A stretch of 38,057 nt of DNA, taken from the IMG/VR virus record IMGVR_UViG_3300050821_003114, positions 1 through 38,057 of that record, one strand, 5' to 3'. Below the pieces are notes generated by a model. That model saw nothing but the letters and a program-made list of their open reading frames with translations, made no database searches and had not been told where the DNA came from. This document shows, piece by piece, positions 1 to 38,057 of this stretch. The position numbers were made by a program, and so were the translations under genes. The stretch comes from a virus. Position 1 is the stretch's first letter. Each line of letters starts with the position of its first letter.

Positions 1-2
1 AT

Positions 3-32
3 CTTTTTGAAAGAGGTCGAGCCTTACGATGA
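3..32 (+). CDS. 3' end of an upstream gene (partial)
   Basis: The window opens inside a gene. This frame ends in TGA with a 4-nt ATGA overlap onto the next small gene, the commonest junction type here. Only nine residues are visible (LFERGRALR), so no function can be given. The other open frame, 1-54, ending in ETTNSAG, would overlap the next gene by 26 nt and cannot be excluded. Confidence 0.35.
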   Translation, partial: LFERGRALR

Positions 33-172
33 AACGACTAACAGTGCTGGTTAAAACTATTTTATTCGTATTTTCACCTGTCATATTTTACTTGTTAAGC
101 TATCATGTGCCGGGTCATATTTGTTTAATTAGTTGGATTTTATTGTTTATGTGGTGTGTGATAGATGAATAA
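29..172 (+). CDS. small membrane protein, 47 aa
   Basis: This is a short gene starting at ATG 29, with AGAGG about 12 nt upstream. Residues 6-24 and 30-45 are strongly hydrophobic (VLVKTILFVFSPVIFYLL, then CLISWILLFMWCV), giving two likely membrane helices. It overlaps the ADP-ribosyltransferase gene by 8 nt, so the two are probably translated together. The family is not recognised. Its reality rests on composition, position and ribosome binding site only. Confidence 0.55.
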   Translation: MKRLTVLVKTILFVFSPVIFYLLSYHVPGHICLISWILLFMWCVIDE

Positions 173-1394
173 GTTAATAGAAAAGAAGCACTTCGTATGT
201 ACGGATCTGGAGAAGAATTCAAACAAGTATTGGATTATCGAACGTTTTGACGATAATTCGGTTAAAACCTCCTATGGTCGTGTAGGCGACTCCGGACAGT
301 CTACGACTAAGAATTTCTCCTCTACATCAGAAGCCGAGAAATTTTTCAACACTAAGGTAAAAGAGAAAAGCAAAATCAAGTCCCGGAGGGACGCTTATAC
401 TGAAATCCATATATTAGATGATATGGTTGTTACTAAATCACCCACCCGGCATATTTCCGACTTGGCAGCAGAACAGATCGAGACTTCATCGGAAGACGTG
501 CGTAAGCTGGTGCGGTGGTTTTCTGATATCAACATCCATAACATTGTCAGTTCTACATCCGTCAGCTATAATATAACAGAAGGCTGTTTCCGGACTCCTC
601 TCGGCGTTGTCGATCAGAGTTGTATTAGCAACGCGAAAGTTTTGTTGAACGAAATCAGCCAGTTTCCGGACAAGGAAACCAAAGAATGTCTCAAGAAAAT
701 AAATTTGTATCTGCGTTATGTGCCTCAAGATCTAGGCTCATCTCATCAGAAGATACAAATAAAGAATGTGTTTGGTTCTGGAGATCTATTACAAAAACAA
801 GCCGACATTCTAGAGGGTTTAGAAGCCGCGATTTCGTCGGCCAAACCTTCTGAAACCAACGAAGTTAGTGAAAGAGTGTTTAATACCAAATTAGACATTG
901 TTAAAAATGAAGACGAGATTTCTAAGCTTAAAGAAAGATTTGCTAGCCATTGCAATTATTCTAGGATCAATGGTGTTTACACGGTTTCTATTAAAGACGT
1001 TGTTGATAGGTTTGTAACACATGGTCTATCTGTAGGCAATAGAACCGAATTGTGGCACGCAACGAATCCTAGAAATATTCTATCTATCTTTAAGTCCGGC
1101 TTGATTATTCCTACGAAGTATAGCAACGGATGGAATCATGGAGCCGGCATTTATTTCTCCGACCGCTCTAGCAAGAGTATGAAATATTTGTCCAAGGACA
1201 ACCGGAATGGGCATAGTTATGGATATATGTTCGTAGGAGATGTTGCGTTGGGGAACGTTTATTACGATGAGGGGAATTCCTCATTGGACGGTCGCTACAA
1301 TTGTCGCTGGGCTTACAAGGGTCAAAGTGACAGTCAGATTATCGTATACAACACAGGACAGGTTAACCTCTTATACTTGTTGGAAATCGTTTAA
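165..1394 (+). CDS. PARP-like ADP-ribosyltransferase with WGR-like domain
   Basis: The 409-residue protein resembles a poly(ADP-ribose) polymerase, which transfers ADP-ribose from NAD+ to targets. Residues 1-70 look like a WGR DNA-binding domain, with YGR-V-G at 37-41 where WGR is usual. Residues 105-230 resemble the helical PARP regulatory domain. The catalytic domain covers about 270-409: LWH at 296-298, GAGIYFSD at 326-333, VGDVALGNVYY at 357-367 and QVNLLYLL at 399-406 match the PARP fold closely. His298 and Tyr330 of the His-Tyr-Glu triad are present. The position of the catalytic Glu (PARP1 NEYIVY) is Gln391 (QIIVY), which predicts mono-ADP-ribosylation or loss of activity. A macrodomain gene at 11157 could remove the mark. 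Targets are unknown. Confidence 0.88.
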   Translation: MNKLIEKKHFVCTDLEKNSNKYWIIERFDDNSVKTSYGRVGDSGQSTTKNFSSTSEAEKFFNTKVKEKSKIKSRRDAYTEIHILDDMVVTKSPTRHISDLAAEQIETSSEDVRKLVRWFSDINIHNIVSSTSVSYNITEGCFRTPLGVVDQSCISNAKVLLNEISQFPDKETKECLKKINLYLRYVPQDLGSSHQKIQIKNVFGSGDLLQKQADILEGLEAAISSAKPSETNEVSERVFNTKLDIVKNEDEISKLKERFASHCNYSRINGVYTVSIKDVVDRFVTHGLSVGNRTELWHATNPRNILSIFKSGLIIPTKYSNGWNHGAGIYFSDRSSKSMKYLSKDNRNGHSYGYMFVGDVALGNVYYDEGNSSLDGRYNCRWAYKGQSDSQIIVYNTGQVNLLYLLEIV

Positions 1395-1407
1395 AGGAAA
1401 AGATATT

Positions 1408-1947
1408 ATGATTACACATAGTGATGTTTTAAATGAAATTCTGTTACTTAAAGGTAAAAGTATGTTTACTGTTTATGACGTTCGCCGGATTTTAGAACAT
1501 AAGTCTGGTTTGACGGTTAATCATAGTATAGTACGCGATTGGGTAGAGTTTTACTATAAACAGGCCGGGCTACGCCGAGATATTGGATATCACCTTTCAT
1601 ACAGTCCGCCGCCACAAATCTACTATGTAGATGGTCAGAATATTATCAATTACGATCCGGACGCATTAGATCCGACTAATATACAGGTGAGTGACGGCGA
1701 AGCCAAAGCTGCAAGTATCCCAGCGAAATCGAGAACTATTAAGGTTGTGGCTGTCCCGGTTCAAACAGAATATCTCTACGCTTTAGTAAACAAGAAAACC
1801 GGAGAACGTGTGAAGCCATTTAAGGGTAATACTGTAGGTCTTTACAAGACTCGAAATGGACCCGTTCAATTGCAGGATAATCGTTATTACTATAAGGATT
1901 ACGAAGTAATCAAATATGAGGTTGTTCTAAAACCAGTAGGAGTGTAA
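1408..1947 (+). CDS. hypothetical protein, 179 aa
   Basis: The start chosen is ATG 1408, 13 nt after the PARP stop and behind AAAGGAAAAG. A longer in-frame extension into the PARP gene is not needed. Residues 1-60 are predicted helical and could be a winged-helix-like DNA-binding segment (MFTVYDVRRILEHKSGLTVN). Residues 65-80 are Pro/Tyr-rich, and the C-terminal 70 residues look beta-rich. The family is not recognised; a DNA-binding role is only a guess from the N-terminal pattern. Confidence 0.75.
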   Translation: MITHSDVLNEILLLKGKSMFTVYDVRRILEHKSGLTVNHSIVRDWVEFYYKQAGLRRDIGYHLSYSPPPQIYYVDGQNIINYDPDALDPTNIQVSDGEAKAASIPAKSRTIKVVAVPVQTEYLYALVNKKTGERVKPFKGNTVGLYKTRNGPVQLQDNRYYYKDYEVIKYEVVLKPVGV

Positions 1948-1949
1948 CC

Positions 1950-2417
1950 GTGGAAAGAGATATTAAGGTAGTTGTAGCTGAATTAGATCATGAGAATGGT
2001 TATGGAAGTTCAGAAGGTGATTGTGATGTGAGTTTTTCCCAGAGATCTATTTCTTTGGACGAGCTATTTAGCGAGTCCTGGTTTATGGAATACTTGCGAT
2101 ACAAGGGATATTATAATAAGGACGACCTAGATTATCCAACACAATACTTGAATAACTTTGTTTACGAATATAAAGGTTATGGTGATTATAACAATCTTTC
2201 AAAAACCCTGACAAGTATTTCTGTTAGTGATGATGTTATTGCGGTTTACCAAGAGGTGATCGGCCCGGAACGTATAGCCGCTTTTGCCAAGTGGAAAAAG
2301 TCTCGTGATGCTTATTTGCAAAAAGAAGAGGATAGGAAAAAAGCTGTAGAAGAAAAGAAAAAACTTCGAGCAATTCAAAAAGCCAAAAGACTTTTAGAAA
2401 AAGAAGGTGTGAAATGA
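1950..2417 (+). CDS. hypothetical protein with C-terminal coiled coil, 155 aa
   Basis: It starts at GTG 1950, with AGGAG seven nucleotides upstream; no ATG is better placed. The N-terminal 110 residues are acidic and Tyr-rich with no recognised motif. Residues 115-155 are a charged Lys/Glu/Ala helix (EEDRKKAVEEKKKLRAIQKA), a probable coiled coil. It is coupled by ATGA overlap to the membrane protein that follows. Function unknown. Confidence 0.72.
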   Translation: MERDIKVVVAELDHENGYGSSEGDCDVSFSQRSISLDELFSESWFMEYLRYKGYYNKDDLDYPTQYLNNFVYEYKGYGDYNNLSKTLTSISVSDDVIAVYQEVIGPERIAAFAKWKKSRDAYLQKEEDRKKAVEEKKKLRAIQKAKRLLEKEGVK

Positions 2418-2629
2418 TCTATTGGTTTATTCTTGTATATATTTCTATGGGTTTGATTGCCGGAATGGTGTTTGCCAAATTGTTTCCTCGCGATCCCGAG
2501 CTAATAGGATTATATACTGTGATATGGCCTATTAGCATTTTTGCATTTTCTATATTAGGGTTTGGATATGGTATATTTCTTGTGTTTGATAAAATAGGAA
2601 AGTTCTTCCAGTACATAATGAGGGACTGA
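2414..2629 (+). CDS. small membrane protein, 71 aa
   Basis: Two hydrophobic helices, about residues 3-22 (WFILVYISMGLIAGMVFA) and 32-57, flank a charged loop FPRDPE. The short basic tail ends IMRD. The gene starts inside the preceding stop (ATGA) and ends one nucleotide before the GMP reductase ATG, so it is part of the same operon. Topology suggests an inner-membrane hairpin. No family is recognised. Confidence 0.7.
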   Translation: MIYWFILVYISMGLIAGMVFAKLFPRDPELIGLYTVIWPISIFAFSILGFGYGIFLVFDKIGKFFQYIMRD

Positions 2630-2630
2630 T

Positions 2631-3725
2631 ATGTTAGTTGTTAATGATGTGAAACTAGACTATAATGATGTGTTGATAGTTCCTCAGCGATCAACGCTGG
2701 ACAGCCGGTCGGCTGTTGATTTGCTTCGGGAATATAAATTTCGACATTGTAAGCAAACCCTACGATGTACCGGGATTATTGCGTCAAATATGTGGAATGT
2801 TGGCACTGCGGCTATGGCCAATGCATTATCCCAAAATAATATGTTGACAGCTATTAATAAATTTGCTTCTGACGAAGAGTTGATTAAGATTTATACAACC
2901 GGTCAATTAAATGAAAAAACATTCATTACTATCGGTCAATCAGAAGGCGAATTGGCACGTATACCGAAGATTGGCGAAGCCTGTTTTAAAATGGCTGATA
3001 TTCATATGAATCGTCTAATGATTTGTATTGATGTAGCAAACGGTTATAGAGCTTCATTTGTGGATTTTGTGAAACGGGTGCGTGACAGACACGACTGTTT
3101 AATCATGGCCGGCAACGTGACCACTCCGGAAATGGTTCAGGAATTGATTTTAGCCGGTGCGGACATCGTAAAAATTGGTATCGGGCCGGGATCGGTCTGT
3201 GAGACGCGGCGAGTAACCGGCGTTGGTTATCCAATGCTATCAGCCTCTATAGAATGTGCCAACGCGGCTCATGGTCTCGGTGGACATATTTGTGCTGATG
3301 GAGGCTGCAAAACACCGGGCGACGTTTGCAAAGCTTTTTGTGCCGGTGCAGACTTTGTTATGCTTGGCGGTATGCTGGCCGGAACGGACGAATGCCAAGG
3401 TGAATGGAGTTACAAATATTATTCTAAATATAATGAAAATGTACCAATATCATGGGATAGATATATTAATGGTCGTAATGAAATTAGGAAGAAACATCAA
3501 TTGAAGTTCTTCGGAATGTCATCACGCGAAGCCATGGAAAAATTCGGTGGTGCCGATAGGCACTATAGAGCTAGCGAAGGTAAAACAACCTGGATCGATT
3601 ACAAAGGCTCTGCAAGTACCGTAATAGACGAAGTCCTTGGTGGTCTACGAAGTTGTGGGACCTATATAGGGGCGGCAAGGCTCAAAGATTTCTCCAAATG
3701 TGCAACTTTTATAAAGGTTTGTTGA
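2631..3725 (+). CDS. guaC: GMP reductase
   Basis: The enzyme converts GMP, with NADPH, to IMP and ammonia, feeding guanine nucleotides back to the IMP branch point. Similarity to bacterial GuaC runs along the whole 364 residues: LDYNDVLIVPQRSTLDSRS at 9-27, ICIDVANGY at 131-139, IGPGSVCETR at 184-193 with the catalytic Cys190 and adjacent Thr192, GVGYP, DGGCKTPGDV, GADFVMLGGMLAG and ASEGKTT. There is no CBS-domain pair, and the RLK-TFI-type tail fits GMP reductase better than IMP dehydrogenase. About 20 extra residues (YYSKYNENV region) sit before the flap. It overlaps the next gene by one nucleotide (TGATG). GMP reductase is uncommon in phages. Confidence 0.93.
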   Translation: MLVVNDVKLDYNDVLIVPQRSTLDSRSAVDLLREYKFRHCKQTLRCTGIIASNMWNVGTAAMANALSQNNMLTAINKFASDEELIKIYTTGQLNEKTFITIGQSEGELARIPKIGEACFKMADIHMNRLMICIDVANGYRASFVDFVKRVRDRHDCLIMAGNVTTPEMVQELILAGADIVKIGIGPGSVCETRRVTGVGYPMLSASIECANAAHGLGGHICADGGCKTPGDVCKAFCAGADFVMLGGMLAGTDECQGEWSYKYYSKYNENVPISWDRYINGRNEIRKKHQLKFFGMSSREAMEKFGGADRHYRASEGKTTWIDYKGSASTVIDEVLGGLRSCGTYIGAARLKDFSKCATFIKVC

Positions 3726-4246
3726 TGTTAACTCTTAAAGAATACGAATTGGCAGCTTTGAAAATTATTAGCAAGTGGAGACAGATTCACGGTAAATTAC
3801 TCGTAACCGACGATTTATTAGGACGTATGATTAGGTTTATGGGAATAGCCGATTGGAAATACGAAGAAGGTAAGTCCAAACTATCTCGTCATAATTACAG
3901 GCAAATGAGGGCTATCTATGCCATTCGTGAGTATTTAGAGGAAAAGAAATGTCGTCGTAAATATGAAGATTTATTTATATATAATTTATGGGATGATACG
4001 CCCGAATATAATGAAAAAGCTGGTCGTAGAATTAACTTTCTTATTAAGAATGCCAACCTGAATCAACAGGAAAGACTTGTGATAGATGACACTTTGCGCG
4101 GACTTAACGTTGTCCAAATAGCCGAAAATATGGGTATCAATTATGATAAGTGTAGAAATCTGTACGAGTCCTCCGTAGACAAGATGCGGAGATTATTACT
4201 TAATAAGGATGACAAATATGTGGAAAGATCTAAAGAATCTTTATAA
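3725..4246 (+). CDS. divergent sigma-like transcription factor, 173 aa
   Basis: The start is ATG 3725, sharing a base with the guaC stop. Residues 28-72 resemble sigma-70 region 2: an acidic helix (TDDLLGRMIRFMGIADW), then an aromatic/basic segment ending RAIYAIREYL. Residues 112-160 look like region 4 with a helix-turn-helix: LNQQERLVIDDTLRGLNVVQ, then IAENMGINYDKCRNLYESS. The size fits small phage sigma factors of the gp55 type. It probably redirects host RNA polymerase to phage promoters. The region 4 assignment is firmer than region 2; a non-sigma HTH regulator is the alternative. Confidence 0.6.
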   Translation: MLTLKEYELAALKIISKWRQIHGKLLVTDDLLGRMIRFMGIADWKYEEGKSKLSRHNYRQMRAIYAIREYLEEKKCRRKYEDLFIYNLWDDTPEYNEKAGRRINFLIKNANLNQQERLVIDDTLRGLNVVQIAENMGINYDKCRNLYESSVDKMRRLLLNKDDKYVERSKESL

Positions 4247-4601
4247 GGCTTTTTACGTCTTATTTAAACATCTATTTGAAAGCCTAGGCAATTTACTTGT
4301 CTGGGCTATTCGCTTTTTTGGGCCGGTCGCTGATAGCGCAAAGGGCGTGATTAACGCAGAGGAATTCTATAGAGTTCTAGTCGTGTCGATGTCGGCCAGC
4401 GGCGGTTTATATGGTTCTGTAGATTATATGTCCCATCATGTTAATGAGTATGTTTCCGATCCTGTGGTCGTTACCGGCTTATTGACGTTTATCGAGCACG
4501 TACACAACAAGAAAATTACCATGGCTGTATTTACACTTGTCTTTATATTAGAATATACACGTAGGAAGTATTCACATGGTGTAAAGGTAGATCATCAATG
4601 A
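4218..4601 (+). CDS. membrane protein, 127 aa
   Basis: ATG 4218 is preferred because AAGGA lies about 9 nt upstream. ATG 4209 directly abuts that AAGGA, leaving no spacing. It overlaps the sigma-like gene by 29 nt. Hydrophobic stretches lie near residues 11-40 (AFYVLFKHLFESLGNLLVWA), 55-67 and 101-114 (MAVFTLVFILEY). The tail is basic. The arrangement could suit a holin or a membrane anchor, but nothing identifies it. It is coupled to the next gene by ATGA. Confidence 0.68.
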   Translation: MWKDLKNLYKAFYVLFKHLFESLGNLLVWAIRFFGPVADSAKGVINAEEFYRVLVVSMSASGGLYGSVDYMSHHVNEYVSDPVVVTGLLTFIEHVHNKKITMAVFTLVFILEYTRRKYSHGVKVDHQ

Positions 4602-4966
4602 AAGTATATATGTCATTATTAGCTTTTGCTCCGGAAAATAAGGAAGCTTGTGTATTAACTGATCAGGCCGGCAACACTCCGACGATTCTCCTTAACGATA
4701 AATCTGGTGAGACTTTACATATAGTTAGGGAAGCTCTCTATAATATTAGCGGAGTAAGTCCGTCGTTCTACGGTCACTTCAATCAGGCCGGTTTTTTTGA
4801 GGTTACAAAAGATCAAAATAAGTACATATATCTAATTTATACGGTATATTTCCCGGCTATATTTGATCTGGTTAATCAATCATATAAGTGGACTAAGTTA
4901 TCTGAGTTAGCCGATGATGGTGAGCTTTATAATATTATTCGTTTCATTTACGGATCGAGGAAATAA
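4598..4966 (+). CDS. hypothetical protein, 122 aa
   Basis: A mixed alpha/beta protein starting at the ATGA overlap. The layout of an N-terminal strand (YMSLLAFAP), a central helix (LHIVREALYNISGV) and a following strand (GFFEVT) faintly recalls a Nudix fold. The catalytic Nudix box (GxxxxxExxxxxxxREUxEExGU) is absent, so no activity can be claimed. It ends in TAATG with the next gene. Confidence 0.68.
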   Translation: MKVYMSLLAFAPENKEACVLTDQAGNTPTILLNDKSGETLHIVREALYNISGVSPSFYGHFNQAGFFEVTKDQNKYIYLIYTVYFPAIFDLVNQSYKWTKLSELADDGELYNIIRFIYGSRK

Positions 4967-5292
4967 TGTTTAATAAAAATACATTTTTAAAAGTCGAGAT
5001 ATTACCAGATGGGAAGCTGGTTTTTTCTGGCAAGTTCAACAAGAAAACTAACGCTGCTGCTGTATCTGATCTTATTAATTCATTGGTAACTCGTGACCAT
5101 TTAAAAGAATATCTACATTATATATATGAAGCATGTAAGAAAAGTGGGGTAGAAGAGATTGGCGAAGAAATTTGTGAAAGAATCTTAGTTTTCCAGAAAG
5201 ATATTCAGGTTAAGTTTATTTCGTCCGGTCGCAATCCAATTATCAAACCATCACAAGTAATGAAACAATATATTGGTGAAACTAATGAATAA
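4966..5292 (+). CDS. hypothetical protein, 108 aa
   Basis: A small soluble protein beginning at the TAATG junction. It has an N-terminal beta segment (LKVEILPDGKLVFSGKF), a helical middle and a Lys-rich C-terminus. No motif is recognised. It overlaps the downstream gene by 8 nt, suggesting coupled translation. Confidence 0.68.
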   Translation: MFNKNTFLKVEILPDGKLVFSGKFNKKTNAAAVSDLINSLVTRDHLKEYLHYIYEACKKSGVEEIGEEICERILVFQKDIQVKFISSGRNPIIKPSQVMKQYIGETNE

Positions 5293-5821
5293 GCGTACTA
5301 TTAAATGGGAAAAATTTCGTAATCCATTGACAGTTGTAGGTGCCGAAGATGATGGTGAACGAGTAATGATCCGGTCTACCCCTTTTGGCCCGGAAGCATT
5401 GCGACTCAATCCAGACTTTCCCTCTGAACAGGTATATATTGGTCATACGAATTTTGATATAGATGAAGAAGTTAAAAATGCTATAGAAAATACTGAAGGT
5501 GTTGAAATCCTGGAAATATACTCTTCCTATAGAATGCGGGTTACTATTGGTAAAGCCTTCAATCCAAAACGCATTAGACGAATGATTAGACGTAAATTAT
5601 GTTTCCCAAATCAAGGTTTGCAATTTGACGAAGGGACTGATTTAAAAATCTATCAAGAAACTCTTCGTCTTAAGACTAACAATAAACCCTGGATGATGTA
5701 CATTCTTCCCAATGGTGAATTTGAAAGTTTTACATATGACACGGACGATGAATTGGAAAACTCAATCATGAAATATGAGAACGTGAGAGAAGGTATCGGC
5801 GGGGTTATTCTTAGCTCATAA
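5285..5821 (+). CDS. hypothetical protein, 178 aa
   Basis: ATG 5285 is taken as the start, with GGTGA five nucleotides upstream. In-frame TTG 5273 and GTG 5276 would add four residues. The central region (residues 60-100, containing GVEILEIYSSYRMRVTIG followed by a basic helix KRIRRMIRRKL) suggests an alpha/beta domain that could contact nucleic acid. The family is not recognised. It is the last gene before a 49-nt spacer and the Gly/Pro-rich gene. Confidence 0.7.
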   Translation: MNKRTIKWEKFRNPLTVVGAEDDGERVMIRSTPFGPEALRLNPDFPSEQVYIGHTNFDIDEEVKNAIENTEGVEILEIYSSYRMRVTIGKAFNPKRIRRMIRRKLCFPNQGLQFDEGTDLKIYQETLRLKTNNKPWMMYILPNGEFESFTYDTDDELENSIMKYENVREGIGGVILSS

Positions 5822-5833
5822 TTCGTGTATTAA

Positions 5834-5853
5834 ATATAGATTCTTATCTGTAT
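5834..5853 (+). promoter_or_regulatory. 8-bp inverted repeat upstream of the Gly/Pro-rich gene
   Basis: ATATAGAT-TCTT-ATCTGTAT can form an 8-bp RNA hairpin with one U-G wobble and a four-base loop, in the 49-nt spacer before the gene at 5871. The strong ribosome site GGAGG (5861-5865) follows. It may be a weak terminator for the upstream operon, a processing site or a leader hairpin. Pairing is AU-rich and its significance is uncertain. Confidence 0.35.
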
Positions 5854-5870
5854 TTTAGCCGGAGGTTATT

Positions 5871-6485
5871 ATGGCTTCTCAACCTTATCCTGGTGGAACT
5901 TTTCCAGTTCAATTTTTCGGTGGTGGCATCAAACGATCGATCGTCGCCCCCAATCCCGGTGGCCCCGGCGGTTCTTTCAAGGCCGGTGGCTCCGTATTAG
6001 CCGGTGGAACTTTACAAAATAATGCGATTTTCGATAATACATTTGGTACTCTAAACTATCCATATCAAGGTATTCATAATGCGTACAATGATAATAAACC
6101 AATTAATGGTTTATCTTTAGATCATGGTAGTGAAAGCATTACCAAAGCTGTTTCCGCCGGTTCATTTGCAACTATGACTGCTGGTCAATATGTTATGTTG
6201 ACTTTCAATAGTCAGATCGCTGGCATTCCTACTAATATTTTGAGAAGTCCCGGCAGCTCTTATCGCAAAAGCCAGAACCCAAATATCGGTTGGGTAGACA
6301 CTCTTCTTATTAATAAAACCGGTGGCTGGTATTACAATAATGGCTTACCAATTAATCCGGTAAATACCCGTGATAGTATTGGAACAGAAAATTTCCCAGG
6401 AAATTACGGTATTCCAGGACGATTAACATTTTTATCAACTGGCAAACTTGCCGTTCCGCAATCTTATAGCTCCAAGTCTGATTAA
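5871..6485 (+). CDS. Gly/Pro-rich possible structural protein, 204 aa
   Basis: The N-terminal 50 residues are rich in Gly and Pro (YPGGTFPVQFFGGGIKRS, NPGGPGGSF). The rest is Asn/Ser/Thr/Gly-rich with few charges, a composition typical of virion or fibre-like proteins. There is no signal peptide and no recognised domain. It stands apart from the operon pattern: a spacer with a hairpin, a strong GGAGG five nucleotides before ATG, and an intrinsic terminator downstream. This suggests a separately controlled, abundant product. A structural role is inference. Confidence 0.75.
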   Translation: MASQPYPGGTFPVQFFGGGIKRSIVAPNPGGPGGSFKAGGSVLAGGTLQNNAIFDNTFGTLNYPYQGIHNAYNDNKPINGLSLDHGSESITKAVSAGSFATMTAGQYVMLTFNSQIAGIPTNILRSPGSSYRKSQNPNIGWVDTLLINKTGGWYYNNGLPINPVNTRDSIGTENFPGNYGIPGRLTFLSTGKLAVPQSYSSKSD

Positions 6486-6519
6486 TATCTCTTGGAATAT
6501 ATTATTAATTTTCAACATG

Positions 6520-6543
6520 AGCCGGCTAATCCCCGGCTTTTTT
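6520..6543 (+). terminator. intrinsic terminator
   Basis: AGCCGG (6520-6525) pairs with CCGGCT (6533-6538) across a seven-base loop and is followed at once by a run of T to 6543. It lies 34 nt after the stop of the Gly/Pro-rich gene and just before the ribosome site of the next gene. It is the clearest terminator in the window. Confidence 0.85.
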
Positions 6544-6559
6544 CCTGGAGTCTATCAAA

Positions 6560-6859
6560 ATGAGTGTGGCTAGTTTGACAGTGGATGTTCGTGAGTTAAA
6601 AGCGAAGCTAGAGACTCTAGAAAATTTTTTAAATGAGGGAGACAATCTCACTCTACCGTACAGGCAAATGAGTTTAATCGTAGAAGATATTAACCAAGCA
6701 TTTGACAAGTATGGTAGACAGTTAGAAGCTCATCAGGCACAGATTAATAGATTTAATGGTGAAGCTGTTAAAGCTCGTAATCAAATCGTATATATGTTTC
6801 TAACAATTTTAGCGACTCTGTTTGGTAAAGTAATTATTCAAAACTTCATAGGACAATAA
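6560..6859 (+). CDS. coiled-coil protein with C-terminal membrane helix, 99 aa
   Basis: Residues 6-75 are heptad-like helical (VRELKAKLETLENFLNEG, later YGRQLEAHQAQINRF). Residues 80-97 form one hydrophobic helix (VYMFLTILATLFGKVII). This layout matches XhlA/holin-associated proteins and some phage membrane anchors. It is the first gene after the terminator and overlaps the exported protein that follows by one nucleotide. It is probably an inner-membrane component of a lysis or envelope module; the exact role is unproved. Confidence 0.68.
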   Translation: MSVASLTVDVRELKAKLETLENFLNEGDNLTLPYRQMSLIVEDINQAFDKYGRQLEAHQAQINRFNGEAVKARNQIVYMFLTILATLFGKVIIQNFIGQ

Positions 6860-7638
6860 TGATGACAAAGTTAAAAGTATTTCTATTATGTGCTGCAACA
6901 GCGGCTCTAACGTTCGGCTTAACTCTCGCGGTAGAATCCACTAGAAAAACCACAGAGCCATGTTCATTGGTTATCAATGGGCCGGCTATGGTTAATAAAG
7001 GTGGAATAGTACAATTCAATGCTGTTGTAAAGAATCCGTCATGGTTTCTAACGAAAACTGTTTATCAATGGAAGGTATTACACAAGGATGGAGAATTAAA
7101 ATATAATTCACTTGGGGATAATGGTATTTATTTGCCGGCTGGTGTAAATAGCGATAAGCTATTTGTTATTACCAGTGCTGTTAATTATCATAATTATCTT
7201 CTTTGGGGTAGTGTTTCTCCTTTAGATACTAAAGTTAGTGTTGTCAGTGTTGGCGATCCTGTTCCCCCTGGTCCCGGTCCCGGTCCTGGTCCCAATCCCC
7301 CTCCCCCTCCCGACCCAACGCCTGTATCAGTGCCTTTATTTGCGGTTTTGATTCACGATAGCACTACAGACATCAATCTTACCCCTGGACAGTTAGCCCT
7401 AAAGAATTCGCAGACCATCCAGGCCAAGCTAAAGCAGTTGAACACCAGTTGGAAAATTTACGACAAAGCAAATCCGGTTCTAGCAGATCCTAAATGGCAA
7501 GCAGCTATTACTAAGGCTGGTTTACCGGGTCTATTCTTAGTTGATAAGGATGGAAAACAATATAATATAGGAAATGAGAAAGTTGTAAATGAAGATAGTA
7601 CAGTATTAGAAGTTCAGTCTTTGAGAGGGAATAAGTAA
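6859..7638 (+). CDS. exported or anchored protein: Ig-like domain, Pro/Gly linker, thioredoxin-like tail
   Basis: An N-terminal signal or anchor (residues 4-25, FLLCAATAALTFGLTLAV) is followed by a beta-rich segment (about 35-130) resembling a PKD/Ig-like fold (INGPAMVNKGGIVQFNA). A Pro/Gly linker at about 134-154 follows. The final 100 residues resemble a thioredoxin-like domain without a CxxC motif (SWKIYDKANPV, then LPGLFLVDKDGKQY). The same linker-plus-tail layout is, to my knowledge, found in planctomycete proteins. It overlaps the papain-like protease gene by one nucleotide and probably acts outside the inner membrane with it. Binding partners are unknown. Confidence 0.68.
   Translation: MMTKLKVFLLCAATAALTFGLTLAVESTRKTTEPCSLVINGPAMVNKGGIVQFNAVVKNPSWFLTKTVYQWKVLHKDGELKYNSLGDNGIYLPAGVNSDKLFVITSAVNYHNYLLWGSVSPLDTKVSVVSVGDPVPPGPGPGPGPNPPPPPDPTPVSVPLFAVLIHDSTTDINLTPGQLALKNSQTIQAKLKQLNTSWKIYDKANPVLADPKWQAAITKAGLPGLFLVDKDGKQYNIGNEKVVNEDSTVLEVQSLRGNK
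7270..7293 (+). repeat. GGTCCC hexanucleotide repeat encoding Gly-Pro linker
   Basis: Four tandem near-identical GGTCCC units (one GGTCCT) encode Gly-Pro repeats. C-rich Pro codons extend the tract to about 7315. It is the most GC-rich spot in the surrounding AT-rich DNA and could vary in length by slippage in multiples of two residues without breaking the frame. Confidence 0.8.
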
Positions 7639-8483
7639 TGTTAACAGTAGCTTATACTAAGTCGGGAGTTGAATTCCCCGCATTTTTTGATGGTACAGAA
7701 AATCGAATTCTCGGAAGGATTCAAACAGATGCTCCTAAGTTAAAGGTAGCTCCATTCAGTGAATATCTAGCCAGCATCAATGCTCCGGTTGTAGACGTAA
7801 CCAAACTTGCTCCATATGATCGCTATCAGGTAAACGTACCCGTCTTGGATCAAAACGGATTAGGTGCGTGTTGTGGTCACAGTCATACTACGGGAATGGA
7901 AAAAGCTCGTGATTCTGCCGGTTATACTTATCAGGCATTAAGCGCTGATTCTCTTTATGCTCAAGTAAATGGTGGGCATGATGGTGGTAGTGATCCGGCC
8001 GACTGCATCACTGCTATGGAACAAAATGGTATTTGTCTTTTAAGTGAAGTCCCTGATAAATGGGTTCTATGGCAAAATATCCCGGCGTCAGCCAAGGATA
8101 ATGCAAAGCGTTTTCGTATCGTAGCAGCCGGTGTTTATTCTTGTAAGAGTTTTGCTGAAGTCGTAACTGCTGATAGTTTAGGTTTTTCTACCACATTTAC
8201 TATTAATGTTGGTAACAATTTCGGTCCCGGTTCCGATGGTGTTGTAGGTTTTGCTCCGGGTTTTGCCAATCACTGTGTAGCAGGTGGAGAAGCCTTCCGC
8301 ATTCAAAATGGTACTCCTCAGTATCGTAGCCGTAACAGTTGGGGTACTTCATGGGGGCAAAACGGTCTATTTTGGATTGAAGCAAAACATATTGATAACC
8401 AACCCGGTGCAGAATGCTATGCAATTATGTGGGCTTTAGAAGATCCCCAAGAACCTAATCCTATTCCACACACACTACAATAA
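7638..8483 (+). CDS. papain-like (C1 family) cysteine protease, 281 aa
   Basis: The oxyanion Gln and nucleophile align with papain's QGxCGSC motif as Gln72 and Cys78 (DQNGLGACCGHSHT). Papain's following Trp is replaced by Cys79. The catalytic His is at 212 (ANHCVAGGEA) and the Asn at 233 in SRNSWGTSWGQNGLFWI, the typical papain NSWG signature. So the Cys-His-Asn set is complete. About 55 residues before the domain could be a short propeptide. There is no evident signal peptide, although both neighbours have one. Likely roles are digestion of host envelope proteins or processing of phage proteins; the substrate is unknown. Confidence 0.9.
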   Translation: MLTVAYTKSGVEFPAFFDGTENRILGRIQTDAPKLKVAPFSEYLASINAPVVDVTKLAPYDRYQVNVPVLDQNGLGACCGHSHTTGMEKARDSAGYTYQALSADSLYAQVNGGHDGGSDPADCITAMEQNGICLLSEVPDKWVLWQNIPASAKDNAKRFRIVAAGVYSCKSFAEVVTADSLGFSTTFTINVGNNFGPGSDGVVGFAPGFANHCVAGGEAFRIQNGTPQYRSRNSWGTSWGQNGLFWIEAKHIDNQPGAECYAIMWALEDPQEPNPIPHTLQ

Positions 8484-8492
8484 GGATAAATT

Positions 8493-8855
8493 ATGTTAAA
8501 TGCACTCGTATTAGCATTATTTACTCAGTTACCCATGCAGGGAATTTGTACCGAAGACAAGCCGGCTGTGAAACAACCACCGGCTGTCGTCGTACAAGAA
8601 AAAGTCGTTGTTGTAAAAATCTATGTAATGCTTGATAAATTCGACGTAGAACACCATAATGAGAATCTAAATATTCTTATCAATGAAGTCCGAGAAGCCA
8701 ACAAAAAGCCGTTTAAACTACAGGATCGTTTCGGGCAATGGTGGGAGCATCAAGATAAGGCTACGCTCCAGAGGTTTGTAAGTCAACTTAATTATGACGT
8801 AAGGCCACAAGCCCCGGTTTATGGGAATTGTGCCACCGGCCAATGCGGGAGATAG
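8493..8855 (+). CDS. small exported protein, 120 aa
   Basis: The N-terminus reads as a signal peptide (LNALVLALFTQLPMQGI, about residues 2-18), followed by a Lys/Val-rich strand region and a charged helical part. It ends in CATGQCGR with two cysteines. It closes the exported-protein group and stops at TAG. The family is not recognised; a periplasmic or surface location is inferred from the signal. Confidence 0.65.
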   Translation: MLNALVLALFTQLPMQGICTEDKPAVKQPPAVVVQEKVVVVKIYVMLDKFDVEHHNENLNILINEVREANKKPFKLQDRFGQWWEHQDKATLQRFVSQLNYDVRPQAPVYGNCATGQCGR

Positions 8856-8865
8856 ACGTAGCTGG

Positions 8866-8878
8866 CCTATAATATAGG
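8866..8878 (+). promoter_or_regulatory. possible -10 element inside a short palindrome
   Basis: The 58-nt gap between 8855 and 8914 contains CCTATA-A-TATAGG, a 6-bp perfect inverted repeat that includes a consensus TATAAT at 8868-8873. No clear -35 box sits 16-18 nt upstream. It could be a promoter for the following operon, perhaps one read by the phage's own sigma-like factor, or an operator. Low certainty. Confidence 0.3.
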
Positions 8879-8913
8879 GGCGGATAAGGACACTTTAAAG
8901 GAAAGGAATTAGT

Positions 8914-9177
8914 ATGAATATTTCCTGGACAACTACTAATGAGTTGGGTGAGGTTGTTACGCATAATCATCCAACCATTACTACTGAAAATGCTCATAGC
9001 TATGCAAAGCAGACATGCCATACATGTTGGGGTAAGGGTTACAACACTTATGACAATGGATATGAATACTTCAGTGTAAATGAAAATGAGCATTCTTGGA
9101 TTGAACGCAGACGTAGCAATGAAAGAGCTATTCTTTGTGATTGCTCAATCAGGACTATTCAGAGGACCGGATTATAA
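8914..9177 (+). CDS. small putative zinc-binding protein, 87 aa
   Basis: It starts at ATG 8914 behind GGAAAGGAA. CHTCWGKGY at about 35-43 is a DnaJ-like zinc-finger half-motif and CDC near residue 76 could complete a metal site. No other domain is seen. It overlaps the next gene by one nucleotide (TAATG). The binding partner is unknown. Confidence 0.65.
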   Translation: MNISWTTTNELGEVVTHNHPTITTENAHSYAKQTCHTCWGKGYNTYDNGYEYFSVNENEHSWIERRRSNERAILCDCSIRTIQRTGL

Positions 9178-9530
9178 TGATAGATCTTTACTTTATCCAA
9201 TATGGCTATGATTTATTCTTGAAAGAAAAAGGCGATGCTTGGCCGGGATGGAATAAAATGCCGGAAGGTTTTAAATGGGAAGATGGCCAACCTAGACCCA
9301 AGGAAGGATATTATGAACTATGTAAAAAGGGCTATAAACAAGCTAGAATTGATTATATTAAACCACACGTTGTTGATTTTCTAAAAGAATTAAAAGTTTT
9401 AGAGGGTAAATATAATTGTGAAGTAGATACCGGTTGTGGCTGTTGTGGAGGTGGTTACTTTGTAACTATAGACGGAAAAACCTTTGAATTCGATCCGGGT
9501 GATTATAAAGAGGAAAATAATAATGACTGA
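9177..9530 (+). CDS. hypothetical protein, 117 aa, with Cys cluster
   Basis: It starts at ATG 9177, sharing a base with the preceding stop. The N-terminal half is aromatic and charged (PGWNKMPEGFKWEDGQPRP). Near residues 92-98 is the cluster CGCCGGG, possibly metal-binding, followed by a short beta segment (YFVTIDGKTFEFDPGDY). No family is recognised. It overlaps the dCMP deaminase gene by 8 nt. Confidence 0.65.
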   Translation: MIDLYFIQYGYDLFLKEKGDAWPGWNKMPEGFKWEDGQPRPKEGYYELCKKGYKQARIDYIKPHVVDFLKELKVLEGKYNCEVDTGCGCCGGGYFVTIDGKTFEFDPGDYKEENNND

Positions 9531-10140
9531 TAAATTCGTAAGAAAATATATGCGAATGGCACATTTTGTTGGTAGTGATGCGAATCCGTGTCTTTCCCGT
9601 GGTATTGGATCTGTGATCGTTGACCCTGTCAGGAACCGCGAAGTATCAACCGGATACAATGGACCGGCCAAGGGCGTTCCCCACTTGGATAGTTATGAAT
9701 CCTTGAAGGAATTCGTATATCCACAATTAACAGATGAAGACGTATCTCGTATGAGATGTGTTGAAGGAACAAAGGAAGATCTATTGGGTAGTGCCGACGA
9801 TTTCGCCCGATTGTATGAGGGCTGTAAAACTTGTCCTCGCAAACTAATCGGAGCCAAAAGCGGCGAACGCCTAGACCTTTGTGCGTGTGCTCACAGCGAA
9901 CGCAACGCCTTGCTAAATGCTACCGTAGATGTAACTGGTTTTTATCTATTTGCCTATTGTGGTACACCCTGTTTGGATTGCACTGTTGAAATCATCAATA
10001 AAGGTATTAAGAGGGTTTACTGCTTGGCAGAGGATAGTGGCCCGAAGGATAATAAGTATTATAGCTGGCGCTCTGAATGGCAGTTTGAAAAGGCCGGTGT
10101 AGAAGTAGTTAAACTTCAAAGGGATTGGATTCATGAGTAA
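9523..10140 (+). CDS. dCMP deaminase
   Basis: This zinc enzyme deaminates dCMP to dUMP, the substrate of the ThyA encoded at 16941. The catalytic motif is CAHSERNAL (His124, Glu126) with the zinc cysteines in GTPCLDC (Cys150, Cys153). Extra cysteines C101 and C104 (CKTC) suggest the second structural zinc seen in phage and ComEB-type deaminases. The 205-residue length fits. ATG 9523 is chosen; upstream codons overlap the previous gene too far. It lies in a run of small unknown genes and overlaps the next by 8 nt. Confidence 0.92.
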   Translation: MTDKFVRKYMRMAHFVGSDANPCLSRGIGSVIVDPVRNREVSTGYNGPAKGVPHLDSYESLKEFVYPQLTDEDVSRMRCVEGTKEDLLGSADDFARLYEGCKTCPRKLIGAKSGERLDLCACAHSERNALLNATVDVTGFYLFAYCGTPCLDCTVEIINKGIKRVYCLAEDSGPKDNKYYSWRSEWQFEKAGVEVVKLQRDWIHE

Positions 10141-10369
10141 ACCTCAACCTAAAACATATTATGATATTCATGATTTAAAAAAATATTATAATCTGGATAG
10201 TATTAGAGACTTTTTGTATAAAGATGATTATCTGTCCAACGGACAAATGATTCATATTTATAAACCATATTTTGATGATATCGATAATGATGAAGACCGG
10301 CTAGTTTCCGAGAGACGCAAAATGATATATGACGAATTCGGAGAAATAGAAGTCAAGGTGTGGTGGTAA
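10133..10369 (+). CDS. hypothetical protein, 78 aa
   Basis: Tyr-, Asp- and Lys-rich, starting within the end of the deaminase gene behind AAAGGGAT. No motif is seen. The next gene starts on the base after its stop, so it sits in the same operon. Function unknown. Confidence 0.65.
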   Translation: MSKPQPKTYYDIHDLKKYYNLDSIRDFLYKDDYLSNGQMIHIYKPYFDDIDNDEDRLVSERRKMIYDEFGEIEVKVWW

Positions 10370-10762
10370 ATGTCTATATCTTTTAATCGTTATAAGATAT
10401 TTCCAGGAGAAGTATATACATCTGAGAATGATCAAACCTATTGCATCGACTATAAGCATAATATAATTAAGGTCCCTGTGGGAGAATTGTTTTCTTTTTT
10501 CGAGATTAATTATAGGTGGGCTTTTCCGCCAATGAAAAAGAAAGACGATCCAGGTGGCTTTTATGATTATATAAAAGGACATGTTGATACTTATAATAAA
10601 TATATAAACAATCTTTTCGACAAACTGGCTGTTGGCTCTAATGATAAAAGTGAATTCTGGTTATATGAAAATGATCTTTGGATTCTTCCAGATTATCAAA
10701 CTAAAGAACAGGTTATGTTTCAAAATATAGGCATTATAAGGATAGATAATAATGAGTTGTAA
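10370..10762 (+). CDS. hypothetical protein, 130 aa
   Basis: It follows directly on the preceding stop codon. The protein is aromatic-rich, with repeated Tyr/Trp/Phe (NYRWAFPPMKKKDDPGGFYD) and no transmembrane segment or known motif. It overlaps the zinc-binding gene downstream by 11 nt. Confidence 0.65.
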   Translation: MSISFNRYKIFPGEVYTSENDQTYCIDYKHNIIKVPVGELFSFFEINYRWAFPPMKKKDDPGGFYDYIKGHVDTYNKYINNLFDKLAVGSNDKSEFWLYENDLWILPDYQTKEQVMFQNIGIIRIDNNEL

Positions 10763-10958
10763 TCATGATTGGGTTATTGATGATTGTTATCATTATGACG
10801 ATGAAGTTTTTCCTGTTAGATCACACAGATGCCGGCGATGTAAAGAAGAAGTATGGGTTATTGATCCGGAACTAATAGAGTCTAGACATCAATATGACAA
10901 ATTCTGGGATATTATGCGTGATATTGCTAGAGAAAGAAATTCAAGAGGATTAAAATAA
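10752..10958 (+). CDS. small zinc-ribbon-like protein, 68 aa
   Basis: Cys3, His5, Cys12 and His14, then a CxxC pair at 27-30 (CRRCKEEVWVID), suggest one bound zinc. The C-terminal third is helical (FWDIMRDIARERN). It overlaps the neighbours on both sides. One of several tiny Cys-rich proteins in this phage; the target is unknown. Confidence 0.65.
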   Translation: MSCNHDWVIDDCYHYDDEVFPVRSHRCRRCKEEVWVIDPELIESRHQYDKFWDIMRDIARERNSRGLK

Positions 10959-11173
10959 TGGCAATTAAAGAAGACGGATATATTTATTGGTATTGGTGGG
11001 CTAAATATAAAAAAGGTAAAGACCGGTTAGTTATCGTTGAAGTTCGTGAATTTGGAGCAGATGGTGAAAAATGTCTCAATTATGAATTACCTGGAAGTGA
11101 TTGGGGATATACAGAAGAAGATTTTGAATTTATCCAATTAATAGAGGAACCTCTATATGATCCATCTAATTAA
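10958..11173 (+). CDS. hypothetical protein, 71 aa (shares C-terminal motif with the 22356 gene)
   Basis: Trp/Tyr-rich N-terminus (YIYWYWWAKYKKGKDRL) and an acidic C-terminus. The segment EFIQLIEEPL near residues 57-66 matches EFIRLVEEPL in the protein at 22356, including an identical 14-nt DNA core, so the two may be distant paralogues. It overlaps the macrodomain gene by 17 nt. No known function. Confidence 0.63.
   Translation: MAIKEDGYIYWYWWAKYKKGKDRLVIVEVREFGADGEKCLNYELPGSDWGYTEEDFEFIQLIEEPLYDPSN
11142..11155 (+). repeat. TAGAGG-AA-CCTCTA inverted repeat, copy 1
   Basis: A 14-nt sequence with 6-bp arms and a two-base centre, ending just before the macrodomain ATG at 11157. The same 14 bases occur at 22504-22517. 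It codes for IEEPL, so it may simply reflect a shared protein motif, but the symmetry and place could make it a protein-binding site. Confidence 0.5.
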
Positions 11174-11627
11174 AGGAGATCTATTTACAACCAAGGCAAC
11201 AGTAATTGCACACGGGGTTAATTGTCGTGGAGCATTTGGTTCCGGGGTAGCCGGGCAAATTGCAAAACGCTGGCCTAAAGTACAAGAGTCATACTTAGAA
11301 AGATATCGTCTAAAAGGGTGGAAGCTTGGAGATGTAGAGTTAGTCTATTCTAGAAGTCCCCTAAAACACCCCATTATTGCCAATATGGCTACGCAAGATA
11401 AATTTGGTTATGATGGAAAACTGTATGCTGATTATAATGCTATAGATATTTGTTTAGATCAAGTGTTGTATTTTGCCGATTATTGTGGTTATTCCGTAGC
11501 CATGCCCAAGGTTGGATGTGGTCTGGCCGGAGCGGACTGGAATATAGTCTATGGAATACTACAAGATCTTTCCTGTAAATACGATCGCGTAGCGATCGAG
11601 GTATATGAATTGAATAATAGAGAATGA
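11157..11627 (+). CDS. macrodomain protein (ADP-ribose binding or hydrolase)
   Basis: A single 156-residue macrodomain. GDLF at 7-10, VIAHGVNCRGAFGSGVAGQI at 16-35 and VAMPKVGCGLAGADW at 114-128 are the ADP-ribose-binding loops, most like the Poa1/TARG1/DarG branch. Such proteins hydrolyse ADP-ribose-1''-phosphate or remove ADP-ribose from modified residues. With a PARP-like gene at 165 it is a candidate eraser for the phage's own mark, or a counter to host ADP-ribosylation. The catalytic residue cannot be fixed by eye: TARG1's Asp after CGL is Ala here, as in many phage members. It overlaps both neighbours. Confidence 0.88.
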   Translation: MIHLIKGDLFTTKATVIAHGVNCRGAFGSGVAGQIAKRWPKVQESYLERYRLKGWKLGDVELVYSRSPLKHPIIANMATQDKFGYDGKLYADYNAIDICLDQVLYFADYCGYSVAMPKVGCGLAGADWNIVYGILQDLSCKYDRVAIEVYELNNRE

Positions 11628-11638
11628 TGGAGCTGATT

Positions 11639-14600
11639 ATGTTGTTGACGAACGATTTTTCAAAAGAGATTTGGTTTAATACTTATAAATATGAAGAGGA
11701 GAAAGACCTATCAGGTACATTTCTACGTAACGCGGTATCGATTGCCTCAGTGGAGAAGACAGAAGAATTGAGAGAGTACTGGACTCAACAGTTTAATGAT
11801 GTGTTGCAAAAAATGCAACTTTGTCCGGCCGGAAGAATACTTGCTAACGCCGGAACACATTATAAAGGAACTACATTATTTAATTGTTACGTTGGTTCTA
11901 GACCTTCTTATGATTTGGATTCTCTTGATGGTATTCTTGAGACGTTGCGTATCCAGGCACAAACGCTGAAAAGCGAAGGTGGTTGGGGAATGAATTTCTC
12001 TTTCATACGCCCTAGGGGTTCTACAATATATGGAATTGGGGTAGAGACTCCTGGATCTATTAAGTATATGGAACTGTTTAATCGGTCGTCAGACATAATC
12101 ACAGCAGGATCAGGCAGGGAAGCCGGCAAGGTCGGGTTGAAGAAAAAGATACGTAAAGGCGCACAAATGGGGATGTTATCAGTCTGGCATCCCGATATAT
12201 TAGAATTCATCACAGCAAAGAGAGTAGCTAATCGACTGGATAAATTCAACGTCTCCGTAGTAGCTGATAAGAAGTTTATGGAGAAAGTACTTCTCTATGA
12301 AGAATCTGGACAGGATTCCGAATGGGACTTTATTTTTCCGGAAACAACTCATCCGAACTACAAATCTGAATGGGATGGTAATATATATAGATGGGTCGAT
12401 AAAGGATATCCGGTACGCAAATACGGCAGTATCCTGGTAAGCAAACTCTGGGATTTGATCATGCGATCTACCTTTGATTACAATGATCCCGGCATCTTTT
12501 TTGAAGATCGTGCTAATGCTACACATCTATTTAGTTATGATCTGGATAAGTATATATTGTGTACAAACCCTTGTCAACCAGCATGGGCTACTGTTTTAAC
12601 TCCTAATGGTATTTCTACACTCAAAGATATTAACATTGGTGATTTGATTTGGTCTGAAAAAGGATGGACTAAAGTAGTTAATAAAGTGTGTACAGGAAAT
12701 AAAGATGTATATGCTTACAAAACCACTTTTGGGACATTTTATGGAACCGAAAACCATAAAGTGTTAGAAAATGGAGAAAAGATAGAAGCGAAAAGTGCTG
12801 AAGGTATAGATATTTTAAGAGGCGGATATAATGCTGCTTCATATATTTGTAACCCAAAAATAATAATGGATGGTTTAGTCTTTGGTGATGGTTCTGTTCA
12901 CAAAGCATCAAATAATCTAGTACATTTAAATATAGGAAAAGATGATCAAGATTATTTTGATAGTTCTATTAGTAATTACATTGGACAGCATAGACCGGGT
13001 TTACATGAGTATTCGTATGAGATAAAAACAGATATACTACCCGAAGAATTGCCGCACACTTACGCTAGAAAAATTCCTGACAGGTATTTCTATGGTGATA
13101 AATTAACAGTAAGATCGTTTCTCAAAGGATTATATTCTGCAAATGGTAGTGTAACAGGGGGTAGAGTAACTCTCAAAGCAAGTTCCTATACAGTGATTTC
13201 ACAAGTTCAAATCATGTTATCTTCTTTAGGAATTGCATCTTATTATACTGTTAATAAGCCAAATAAGATTAAATTTTCTAATGGAGAATATGAGTGTAAA
13301 AAGAGTTATGATCTTAATATTACTAGAGATAAACACAAATTTTGGGCTATCATTGGATTTCTTCAAAAATATAAACAGGACAAATTATACCTATTAATTA
13401 AAAATAAATGTGATAAACCAGAAGTAATCACAAAAGATATTCATACTATAGAATTTGTTGGTAATGAAGATGTTTATGATATAACAGTAGATAATGTGAC
13501 ACATACTTATTGGACTGGTGGATTAAACGTATCAAACTGCGGCGAACAGAGCATGCCATATGGATCTGTATGTGATCTAGCATCTATTCCATTACCATCC
13601 TTCTATAAGAACGGTATATTTGACTACGTTGAATTTGAAAGGGCGGTTAGAGTAGCAGTTCGTTTACTTGATAATGTTAATGACTATAGTTCTACCCCGC
13701 ATGAAAGTTATACTAAGTCTGCCAGAGAGAACCGGCGAATTGGTCTAGGGTTAATGGGTTGGGCTAGCTTACTCTATCTGATGAAAGTCCGGTTTGGCAG
13801 CGATGAAGCGGAAGCTATTAAACACAAGTTGATGAAAACCTTTACTTCTGCCGCCGTTCAGGCTTCGATAGACCTCGCCATTGAGAAAGGCCCGTTCACG
13901 GGCTGTGATAAGGAAAAGTTAGCAGATCATCCGTTTTGGGACCAAATAGAATTAGACGCAGGATATAGGGAAGCTATACGTAAACATGGACTTCGCAATT
14001 CTGCCCTATTTAGCATCCAGCCGAATGGAAATACCGGAGTTCTTATGAATTTAATGAGCGGTGGCGCGGCCGAACCCATTTTTATGCATGAATATATTCG
14101 TACCGTAATCGTACAACCGGCTCCGGAACATATCAAAGACCGTTGTCCTAAATATGAACAGGGAGAATTCCATGAGACTGATCTTTTCAAATTTACAAAG
14201 GAAGGCTCGGAGACGATTCTAAAAGGCACGGATGAAACCGGAGTAACCTATAAGATAGATAAGAACAGAGGGTTGACCAAAGAGGTACTCTGCGAAGATT
14301 ATGCTGTCAAGAAATTGAAAGAAATCGGAGAATGGGACTCGGAAGCGCCTTGGGCGGTTACAACCACTAATTTATCTGTAGAAGATCATATAAAGGATCT
14401 TAAAGGTTGGGCTAAATGGATTGATTCCGCAATCAGCAAGACAGTTAATATTCCAAATGACTATTCATATGAAGACTTTAAGAAAATCTATTTGGAAGCT
14501 TACAAGACCGGAGTTATCAAAGGTATAACTACATACCGGGCCGGCACTATGACCAGCGTATTATCTGCCAAAATGAAGGATAAGATTTATAAGACCAACG

Positions 14601-15103
14601 CCCCAAAAAGACCTAGATCTCTTCCCTGTAAAGTATTTTATCCAATGCTTCGTGGGCAACGTTATTATGTGGTATGTGGTTTATATGAGGATGATTTATA
14701 CGAAGTTTTTGCCGGAAAATTAACCGAATGCATTCCTCACAGTATTACAGAGGGTGAAATAGTAAAAGTTAAAAAAGGTCATTATAGGTTAATTAATAAT
14801 GATGATGTAATCATTGACAATCTCATAGAACATTGTGATCATTCGGAAGAGGCTATTTGTCGTTTGATGAGTGCCGGACTTCGACATGGAACGGACGTGA
14901 AATTTCTTAAAGAACAACTATCTAATTGTAAAGGAGAACTATATTCTTTTGGAAAAGTTCTTGGAAGAATTTTAGGTAAGTTTATTCCGGATAATACTTT
15001 ATCGAACGAGTTATGTCCGGATTGTGGAAAGAATTTAGTTTTTACTGAGGGTTGTAAGGGTTGCACCGGAGACGGTGGTTGTGGATGGAGTAAATGCTCA
15101 TGA
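11639..15103 (+). CDS. nrdJ: adenosylcobalamin-dependent (class II) ribonucleoside-diphosphate reductase with intein
   Basis: It reduces ribonucleotides to deoxyribonucleotides using a B12-derived radical, without needing oxygen or a second subunit. ATG 11639 has GGAG six nucleotides upstream; ATGs at 11624 and 11627 are alternatives. The translation is 1154 residues, or 832 after removal of the 322-residue intein (residues 312-633). Features include TLFNCYV (first redox Cys), NP|CGEQ interrupted by the intein (radical Cys and Glu), GSVCDLASIPL (second redox Cys), RRIGLGLMGWA and a Cys-rich tail (LCPDCGK, CGWSKC) typical of NrdJ. Directly downstream are two exported enzymes, then thyA and DHFR. 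The class II call rests on the tail and the absence of a small subunit gene here. Confidence 0.93.
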   Translation: MLLTNDFSKEIWFNTYKYEEEKDLSGTFLRNAVSIASVEKTEELREYWTQQFNDVLQKMQLCPAGRILANAGTHYKGTTLFNCYVGSRPSYDLDSLDGILETLRIQAQTLKSEGGWGMNFSFIRPRGSTIYGIGVETPGSIKYMELFNRSSDIITAGSGREAGKVGLKKKIRKGAQMGMLSVWHPDILEFITAKRVANRLDKFNVSVVADKKFMEKVLLYEESGQDSEWDFIFPETTHPNYKSEWDGNIYRWVDKGYPVRKYGSILVSKLWDLIMRSTFDYNDPGIFFEDRANATHLFSYDLDKYILCTNPCQPAWATVLTPNGISTLKDINIGDLIWSEKGWTKVVNKVCTGNKDVYAYKTTFGTFYGTENHKVLENGEKIEAKSAEGIDILRGGYNAASYICNPKIIMDGLVFGDGSVHKASNNLVHLNIGKDDQDYFDSSISNYIGQHRPGLHEYSYEIKTDILPEELPHTYARKIPDRYFYGDKLTVRSFLKGLYSANGSVTGGRVTLKASSYTVISQVQIMLSSLGIASYYTVNKPNKIKFSNGEYECKKSYDLNITRDKHKFWAIIGFLQKYKQDKLYLLIKNKCDKPEVITKDIHTIEFVGNEDVYDITVDNVTHTYWTGGLNVSNCGEQSMPYGSVCDLASIPLPSFYKNGIFDYVEFERAVRVAVRLLDNVNDYSSTPHESYTKSARENRRIGLGLMGWASLLYLMKVRFGSDEAEAIKHKLMKTFTSAAVQASIDLAIEKGPFTGCDKEKLADHPFWDQIELDAGYREAIRKHGLRNSALFSIQPNGNTGVLMNLMSGGAAEPIFMHEYIRTVIVQPAPEHIKDRCPKYEQGEFHETDLFKFTKEGSETILKGTDETGVTYKIDKNRGLTKEVLCEDYAVKKLKEIGEWDSEAPWAVTTTNLSVEDHIKDLKGWAKWIDSAISKTVNIPNDYSYEDFKKIYLEAYKTGVIKGITTYRAGTMTSVLSAKMKDKIYKTNAPKRPRSLPCKVFYPMLRGQRYYVVCGLYEDDLYEVFAGKLTECIPHSITEGEIVKVKKGHYRLINNDDVIIDNLIEHCDHSEEAICRLMSAGLRHGTDVKFLKEQLSNCKGELYSFGKVLGRILGKFIPDNTLSNELCPDCGKNLVFTEGCKGCTGDGGCGWSKCS
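12572..13537 (+). other. intein with LAGLIDADG-type endonuclease in nrdJ
   Basis: A 322-residue in-frame insert. It begins with Cys (CQPAWATVLTPNGI, block A), has TENHKVL (block B TxxH), two endonuclease-like motifs (LVFGDGSVH and FLKGLYSANGSV, LAGLIDADG-like), and ends EDVYDITVDNVTHTYWTGG...NVSN before Cys+1. The penultimate residue is Ser rather than the usual His. The terminal Asn and the downstream Cys nucleophile are intact, so splicing is expected. Its codons are visibly more AT-rich than the flanking nrdJ sequence, consistent with separate acquisition. Confidence 0.93.
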
Positions 15104-15780
15104 ATAAATTAGCTATAATATTATTAAGTATGTTGTTATTTTTACAATATTTTGTAAGTGTATTACCCAAGAATCCGGTTAAAGAAATATCTGGGGTTTC
15201 CGTAACTATCAAATACGCTGGTGGAACCGGTAGCGGAGTTATCCAGAAAATTGGAAATGATGTTTACGTATGGACTGCTAACCATGTTTTGACATCACCT
15301 ATTCCTTTCCCTTGGCCTGTAGAAGTTGTTTACGATGTTCACCACAAAGGCCGCCATACAGCAATTCAATATTTTAGAGCAGAAATATTTGCTAGAAGTG
15401 AAGAATATGATTTAGCAATCTTAAAACTAAAACATAATCACTATTTTAGATACGGTGCAGAATTATATAAAGATGATGAAATTCCGGAAGTAGGACAAGA
15501 TATTTGGGGTGTGTTTGCTCCTCTCGGAGAAGAAAACTCACAAACCGTTGTTAGAGGTACTATTTCGCAAACGGATAGACTTTTCAAAGGAAGAAGTATA
15601 GATCAAATTGATTGTTCTATAAATAGGGGTTGTTCTGGTGGTGGAGTTTTCCTTAATGACGGTAGACTTATAGGTATTGCTGTTATGATGAGAGATAATA
15701 ATATAGGTCTTATGGTTCCCGTTCGCGTGATGAGGGAATGGGCTAAAACTACTGATTTACCGAAGGAACTTTATCAATGA
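15100..15780 (+). CDS. exported trypsin-like serine protease
   Basis: An N-terminal signal or anchor (LAIILLSMLLFLQYFVSVL, residues 4-22) precedes a chymotrypsin-fold domain of the HtrA type without a PDZ domain. The triad is His62 (TANHVL), Asp104 (EYDLAILKL) and Ser179 (NRGCSGGGVF). GTGSGVI at 43-49 and GRLIGIAV at 188-195 are also family-typical. ATG 15100 overlaps the nrdJ stop by 4 nt; ATG 15094 is possible. It ends in an ATGA overlap with the glycoamylase-like gene. Substrates are probably envelope proteins, by inference from export. Confidence 0.88.
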   Translation: MNKLAIILLSMLLFLQYFVSVLPKNPVKEISGVSVTIKYAGGTGSGVIQKIGNDVYVWTANHVLTSPIPFPWPVEVVYDVHHKGRHTAIQYFRAEIFARSEEYDLAILKLKHNHYFRYGAELYKDDEIPEVGQDIWGVFAPLGEENSQTVVRGTISQTDRLFKGRSIDQIDCSINRGCSGGGVFLNDGRLIGIAVMMRDNNIGLMVPVRVMREWAKTTDLPKELYQ

Positions 15781-16718
15781 TAGCTCAACTCGCGTTGCTC
15801 GTCTCGCTATTGGGGAATGTAAACGAAGAAAAAGTATTGATTAATCATATCTTAGAAGCGAAGACTGAAAAACATTGGATTCTTGATAGGAAGTCTGATA
15901 AAAACGTAGTTTCTATTGCTGCCACCGGAGTAGGTTTTTACGCATATGCAAGAGCGGCGAAACTCGGAATGATATCTAGAGAAGACGCTAGTAAATGGAT
16001 TAATGATGGTTTTATGTCGATGATAGGTGTAAATTTTGAGAATGATGGTTGGCTATATCACTTCGTAGATAGAACCGGAAAACCTTATGAAGAGAGTGAA
16101 GTCTCTTCTATAGATTCGGTTATATTTTATCTGGGGGCAGAAAGAGCCGCTCAAGAATTAGGTGAACCTGTTTTAATAGATTATGTTAGAAAATGTAAAG
16201 GGAAAATTAGTACGGCGGTTATGCTGGATAAGGACGGATATTTTTATCACGGTTGGACTATGGAAAATGGCCGGCGAAACATGTTAAAGTATAAATGGAG
16301 AAATTATAGCGAAGGCATTTTAATATATAGATATTTCGACTTAACATTTAAACCGGTATATACACATTACGACTTGCCATTATTCGTATATTTCTATCCT
16401 TTGGCATTCTATCCGGAAGAACGTTCCTGGGTTGATAATTTGGGTAAAGCCATAGACTATCAATTAAGTATTACCGGGCACTTCGGTTATACCGCTTGTG
16501 ACGGTCCAAACGGATATCAAGTTAATACTCCATACATAATAAGTCCATTAGCTATATTTAGTTGTAAAAAATTCTTTCCTGCAAAAGTGGAAAAAGAATT
16601 GAATAAGAGATCGGCTCCATGGAGTGTTCAAGCAATTACGGTTAATCACAGTTGGCAGACTGGAGATAGGGTTTTGATGGATGACGGAATGGCATTAATG
16701 CTTATGAAAGGTAAATGA
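15777..16718 (+). CDS. exported glycoamylase-like (PF10091/GH144-type) enzyme
   Basis: A short N-terminal signal (IAQLALLVSLLG) is followed by a helical-barrel domain resembling the glycoamylase-like family, which cleaves or binds glucans. Segments in order: AATGVGFYAYARAAKLGMIS, DGWLYHFVDR, ESEVSSIDSVIFYLGAE, NYSEGILIYRYFD, PLFVYFYPLAF and YTACDGPNGYQV. At 313 residues it is shorter than the usual 400 or more, although the conserved acidic positions (SSID, YSEG, CDGP) are present. It is translationally coupled to the serine protease gene. Likely targets are host capsule, slime or periplasmic glucan. The family is recognised from pattern only. Confidence 0.75.
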   Translation: MIAQLALLVSLLGNVNEEKVLINHILEAKTEKHWILDRKSDKNVVSIAATGVGFYAYARAAKLGMISREDASKWINDGFMSMIGVNFENDGWLYHFVDRTGKPYEESEVSSIDSVIFYLGAERAAQELGEPVLIDYVRKCKGKISTAVMLDKDGYFYHGWTMENGRRNMLKYKWRNYSEGILIYRYFDLTFKPVYTHYDLPLFVYFYPLAFYPEERSWVDNLGKAIDYQLSITGHFGYTACDGPNGYQVNTPYIISPLAIFSCKKFFPAKVEKELNKRSAPWSVQAITVNHSWQTGDRVLMDDGMALMLMKGK

Positions 16719-16951
16719 TGTCTGAAGATATACTAGGTAAGGGGAATTTAGATCCATATTCTGTTGAAAAATTTACCTTAGAAGATATCAAGAGGCTGTG
16801 CCTCCAATATGATAAACTGTATGGATATTATCCTGAAAGTTATTATGAGGGAATGGCTTTATATGAATTTATTATAGATTCTTTGGATACTAAACGCAGT
16901 CCTTGCGAATTTACTAGAATTTGGAAAAAGGAAATGAGAAATGTTTCATGA
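16715..16951 (+). CDS. hypothetical protein, 78 aa
   Basis: It begins at ATGATG overlapping the preceding stop; the second ATG (16718) has better spacing from GAAAGG. Acidic, Tyr-rich helical protein (KLYGYYPESYYEGMALYEF) with no recognised motif. It overlaps thyA by 11 nt. Confidence 0.65.
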   Translation: MMSEDILGKGNLDPYSVEKFTLEDIKRLCLQYDKLYGYYPESYYEGMALYEFIIDSLDTKRSPCEFTRIWKKEMRNVS

Positions 16952-17885
16952 AGACGATGTCCCGGATTTTTTACTTATGCACTCTCTAAGAACTAAAAAT
17001 TGGGCAGATTATACGTATCTCAAGCTAGTCGAAGACGTTCTTGCAAATGGTGTTTTGAAACCTACTAGAGCAAAGATTGATGGACAGAATATATCCGCGT
17101 ATAGTGTCTTTGGCCGACAGGCTCGGTTTTCACTAGCCGAAGGCTTTCCAATATTGACAACCAAGAAAATTAACTTCAATGCAATTGCTCATGAATTAAT
17201 TTGGTTCCTTAGTGGTAGTTCTAATATTAAATACCTTCGGGATAATGGTGTGAAAATTTGGGACGCTTGGGCTGATGAAAAGGGTGAGTTAGGTTATGGG
17301 ACCTATGGCACACTTTGGAGAAAATATCCTAATTATAAAGAATATATAACTTCAAATGGTTTTAATCAAGGTCTTAAAACTCTAGAAAAAAAACCTATAG
17401 ATCAAATAAAGAATTTAATTGATAATATTAACCTTGTCAAAGAAAACCCAACCGCGTCTGTGGGGCGAAGGTTGATTGTTACTGCATGGCATCCCGGTTA
17501 TGTCGATTCGGTGGGGCTCCCTCCCTGTCATTGTTTTATGCAATTCAATGTAACCGGCGACAAGCTCAGTTGTCAGTTGTACCAACGTAGCTGCGATGCT
17601 TTCTTGGGCGTTCCCTTTAACATAAGTTCCTATGCGTTGCTAACTCACGTCATTGCATATATAACCGGGCTGCAAGCACATGAGTTTATTCATACCTATG
17701 GAGACTTACATATATATGAAAACCATGTAGATCAGCTTCGAGAGCAATTAAATCGGAGACCATATAAGCTGCCGAAATTAGAAATATGGATATCGGAAAA
17801 AAATATAGACAAGGTTTGTAGGGAAGATTTCAAATTAGTAGACTACAAACATCATCCTTACTTGCGTGGAGAGGTTGCTGTATAA
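16941..17885 (+). CDS. thyA: thymidylate synthase
   Basis: It makes dTMP from dUMP using methylenetetrahydrofolate. The nucleophile is Cys196 in GLPPCHCFMQF. The dUMP- and folate-binding motifs QRSCDAFLGVPFNISSYA and GDLHIYENHVDQ are intact, as is FPILTTKK near the N-terminus. Length is 314 against 264 in E. coli: extra residues lie at the N-terminus and in the insert around 127-155 (NYKEYITSNGFNQGLKTLEK), as in other phage or Gram-positive forms. It works with the dCMP deaminase at 9523 and the DHFR at 18178. Confidence 0.95.
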   Translation: MFHEDDVPDFLLMHSLRTKNWADYTYLKLVEDVLANGVLKPTRAKIDGQNISAYSVFGRQARFSLAEGFPILTTKKINFNAIAHELIWFLSGSSNIKYLRDNGVKIWDAWADEKGELGYGTYGTLWRKYPNYKEYITSNGFNQGLKTLEKKPIDQIKNLIDNINLVKENPTASVGRRLIVTAWHPGYVDSVGLPPCHCFMQFNVTGDKLSCQLYQRSCDAFLGVPFNISSYALLTHVIAYITGLQAHEFIHTYGDLHIYENHVDQLREQLNRRPYKLPKLEIWISEKNIDKVCREDFKLVDYKHHPYLRGEVAV

Positions 17886-17887
17886 AT

Positions 17888-18181
17888 ATGAAAATTATCA
17901 CTGAAACGTTAGTTAATGGGTCACTGGTAAACAAAACACAGGTAACAAAGGAATTCGCTTTTGTAGAAAGTATTCCAACTAATATATATGGAAATGCTTG
18001 GTTAATCAAACTAGATGGATCTAGAGTTGCTCCTATGTATATAGAAACAGAACTTATAAAACAACTAAAACCCGGATTGCTCGTAATTTATGAAACTCAT
18101 TACACTCATGGGCAAATGGGCGTCGCTGAAAAGATAAAGATTGTAGATATTGATAAATTAGAAAGATTGTACTTCTCATGA
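17888..18181 (+). CDS. hypothetical protein, 97 aa
   Basis: It lies between thyA and the DHFR gene, starting 3 nt after thyA and overlapping the DHFR start by 4 nt. A beta-rich pattern is visible (FAFVESIPTNIYGNAWLIKL, PGLLVIYETHYTH). No motif is recognised; position alone suggests a link with folate or thymidylate metabolism. Confidence 0.65.
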   Translation: MKIITETLVNGSLVNKTQVTKEFAFVESIPTNIYGNAWLIKLDGSRVAPMYIETELIKQLKPGLLVIYETHYTHGQMGVAEKIKIVDIDKLERLYFS

Positions 18182-18675
18182 TTTCGGCCATCGTAGCAAT
18201 GGATCGTAATAACCTCATAGGCATTGATGGGAAATTACCCTGGCACCGCCCGGATGACCTAAAGAATTTCAAAGCCCTTACGACCGGCCATACTGTAGTA
18301 ATGGGCCGAAAAACCTATGAAAGTATAGGCAAACCTTTATCAAATAGATTTAATGTTGTATTGTCTCATCAGAATTTAACTGATACTCATATACACGGTA
18401 ATTTAATCAGACTATCAAAAGAAGAAGTTATCTCCGTCTTTTATGGTCCATATTCCAATTTTTTTATCATTGGCGGTGCATCAATTTATAGAGAATTCGC
18501 CCAATATATAGAGAGGATGTATATCACGGTTATCAATGAATTTTCCCCTGTAAACGGTTGCGAAGCAACCTATTTCCCCTGGCAATCCTTCGAGCCAAGC
18601 TCTTGGACTTGTGTAGAACAATGTCCGCTCGGCCCCGATTTTTACTATGTATTCGATAGAATTAGAAAAGGTTAA
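18178..18675 (+). CDS. folA: dihydrofolate reductase
   Basis: It regenerates tetrahydrofolate consumed by ThyA. ISAIVAMDRNNLIGIDGKLP with Trp22 and the catalytic acidic residue of RPDDLKNFK (Asp26 or 27) form the active site. VVMGRKTYESIG and FFIIGGASIYREF are the NADPH-binding motifs. The 165-residue length is standard. It starts at an ATGA overlap with the small gene between it and thyA. Confidence 0.95.
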   Translation: MISAIVAMDRNNLIGIDGKLPWHRPDDLKNFKALTTGHTVVMGRKTYESIGKPLSNRFNVVLSHQNLTDTHIHGNLIRLSKEEVISVFYGPYSNFFIIGGASIYREFAQYIERMYITVINEFSPVNGCEATYFPWQSFEPSSWTCVEQCPLGPDFYYVFDRIRKG

Positions 18676-18677
18676 CT

Positions 18678-19349
18678 ATGTCAACACGTAAACGCAAAAC
18701 TTCTTCCGAACCCCAAACCGAAAAAACTTCTATTTGCGCAAGGACCGATGAACAGAAGGAATATATAAAAGCTATTGTTCAAAATGATATAGTTATATGT
18801 TGTGGTAAAAGTGGTTCCGGCAAGACTTGCGTTGCGGCCGGTATTGCGGTGGACTGGCTCAAGAGGGGCTTAGTAGACCGCGTTATCATCAGCCGGCCTT
18901 GCGTTGGCACAGAAGACCTAGGCTATCTGCCCGGAGAATTTGAAGAAAAAATTCAGCCATACTTGCAACCCTTGTTCACAGAGTTAGAACAATTTATAAA
19001 TATAAAGGCATGTATAGCAAATGGGAAGATTAAAGTTCTGCCTGTCAGTTATATGCGAGGTGTTACTTTCAAAAATTCTTTCGTCATTGTAGACGAAGTC
19101 CAAAACCTAACAGAATCTCAACTTCGCATGTTATTAACACGACTAGGAGAAAACTCCAAACTTGTACTAACCGGCGATACTACACAGTCAGACTTAGAGC
19201 CGAAACAACAGAGAGACTTTCAAAAGGTCATTAATAAGATGTTGCCTATCGCTACTCCGGAGAATAAAATAGCTGTTGTTCGTTTGAATACATCTGTAAG
19301 ACATCCGCTTGTAGAACTAATAGAGTCCGTGCTTTGTCCAGTGTATTAA
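18678..19349 (+). CDS. phoH: PhoH-like P-loop ATPase
   Basis: Single-domain PhoH-like ATPase of 223 residues. Walker A is GKSGSGKT at 43-50, followed by ISRPCVGTEDLGYLPGEFEE, the PhoH signature. Walker B is FVIVDEVQNL, then LTGDTTQSDL (sensor). The N-terminus is basic and Ser/Thr-rich. PhoH homologues occur widely in phages; helicase- or RNA-related roles have been proposed but the function is unsettled. It ends the nucleotide-metabolism run and is followed by a 36-nt spacer. Confidence 0.92.
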   Translation: MSTRKRKTSSEPQTEKTSICARTDEQKEYIKAIVQNDIVICCGKSGSGKTCVAAGIAVDWLKRGLVDRVIISRPCVGTEDLGYLPGEFEEKIQPYLQPLFTELEQFINIKACIANGKIKVLPVSYMRGVTFKNSFVIVDEVQNLTESQLRMLLTRLGENSKLVLTGDTTQSDLEPKQQRDFQKVINKMLPIATPENKIAVVRLNTSVRHPLVELIESVLCPVY

Positions 19350-19385
19350 CCTCATAGACAACCACATTTTAATAGGGGTCAGCAC

Positions 19386-19595
19386 ATGCCTATAAATAAT
19401 ATTATGTTCACACCAAATCCGGGAGTACTAGGCTTTACTCACGATGTAGTTTGTCAGGCTCCCAAAGGTGCCGGCAATCAACTTCAAACAGTCTATCGGG
19501 GCGATGCATCTATCCAGCCAAACGGCAGCGGTTATGGTGCTATGATGGCTAGTCGTTTATATCATGGTGAATTAGTAAATAACATTGGTCAATAA
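19386..19595 (+). CDS. small Gly/Asn-rich protein, 69 aa
   Basis: It is preceded by a spacer with AATAGGGGT, which may give stronger initiation than nearby genes. Low in charge and rich in Gly, Asn and Pro (FTPNPGVLGFTHDVV, QPNGSGYGAMMAS), similar in flavour to the 5871 protein (APNPGG), which may mean both are minor virion or scaffold components. No known domain. Confidence 0.65.
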   Translation: MPINNIMFTPNPGVLGFTHDVVCQAPKGAGNQLQTVYRGDASIQPNGSGYGAMMASRLYHGELVNNIGQ

Positions 19596-19596
19596 T

Positions 19597-20034
19597 ATGG
19601 TTGATATTCTATTACTCAGACCTGAAATGGTGACTAGAAGCATTTTAGATATTCTGAATGTGTTGACGCCCACCCAAAAATTATCGCTGGGAGAGGCTAG
19701 AAATATAATCACTCTTCAGATCAAGTCTAATCATTATATGTATGTTTTATATGAAGATGGAGAACCTCTAGCTTGCGGTGGGTTTGCAATCATAACCAAG
19801 TTAGGCCGGAATGGCAGTCGAGACGCTCTAATTGAGGAAGTGGTGGTTCGTGCTGATAAGCAACGCAACGGTTATGGTCGCAAACTAATAGCTTTTCTCC
19901 TTAAAAAGATCGAACAATATAACGTATATGCCGTGTGGTTGAATTGTTCTGATGAAAACGTCCCGTTCTATAAAAAGTGTGGTTTTGAAAAGACTGGAAA
20001 TCAAATGAAGGTGTACTATGGAAAAGGAGTGTAA
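19597..20034 (+). CDS. GNAT-family N-acetyltransferase
   Basis: Uses acetyl-CoA to acetylate an unknown amine. The acetyl-CoA loop is in VVVRADKQRNGYGRKLI (Q/R-x-x-G-x-G/A pattern). Strand 4 is ALIEEVVV, and VPFYKKCGFEKTGN is the typical C-terminal GNAT segment. ATG 19597 is preferred over TTG 19585, which overlaps the previous gene. It might modify host or phage proteins or small molecules; nothing in the context identifies the substrate. Confidence 0.87.
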   Translation: MVDILLLRPEMVTRSILDILNVLTPTQKLSLGEARNIITLQIKSNHYMYVLYEDGEPLACGGFAIITKLGRNGSRDALIEEVVVRADKQRNGYGRKLIAFLLKKIEQYNVYAVWLNCSDENVPFYKKCGFEKTGNQMKVYYGKGV

Positions 20035-20036
20035 AC

Positions 20037-20450
20037 TTGCCGACTTATGTATATGGTTGTTCCAATTGCGAAATTGAATTTGAAATCATCCAAGGTATAA
20101 ACGAACTTGCTGTTGCGGATTGTCCTCATTGTGATAAAATCACCAGTACACGACTTCCACAACCCTTTATGCTTATTGATAAGACTCCTCATACTTTAGG
20201 AAGTATTGCGGATAAACAACGAAGTGAAATGGGTCGGTATCAATATGATGATACTGTACAGAAAATGGCTAATGAACGTAGGGTTGAATTCAAAGGAAAG
20301 TTGCCGGAAGGTACTAGGCAAATCGAACCTGTAAAGGATAGACCGTGGTGGAGAACAGACAGCTCTACGCCGGATTATAAGATTCTCAAGGCTTCTCCCG
20401 AGAAAATTACCGACTACGTCATAACAGGCGATAGGCCGGCAGGAACATAA
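20037..20450 (+). CDS. FmdB-type zinc-ribbon protein
   Basis: It begins at TTG 20037 with AAAAGGAG about seven nucleotides upstream. PTYVYGCSNCEIEFEIIQGI and ADCPHCDK match the FmdB regulatory zinc ribbon (two CxxC pairs, residues 8-11 and 29-32). The remaining 100 residues are low in hydrophobics and have no domain. FmdB-like proteins are putative regulators and are common in phages of diverse hosts. Confidence 0.85.
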   Translation: MPTYVYGCSNCEIEFEIIQGINELAVADCPHCDKITSTRLPQPFMLIDKTPHTLGSIADKQRSEMGRYQYDDTVQKMANERRVEFKGKLPEGTRQIEPVKDRPWWRTDSSTPDYKILKASPEKITDYVITGDRPAGT

Positions 20451-20452
20451 TT

Positions 20453-20638
20453 ATGTACGAAGCTATTGTGGTTCTAAATTATATGGTCTGTAAAAAGACT
20501 CCGGTTGGCAACGTACCGACCTATAATAATAGGGAGAAACGCATCAAGACGATAAGCGGCGTCAGCGAATCCGATTGCATTGAAAAGCTAGAAGAATTTT
20601 TTAAAGAACAAGAATTTAGGGAGTTGGTGAAACCATGA
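20453..20638 (+). CDS. hypothetical protein, 61 aa
   Basis: Basic/acidic, with a C-terminal amphipathic helix (DCIEKLEEFFKEQEFRELV). No motif is recognised. It starts 2 nt after the FmdB-like gene and overlaps the next by 4 nt. Confidence 0.6.
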   Translation: MYEAIVVLNYMVCKKTPVGNVPTYNNREKRIKTISGVSESDCIEKLEEFFKEQEFRELVKP

Positions 20639-20892
20639 ACGATCCAGTTGTAAATATTAGTGATTGCGAAATTATTAAATGTTCCAATTGTGGTAAAGAT
20701 CTTTTGATTATCAAAAGTAAGGTTAAGAATGACAGCGTAGTGACAAAACTACAGGTTGGATGTGCGTACTGTGGTGATCATTCATATGTGAATGAAATCA
20801 AAGGTACATTTATGTACCATCCATCACCGGGGCTTGGTATGAAAAATTTCGTCATGAAAGACGATATTATGAAATTTAATACGGTTAAATAA
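20635..20892 (+). CDS. small zinc-ribbon protein, 85 aa
   Basis: Two pairs, CSNCG at 16-20 and CAYCG near 43-47, separated by basic beta strands, form a plausible zinc ribbon. The C-terminus is Met/Asp-rich. Possibly a nucleic-acid or protein-binding adaptor. It is translationally coupled to the upstream gene by ATGA. Confidence 0.7.
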   Translation: MNDPVVNISDCEIIKCSNCGKDLLIIKSKVKNDSVVTKLQVGCAYCGDHSYVNEIKGTFMYHPSPGLGMKNFVMKDDIMKFNTVK

Positions 20893-20893
20893 T

Positions 20894-21313
20894 ATGATTA
20901 CAACTACGAAAACGCCTGAAAAAGAATTCAAGTTACACGCCGTGTATTTTTTACACGTAGATGGTAGCGAAGTAAGGGAAACTCCCGTCCTGAAAGATAG
21001 ATTTTATGTATCTGAACAGGATCACAACAAATATGGTAAGGTGGAAGCATACGTTTCCGATAGCAGCCTTCGGGAAGACTATTACCTAAAACAATTCCGG
21101 GGAGGTCGGCCGGGAGAACTACTGGTAGACCCCTACGGAATGTTTAGCAAGGCGGAAGACCTTTCTGCCTACGCAAATCAACGCGGGCATCGGTTCTGCG
21201 AATACTCGAAGGTCCCCAAGGAAGTTTACTATTCATATGTGAATTATCTAGAAACTCGTGATGTTCGTTATTTTCGTTACTGTGAAAAATTCCTTCTAGA
21301 TAATGTAAAATAA
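20894..21313 (+). CDS. hypothetical protein, 139 aa
   Basis: A soluble, Tyr- and charge-rich protein with beta segments at the start (KLHAVYFLHVDGSEVRETPV) and a helical end. No catalytic motif is recognised. It starts one nucleotide after the preceding stop and is followed by a 12-nt spacer with AAGGAG for the next gene. Confidence 0.65.
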   Translation: MITTTKTPEKEFKLHAVYFLHVDGSEVRETPVLKDRFYVSEQDHNKYGKVEAYVSDSSLREDYYLKQFRGGRPGELLVDPYGMFSKAEDLSAYANQRGHRFCEYSKVPKEVYYSYVNYLETRDVRYFRYCEKFLLDNVK

Positions 21314-21325
21314 GGAGCGAAACTC

Positions 21326-21718
21326 ATGGGAAGACCAAAAAAGACTGCCGAACTTACCGAATTGGAAAAAGACTACATTTCACTGACCTCGAAAAGCAGT
21401 AATAATGTTAATTATGACGAGTTATTTAAATCACATGCGATTAAACTCAATAAAGATGAGAAGGTTATTCGTGATCACGCTAATAAAGTAAATGTGGGTG
21501 TAGTAGATGAACAATTACCGCCGGAGCCAGCTCCTAAAAAACTTACCCCAAGTCAGGAATTGGCTCGAAATCTCCTTACTCCGAATCGTCTTGCCGAACC
21601 AAATAAAGCCAGACATATAAGCGTAATGAGCGAAGCTGCAAGTGATACAATCGAAAAAACTCCTTCCGTACCAATTAAGGGTTCTTCAAGGATGAAAGAT
21701 GTTATCTTCAGACAATGA
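21326..21718 (+). CDS. hypothetical protein with N-terminal AT-hook-like motif, 130 aa
   Basis: Begins MGRPKKTAE, a GRP-K core resembling an AT-hook, which binds the minor groove of AT-rich DNA. The remainder is helical then disordered-looking (LPPEPAPKKLTPSQE). The N-terminus matches that of the RecA-like protein at 23376 (MGRPRK). It overlaps the next gene by 20 nt. A DNA-binding role is plausible but not shown. Confidence 0.68.
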   Translation: MGRPKKTAELTELEKDYISLTSKSSNNVNYDELFKSHAIKLNKDEKVIRDHANKVNVGVVDEQLPPEPAPKKLTPSQELARNLLTPNRLAEPNKARHISVMSEAASDTIEKTPSVPIKGSSRMKDVIFRQ

Positions 21719-22187
21719 TGAAGTAATTCAAGCCTATTTACATACTTCTCGCAGCACGGATGAATATATACATGAACCATATTGGCGAGTCGTCCTTTCG
21801 GACGACCGCCTTGTTTATAGTTATCGCGGTCGGCGTAGCTGGCTAGAACTCCGTTCGTATTTGGCACAGAACCCCTCTATATATATAAAGGAACTGTCAT
21901 TCGGTTTTCGCGACCACATAGAGACTGTCCATAGTGGCGCGGCCGACTACTTTTTCGTCCATTCCGTATTAGCCGATTATGGTAGCGGTTGGGAAATAGA
22001 TTTTTATGTAGGTGGATATCGGGATGGAGATAAGGTGATTTGCAAGAAATTCAGAATACCAGAGATATTTTTGGTAGAAGAGTCTAGTCGTGGTCTGGAC
22101 GATATATCCGTACAAAGGGGACTGATAGAAAGGAATTTTCTTGAAAACAATAATACATGTGAACAAACAGGTGTTGCAACGCAATAG
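21699..22187 (+). CDS. hypothetical protein, 162 aa
   Basis: The only suitable start is ATG 21699, inside the end of the previous gene. A mixed alpha/beta protein with many aromatic residues (EPYWRVVLSDDRLVYSYRGR, GSGWEIDFYVGGYRDG). No recognised domain. It overlaps the next gene by 47 nt, the longest overlap here. Confidence 0.65.
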   Translation: MLSSDNDEVIQAYLHTSRSTDEYIHEPYWRVVLSDDRLVYSYRGRRSWLELRSYLAQNPSIYIKELSFGFRDHIETVHSGAADYFFVHSVLADYGSGWEIDFYVGGYRDGDKVICKKFRIPEIFLVEESSRGLDDISVQRGLIERNFLENNNTCEQTGVATQ

Positions 22188-22359
22188 AAAAAATGGGACG
22201 AAAGACCCGGCCATAACCGTTAAAACCTACAAGAGTAATATCTATTGCTACGAAGCCGGCAATGAACACTTCCGCGTCATCCACCGTCCCGATAAGCCTC
22301 TTTCGTGTGGGGCGGTAGCCTGGGTTGAGACAAATGGTAAGGTGGAAATCATATCGTGA
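22141..22359 (+). CDS. hypothetical protein, 72 aa, with RPDKPLSCG motif
   Basis: TTG 22141 has AAAGGAA about six nucleotides upstream and is preferred over internal GTGs. The protein is beta-rich: AITVKTYKSNIYCYEA, then VIHRPDKPLSCGAVAWVE. The RPDKPLSCG-VWVET pattern recalls short conserved proteins of unknown function in bacteria and phages. The function is not known. Confidence 0.62.
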   Translation: MKTIIHVNKQVLQRNRKNGTKDPAITVKTYKSNIYCYEAGNEHFRVIHRPDKPLSCGAVAWVETNGKVEIIS

Positions 22360-22595
22360 AAACTTTTGATGATGATTACAAATATATTAGTTATGAGTAT
22401 ATTGTTAGTCCCGGATTAAAAGTAGGAAGTGCTTTTGAAAGACATAATCTTGGATTTGCTGATGAAGAAGATATTATAGAAGTAAAAGAGTTCATTAGAT
22501 TAGTAGAGGAACCTCTAAGAAAAGGTCTTTTTCAAGATTGTGTTATTAAAGATATTTTTCCTATGGTTAGGATGGAAGATGAGAAAGAAATATAA
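22356..22595 (+). CDS. hypothetical protein, 79 aa (possible paralogue of the 10958 gene)
   Basis: GTG 22356 overlaps the previous TGA (GTGA). Acidic, with EFIRLVEEPL at about 46-55 matching EFIQLIEEPL of the protein at 10958. The rest has diverged. No known domain. Confidence 0.6.
   Translation: MKTFDDDYKYISYEYIVSPGLKVGSAFERHNLGFADEEDIIEVKEFIRLVEEPLRKGLFQDCVIKDIFPMVRMEDEKEI
22504..22517 (+). repeat. TAGAGG-AA-CCTCTA inverted repeat, copy 2
   Basis: Identical to the 14 bases at 11142-11155, again encoding VEEPL/IEEPL in a small gene. Here it lies mid-gene, about 110 nt before the next start codon. Confidence 0.5.
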
Positions 22596-22628
22596 TAGGC
22601 ATGTCACCAGAAGAGATTAAATTACAAT

Positions 22629-23075
22629 ATGAGCAACAAGCAAATATATCCAAGTAATTATACAGAACGTAAAGTAACCGCAAGTCAATATTTAACTGAT
22701 TTTATTATGGAGCGTATTGCCAAGAAAGATAAAAAGGTACTTACCTATAAGTATTGGAATGATCCGGCTTGGAAGAAAATCTTCCTACGCCAGTTAGGAG
22801 AAGCAACGAAGCTATTAAAAGAAGCAAATTGCGTAGCCATCATGGCTTTTCTGAGGAGTGTAAAGGGAAGAAATATATATTCGTTGGGGCTAAAAGCTCA
22901 AATCCTTGCCGGCGCAAAAGAGTTTATAGTAGTTGTGGCTAAGGTAGCAAACGCTGGTACACCTAATCTCAATAGTGATGTATTTTCGGAAGATATAATA
23001 ATTGAAGCCGCTATAGAAAGTGGCACGCCAGAACATAAAAATCCAAGCATTAGCTTGTGGGAGAGGCTCGGATGA
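22629..23075 (+). CDS. hypothetical protein, 148 aa
   Basis: It starts at ATG 22629; the ribosome site is weak (AGAAGAG about 14 nt upstream). A Lys-rich helical N-terminal half (FLRQLGEATKLLKEANCVAI) and an acidic C-terminus. No recognised motif. Coupled by ATGA to the next gene. Confidence 0.65.
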   Translation: MSNKQIYPSNYTERKVTASQYLTDFIMERIAKKDKKVLTYKYWNDPAWKKIFLRQLGEATKLLKEANCVAIMAFLRSVKGRNIYSLGLKAQILAGAKEFIVVVAKVANAGTPNLNSDVFSEDIIIEAAIESGTPEHKNPSISLWERLG

Positions 23076-23392
23076 ACCTAACAGAAAAGAAATTCTATTT
23101 TGTAAAAGTAGGATTATTCTGTCATAATTTTAATGAAGTTTCCGCTATGTTTGGTAATGGTAAAAGGATATTGACTGGTTGTCCGGTTATGTTTGATCAG
23201 AGAACGGATGACGGCTGGTATATTTTCCAGGTAGAAAAGAATATATATGTAAAAATACCAGAATATGATTTACAAAATGAGATATCAGAAATTCCCATTG
23301 AAGAATGTGAGTTATTATTAAGTGATGAGGAAAAGTCCTATTATTATAATTATAATGAGAAGATAGAGGAAGAAAATGGGCAGACCGCGTAA
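23072..23392 (+). CDS. hypothetical protein, 106 aa
   Basis: ATG 23072 (ATGA overlap, GAGAGG upstream) is preferred over GTG 23057. An alpha/beta protein with a Tyr-rich acidic C-terminus (SDEEKSYYYNYNEKIEEEN). It overlaps the recA-like gene by 17 nt. The function is not recognised. Confidence 0.65.
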   Translation: MNLTEKKFYFVKVGLFCHNFNEVSAMFGNGKRILTGCPVMFDQRTDDGWYIFQVEKNIYVKIPEYDLQNEISEIPIEECELLLSDEEKSYYYNYNEKIEEENGQTA

Positions 23393-24374
23393 AAACGTAG
23401 AAGAGACTGCATCAGCAGATTCTAATAGTGAATATTTAGATGCTTCATTTATATTAGATAATCCCAAGAAAATTATAAGTGTCAGTCCGGCTTTGGATAT
23501 TGTCCTGTCGGGAGGTATTCCGGAAAGCACCGTGGCGATTTTCAAGGCTGATCCGAAGATTGGTAAGACCACGCTGGCGCTTAAAGTAGCTGCCAAAGGT
23601 CAGAAGCAATTTGGCAAAAAGGTCATTTATATTAATGTCGAAAACAGACTATCAAAGAAGAATCTAGAAGGTGTAAAAGGATTAGATATATCTCCGGAGA
23701 TGTTTAAGATTATTTCTTCGGAAAAGGGCAATATCTTGTCTGCCGAACAAATATTAGAAAAAACCGAGAAAGCTTTGATTGACTTTCCGGAAAGTATATT
23801 CATTTTCGATTCATTTAGCTCTTTATCTGGTGCGGCCGAAAAAACTAACAAGTATGGTGAAGGTTATGGAAATTTAGATGTACGTAAAATGGAAGGTACT
23901 TTCGCCAGAAGAACTAGCCCAATTGTAATGGTTAATAATTCAATTATATTAGGAATTGCTCACGTATCACCAAATATTTCTATGCCGGGCAAATCGACTT
24001 CTATTGGTAAGAAAACCGTCTATGCAATGGATTTAGAATTATCTCTCAAGAAAGTATATCCTCAAGGCGATTGGACAGCCGGGGATAGGCTTGTCGGGCA
24101 AAAAATTCAAATAGACTGTTTGACAAGTGCATTAGGACCACCGGGTCAATCATGCGTTTGCTGGCTGAAATACGGAGAAGGGTATTCGGACGAAGCCGAG
24201 CTAGCACAACTCGCAATAGATCTTTCCTTGATTGAAAAGAAAGGTGCCGGCTGGATGGAGATTGAAAAGTTCGGCCTAAAAGCCCAAGGTATGGATAATA
24301 TGGTTACTTTATTGGAACAACGTTCTGATGTGTTTGATTATTTAAATGATCAGGTTAAAGAGATGGTCAAATGA
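23376..24374 (+). CDS. RecA-like recombinase with N-terminal AT-hook-like motif
   Basis: A 332-residue RecA/UvsX-type ATPase for strand exchange in recombination-dependent replication and repair. The P-loop is KADPKIGKTTLA with ADPKIGKT at 58-65, the first Gly of the motif being Ala. Walker B is SIFIFDSFSSL; a MAW-like region RRTSPIVMVNNSIILGIAHV and a following loop fit the fold. The N-terminus MGRPRKNVEE carries an AT-hook-like GRP-K core absent from typical RecA. Downstream overlap with a nuclease gene suggests a recombination module. Confidence 0.85.
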   Translation: MGRPRKNVEETASADSNSEYLDASFILDNPKKIISVSPALDIVLSGGIPESTVAIFKADPKIGKTTLALKVAAKGQKQFGKKVIYINVENRLSKKNLEGVKGLDISPEMFKIISSEKGNILSAEQILEKTEKALIDFPESIFIFDSFSSLSGAAEKTNKYGEGYGNLDVRKMEGTFARRTSPIVMVNNSIILGIAHVSPNISMPGKSTSIGKKTVYAMDLELSLKKVYPQGDWTAGDRLVGQKIQIDCLTSALGPPGQSCVCWLKYGEGYSDEAELAQLAIDLSLIEKKGAGWMEIEKFGLKAQGMDNMVTLLEQRSDVFDYLNDQVKEMVK

Positions 24375-24772
24375 AAGTGACCGGCACAGATGGCAAAAAA
24401 TATACTTGGCAACTTGCTAAATATGTAGGTAATAAGAATACAAATCCTTCAGAATTACACTTGCAGGTAAGAGAATTTCTAGCAGAAAACTATCCGGCAC
24501 TACAGATATTAGAAGAGGTTTATATAGAGTCTGAAAAATTATACATAGATTTCTATATATCTCTGTTAAAGATAGCTATCGAAGTTCAAGGCCGGCAGCA
24601 CGACAATTTTTCCCTTTTCATGCATAAGAACAAGCTGGGCTTCAGTCGAGCCAAGGGCCGCGATAACCGCAAGGCGGAATTCTGTAGGATTAACGGAATT
24701 AAACTAATATACTTCTATCCAGAAGAGGAAATAGATGAATGGAAAACGAAGATGGGGTTGAAAACAACCTAG
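24371..24772 (+). CDS. PD-(D/E)XK-type endonuclease, 133 aa
   Basis: The core reads YIDFYISLLKIAIEVQGRQH: Asp60 and Glu71-x-Gln73 fit the PD-(D/E)XK pattern with Gln in place of Lys, and His77 follows as in DUF559/Vsr-like enzymes. Next come an Arg/Lys-rich helix (SRAKGRDNRKAEFCRINGI) and the strand KLIYFYP. Overlapping the recA-like gene (ATGA) suggests a role as a resolvase or repair nuclease. Specificity is unknown. Confidence 0.75.
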   Translation: MKVTGTDGKKYTWQLAKYVGNKNTNPSELHLQVREFLAENYPALQILEEVYIESEKLYIDFYISLLKIAIEVQGRQHDNFSLFMHKNKLGFSRAKGRDNRKAEFCRINGIKLIYFYPEEEIDEWKTKMGLKTT

Positions 24773-25230
24773 TTGATAAACTTGCCCAAATTGAAACGCT
24801 TTTAAATGAATATGAGTATAAAATTCATTTAAAGATCAATACCGTTGAACCTAACTTGGGCGTAACCCGTGAATACATGGAAGCTATGCATTGGGAGGAT
24901 ATTCAACACTTGGCGTTTAGCTATGCTCAATATTCTCTATTTTTGCAGAAGGAATTGAATAAACATCAGTCCCGATATAACTGGTCGGATGCAAATCTGA
25001 AAAGATTCTTGGAAAGGGAAGCTCCCAATTATGAAGGTTGGAAATGGGAGGAGCGAATGAGTAACGCCCTTTCAGACAACGTCTATGCACAAAAGCTACA
25101 CGATCTCAAGGTGCGTAGCAAAATGGCAATCGACAGACTAGCATTTCTTCCCTCCAAAATTGAATTTTTGTCTAAGTTAGCAATCGATATTATGAAAGCG
25201 AAGAGGTATAAGCATGTTGAAGGTGAATAA
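24739..25230 (+). CDS. hypothetical helical protein, 163 aa
   Basis: ATG 24739, with GAGG about 9 nt upstream, overlaps the nuclease gene by 34 nt. Almost wholly helical with many charged residues and Trp (NYEGWKWEERMSNAL). Its place between a recombination nuclease and replication genes suggests a DNA-metabolism accessory role, but no motif supports this. Confidence 0.65.
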   Translation: MENEDGVENNLVDKLAQIETLLNEYEYKIHLKINTVEPNLGVTREYMEAMHWEDIQHLAFSYAQYSLFLQKELNKHQSRYNWSDANLKRFLEREAPNYEGWKWEERMSNALSDNVYAQKLHDLKVRSKMAIDRLAFLPSKIEFLSKLAIDIMKAKRYKHVEGE

Positions 25231-25504
25231 GTTTTTCAGTTGGATTAAAAGTTTCTTTGTCAAGAGGGTAGATGACAGTAAATTGTTTTCTGATATATCT
25301 CAATATATAGAAGATGAACCAAAAATAGATTACAGAAAATTGAATAGAGAAGGTAAGGATTTATTCAAATACGAAGTAGAAGGTGAGGAATTCGATTTTG
25401 GTAATAGTTCAGAAAAATTTGTAGAAGTTGAAGCCATTAAAATGTCATATCCACAACCTTTAACCACTATTAATAGAGAATGTGTTTATATAAGTGGTAA
25501 ATAA
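25214..25504 (+). CDS. hypothetical protein, 96 aa
   Basis: An amphipathic, aromatic N-terminus (VNKFFSWIKSFFVKRV) that could touch membrane, followed by an acidic soluble part. No recognised motif. It overlaps the previous gene by 17 nt. Confidence 0.62.
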   Translation: MLKVNKFFSWIKSFFVKRVDDSKLFSDISQYIEDEPKIDYRKLNREGKDLFKYEVEGEEFDFGNSSEKFVEVEAIKMSYPQPLTTINRECVYISGK

Positions 25505-25508
25505 AAAT

Positions 25509-25733
25509 ATGAATAATATCTATATTATAGAAGATATATGGTATGACCATTATAAGGTTTTAGGTGTTTATAATAATATAGAAGCGGCATTAGAACATGT
25601 TGAAGATCGAAATTTTAAAGAAGAATTTGGTCAAGCGGATATTTGGATAAGAGAGTATGGCGTAAGAACTCGCAAGCAATTAAGAGGAGTTGCAGAAAGG
25701 CTTATGTGGCATAATGGCAAACGTTACAATTGA
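25509..25733 (+). CDS. hypothetical protein, 74 aa
   Basis: ATG 25509 follows the previous stop by 4 nt; GTG 25494 is less likely. The pattern IEDIWYDHYKVLGVYNNIEA with an aromatic end is a small alpha/beta protein of unknown role. It overlaps the next gene by 20 nt. Confidence 0.62.
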   Translation: MNNIYIIEDIWYDHYKVLGVYNNIEAALEHVEDRNFKEEFGQADIWIREYGVRTRKQLRGVAERLMWHNGKRYN

Positions 25734-26310
25734 TCCAGAGGTGTTGATTAGGGCAATGACAGCCGCGATTCAAGCGGCGATTCAACAACCTACGGTTGAG
25801 ACAAAGTCAAAACGTGGTAGACCGGCTAAAACCAAGCAGTTGCCACCAACTTTAAAGGTAGTTCGTGATAGAAAAGTTATAGAAGTTCCTACTGAAGAAT
25901 TATTACCACAGAATATAGAAATTATTCATGTAAAGGAAGAAGATATTGTGGCTGCAAATGAGGAGTTGCCGGTGGTCAAAAAACCAAAAGATGCTTTTTT
26001 ATTTGTAGCTAAGAAAATTATTAACAGTTGTTCCAAACAAGTACAAGCCAAAGAAGATGTAACTGTTAGTCGTGGAGAACAACGTTTTATTGATGTGGCC
26101 GGAGTACCGCATGAAAAACAAGATTGGGAACCAACCGAACGAAGACAGGCGGCAAAGATGCTCGATTTCGTTTGCACGCAGTGTAATCGTCCATTCCAAG
26201 ATTACCCGTCAAATGTTCAACAAGCCTTTTTCCGAATTGGTGGTTCAGACATGCCGGATAATCAAGACGGCTGTGTAGTAATCAAATGTCCTAAATGTAG
26301 TACAAGATAA
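25714..26310 (+). CDS. AT-hook and zinc-ribbon protein, 198 aa
   Basis: It starts at ATG 25714 within the preceding gene. KSKRGRPAKTKQLPP at about 33-47 is a good AT-hook. A low-complexity charged middle follows. The last 55 residues carry CTQCNRPFQDYP and CPKCS, a zinc-ribbon pair. Probably binds AT-rich DNA; it may be a regulator or a replication accessory. The exact function is not known. Confidence 0.75.
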   Translation: MANVTIDPEVLIRAMTAAIQAAIQQPTVETKSKRGRPAKTKQLPPTLKVVRDRKVIEVPTEELLPQNIEIIHVKEEDIVAANEELPVVKKPKDAFLFVAKKIINSCSKQVQAKEDVTVSRGEQRFIDVAGVPHEKQDWEPTERRQAAKMLDFVCTQCNRPFQDYPSNVQQAFFRIGGSDMPDNQDGCVVIKCPKCSTR

Positions 26311-26323
26311 AAGAGATTAATTT

Positions 26324-27691
26324 ATGGATATTACAAAGATGTTATTTGGCGGCGCTTTAATAGGGACTCTTGTCTCCGCATGGGGAACTATTAAAGGTGT
26401 CGCATGGAAGATTTGCACGATTGCTTTTAAAAAGGTTAATATTGACGACTCATTATCTAAAGAGATATTGAACTATCTACGAGAAAATTATAAATATTTT
26501 CATTTACATGATCGTTCTTTTGAAAACTCTATTCATTTCACCAAAACTGATTGTCGATACGACCAGACCGGGTGGGAAACATTTGATAATGCTTCGTTTA
26601 TATTCTGGTATGGAAAAATACCGTTTTATTATTCTAATTACCGCTCATCTACCAAAGATAGCAATGGCAATGAAGTGAAAACAAAAGGTGCCACTCTTTA
26701 CTATATCAGGCGTACTTTAAATATAGAACAAATTATTTACAATTCTATTCATCGTATCAATAAAATAACATTGGAACGCACCAAGGCAAGACAAGAGGAC
26801 TGGAATCGTTTTTATATTAAATATATTCCCGGCAAAACCAAGGAAAAAGAAACGCATTTTTCATATGATTTTACTTCTAATGTAAGTAAATGTTTAAGTC
26901 ACGATTTAACAGATTTAGGATTCAATATATCTAAGGATGGTATAAACAGAATAATTCTCACAGAAGAAAATCAAGAGGCTATTAAATTTGTAGAACTTTG
27001 GAAGAATAATAAAGACTGGTATGTTAAAAAGGATATTCCTTGGAAAATGGGATTACTATTACATGGTCCACCCGGAACCGGCAAAACATTGCTGAGCAGA
27101 AGAATAGCCGAACATCTTAATATGCCTTTATTTGTTTACAGACTTGGTATGTTGACAGATCCGGAATTTTCTGAAGAATGGGCCTCCATGCAAGCTTCGG
27201 CCCCATGTGTAGCCCTTATCGAAGATTTTGATAATGTGTTCCATGGCAGAGAAAATATTGTTTCTATAGATAATTTTATGGAAAGGTTTTCTATATTAGA
27301 AGATAAACCAAAAGAAGGTGACGAACAAAAACGTCGTAATGGTTTTGGTCACAAAGTAACTTTTGACAATTTGTTAAATACTTTAGATGGTGCCGAGCGA
27401 TATGAGGGTGTTTTGACTATCATTACAACGAATCATATAGACAAGGTTGATGCTGCAATTTTGGATCGACCTGGCCGGATTGACAAGGTGATTGAATTAA
27501 CATATTTAACAAATGAGAATAAATTAGAAATGATTGAAAAAATCTTAGGAGATATGCCGATTGCTCGTCAAGCAGCAATACAATATATAAATACAAATAT
27601 CGATAAACTTTTAACTCCAGCCCAATTACAAGAGAAGTGTATTTCATTGGCGCTTAAAGCATTTTATAATCAAAATTTGGAGGATCGATGA
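26324..27691 (+). CDS. BCS1-like AAA ATPase, 455 aa
   Basis: A hydrophobic N-terminus (residues 6-35) could anchor it in the membrane. A BCS1-type middle region follows, then the AAA module: GPPGTGKT at 248-255, Walker B VALIEDFD, sensor TIITTNHIDKVD and arginine finger DRPGRIDKVI. A loop of about 40 residues (ENIVSIDNFMERF onwards) lies after Walker B. Mitochondrial BCS1 moves folded proteins across membranes; the role of bacterial and phage relatives is unclear. It is coupled by ATGA to a cysteine-peptidase-like gene. Confidence 0.88.
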   Translation: MDITKMLFGGALIGTLVSAWGTIKGVAWKICTIAFKKVNIDDSLSKEILNYLRENYKYFHLHDRSFENSIHFTKTDCRYDQTGWETFDNASFIFWYGKIPFYYSNYRSSTKDSNGNEVKTKGATLYYIRRTLNIEQIIYNSIHRINKITLERTKARQEDWNRFYIKYIPGKTKEKETHFSYDFTSNVSKCLSHDLTDLGFNISKDGINRIILTEENQEAIKFVELWKNNKDWYVKKDIPWKMGLLLHGPPGTGKTLLSRRIAEHLNMPLFVYRLGMLTDPEFSEEWASMQASAPCVALIEDFDNVFHGRENIVSIDNFMERFSILEDKPKEGDEQKRRNGFGHKVTFDNLLNTLDGAERYEGVLTIITTNHIDKVDAAILDRPGRIDKVIELTYLTNENKLEMIEKILGDMPIARQAAIQYINTNIDKLLTPAQLQEKCISLALKAFYNQNLEDR

Positions 27692-28089
27692 AAACTGTTT
27701 ATCAAGACCAAAAAACCAATTGTTTCTCTGCTTGTTTAGCAAGTATATTAGAACTTGACATTAAACATATTCCCAATTTTTATGATGAAAATAATGGTAA
27801 TCCTGATTTGATGTATGAAAATATCAACCAATGGTTAGATAAGCATGATTATTATAGAATCCATTTCCCAAAAATGTCTTTAAAAGAAATTCAACAGAAT
27901 TTTAAACACACAGGATACGGTATAGTTCTTATGGGATTAAAAGATCATCCTAATATAGCACATGCTATTGTTAGTTATAATGGATTATTATTACATAACC
28001 CTATGGGTAATCAAGAACACCATCAATCTGGATTAAATGAAAAAAGTTGTTGGTTTAATTGTTTAGTACGTAAATTTAATAAGGCTTAA
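27688..28089 (+). CDS. C39-like cysteine peptidase fold protein, 133 aa
   Basis: QDQKTNCFSACLASILEL at 6-23 places Gln6/Gln8 before Cys12, followed later by NIAHAIVSYNGLLLHNP with a His and an Asn or Asp-like position. This order (Q, C, H, N/D) matches the C39-like/papain-superfamily proteins common in phages. Whether it cleaves peptides is unproved. It overlaps the BCS1-like ATPase gene by 4 nt, hinting at a shared function. Confidence 0.7.
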   Translation: MKTVYQDQKTNCFSACLASILELDIKHIPNFYDENNGNPDLMYENINQWLDKHDYYRIHFPKMSLKEIQQNFKHTGYGIVLMGLKDHPNIAHAIVSYNGLLLHNPMGNQEHHQSGLNEKSCWFNCLVRKFNKA

Positions 28090-28092
28090 AAT

Positions 28093-29493
28093 ATGCTAAC
28101 AGATCTTCCGGCAGAAAGAGCTTGGCTTTCAGGTATCGTTAGGTATGGTGCTAATAGTTGGATCGATTCTAATGAGTTGGTCAACGACAATTGTTTTAGC
28201 GACCACATCAATCAATGTATTTATACCTGCTTGGAAAGGATATTTCACAATAACTCTAATGCGATAGTTGATATAGCGAGCATTCTATCAGCCGCTCAAG
28301 AAGTCGGTTTGAAAGATCTCTCGGAGCCAAACAACGTCAAGTACCTCAAGGCGTTATATCATTTTGGTGTAGAGGAAGAAAATGTGCGGGAGTTTGCGAA
28401 GAAAATCCGCAAGCTCAGCGAATTCCGGAGTTTACTTGCAGAGGTTGATGAGTCTGCGAATCGCATCAAAAATTTGACAGGAAATGAAAGCATCAGCGAA
28501 GCCGTTTCCGTTGTTGAAAAACCCGTCTTTGATTTTACTAACAAACTAATTGGCGGCAATCAACAAGTAGAACAGATTGGTGTTGGTATCGATGAGTATT
28601 ACGAGAGCTTACGCAATCGGGAAGAACTTAAAGGTATAGGTATAGGCTATCCAATATATGAAAAAGCGATTGGTGGATTACGTGTAGGCGTTCATATCAA
28701 AGGTGCAAGGAATAAAACCGGGAAAAGTTATGATGCTTTGAATTGTGCAGCATATTCCGCCGTTATGGAAAAGAATCCAACATTGTACTTGGACACAGAA
28801 TTACACAGGAATCAAGGCCAGTGGGATAGATTTCTGGCCAGATTTGCGGACGGTATTACAGTTGATCAGATTAAATATGGAGAATTTTTTGATGATGAGC
28901 AAGCTGAAAGAAAGGTGTTAAAAGCTAAGAATATTCTAAAGAAAATACCCTTAGATTATATTAACATAACCGGAAAACCTATAGATGAAATTATATCTAT
29001 AGTCCGTAGGTGGTTGATACAAAAAGTGGGATATAATGCCGCCGGCAAATTGAATAAGTGTTTGGTTGTTTATGATTATTTGAAGCCTCCCATTACAGCC
29101 GGAGAACTTAAGAACGTACAAGAATATCAAGAGATTGGTTTTAGAGTACAGGCGTTACACGATTTCACTGCAAAGTATAATTTTCCTATTTTGACCTATG
29201 TTCAATTAAATAGGGAGAAGGATATTGCTGCGAGTGATCGTATAGGATGGTATTGTAGTAGTTACAGTAGTTTACAAAAAAAGACTCCGGAAGAAATTGC
29301 AACTGATGGACCACAAAACGGTAATCTGAAATTAACGCCGGAATTCATAAGGTTCGGAGCCGGCTTAGATCCGGGTGATTATATCAACTATCATTTCAAT
29401 GGAGCAACCGCAAAAATAGTAGAATTGAAAACTCGCAATCAAGTAGAAGCTGATAAGAAGGCTACCAATGATTCAGACGGGCACAGTCAATGA
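28093..29493 (+). CDS. dnaB: replicative DNA helicase, DnaB-like
   Basis: A hexameric 5'-3' helicase of the DnaB family, 466 residues. The N-terminal primase-binding helical domain is about 1-110, then a linker and the RecA-like domain. The P-loop is ARNKTGKS at 205-212, comparable to DnaB's ARPSMGKT. YLDTELHRNQ (Walker A') and CLVVYDYLKPP (Walker B, with Asp-Tyr-Leu) follow. It directly precedes the primase with a 26-nt overlap, a classic helicase-primase pair. Confidence 0.9.
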   Translation: MLTDLPAERAWLSGIVRYGANSWIDSNELVNDNCFSDHINQCIYTCLERIFHNNSNAIVDIASILSAAQEVGLKDLSEPNNVKYLKALYHFGVEEENVREFAKKIRKLSEFRSLLAEVDESANRIKNLTGNESISEAVSVVEKPVFDFTNKLIGGNQQVEQIGVGIDEYYESLRNREELKGIGIGYPIYEKAIGGLRVGVHIKGARNKTGKSYDALNCAAYSAVMEKNPTLYLDTELHRNQGQWDRFLARFADGITVDQIKYGEFFDDEQAERKVLKAKNILKKIPLDYINITGKPIDEIISIVRRWLIQKVGYNAAGKLNKCLVVYDYLKPPITAGELKNVQEYQEIGFRVQALHDFTAKYNFPILTYVQLNREKDIAASDRIGWYCSSYSSLQKKTPEEIATDGPQNGNLKLTPEFIRFGAGLDPGDYINYHFNGATAKIVELKTRNQVEADKKATNDSDGHSQ

Positions 29494-30517
29494 CGCCATA
29501 TGTAACAATCCGGAACTCCTCTGGGATGATTTGGGTTTAGAGGGAGAAATATATAATGAACATGCTAACATATCTTGTCCTGTTCATAATAGCTCCAAAA
29601 GGCAGAGTTTGAGTATATACTTTAATGATTACGGGCAAACTAGAGGCCGGTGGAAGTGTCATACGCGGAGTTGCCAGAAGGTTTTTAGGAATTCTGTTAT
29701 TGGTTTCGTTCGCGGAATCCTGTCCAACCGACATTGTAATTGGGCAAAGCCCGGAGACAAGGTCTATGGATGGAAAGCTACTCTGGATTACCTAAAGGGT
29801 TTGTATGGCATAGACGGTGCATCAATAATAGATCCCGGAGAAGTAGAAAGAAAGAAATTTATCAGAAATTGTCATTGTGTAGAAGAACCGTTAAAAGATA
29901 AGGTTCGTATATGTACAAAGGAAAAATATCTCAAAGCATTTACTTCTCCCTCTACATACCTACAAAGTAGGGGTTTTTCTGAAGAGTTATTAAATGAATA
30001 TGACATTAGGCATTATACTGGTAGTGATTATGTTTATCAGCGGCGTAGTATTATTCCGATTTATGATGATGAAAATAGATGGCTCATCGGCTACACCGGC
30101 CGAAGTGAAGATAACCGTACACCGAAATGGATGGACAGCAATATGTTCCCAAAATCTACATCATTGTTCAACTATGACAATGCAATCGAATCTATCAAGA
30201 AATCAAGATGCGTGGTTATAACCGAAGGTCCGCTAGACGTTTTAAAGCTTCGCCAAGCCGGCATAGATAATTGCGTGGCTTTATGGGGGGCAGCCGGATG
30301 GAACGATTACAAGAAGTATTTATTGGATAAGCTGGGAGTAATGAAACTGGTGCTTGTGCTAGACAACGATGAAGCTGGCCGAGATGGCACAGAGCGAATC
30401 CGAAAAGACGCGGAGAGAATCTATAATATAGTAGAGCCAAAGCTACCTGATGGAGTAAATGATATAGGTGAGATGGATACGCAAAGCGTCTCTGATTTAT
30501 TTAAAGGTGTTTTATGA
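29468..30517 (+). CDS. dnaG: DNA primase, DnaG-like
   Basis: It synthesises RNA primers for lagging-strand replication. A zinc domain is formed by Cys37-x2-His40 and Cys64-x4-Cys69. The TOPRIM domain shows VVITEGPLDVLK with Glu253 and VLVLDNDEAGRDG with Asp299 and Asp301. The 349-residue length lacks the DnaG helicase-binding C-terminal domain. ATG 29468 lies inside dnaB with AGAAGG upstream. A 29-nt gap with a strong ribosome site follows. Confidence 0.9.
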   Translation: MIQTGTVNDAICNNPELLWDDLGLEGEIYNEHANISCPVHNSSKRQSLSIYFNDYGQTRGRWKCHTRSCQKVFRNSVIGFVRGILSNRHCNWAKPGDKVYGWKATLDYLKGLYGIDGASIIDPGEVERKKFIRNCHCVEEPLKDKVRICTKEKYLKAFTSPSTYLQSRGFSEELLNEYDIRHYTGSDYVYQRRSIIPIYDDENRWLIGYTGRSEDNRTPKWMDSNMFPKSTSLFNYDNAIESIKKSRCVVITEGPLDVLKLRQAGIDNCVALWGAAGWNDYKKYLLDKLGVMKLVLVLDNDEAGRDGTERIRKDAERIYNIVEPKLPDGVNDIGEMDTQSVSDLFKGVL

Positions 30518-30546
30518 ATGTGTTTTCTTAATAGGGAGGAACGACC

Positions 30547-31422
30547 TTGTCAAAATTTCAATTAAAACCAAAAGAACTAGTAGAGAAACAAGATCAGCCG
30601 GAACGTTGGAACTTTGCTCCTGTTGAAAATGATATAAAGATCTTGGCATTCAGTGGCAAATTGGGAAGCGGGAAATCTTCCTCTTCCAACTTTTTACATA
30701 GTCTTGCTTTTATGTATGTGTTAGGATTAACTGATCATGCGTTTGTAAACGAAGATGGTAAGCTGGTTGTGAAAACTGCTGAAGGCGATTATAACGATGT
30801 AAATTTGAACAGTAAACATCCGGAAGTTGTGGATTTTCTGTCGCGGAGCGTCTGGCCTTTTATCAAAAATTATAGTTGTGCGGATTATCTGAAGCGTATT
30901 TGTATTGATGTATTAGGTCTAGATGAAAACCTCGTATATGGATCGCAAGCCGATAAACAGACTCTAACACACCTAAATTGGGAAGACGTGCCGACTTTTG
31001 AGAAAGAGGTTGCACCAAAAAATTCAAAGTCGAAGATTGGTATTCGCGTAAAAACAGGAAAGATGACTGTACGGGACGTATTGGAATATGTAGGTACAGA
31101 ACTATTCCGAAAGATGCATAATAATTGTTGGGCTGAAGCACTTGTAAAAAGTATCAAGAGGGATAAATCATCATTTGCTATTGTGGATGATGTGAGATTT
31201 ATTAATGAAGTAGAAGCCGTTCAAAAAGCCGGTGGCAAGGTAATTCGTTTAACTCTAGTCACTGACGAGGCTGCTGCTAATACTCATGCTAGTAATATTG
31301 AATTAGATAATTATGATGGGTTTGATTATGTTTTGGATAATTCGTCGAAGTCTATGGAAGACACTTTCCGAGAACTATTATCGGTATTAACCGATTGGGG
31401 ATATTTTGCGGTTGTGCAATAA
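30547..31422 (+). CDS. deoxynucleoside monophosphate kinase-like protein
   Basis: TTG 30547 has GGGAGGA about seven nucleotides upstream. The P-loop is GKLGSGKS at 37-44. Downstream, KMTVRDVLEYVGTELFRKMH and IVDDVRFINEVEAV match phage T4 gp1-type dNMP kinases, which convert dNMPs to dNDPs. At 291 residues it is longer than T4 gp1 (241), with the excess at the N-terminus and around 60-100. It supplies precursors together with the other nucleotide genes. Confidence 0.82.
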   Translation: MSKFQLKPKELVEKQDQPERWNFAPVENDIKILAFSGKLGSGKSSSSNFLHSLAFMYVLGLTDHAFVNEDGKLVVKTAEGDYNDVNLNSKHPEVVDFLSRSVWPFIKNYSCADYLKRICIDVLGLDENLVYGSQADKQTLTHLNWEDVPTFEKEVAPKNSKSKIGIRVKTGKMTVRDVLEYVGTELFRKMHNNCWAEALVKSIKRDKSSFAIVDDVRFINEVEAVQKAGGKVIRLTLVTDEAAANTHASNIELDNYDGFDYVLDNSSKSMEDTFRELLSVLTDWGYFAVVQ

Positions 31423-31610
31423 TGATAATTATCGACGGATGCCAGGATTGTGAAATAAATAAACTACATGGTTATAATAAAACGGATCACTTTCATTGTA
31501 AAAAATGTAAAAAGAATCGACGCTTTGGAAGTGGTCCGGAATTTGATTGTTACACGCAAAGCGAGCTGGATTATTGCAGAAAGTGCTTAAATGATAACTC
31601 CATTTTTTAG
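31422..31610 (+). CDS. small zinc-ribbon protein, 62 aa
   Basis: ATG 31422 shares a base with the preceding TAA. CQDC at 7-10, CKKC at 26-29 and CRKC near 51-54 give three CxxC pairs, enough for one or two zinc sites. Ends at TAG, overlapping the nuclease gene by 20 nt. Role unknown. Confidence 0.65.
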   Translation: MIIIDGCQDCEINKLHGYNKTDHFHCKKCKKNRRFGSGPEFDCYTQSELDYCRKCLNDNSIF

Positions 31611-32673
31611 GTCGAGTCTGCTAAATACCTTCCAATTATGTGAACTTAGGGGGTTTATTGAGTACTCCGTGGGCCATAGAGGAGAATCAAATAAAAGTGC
31701 CCTAATAGGTTCAACGGTCCATGGAGTAATGGAATTGTTAGCTCTGGCAAAGCTAGCTCATCAACAGGGTAAATCCGGATTTATTCATGATTCCTTTAGT
31801 CTATTACCGGACGAATATGGGCAACCTATAGGTTCTGAATTTGATACTAATGCAATATTAAATGAAGTATCTAATAATGATTTATTAAAAATCTCATATG
31901 ATTATTATAGTAGAGAAAGTCCAGGGATATTTATAGAAGACTCGTATAAGGAATGTCTTAAACTTGTTGATCAGGCTTTAAGTCATCGTAATGGTGCCTT
32001 CGACCCGCGAAGCTATGATATGTATGCGGCCGAACTTCCGTTTGAGATAGAGTTAAAAGACCCGTGGGCAAACTACATTTATCAATCTCCTGAAGGGATT
32101 GTGACTGGCCAACTTTGTCTAAAGGGTACAATTGACGTAGTCTATCAAGAGGACGCAAATACGCTACATTGCCTAGATTATAAAACAAGCAAAGCTTGTA
32201 ACGATTGGGCAACCGGAAAAACCAAAGTGGCTGACAGGGTTCCCAAAGATCCCGAGAAACAAACGTCTTTATATAAAGATCAGCAAATGATGCTATACTA
32301 CTATGTATTAGCCAATACCTTTCCTGATAAAGATATTATTATGACGTTGTATTTCATACGGATTAACAAGGCGTTTACGCTGGTCTTCGACAGGAAGAAA
32401 GATTTACCTCGCATTCATGAATGGCTACGCGAACGTTTTGAATATATAAAGACGGTTGAAAAACCTAGCTGGATTGATGGAACCGCCGAAGGCTGGAAGT
32501 GTCGTTTTTGTCCCCATTCAAAGAACAAGCAACCGGGTAGCAAACTCAGTGTTTGCCGATTTTATCAGAAGGAATTCGCGTCAAAGAAGCTGGATGAAAT
32601 TATGCGTATTAACGCCGATTATTCACAATTACACTCATATGGTGCCGGTGGAAGTACAAAGGAACGGGAGTAA
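31591..32673 (+). CDS. Cas4/AddB-like PD-(D/E)XK exonuclease with Fe-S cysteines
   Basis: A RecB-family nuclease: GSTVHGVME (His44), KGTIDVVYQ (Asp182) and LDYKTSK (Asp196, Lys198), then QQMMLYYYV (motif with Gln and Tyr). Cys17 plus C304, C307 and C322 form the split Cys set of Cas4/AddB-type nucleases, which bind a 4Fe-4S cluster. At 360 residues it is longer than Cas4, owing to an insert after motif I. It probably processes DNA ends for recombination with the RecA-like protein, or degrades host DNA. Confidence 0.85.
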   Translation: MITPFFRSSLLNTFQLCELRGFIEYSVGHRGESNKSALIGSTVHGVMELLALAKLAHQQGKSGFIHDSFSLLPDEYGQPIGSEFDTNAILNEVSNNDLLKISYDYYSRESPGIFIEDSYKECLKLVDQALSHRNGAFDPRSYDMYAAELPFEIELKDPWANYIYQSPEGIVTGQLCLKGTIDVVYQEDANTLHCLDYKTSKACNDWATGKTKVADRVPKDPEKQTSLYKDQQMMLYYYVLANTFPDKDIIMTLYFIRINKAFTLVFDRKKDLPRIHEWLRERFEYIKTVEKPSWIDGTAEGWKCRFCPHSKNKQPGSKLSVCRFYQKEFASKKLDEIMRINADYSQLHSYGAGGSTKERE

Positions 32674-32680
32674 TTTATTA

Positions 32681-32932
32681 ATGAATAAAATGATGGTATT
32701 TTGGAATAGTAGAAATTATATTCCATATGAAAAAGAAATTACAAAAATAGCATTTAAACATTGTAATTATTATGGTACTAATCCTACTGAACCTTGTTGG
32801 GGACAAGTTGTAGAAGAAACAGTACATTTACCCAATTTTAGAGAAAATCCAGAAGGTGAGTTGTATTATTTCTGTCAAGGGCATTATGATTGTATAGAGG
32901 GGGGTTCGTATGAGCCAGAAGCTACTAACTAG
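32681..32932 (+). CDS. hypothetical protein, 83 aa
   Basis: ATG 32681 lies 8 nt after the nuclease stop, behind AACGGGAG. A small Tyr- and Cys-containing protein (KHCNYYGTNPTEPCWGQVV, FCQGHYDCIEGG); the Cys and His could hold a metal. It overlaps the next gene by 23 nt. Not recognised. Confidence 0.63.
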   Translation: MNKMMVFWNSRNYIPYEKEITKIAFKHCNYYGTNPTEPCWGQVVEETVHLPNFRENPEGELYYFCQGHYDCIEGGSYEPEATN

Positions 32933-33149
32933 AACAACTCATTATGTTGGACAGGGTTATATATACCGATGTCCTGAATGTGATAAACCCGACAGAATGC
33001 CATATTACAGATGCCCTACTAGTGGTAAATGCAGATTTTGTAATCATATGATGTATTTTCAGGAAGATTTGATGCACGTCGCATCTCCGCCTGATCCATA
33101 TTATAATGGAATTATGAGAGATATTGGTAGATTGGAGCGTGGTTATTAA
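32910..33149 (+). CDS. small zinc-ribbon protein, 79 aa
   Basis: CPECDKPDRMPYYRCP and KCRFCNHMMYF carry two CxxC pairs around a basic loop. A likely single-zinc ribbon; possibly nucleic-acid binding. It lies between the nuclease and another zinc protein gene. Its role is unknown. Confidence 0.67.
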   Translation: MSQKLLTRTTHYVGQGYIYRCPECDKPDRMPYYRCPTSGKCRFCNHMMYFQEDLMHVASPPDPYYNGIMRDIGRLERGY

Positions 33150-33150
33150 A

Positions 33151-33495
33151 ATGGATCAAGACTTTGAAAACGATCAACAACGCAAGTTGCGAATCACAGA
33201 TCCTTCCGGAAACGAAATTTCTATAGAACCAACAAAATGTTCCGTATGTGGTGCACTCTGTGTGGTTGCTAACGCAACCTGTACAGGAGAAGTTAGTATG
33301 ACTAGCGATATGCATCTCTGCGAGCCACACAAAAGAGCGAAGCTCGGTGGTGATAACCGTTGGTATGAATCAGTTGAAACTGATAAAGATGGTCCGGTCC
33401 AGAGAGAATTAGGTAACGAACTTAATAATGGGGGCGGCTATTTTAGTGACGATGAGGAACTAGGAGAGGATGACAACAGTGAGATTCGAGAATAA
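33151..33495 (+). CDS. zinc-binding-like acidic protein, 114 aa
   Basis: ATG 33151 follows the previous stop by 1 nt. CSVCGALC at 30-37 and CEPHKRAK near 57-64 provide candidate ligands. The C-terminal 50 residues are Gly-, Asp- and Glu-rich (YFSDDEELGEDDNSEIRE), probably disordered. Function unknown. Confidence 0.65.
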   Translation: MDQDFENDQQRKLRITDPSGNEISIEPTKCSVCGALCVVANATCTGEVSMTSDMHLCEPHKRAKLGGDNRWYESVETDKDGPVQRELGNELNNGGGYFSDDEELGEDDNSEIRE

Positions 33496-33718
33496 TATAC
33501 CAATTGCCGAAGGTCAGCAATTCTATGTGACGAAAAGTGGTAGATCATTTGAAAGCGTCGAAGGCGATTCCAATGCTTCTCCTATAGGATTTGATGAGTT
33601 GAAATCAGTAATAGAAGAATTAAATGATAGTGATGTTGAAGATGATGATATTTCTATATTTGTATTAACAAATTTAAAAGTAAGAACAAAAAGAACTGTG
33701 GAAATAATTGGAGGATAG
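33470..33718 (+). CDS. hypothetical acidic protein, 82 aa
   Basis: It overlaps the preceding gene by 26 nt; GTG 33479 is an alternative start. Acidic centre (EELNDSDVEDDDISIF) and beta-like ends (QQFYVTKSGRSFESVEG). Ends at TAG. No motif recognised. Confidence 0.6.
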   Translation: MTTVRFENNIPIAEGQQFYVTKSGRSFESVEGDSNASPIGFDELKSVIEELNDSDVEDDDISIFVLTNLKVRTKRTVEIIGG

Positions 33719-33724
33719 TAAACA

Positions 33725-34186
33725 ATGTTATGTCGAGAAGATTTTCGTTATCTTGAATCAAGATATGCTTTTGATTTACGTGAAGCGTTCCGAAAGAAGT
33801 TATTTGCTAATGAAATCACTTTTGAGGATTATAAAAATGAAATAGAAGATGTTCCTATCACATTTGACTCCTATCAGTGCGGCACGGCTTGGACAGCCTC
33901 TTATCCGCCTTCAATGCCGACGGATGTTTATCTAGCTATGGGTGTAGCCGGCGAAACTGGCGAATTGGTAGAAGTGGTTAAAAAGTTACACCGCAACAAT
34001 AATGGCGTAATTACAGATGAAATCCGGGATAAACTCGTTAAAGAAGCTGGAGATGTTCTATATTATCTTTCAGCTTTAATGTTAGCTCACGGAGTGAGCA
34101 TGGAAGATGTTGCCAAGACAAATCAGCTAAAACTAGTTGATCGTTGGAAGCGGAATGTGGTTTGTTCTGAAGGTGATAATAGGTGA
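33725..34186 (+). CDS. MazG-like nucleotide pyrophosphohydrolase
   Basis: All-alpha NTP pyrophosphohydrolase fold. GVAGETGELVEVVKK supplies Glu77 and Glu80, and KEAGDVLYYLSAL supplies Glu107 and Asp110, matching the E-x2-E ... E-x2-D metal site. The N-terminal 60 residues are an added helical segment. Phage MazG-like enzymes are proposed to hydrolyse dNTPs or alarmone-like nucleotides. It overlaps the DNA polymerase gene by 4 nt. Confidence 0.85.
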   Translation: MLCREDFRYLESRYAFDLREAFRKKLFANEITFEDYKNEIEDVPITFDSYQCGTAWTASYPPSMPTDVYLAMGVAGETGELVEVVKKLHRNNNGVITDEIRDKLVKEAGDVLYYLSALMLAHGVSMEDVAKTNQLKLVDRWKRNVVCSEGDNR

Positions 34187-36168
34187 ATAGAATGGCGGAA
34201 CGCATGCAATCAGAACTAAAGTGGGCAAGTTTGCACAATCATACAGCGTTGGGGAGTTTATTAGACGGACTATCTAAACCAGAAGATTTATTAGAAAGAT
34301 CTATTAAAAATAACATTCCAGCAATCGCAATTACAGATCACGGGACTATGAATTGTGTGATTAAAGCGGCAAAAGCCAAAAAGAAAGTCATTGACAAGTT
34401 GAAAGGAACAGAATTTGAGGAAGCTGCAAAAACAATTAAGTTGATCAATGGCTGTGAGATGTATATAAATAATGGCAATAAGAACACTCACTTAGTTGTA
34501 CTAGCAAAGAATGCGGCCGGCTATAAGACTTTGATTAAAATGGTAAGTGAGGCTACTCGAAGAGAGAACTTCTACCGGAAACCACGGTTAACCCTATCCC
34601 AGATAGGAGAGTTTAATACAGATAAGAACCTGATTAGTTTCTCCGGTCACTGTGGTTCGGATATGGCCGACATTATATTTACGGATTGTAAGGCTGCTTA
34701 CAGTGCAACCGAAGAACAGGAGGTACGCAAGTATATCAATCCTAAATGTAAAAGTTTATTATTGGAAAAAGCCAGTGAATATATTGATGTATTTGGTAAA
34801 GAGAATTTCTCCTTGGAATACCAGCGTTTTGATCAAGATCGCATGCCCGCACAACGAGTTATTGCATCCGCAATGGATTGGGTTGCTTCACAGCTAGGAT
34901 TGACAAAAGTTGCAACTGCCGATTCACATTATACTTATAAATATCAATCTGAAGATCAGAGAATCCTTCTGTGTAATGCGTTGAAAACGACTCTTCCTAG
35001 GGTTTATAAACAACTGGCCAGTGACGATGATGATGTAGCTCTTGGAGGCTTTTTCAAGTCCGATAAGTATTATTTACCAACGGCGGCTGAAATTGCAGAA
35101 ATCCATGGAGAGGAAGAAATTAAGCGTAGTCTGGAAATCGCGGATATGTGCGAGTCCTACGATCTTTCTAATCCGCCGGTAATTCCGGCTTTCGACTGCC
35201 CGAATGGACTATCAGCAGATGAGTATATGAAAGAACTTTGCCGGGCCGGCTGGAAAAACAAATTGAATTTCTCCTCTAAATCTGAACGCGAAGAGTATGC
35301 GAATCGCGTGAAGTATGAATTAGATGTTCTCCAAGGGGCGAAGCTATCTGATTATTTTCTGATTGTACAGGATTTACTTGCTTATATTAAGAGTAAAGGA
35401 TTCTTATGTGGTCCGGGAAGAGGAAGTGCGGCCGGATGTCTTAGTAGTTATTTGTTAGGTATTACTGCTGTAGATCCAATTCCTCCGGGTTTGATTTTCG
35501 AGCGTTTCTATAATGCCGGTCGTAACACGCCTGGGAAACCAGCTTCGCTACCGGATATTGATATGGATATCCAAGGTGCGGCTGCTGATGTTGCTGTCAA
35601 ATATTTAAAGGATAAATATGGTCATGCTAATGTTGGTCAAATCGCCAATTACGGTCGTTTGATGGGTCGGGCTTGCCTTAAGGATGTATTGCGAGCACAT
35701 GAAGCTTGTGATTTTCAGACAATGAATAAAATATGTTCATTCCTTGTTGATGAGTCTGCGATTGCAGACGAATTAAACGAAATGAAAGAAGAAGAAGGTG
35801 AATCCTCTATTATTAAATGGGCTTTGGAAAATAATGCGAAAGAGCTTTCTGAATGGGCGTGGCTGGATGAGAAAACCGGAGATATAAACGGGCCTTATGG
35901 TAAGTATTTCCAACAAGCAATCCGGCTAGAAGGGACTTACAGACAACGAGGTAAACATGCGGCCGGCTATGTAATCTATCCCGGTCCAGTCTCGGATATC
36001 TGTCCCGTCACCTATAATAAAGAGGGAGATTGCCAAATTGACTTTGATATGCACGACGTGGAATATACCGGTGGTGTAAAGATGGATATATTGAAGGTGT
36101 GGGCTCTAGATAAGGTCGCAGACTGTGCCGAGTCCATAAGACTTGAGTTTCTTTTAGAGGAAATATGA
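34183..36168 (+). CDS. dnaE: DNA polymerase III alpha, N-terminal part (PHP and catalytic palm)
   Basis: 661 residues covering PHP and most of the polymerase palm. GTG 34183 overlaps the MazG stop (GTGA); ATG 34192 is also possible. PHP metal-ligand positions look intact: His18, His20, ITDHG (Asp52, His53), Glu92, SGH and ADSH (Asp247, His249). Catalytic acids are Asp458 and Asp460 (LPDIDMDI) and Asp635 (VKMDILKVWALD). FLCGPGRGSAAGCL is the dNTP-binding signature. The reading frame ends 26 residues after Asp635; the rest of the polymerase continues in the gene at 37586. It is therefore a split subunit. Confidence 0.92.
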   Translation: MNRMAERMQSELKWASLHNHTALGSLLDGLSKPEDLLERSIKNNIPAIAITDHGTMNCVIKAAKAKKKVIDKLKGTEFEEAAKTIKLINGCEMYINNGNKNTHLVVLAKNAAGYKTLIKMVSEATRRENFYRKPRLTLSQIGEFNTDKNLISFSGHCGSDMADIIFTDCKAAYSATEEQEVRKYINPKCKSLLLEKASEYIDVFGKENFSLEYQRFDQDRMPAQRVIASAMDWVASQLGLTKVATADSHYTYKYQSEDQRILLCNALKTTLPRVYKQLASDDDDVALGGFFKSDKYYLPTAAEIAEIHGEEEIKRSLEIADMCESYDLSNPPVIPAFDCPNGLSADEYMKELCRAGWKNKLNFSSKSEREEYANRVKYELDVLQGAKLSDYFLIVQDLLAYIKSKGFLCGPGRGSAAGCLSSYLLGITAVDPIPPGLIFERFYNAGRNTPGKPASLPDIDMDIQGAAADVAVKYLKDKYGHANVGQIANYGRLMGRACLKDVLRAHEACDFQTMNKICSFLVDESAIADELNEMKEEEGESSIIKWALENNAKELSEWAWLDEKTGDINGPYGKYFQQAIRLEGTYRQRGKHAAGYVIYPGPVSDICPVTYNKEGDCQIDFDMHDVEYTGGVKMDILKVWALDKVADCAESIRLEFLLEEI

Positions 36169-36773
36169 TAATCAATATTAAAACACACAAAATTTGTAAC
36201 CAAGAAAAACCGCTGCGTGGAGATATCGTTGTACATAGGGTAATTAATTTCGATGCAAATACAGGTAAAGAAATGTTGGAGTCTTTTAATAAAGCATTAG
36301 CTATTGGACAACCGATTTTTCCGGTTGTAATTGATAGCTATGGCGGCCAAGTATACAGTTTACAAGGATGTATAGATATTTTTGAATCTTCTCCAATTCC
36401 CGTTGCAACGATTGTCCAGGGCAAAGCCATGTCCTGTGGATCATTTTTAGCTGCATTCGGGACCAAGGGATATAGGTATATTGGTAAAAATTCTCATATA
36501 CTTATTCATCATTTAAATAATACTATTCATGGAATAACTCCTCAAATAAAAGAATGTGCAAAACATACTGAAGTAGTAGATAAGGAATTATTTGAAAAAT
36601 TATCTGTATATTGTGGTCATCAGACTAATTATTTTCAATCAAAACTCCAACAATTTGAGGGAGCAGACTGGTACGTTTCTCCGGAGGAAGCGATAGCTAT
36701 GAATTTAGTTGACCGTATTGGTATTCCAACACTTAACATAAACCTCAAATTAGAATATGGATTACAAATATGA
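36165..36773 (+). CDS. ClpP-like serine protease
   Basis: 202-residue ClpP/crotonase-fold peptidase. The catalytic Ser90 is in GKAMSCGSFLAA, His115 is in ILIHHL and Asp183 in YVSPEEAIAMNLVDRIG, a complete triad in family order. VVIDSYGGQVYS gives the ClpP Gly-Gly oxyanion loop. Phage ClpP-like enzymes often act in head maturation, but this one sits between the two halves of the DNA polymerase and overlaps the N-terminal half by 4 nt. No ClpX-type partner is seen nearby. Confidence 0.87.
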   Translation: MIINIKTHKICNQEKPLRGDIVVHRVINFDANTGKEMLESFNKALAIGQPIFPVVIDSYGGQVYSLQGCIDIFESSPIPVATIVQGKAMSCGSFLAAFGTKGYRYIGKNSHILIHHLNNTIHGITPQIKECAKHTEVVDKELFEKLSVYCGHQTNYFQSKLQQFEGADWYVSPEEAIAMNLVDRIGIPTLNINLKLEYGLQI

Positions 36774-37486
36774 AAAAAAAGTTTCTTAGTACGAAGTTAA
36801 ATAACAACATCATCGTATATGACTATGAGACTGGAAGTCGGGATGAGTTCACGACAGAACCGTTGGAAATTTCGGCTGTATGTGCGGATATAAACACACT
36901 TGAGTTAAAGACAGACAGCGAAGGCAAGGTATTAGTGTTTTCAACATTAGTCCGCCCTACGGATTGGAGTATAGTTGAAGACGGAGCTTTAAAAAAGAAT
37001 AACATTACCAGAGAGATGCTCGAAGAGAAGGATGAATCAGGTAACTATAAAGTTCCGGATCAAGAATTTGCATTCCGACAATTCGCGGGATTTTGTAGGA
37101 GTTTCGCCAGAAACGATCGCAAATGGGAACAACCTTATGCGGCCGGCTTCAACATACAAAAATTCGACAATGTAATTAGCAAAAGACTTTGTACAAAATA
37201 TAGCCATGTTGATAAGGATGGAGACAATCTATTATTTCACCCCTTTCATAGTTTTGATTTGATGGATATATTGCGAGTATTCTTCGCGTGGAGTGACGAA
37301 CTTCCGGCTTACAATCTTGATGCAGTCCGAGACTATTTTGGTATTGACAAAACTGGATCGCATAGGGCTGAAAAAGACGTGCTAGATACCTGGATGATCA
37401 TGAAGAGATTCATTACTTACTTTAAGCAAAGCTCACATAAGATGTTGCCAAAATTCAAAGGTGCGTTCAACTCCGAAGGAGTTTAA
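36770..37486 (+). CDS. DEDDh 3'-5' exonuclease (proofreading type)
   Basis: DnaQ/ExoI-like fold of 238 residues. ExoI is VYDYETGS with Asp18 and Glu20, ExoII is AAGFNIQKFDN with Asp133, and ExoIII is SHRAEKDVLDT with His198 and Asp203, giving the DEDDh set. Lying directly between the two polymerase parts, it is the natural proofreading partner. It overlaps clpP-like by 4 nt; one nucleotide separates it from the 33-residue gene that follows. Confidence 0.88.
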   Translation: MKKKFLSTKLNNNIIVYDYETGSRDEFTTEPLEISAVCADINTLELKTDSEGKVLVFSTLVRPTDWSIVEDGALKKNNITREMLEEKDESGNYKVPDQEFAFRQFAGFCRSFARNDRKWEQPYAAGFNIQKFDNVISKRLCTKYSHVDKDGDNLLFHPFHSFDLMDILRVFFAWSDELPAYNLDAVRDYFGIDKTGSHRAEKDVLDTWMIMKRFITYFKQSSHKMLPKFKGAFNSEGV

Positions 37487-37487
37487 C

Positions 37488-37589
37488 ATGGAAGATTATT
37501 ATGACATAGTTGGTATCCACTGGAATAGATTATTTTTGATTCTCATAGTGTCAATTATTGGCCTAGTTTTTATTAAGTATTTTCAATGA
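37488..37589 (+). CDS. 33-residue single-pass membrane peptide
   Basis: ATG 37488 to TGA 37589, with GAAGGAG just upstream, overlapping the next ATG by 4 nt. Residues 14-30 are a clean hydrophobic helix (RLFLILIVSIIGLVFIKY) after an acidic head (MEDYYDIVG). It lies directly before the C-terminal polymerase part. Could tether to the membrane; function unknown. Confidence 0.6.
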   Translation: MEDYYDIVGIHWNRLFLILIVSIIGLVFIKYFQ

Positions 37590-38057
37590 ACAATTATAAA
37601 ATAACGGATGATGAAGTCATCTTTGATTGTGGGTGCTCCTTCCGTCGCACGGGGAAAACCGTGGTTTTTGAACCGGATCTACATAACCCACGCCATACAA
37701 TTGACTTTGAATGTTCGGCTACGTATGAATTATTACAATTAGGTTTAACTGAAGGGGTTTTCCAATTAGGTTCCCCTGATGGCAAGACTCAGTGTAAAAA
37801 GTTGGTTCCTACGGAAATGGAACATATCAGTGCTCTTGGAGCAATTGTCAGACCCGGATGTAAAGAATCCAAGGATAAAGACGGACTAAATATTACGACT
37901 CGTTATCAGCGTAAGAAAAACTGTAAAATGGAAATGACACCTTTTCATCCTGTAGTAGATGCTATCTTAGCTCCTACATATGGTGAAAATATCTATCAGG
38001 AGACTTCATTAGAGCTTGCTAAGCAGTGTGCGGGATTTTCCCTGAGTGAAGCTGATA
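37586..38057 (+). CDS. dnaE: DNA polymerase III alpha, C-terminal part (runs off window)
   Basis: 157 residues are visible, open to the end of the window. About 45 N-terminal residues (FDCGCSFRRTGKTVVFEPDL) have no evident match in bacterial DnaE; two cysteines could bind metal. From residue 46 the DnaE sequence resumes: SATYELLQLGLTEGVFQLG, KKLVPTEMEHISALGAIVRP and GENIYQESLLELAKQCAGFS-like segments (here ETSLELAKQCAGFSLSEAD) are the finger-domain motifs that in DnaE follow the third catalytic Asp region. This gene thus completes the polymerase begun at 34183. Confidence 0.88.
   Translation, partial: MNNYKITDDEVIFDCGCSFRRTGKTVVFEPDLHNPRHTIDFECSATYELLQLGLTEGVFQLGSPDGKTQCKKLVPTEMEHISALGAIVRPGCKESKDKDGLNITTRYQRKKNCKMEMTPFHPVVDAILAPTYGENIYQETSLELAKQCAGFSLSEAD

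Follow-up and report, generated by a model that had tools for sequence, protein, structure and literature searches.

A papain-like protease and an exported thioredoxin-like partner encoded as a conserved gene pair in large phages, with a possible role at the host envelope

The locus analysed here raises the question of what a phage might do with a papain-like protease whose gene overlaps that of an exported protein. It belongs to an IMG/VR virus record that spans 38,057 bases and was analysed over its whole length (hereafter the window). The record is classed as linear and probably represents part of a larger phage. The original prediction described four ORFs located after a terminator and proposed that they might constitute an unusual lysis or surface-digestion module. 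The features of the locus are as follows.

6519 to 6547, + strand: intrinsic-terminator-like hairpin and T run, between an upstream Gly-rich ORF and the cassette of ORFs 1 to 4
6560 to 6859, + strand: ORF 1, 99 residues, predicted coiled coil and single C-terminal transmembrane segment
6859 to 7638, + strand: ORF 2, 259 residues, N-terminal export signal, beta-rich N domain, Pro/Gly linker and Cys-less thioredoxin-like C-terminus
7261 to 7317, + strand: Pro/Gly/Asn linker of ORF 2 (VPPGPGPGPGPNPPPPPDP), with similar linkers in the huge-phage loci L002, L003 and L006
7318 to 7635, + strand: Cys-less thioredoxin-like domain, for which homology is demonstrable according to a profile of three huge phages, unlike the rest of ORF 2
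7638 to 8483, + strand: ORF 3, 281 residues, papain-like (C1A) cysteine protease devoid of signal peptide
7869 to 7871, 8271 to 8273 and 8334 to 8336, + strand: codons of the predicted catalytic residues C78, H212 and N233 of ORF 3
8493 to 8855, + strand: ORF 4, 120 residues, small protein with a weakly hydrophobic N-terminal stretch and the C-terminal sequence NCATGQCGR

Genomic setting of the cassette

As originally described, the four ORFs are real frames tightly packed on the + strand after the terminator-like hairpin, with 1-nt overlaps (TAATG) at the ORF 1/ORF 2 and ORF 2/ORF 3 junctions and a 9-nt gap between ORFs 3 and 4. A Shine-Dalgarno-like stretch, as read from the sequence, precedes each of their starts. 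The hairpin (-10.5 kcal/mol, z of only -1.7) represents a modest terminator-like signal. Relatives of the Gly-rich ORF upstream (5871 to 6485) were sought in several searches, including Pfam and PHROG, and none were found.

The + strand of the window encodes phage replication and nucleotide genes. Their products include a PARP-like protein with a WGR domain, IMPDH/GMPR, dCMP deaminase, a macrodomain protein, an intein-bearing ribonucleotide reductase, PhoH, RecA, an AAA ATPase, DnaB, primase, dNMP kinase, a PD-DEXK nuclease, Pol III alpha and ClpP, as well as thymidylate synthase and DHFR, both assigned by eye. The PARP-like ADP-ribosyltransferase (165 to 1394) is related to those of large phages, e.g. 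XacN1; together with the macrodomain protein (11157 to 11627), this phage thus possesses a putative writer and a putative reader or eraser of ADP-ribose. The ribonucleotide reductase is interrupted by an intein that harbours a LAGLIDADG endonuclease domain (11624 to 15103). Pol III alpha is apparently split (34183 to 38056): its PHP and NTPase part (34183 to 36168) and its finger part (from 37586) are separated by genes for a ClpP-like protease and an RNase_T exonuclease, and there is no sign of an intein at the break. A second pair of exported hydrolases is encoded by overlapping genes at 15094 to 16718. The first is a trypsin/HtrA-like protein with an N-terminal signal (PF13365, 1.5e-17), and the second, of 313 residues, resembles an alpha/alpha-barrel glycosidase on visual inspection and has no Pfam or PDB match. 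Finally, a small protein (27688 to 28089) displays a C39-like Cys/His pattern by eye, with no family match.

The protease, its exported partner and the flanking ORFs

In ORF 3, Q72 (the oxyanion Gln), C78, H212 and N233 follow one another as in papain, and an NSWGTSWGQNG motif is present. The Pfam family PF00112 matches it with an E-value of 0.0017 and 18.9 bits, just below the gathering cut-off of 20.7 bits, which its relative in the huge-phage locus L003 exceeds with 21.4 bits. PHROG 16701, annotated as 'peptidase', also matches ORF 3 (E 6e-6). A profile built from three papain rows and run against the PDB retrieved xylellain (3ois; E 3e-12) as the best match, along with many cathepsins; unlike the phage protein, xylellain is a bacterial C1A protease. 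The AlphaFold model of ORF 3 is poor (pLDDT 44), and its nearest structural matches, in the PDB and among viral proteins, are papains. One of the latter, A0A6J5MXS7 in BFVD, carries the annotation 'Peptidoglycan binding-like'. Judged from its sequence, ORF 3 is a C1A papain-like protease; the complete Cys78-His212-Asn233 triad originally noted is borne out by the additional Q72, the profile matches and conservation in four phages.

Alignments leave only about 55 to 60 residues ahead of the papain-like core in the phage proteins, a stretch shorter than a typical full propeptide would require. An exact-peptide-pattern scan of 85,000 bacterial and archaeal genomes, which distant homologues could escape, yielded no confirmed host homologue of the papain. 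A plasmid search found generic C1 peptidases only, and no relative of the thioredoxin-like domain of ORF 2.

ORF 2 begins with a hydrophobic export segment, which, together with the linker, agrees with the initial description of an exported protein composed of an Ig-like domain, a linker and a thioredoxin-like domain. The two domains fare less well. The thioredoxin-like domain has no cysteine in any of the four known proteins (that of the window and its three relatives described below) and hence no CxxC active site; ORF 2 is thus not a redox thioredoxin. In all four, the domain retains a proline ahead of its third predicted strand. Residues 159 to 228 were modelled with an AF2 pLDDT of about 60, and the structures that resemble the model most are thioredoxin-fold proteins of the PDI b', DsbD and DsbH types, with VIA Z values of at most 5.2 and no Foldseek E-value below 0.001. 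With low confidence, the domain would thus at most adopt a thioredoxin fold of the non-redox, binding type. The N domain is beta-rich in the model, with strands predicted at pLDDT 30 to 40, has no Pfam match and cannot be aligned to the relatives, and the Ig domain proposed for it was not confirmed. A chagasin-type inhibitor was considered as the identity of ORF 2 and rejected, as no such motif was seen.

The description of ORF 1 as a coiled-coil membrane protein holds, with a predicted coiled coil and one hydrophobic segment at the C-terminus. Pfam and PHROG searches gave no significant match to holins or other families. With the XhlA-type lysis protein of PHROG 937 ('hemolysin'), ORF 1 shares an N-terminal coiled coil followed by a C-terminal transmembrane segment, a likeness of layout only (E 0.09). 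ORF 4 has no strong hydrophobic peak, and its supposed export was not confirmed.

Recurrence of the gene pair in a clade of huge phages

When 50,697 phage records were searched by tblastn with the papain, a single good relative emerged, encoded by phage LR756511.1 (595 kb). Scans of IMG/VR with single proteins and with a profile added two contigs, G001 and G002, from that one clade only. The three huge-phage papains are 28-31% identical to ORF 3, and Q72, C78, H212 and N233-S-W-G are unchanged across all four proteins, none of which has a signal peptide. In each of the three huge phages, the papain gene shares 1 to 4 nt with the gene directly upstream, whose product combines a signal peptide with a PGPNP-type linker and a Cys-less thioredoxin-like C-terminal domain. 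Thus, gene order, overlapping codons, linker, thioredoxin-like domain and papain site are common to the huge phages and the window.

To avoid circularity, we built profiles from the three huge phages only and ran them against all window ORFs of at least 40 residues. The papain profile retrieved ORF 3 (5e-36) and that of the full partner ORF 2 (7e-10). With the linker removed from the target, ORF 2 was still found (E 3e-5, and 8e-6 with a domain-only profile), the next window ORF being at 0.26 or above. Its N-terminal part was not matched among window ORFs, nor was any other member of the huge-phage cassette found in the window; ORF 4 lies outside the conserved pair in this search. The profile results therefore argue that the papain and the thioredoxin-like domain are homologous as a pair, and the N domains not demonstrably so. 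A correspondence between ORF 1 and the amphipathic protein encoded third in the huge-phage cassette was considered and rejected (E 0.027). Of the cassette that was sought in other phages, the ORF 2/ORF 3 pair thus recurs in a second clade, whereas the four-gene set is not conserved.

By tblastn, we also compared the 64 window proteins with the three huge-phage records (833 kb in total). Apart from the papain, most matches are enzymes of replication and nucleotide metabolism (22-42% identity), to which a GNAT enzyme, a macrodomain protein and a small zinc-ribbon-like protein (46%) are added. Local gene order is common to both at the pair alone. Since nearly all other matches are generic replication enzymes, the pair seems to have been inherited or exchanged as a unit, i.e. 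it would be either a transferred module or an old shared one. Its recurrence in an otherwise different clade indicates that the two-gene pair is a real module.

The huge phages differ from the window in what follows the pair, namely an amphipathic protein and then exported proteins with c-haem (CxxCH) motifs (L002:21196-23772, L003:11474-14210 and L006:11326-14117), which are absent from the window. The planctomycete cytochrome domain PSCyt1 was not significant in any of these phages in a search that gave no control signal either. Unlike the window, the huge phages also encode a second, xylellain-like papain with no thioredoxin-like partner (L038:17509-18339, L047:1936-2718 and L031:9265-10050).

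The strict pairing and gene overlap in all four phages would also suit a protein that guards the enzyme, and we considered whether ORF 2 might act in the periplasm as an inhibitor of the protease or as its specific chaperone. Ig-like protease inhibitors exist, e.g. IPI of B. subtilis (PMC3901451). However, conservation resides in the thioredoxin-like domain rather than in the N domain, no inhibitor motif was recognised in ORF 2, and enzyme and inhibitor would begin in separate compartments. This is the most improbable of the explanations considered.

In L003, L002 and L006, the pair is located at most about 8 kb from proteins that look virion-like by eye, and hydrolases do occur in phage virions, as in XacN1 (PMC5852040). 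The protease might therefore be virion-associated, acting in entry or particle maturation, with the thioredoxin-like protein as an adhesin-like surface protein. Against this, an N-terminal export signal such as that of ORF 2 is unusual in virion proteins. Moreover, the lytic enzymes reported in XacN1 particles comprise an M23 peptidase along with a chitinase and a lipase, with no mention of the C1 peptidase in that set (PMC5852040). We regard a virion role as unlikely.

Candidate roles at the host envelope

Thermoanaerobacterium phage THSA-485A clearly encodes a papain within its lysis cassette. Its C1A papain, Tsac_2838, is encoded between a GH25 endolysin, 15 nt upstream, and a PHROG 13712 holin (E 1e-6) just downstream. 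It sits behind an 84-residue coiled-coil protein with a C-terminal transmembrane segment and weak matches to holin and hemolysin PHROGs; the window papain likewise lies near such a protein. Tsac_2838 and PHROG 16701 resemble ORF 3 in length, papain site, NSWG motif and lack of a signal peptide, with about 26% identity between Tsac_2838 and ORF 3. In contrast with the window, the neighbour in THSA-485A is a muralytic endolysin rather than an exported thioredoxin-like protein. That endolysin and the papain (L049:4020-5774) have in common a P/Q linker and a YxIxFDDxNxA tail (blastp 6e-5; 0/5000 shuffles), possibly a common targeting tail.

Phage papains are not all found in lysis cassettes. That of Sycamore phage is encoded among tRNA genes, and that of phage DP SC_2_H4 (L050:4630-5537) in a replication region, where its gene overlaps an upstream gene whose product has a lipoprotein-like signal.

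Our best single reading, a tentative one, is that ORFs 2 and 3 form a host-envelope protease module working at lysis or release; more broadly, the two genes probably serve in attack on host envelope proteins. It draws on the invariant papain site in four phages with profile homology to xylellain and cathepsins, on the adjacent and overlapping genes in 4/4 phages, on the retrieval of both window partners by the huge-phage profiles, and on the THSA-485A precedent, the annotation of A0A6J5MXS7 and Cwp84 of C. difficile, a C1A papain that acts on surface-layer proteins (PMC5842191). We infer enzyme activity, timing, release route, substrate and the role of the partner as follows. The two proteins would be translationally coupled, the protease being produced in the cytoplasm and its non-redox partner exported to the periplasm or envelope. 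The protease would gain access to the envelope once the inner membrane is breached, with ORF 1 as a candidate membrane partner for this step in the window phage. It would then cleave host surface or envelope proteins and so aid progeny release, while the thioredoxin-like protein may bind or present either the protease or its substrate.

Several observations weigh against a function in lysis. The cassette is located amid replication and nucleotide genes, with no recognisable virion or lysis genes beside it, and the Sycamore and DP SC_2_H4 papains are similarly placed outside lysis regions. The c-haem-motif proteins that follow the pair in huge phages give no hint of lysis. A signal peptide is absent from the papain, ORF 1 has no significant holin match, and the M23 peptidase of LR756511.1 could serve that phage as endolysin. 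The original proposal of a lysis or surface-digestion module is retained as the leading reading, for two genes rather than four.

A second possibility, only slightly less probable, is that the pair is a putative host-takeover or envelope-remodelling module used during infection rather than at lysis. The thioredoxin-like protein and the protease would then alter periplasmic or surface proteins (e.g. receptors, with superinfection exclusion as an outcome) or host protein turnover. The replication-region location in both the window and DP SC_2_H4, the overlapping gene with a lipoprotein-like signal in the latter, and the position of the pair at the head of the run of c-haem-motif proteins are in favour of it; the THSA-485A papain, which belongs to a lysis cassette, speaks against it.

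The presence of a conventional endolysin and holin elsewhere would bear on the lysis reading. We searched for eight muralytic families, with positive controls. Amidase_2, SLT, phage lysozyme, M15_3, NlpC/P60, M15_4 and Amidase_3 have no match in the window or in the relatives' records, and the eighth, M23, has none in the window and one in LR756511.1. As the window is only a 38 kb fragment, absence there means little. Over these families, the muralytic repertoire of the relatives is thin but not empty.

An unusual planctomycete envelope had been invoked as a reason for a protease. Planctomycetes possess lysozyme-sensitive peptidoglycan sacculi (PMC4432640), so the nature of their envelope gives no reason to expect a protease instead of a muralytic enzyme, and this rationale is not supported. 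A planctomycete host is a conjecture from resemblance, and our literature search found no paper naming a planctomycete phage.

C1 peptidases were already known in phages, with XacN1 ORF 382 (PMC5852040), THSA-485A and PHROG 16701 as examples. For the paired exported thioredoxin-like protein, we found no description in a limited search of the open-access literature. A further, rather doubtful possibility is that the two genes constitute a mobile envelope-proteolysis module, used with or instead of a classical endolysin and common to lineages otherwise little alike. An exported protein that strictly accompanies a papain-type protease provides a concrete gene pair for testing what such proteases do in phages. 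Conserved across two otherwise different groups of large phages, this pair is a candidate for a protease-based step in release or envelope takeover.

Follow-up and report, generated by a model that had tools for sequence, protein, structure and literature searches.

Replicases of the C family are as a rule single long chains in which the fingers have to close on the palm each time a nucleotide is added. Can such an enzyme be encoded as two separate proteins? The question is raised by a 38,057-bp linear IMG/VR fragment, a single metagenomic contig that we analyzed over its full length (the window). A sequence-only reading had proposed that its gene for the DNA polymerase III alpha subunit (DnaE) is divided in two, with a protease, an exonuclease and a membrane peptide encoded in between.

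The DnaE cut at the palm-to-fingers border

The split is confirmed in the window, and the coordinates given in that reading are correct. The alpha N gene (34183..36168, on the plus strand like its neighbors from MazG to C) begins with GTG and encodes 661 residues. Pfam places PHP at residues 17-215 (2e-28) and DNA_pol3_alpha at 347-637 (3.5e-61) and finds no finger domain; solved Pol III alpha chains match with a best E of 1.2e-58. D460/D462 and D635, which we take to be the catalytic aspartates of known Pol III alpha, are invariant in 45 aligned N-halves selected from about 100. Modelled alone with AlphaFold2, the window's N-half reaches a pLDDT of 92.6 and a pTM of 0.88.

The C gene (37586..38056) starts at an ATG 1417 nt after the N stop, and DnaE is therefore two genes, not a single polypeptide. 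Because this gene runs off the contig end, only 157 residues are visible; they match Pol III alpha chains, with DNA_pol3_finger from residue 37 (Pfam, 1.2e-22). The region of the later domains lies beyond the contig end. Among relatives (loci numbered L), HHH_6 scores above cut-off in the C-halves of L017, L040 and L053 and below it in L054, and the OB matches in L017, L040 and L054 are all below cut-off. By domain assignment, the cut falls at the palm-to-fingers border. The N-half retains PHP together with the aspartate-bearing palm, and the C-half the fingers, followed by putative HhH and OB domains that are present in full only in relatives. The earlier description, of a first gene that stops after PHP and three aspartates and of fingers that resume 1.4 kb on under their own ATG, agrees with these domains and with the measured gap.

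No simple frameshift joins the halves, because a second stop codon directly follows that of N and the frame of C opens no earlier than 37577. The genes are tightly packed, with 4-nt overlaps at MazG/N (GTGA), N/ClpP, ClpP/exonuclease and peptide/C (ATGA), including both junctions that had been reported as overlaps from the sequence, and a 1-nt gap between exonuclease and peptide. The MazG-like nucleotide pyrophosphohydrolase (33725..34186; Pfam MazG 1.9e-8; PHROG 229), which overlaps the start of the N-half, is given for context only.

We also searched for other replicases. A candidate at 165-1394, labelled 'polymerase' by PHROG, is a poly(ADP-ribose) polymerase by Pfam and hence not a second replicase. 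No unsplit DnaE accompanied a split one in 23 long relative records, none known to be complete. A full-length dnaE elsewhere, which had been named as one observation that would count against the split, was not found in 21 split relative records; the window itself is a fragment. Pfam DNA_pol_A and DNA_pol_B each matched 0 of 24 sequences (the window fragment and the 23 long records), and among 14 control genomes they matched 10 and 5, respectively. A third family-B model, DNA_pol_B_2, matched no control and is hence uninformative.

Spread and conservation among relatives

The same arrangement recurs widely. With the N-half as query we fetched 80 IMG/VR loci (counts per fetch include near-duplicates), 38 of which carry separate N and C genes; in 37 of these 38 a DEDDh exonuclease gene lies in between, giving the order N-exo-C. 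The lone split locus without it, L094, falls outside the window's clade. The other 42 loci comprise 29 unsplit forms (27 outside the clade) and 13 that are truncated or unresolved. All 81 loci fetched with the C-half are N-exo-C, a set that includes near-duplicates and some contigs of the N-half set, and pooling the two fetches leaves 102 distinct split loci. When two unsplit relatives served as queries, 64 of the 81 loci obtained were distinct: 49 N-exo-C, 5 unsplit, 1 otherwise split and 9 truncated. The proposal of a settled arrangement with no fresh frameshift is thus borne out: about 100 distinct related loci share the split and the gene order, as do most loci fetched with the unsplit relatives. 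Scans for close relatives that used either half of the window's DnaE as a single protein returned no matches.

The N-half, exonuclease and C-half are under purifying selection: dN/dS is 0.00-0.14 in the 22 pairs where it could be computed, with one outlier at 0.28.

Human faecal records named 'Bacteriophage sp.' stood at the top of the tblastn lists. By their look they are bacterial fragments, with dnaE amid apparently cellular genes (three listed), and we used these records only in alignments and as outgroups. One of these three, L002, has dnaE in two overlapping ORFs that resemble a frameshift.

In the tree, the window sits in a 48-row clade (SH-aLRT 100) of 38 split, 8 undetermined and 2 unsplit members. 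The unsplit forms inside it are L032, L062 and near kin, and these few members mean that the split is not obligatory. A tree of joined halves nests the unsplit lineage within the split clade and would thereby mean re-fusion of the halves; the AU test does not reject a single split origin that leaves the unsplit forms outside (p 0.35).

The exonuclease, its neighbors and the cysteine tag

The exonuclease (36770..37486, 238 aa) is a DEDDh 3'-5' enzyme resembling epsilon, a putative proofreading subunit. It matches PHROG 192 (3.7e-18), annotated 'DNA polymerase exonuclease subunit', and Pfam RNase_T (3.4e-8). D18, E20, D133, H198 and D203, the DEDDh set, are invariant in 33 aligned sequences selected from about 100. 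Used as sole query at E 0.01, the window's exonuclease found no match among phage records. Its stop lies within 30 nt of the C start in 81 of 94 relatives, and one of three small ORF clusters separates N from the exonuclease in 72 of 95 loci.

The other two intervening genes behave differently. The ClpP-like serine protease (36165..36773, 202 aa; Pfam CLP_protease 8e-18) occupies the slot between N and exonuclease, a position in which BLAST with the window's ClpP found it at no other locus among those searched; in the nearest relative, L017, ClpP lies ~6 kb upstream, not between N and C. The 33-residue, single-span membrane-like peptide (37488..37589) has a best 19-mer mean hydropathy of 2.35, and the longest reading of its ORF starts at 37461. 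We recognized no counterpart in relatives, where the close spacing of exonuclease and C leaves scant space for a peptide gene. The five-gene order is therefore the window's own; what is conserved is N, usually a small ORF, the exonuclease and C. Of the suggestion that all three intervening genes act with the polymerase, the association of the exonuclease with the split held up (37/38 and 81/81), and a partnership of ClpP and the peptide was not supported. These two lie outside the conserved unit and are apparent passengers in the window's lineage.

The C-half begins with a cysteine-bearing tag (37586..37714) that carries C15-G-C17 and C43 ahead of the first finger helix. Three tag cysteines are present in 78 of the 102 split C-halves; by column, all 78 tagged C-halves have them, and 0, 0 and 4 of the 24 untagged ones. 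No such start is found in the three unsplit relatives examined. The cysteine-containing N-terminus singled out by the sequence-only reading is real and conserved. The C-half is complete in L144 and L017; that of L144, with tag cysteines C8, C10 and C35, was modelled alone and gives a high-confidence structure similar to Pol III alpha in which the tag forms ordered strands (pLDDT 85-94 over residues 1-40). No invariant fourth Cys/His ligand tracks the tag among the 102 split loci. The candidates are partial; one of them, H308 of the N-half (73/78 tagged versus 4/24 untagged), is not invariant and its distribution is possibly phylogenetic, and the coupling of tag and third cysteine amounts to 3 to 5 independent changes, too few for significance on the tree. 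The tag is a possible metal site at the palm/fingers joint.

Origin and meaning of the split

Among known systems, the halves of cyanobacterial DnaE are rejoined by protein trans-splicing. This split-intein dnaE likewise occupies two genes (PMC3919608), whereas Pfam detects no intein domain at the window's joint. Group 2.2 jumbo phages also encode a C-family polymerase in two proteins, stand-alone Pol III alpha parts thought to reconstitute the enzyme (PMC7824862). However, theirs is a minimal alpha without other Pol III domains, from distantly located genes and beside a family B polymerase (PMC7824862); the window has a PHP-bearing DnaE cut between palm and fingers, with close halves around an exonuclease and no DNA_pol_B match in the fragment or 23 relatives. 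Corynebacterium phage P1201 (NC_009816) also divides DnaE, as gp59/gp58, with the first gene ending at the same border, but there the genes overlap directly with nothing between them and fall on a separate tree branch. Satyr, Jayan, Crestdrop, S-CoN_Ph8, phage G, AM11 and Cellulophaga phiST have a DnaE-like polymerase annotated in more than one gene, yet with no exonuclease annotated between the pieces; these were compared by annotation, with cut sites mapped for some only.

Other split enzymes show that such parts can work. The replicative polymerase of Aeromonas phages 25 and 44RR is also encoded in two genes, gp43A/43B, and the phage 25 products co-purify and polymerise; NrdA of Aeh1, also split, retains full function (PMC2988022). 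Unlike DnaE, gp43 is of family B, and its split is accompanied by a seg-type endonuclease in phage 25 and an untranslated spacer in 44RR (PMC2988022). Phage MIJ3 rejoins a split family B polymerase through a split intein, with an HNH ORF between (PMC6892783), and OM43 phages have split polymerases with a small ORF between (PMC10580990); the excerpts of these two papers describe no DnaE with an exonuclease between. Phage polymerases in split form, among them the distinct jumbo-phage Pol III alpha, are thus already published, and the N-exo-C form of DnaE adds a variant to them. Titles and abstracts from our literature searches, whose scope lay outside the 2011 viral replicase survey of Kazlauskas and Venclovas, do not name it.

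We conclude, with good confidence from gene order and conserved residues, that the locus reflects a fixed gene fission of a phage-encoded DnaE-type replicase with putative trans-assembly of its halves. Assembly in trans, which the sequence-only reading took to be necessary, is the likeliest reading. That the split is an artefact of assembly is hardly credible: the window is one record from a metagenomic contig, but about 100 distinct loci on other contigs show the split with its genes in the same order, which excludes this for the arrangement as such, although window-private details (ClpP, the peptide) may be artefacts. It is also quite improbable that the genes are decaying leftovers in a phage copied by another polymerase, such as the host's. 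The window's C-half is indeed atypical, differing at several near-invariant finger residues (for example LES to LGS) and lying on a long branch (0.78), and the contig ends within it; yet the palm aspartates of the N-half are kept, the reading frames are unbroken and their starts overlap, and relatives are under strong purifying selection.

How the split arose is less clear. A scar of a mobile element (a free-standing homing endonuclease, intron or split intein), with the halves rejoined or tolerated as a fractured gene, seems to us rather unlikely. Some relatives do have endonuclease-like ORFs between N and the exonuclease or between the exonuclease and C, with PHROG endonuclease/HNH matches in L017, L049 and L176, endonuclease VII in L051 and Pfam HNH_3 in L045. 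L109, L130 and L301 carry split-intein-like halves, but at a different site, the GPGRG/S motif, and in L131 a LAGLIDADG ORF separates two more pieces. At the palm/fingers joint, however, Pfam finds no intein domain in either window half, the gap holds ClpP, exonuclease and peptide only with no homing endonuclease (Pfam, PHROG), and an Rfam search at gathering threshold gives no intron in any of six loci: the window, L017, L022, L144, L049 and L122. One of three small ORF clusters lies in 72/95 N-exo gaps, the exonuclease abuts C in 81/94, and the constant element is the exonuclease, not a homing enzyme. An endonuclease may have stood at the origin and since been lost. An exo-dnaE pair may have been duplicated in tandem, the first copy then losing its C part and the second its N part; this origin, compatible with trans-assembly, we consider possible, if somewhat doubtful. 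The exonuclease lies directly upstream of unsplit dnaE in L032, L062, L257 and L296-L299, so that in either layout what directly follows it is C-terminal coding sequence or all of dnaE. We looked for an intermediate among relatives and found none, and the joined-halves tree would mean re-fusion instead, though the AU test does not reject the other order.

Under the fission reading, one operon would let the halves be translated next to each other and dock non-covalently at the palm/fingers border, rebuilding one active polymerase. The exonuclease would supply proofreading, like epsilon; the C-G-C...C tag might fold into a small metal-binding knuckle, capping the end created on the C-half and helping to keep the joint together; and ClpP and the membrane peptide would be passengers in the window's lineage. 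More tentatively, alpha-N, the epsilon-like exonuclease and alpha-C could form an obligate replicase throughout the lineage, with the knuckle as joint clamp and the N-exo-C order serving ordered co-translational assembly, some members having alpha cut further, into three genes, by a split intein, and the halves maybe re-fused in one branch.

With two polymerase proteins and a proofreading-type nuclease gene between them, the working replicase of this large, uncultured phage group is probably assembled from at least three pieces. A natural separation of palm and fingers would test how much covalent linkage finger closing needs, and natural two-part polymerases would be useful for biochemistry and for split-enzyme tools. 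The group also records the fission of an essential gene, further fragmentation by inteins and possibly re-fusion, and it warns that gene finders may overlook or misname such replicases in environmental phages.

The split polymerase locus in the window

The window spans the whole of a linear IMG/VR record of 38,057 bases, and its right end carries a tightly packed run of plus-strand genes: MazG (33725-34186), the N-terminal half of a DnaE-type polymerase III alpha subunit (N-half; 34183-36168), a ClpP-like protease (36165-36773), a DEDDh exonuclease (36770-37486), a hydrophobic peptide of 33 residues (37488-37589) and the start of the C-terminal half (C-half), which runs from 37586 to the contig end. 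The N-half matches the PHP and DNA_pol3_alpha domains and then stops, and the C-half matches the finger domain. Because the two align to residues 5-600 and 610-727 of the solved chain 5lew, the break lies at the palm/fingers border. Neighbouring genes overlap by 4 nt at four of the five junctions; at the fifth, 1 nt separates exonuclease and peptide. A second stop codon directly follows that of the N-half, and the C-half frame is closed just 5' of its ATG.

Elsewhere in the window, the tested genes that gave matches serve mainly replication and nucleotide functions: DnaB-like helicase, primase, deoxynucleotide kinase, PD-(D/E)XK nuclease, ribonucleotide reductase, thymidylate synthase, UvsX-like recombinase, deaminase, PhoH and an ATPase with weak clamp-loader matches. 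The ribonucleotide reductase large subunit (11624-15103; 1159 aa) has a LAGLIDADG/homing-endonuclease match at residues 488-568 within its barrel domain, probably an intein or similar insert. The gene at 165-1394 combines WGR and poly(ADP-ribose) polymerase catalytic domains (Pfam WGR 8e-16, PARP 2.2e-18).

Distribution and origin of the split

When the window halves were each used as a single query against viral contigs, no close relatives came up. Scanning with aligned N-regions returned at least 80 loci; by ORF calling and BLAST, the N and C regions of the 80 listed occupy different ORFs in 38 and one ORF in 29, and 13 are truncated or unresolved. In 37 of the 38 split loci listed, the two halves flank a DEDDh exonuclease ORF (order N-exo-C); L094 is the exception. 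Among the 13, L079 corresponds in length and coordinates to Corynebacterium phage P1201 and is split at this same border, though no C match was seen; L075 and L085 are long single ORFs, also without a C match, that are probably unsplit. A C-half scan returned at least L098-L176 plus one locus from the first set, and a genome-contig scan at least two group members, L177 (contig binned as a Flavobacteriales MAG) and L178 (Lokiarchaeota MAG), which alone enter the counts, its other 78 loci being left out. By best-scoring ORF, all 81 listed loci from L098 to L178 have the order N-exo-C. The N ORF is only 432-471 aa in eight of them. In L120 the exonuclease lies in two short ORFs (6329-6998), possibly through a frameshift or sequencing error.

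The N-region and C-half sets share contigs (L098, for example, is the contig of L017). Once rows sharing identical N and C starts were taken out, at least 102 of 119 split loci were left, with the window and L094 counted and near-duplicates kept. The counts from all three scans are lower bounds, so the group is larger than counted. With the two unsplit relatives as queries, scans returned 81 loci (64 distinct), which partly overlap the earlier sets and were kept out of the 102: 49 are N-exo-C, 5 unsplit, 1 split elsewhere (L301) and 9 truncated. The exonuclease is upstream of dnaE in all 5 unsplit loci, of which L296, L297 and L299 are nearly alike.

The interval between the halves was surveyed in 95 loci, leaving out the window and six multi-piece loci. 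Its median length is 903 nt, and the exonuclease stop lies within 30 nt of the C-half start in 81 of 94 loci. In 72 of 95, the N-to-exonuclease gap holds one of three small-ORF BLAST clusters (44, 15 and 13 loci). Gap ORFs match HNH endonuclease or endonuclease VII PHROGs in L017, L049, L176 and L051, and Pfam HNH_3 in L045. BLAST with the window ClpP found it between the halves in no other locus listed; in L017 a homologue lies some 6 kb upstream of the N-half. A hydrophobic 39-aa ORF just precedes the C-half of L039 and may be kin to the window peptide.

In an 82-row N-region tree, the window groups with L017 (SH-aLRT 100) inside a 48-row clade (SH-aLRT 100) of 38 split, 8 undetermined and 2 unsplit members (L032, L062). 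P1201 and L094 are split at the same palm/fingers border on other branches; thus this joint has been broken more than once, and the minimum number of split/unsplit changes on the tree is four. No exonuclease was found between the L094 halves (7004-12427), and its split is an independent event. By eye, dUTPase-like and thymidine-kinase-like ORFs lie between them.

In a 46-row tree of joined halves, the unsplit lineage branches from among the split members (SH-aLRT 98-99), which would imply re-fusion; the AU test does not reject (p 0.35) a topology in which the split rows of the clade form one group. Unsplit forms carry the exonuclease directly upstream of dnaE, and tandem duplication of an exo-dnaE pair with complementary loss could have given rise to the N-exo-C order.

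Conservation, the cysteine tag and further fragmentation

Wherever dS was computable in 22 related pairs, dN/dS was 0.00-0.14 for N-half, exonuclease and C-half, with many dS values above 1 and six exonuclease and two C-half comparisons saturated; the one exception (0.28) is the C-half of pair L035-L101, L035 having a C-half of 315 aa. Among members picked for diversity from about 100, the palm aspartates are invariant in 45 of 45 aligned N-halves and the DEDDh residues in 33 of 33 exonucleases. Predicted models of the window N-half alone and the complete C-half of L144 (AlphaFold2) reach pLDDT 92.6 and 92.4, and the Foldseek matches of the latter are Pol III alpha chains.

The window C-half opens with about 40 residues absent from ordinary DnaE. 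In relatives this tag comprises C-G-C (C-L-C in L053) and a third Cys just before the first finger helix. Across at least 102 distinct C-halves, 78 have all three Cys, 4 the third only and 20 none, with Asp replacing the third Cys in those 20. In the unsplit L032, L062 and L298, a short linker carries Asp at that position. In the L144 model, C8-C10 lie amid ordered strands, and a helix starts at residue 36, directly after C35. The tag could plausibly form a small metal-binding knuckle; we found no invariant fourth ligand. Few independent changes underlie the link between tag and third Cys. Since 24 split C-halves lack the tag, a split polymerase does not generally require it. Six PHP histidines, which we take to be metal ligands, are kept in 68-76 of the 78 tagged members and only 9-12 of the 24 untagged. 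In an untagged subgroup (L045, L048-L051, L055-L061), short N-halves of about 530-555 aa and a degenerate PHP region suggest a dead PHP site.

In L109 and L130 the N-half is itself in two genes: in the first piece, GPGRG is followed by a terminal intein-like N-part, and the second opens with an intein-like C-part whose final HN precedes SAAG. The first pieces score slightly below the curated cut-off of Pfam Intein_splicing (2e-8 and 9e-8), and the second pieces match it only weakly. The pattern recurs in L301, from the exo-upstream lineage (1.7e-7, below cut-off). These three loci (L109:3032-6108, L130:3053-6142, L301:1436-5980) likely carry a split intein at GPGRG/S of their phage DnaE, and alpha in L109 and L130 would therefore come from three genes (N1, N2 and C). 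In L131 a LAGLIDADG ORF (3e-8, over cut-off) separates two N pieces (3114-6107); the break adjoins the catalytic PDID motif, and the first 90 or so residues of the second piece are unlike DnaE. N1 has the same length in L136, L138 and L141. Inteins over cut-off also lie within the C-halves of L040 (9757-12021), L053 (9114-11987) and L054 (10772-13213), that of L040 beginning, by eye, at the Cys of RPGC.

We looked for a second polymerase in 23 long relative records (40-206 kb, possibly partial genomes). All but four contain a single palm locus and a single finger locus: G007, G011 and G019 have the palm in two pieces, and G001 (206 kb) has two split sets. The sets in this 206,326-bp record (L102) lie about 146 kb apart and reflect either a genuine duplication or sequences joined during assembly; one of its C ORFs spans just 315 aa, like those of L035 and L043. 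Only the two unsplit relatives have a full-length DnaE gene. In the 23 records plus the window, neither DNA_pol_A nor DNA_pol_B matched (0 of 24 each; controls matched in 10 and 5 of 14 genomes); DNA_pol_B_2 matched no control and was uninformative.

Probable assembly and precedents

Most likely, the halves would be translated from one operon, dock at the palm/fingers border and act as one enzyme, with the exonuclease serving as proofreader. The sequences establish the gene arrangement, its conservation and selection on the genes; assembly, proofreading and metal binding are inferred. The closest tested precedents are gp43 of Aeromonas phage 25 and NrdA of Aeh1, split enzymes that are both active (PMC2988022). 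Group 2.2 jumbo phages have a published split Pol III alpha, of a form that differs from N-exo-C (PMC7824862), and split polymerases of family B or unspecified type are described for MIJ3 and OM43 phages (PMC6892783, PMC10580990). In several GenBank phage records, dnaE is spread over two or more genes. In a comparison with 50,697 phage records, clade proteins reached at most about 35% identity among the matches listed, so we recognised no named member of the clade. We found no description of the N-exo-C arrangement in the literature searched, a 2011 survey of viral replicases lying outside its coverage. We conclude that split phage polymerases as such were already known and that the N-exo-C split DnaE is new and widespread.
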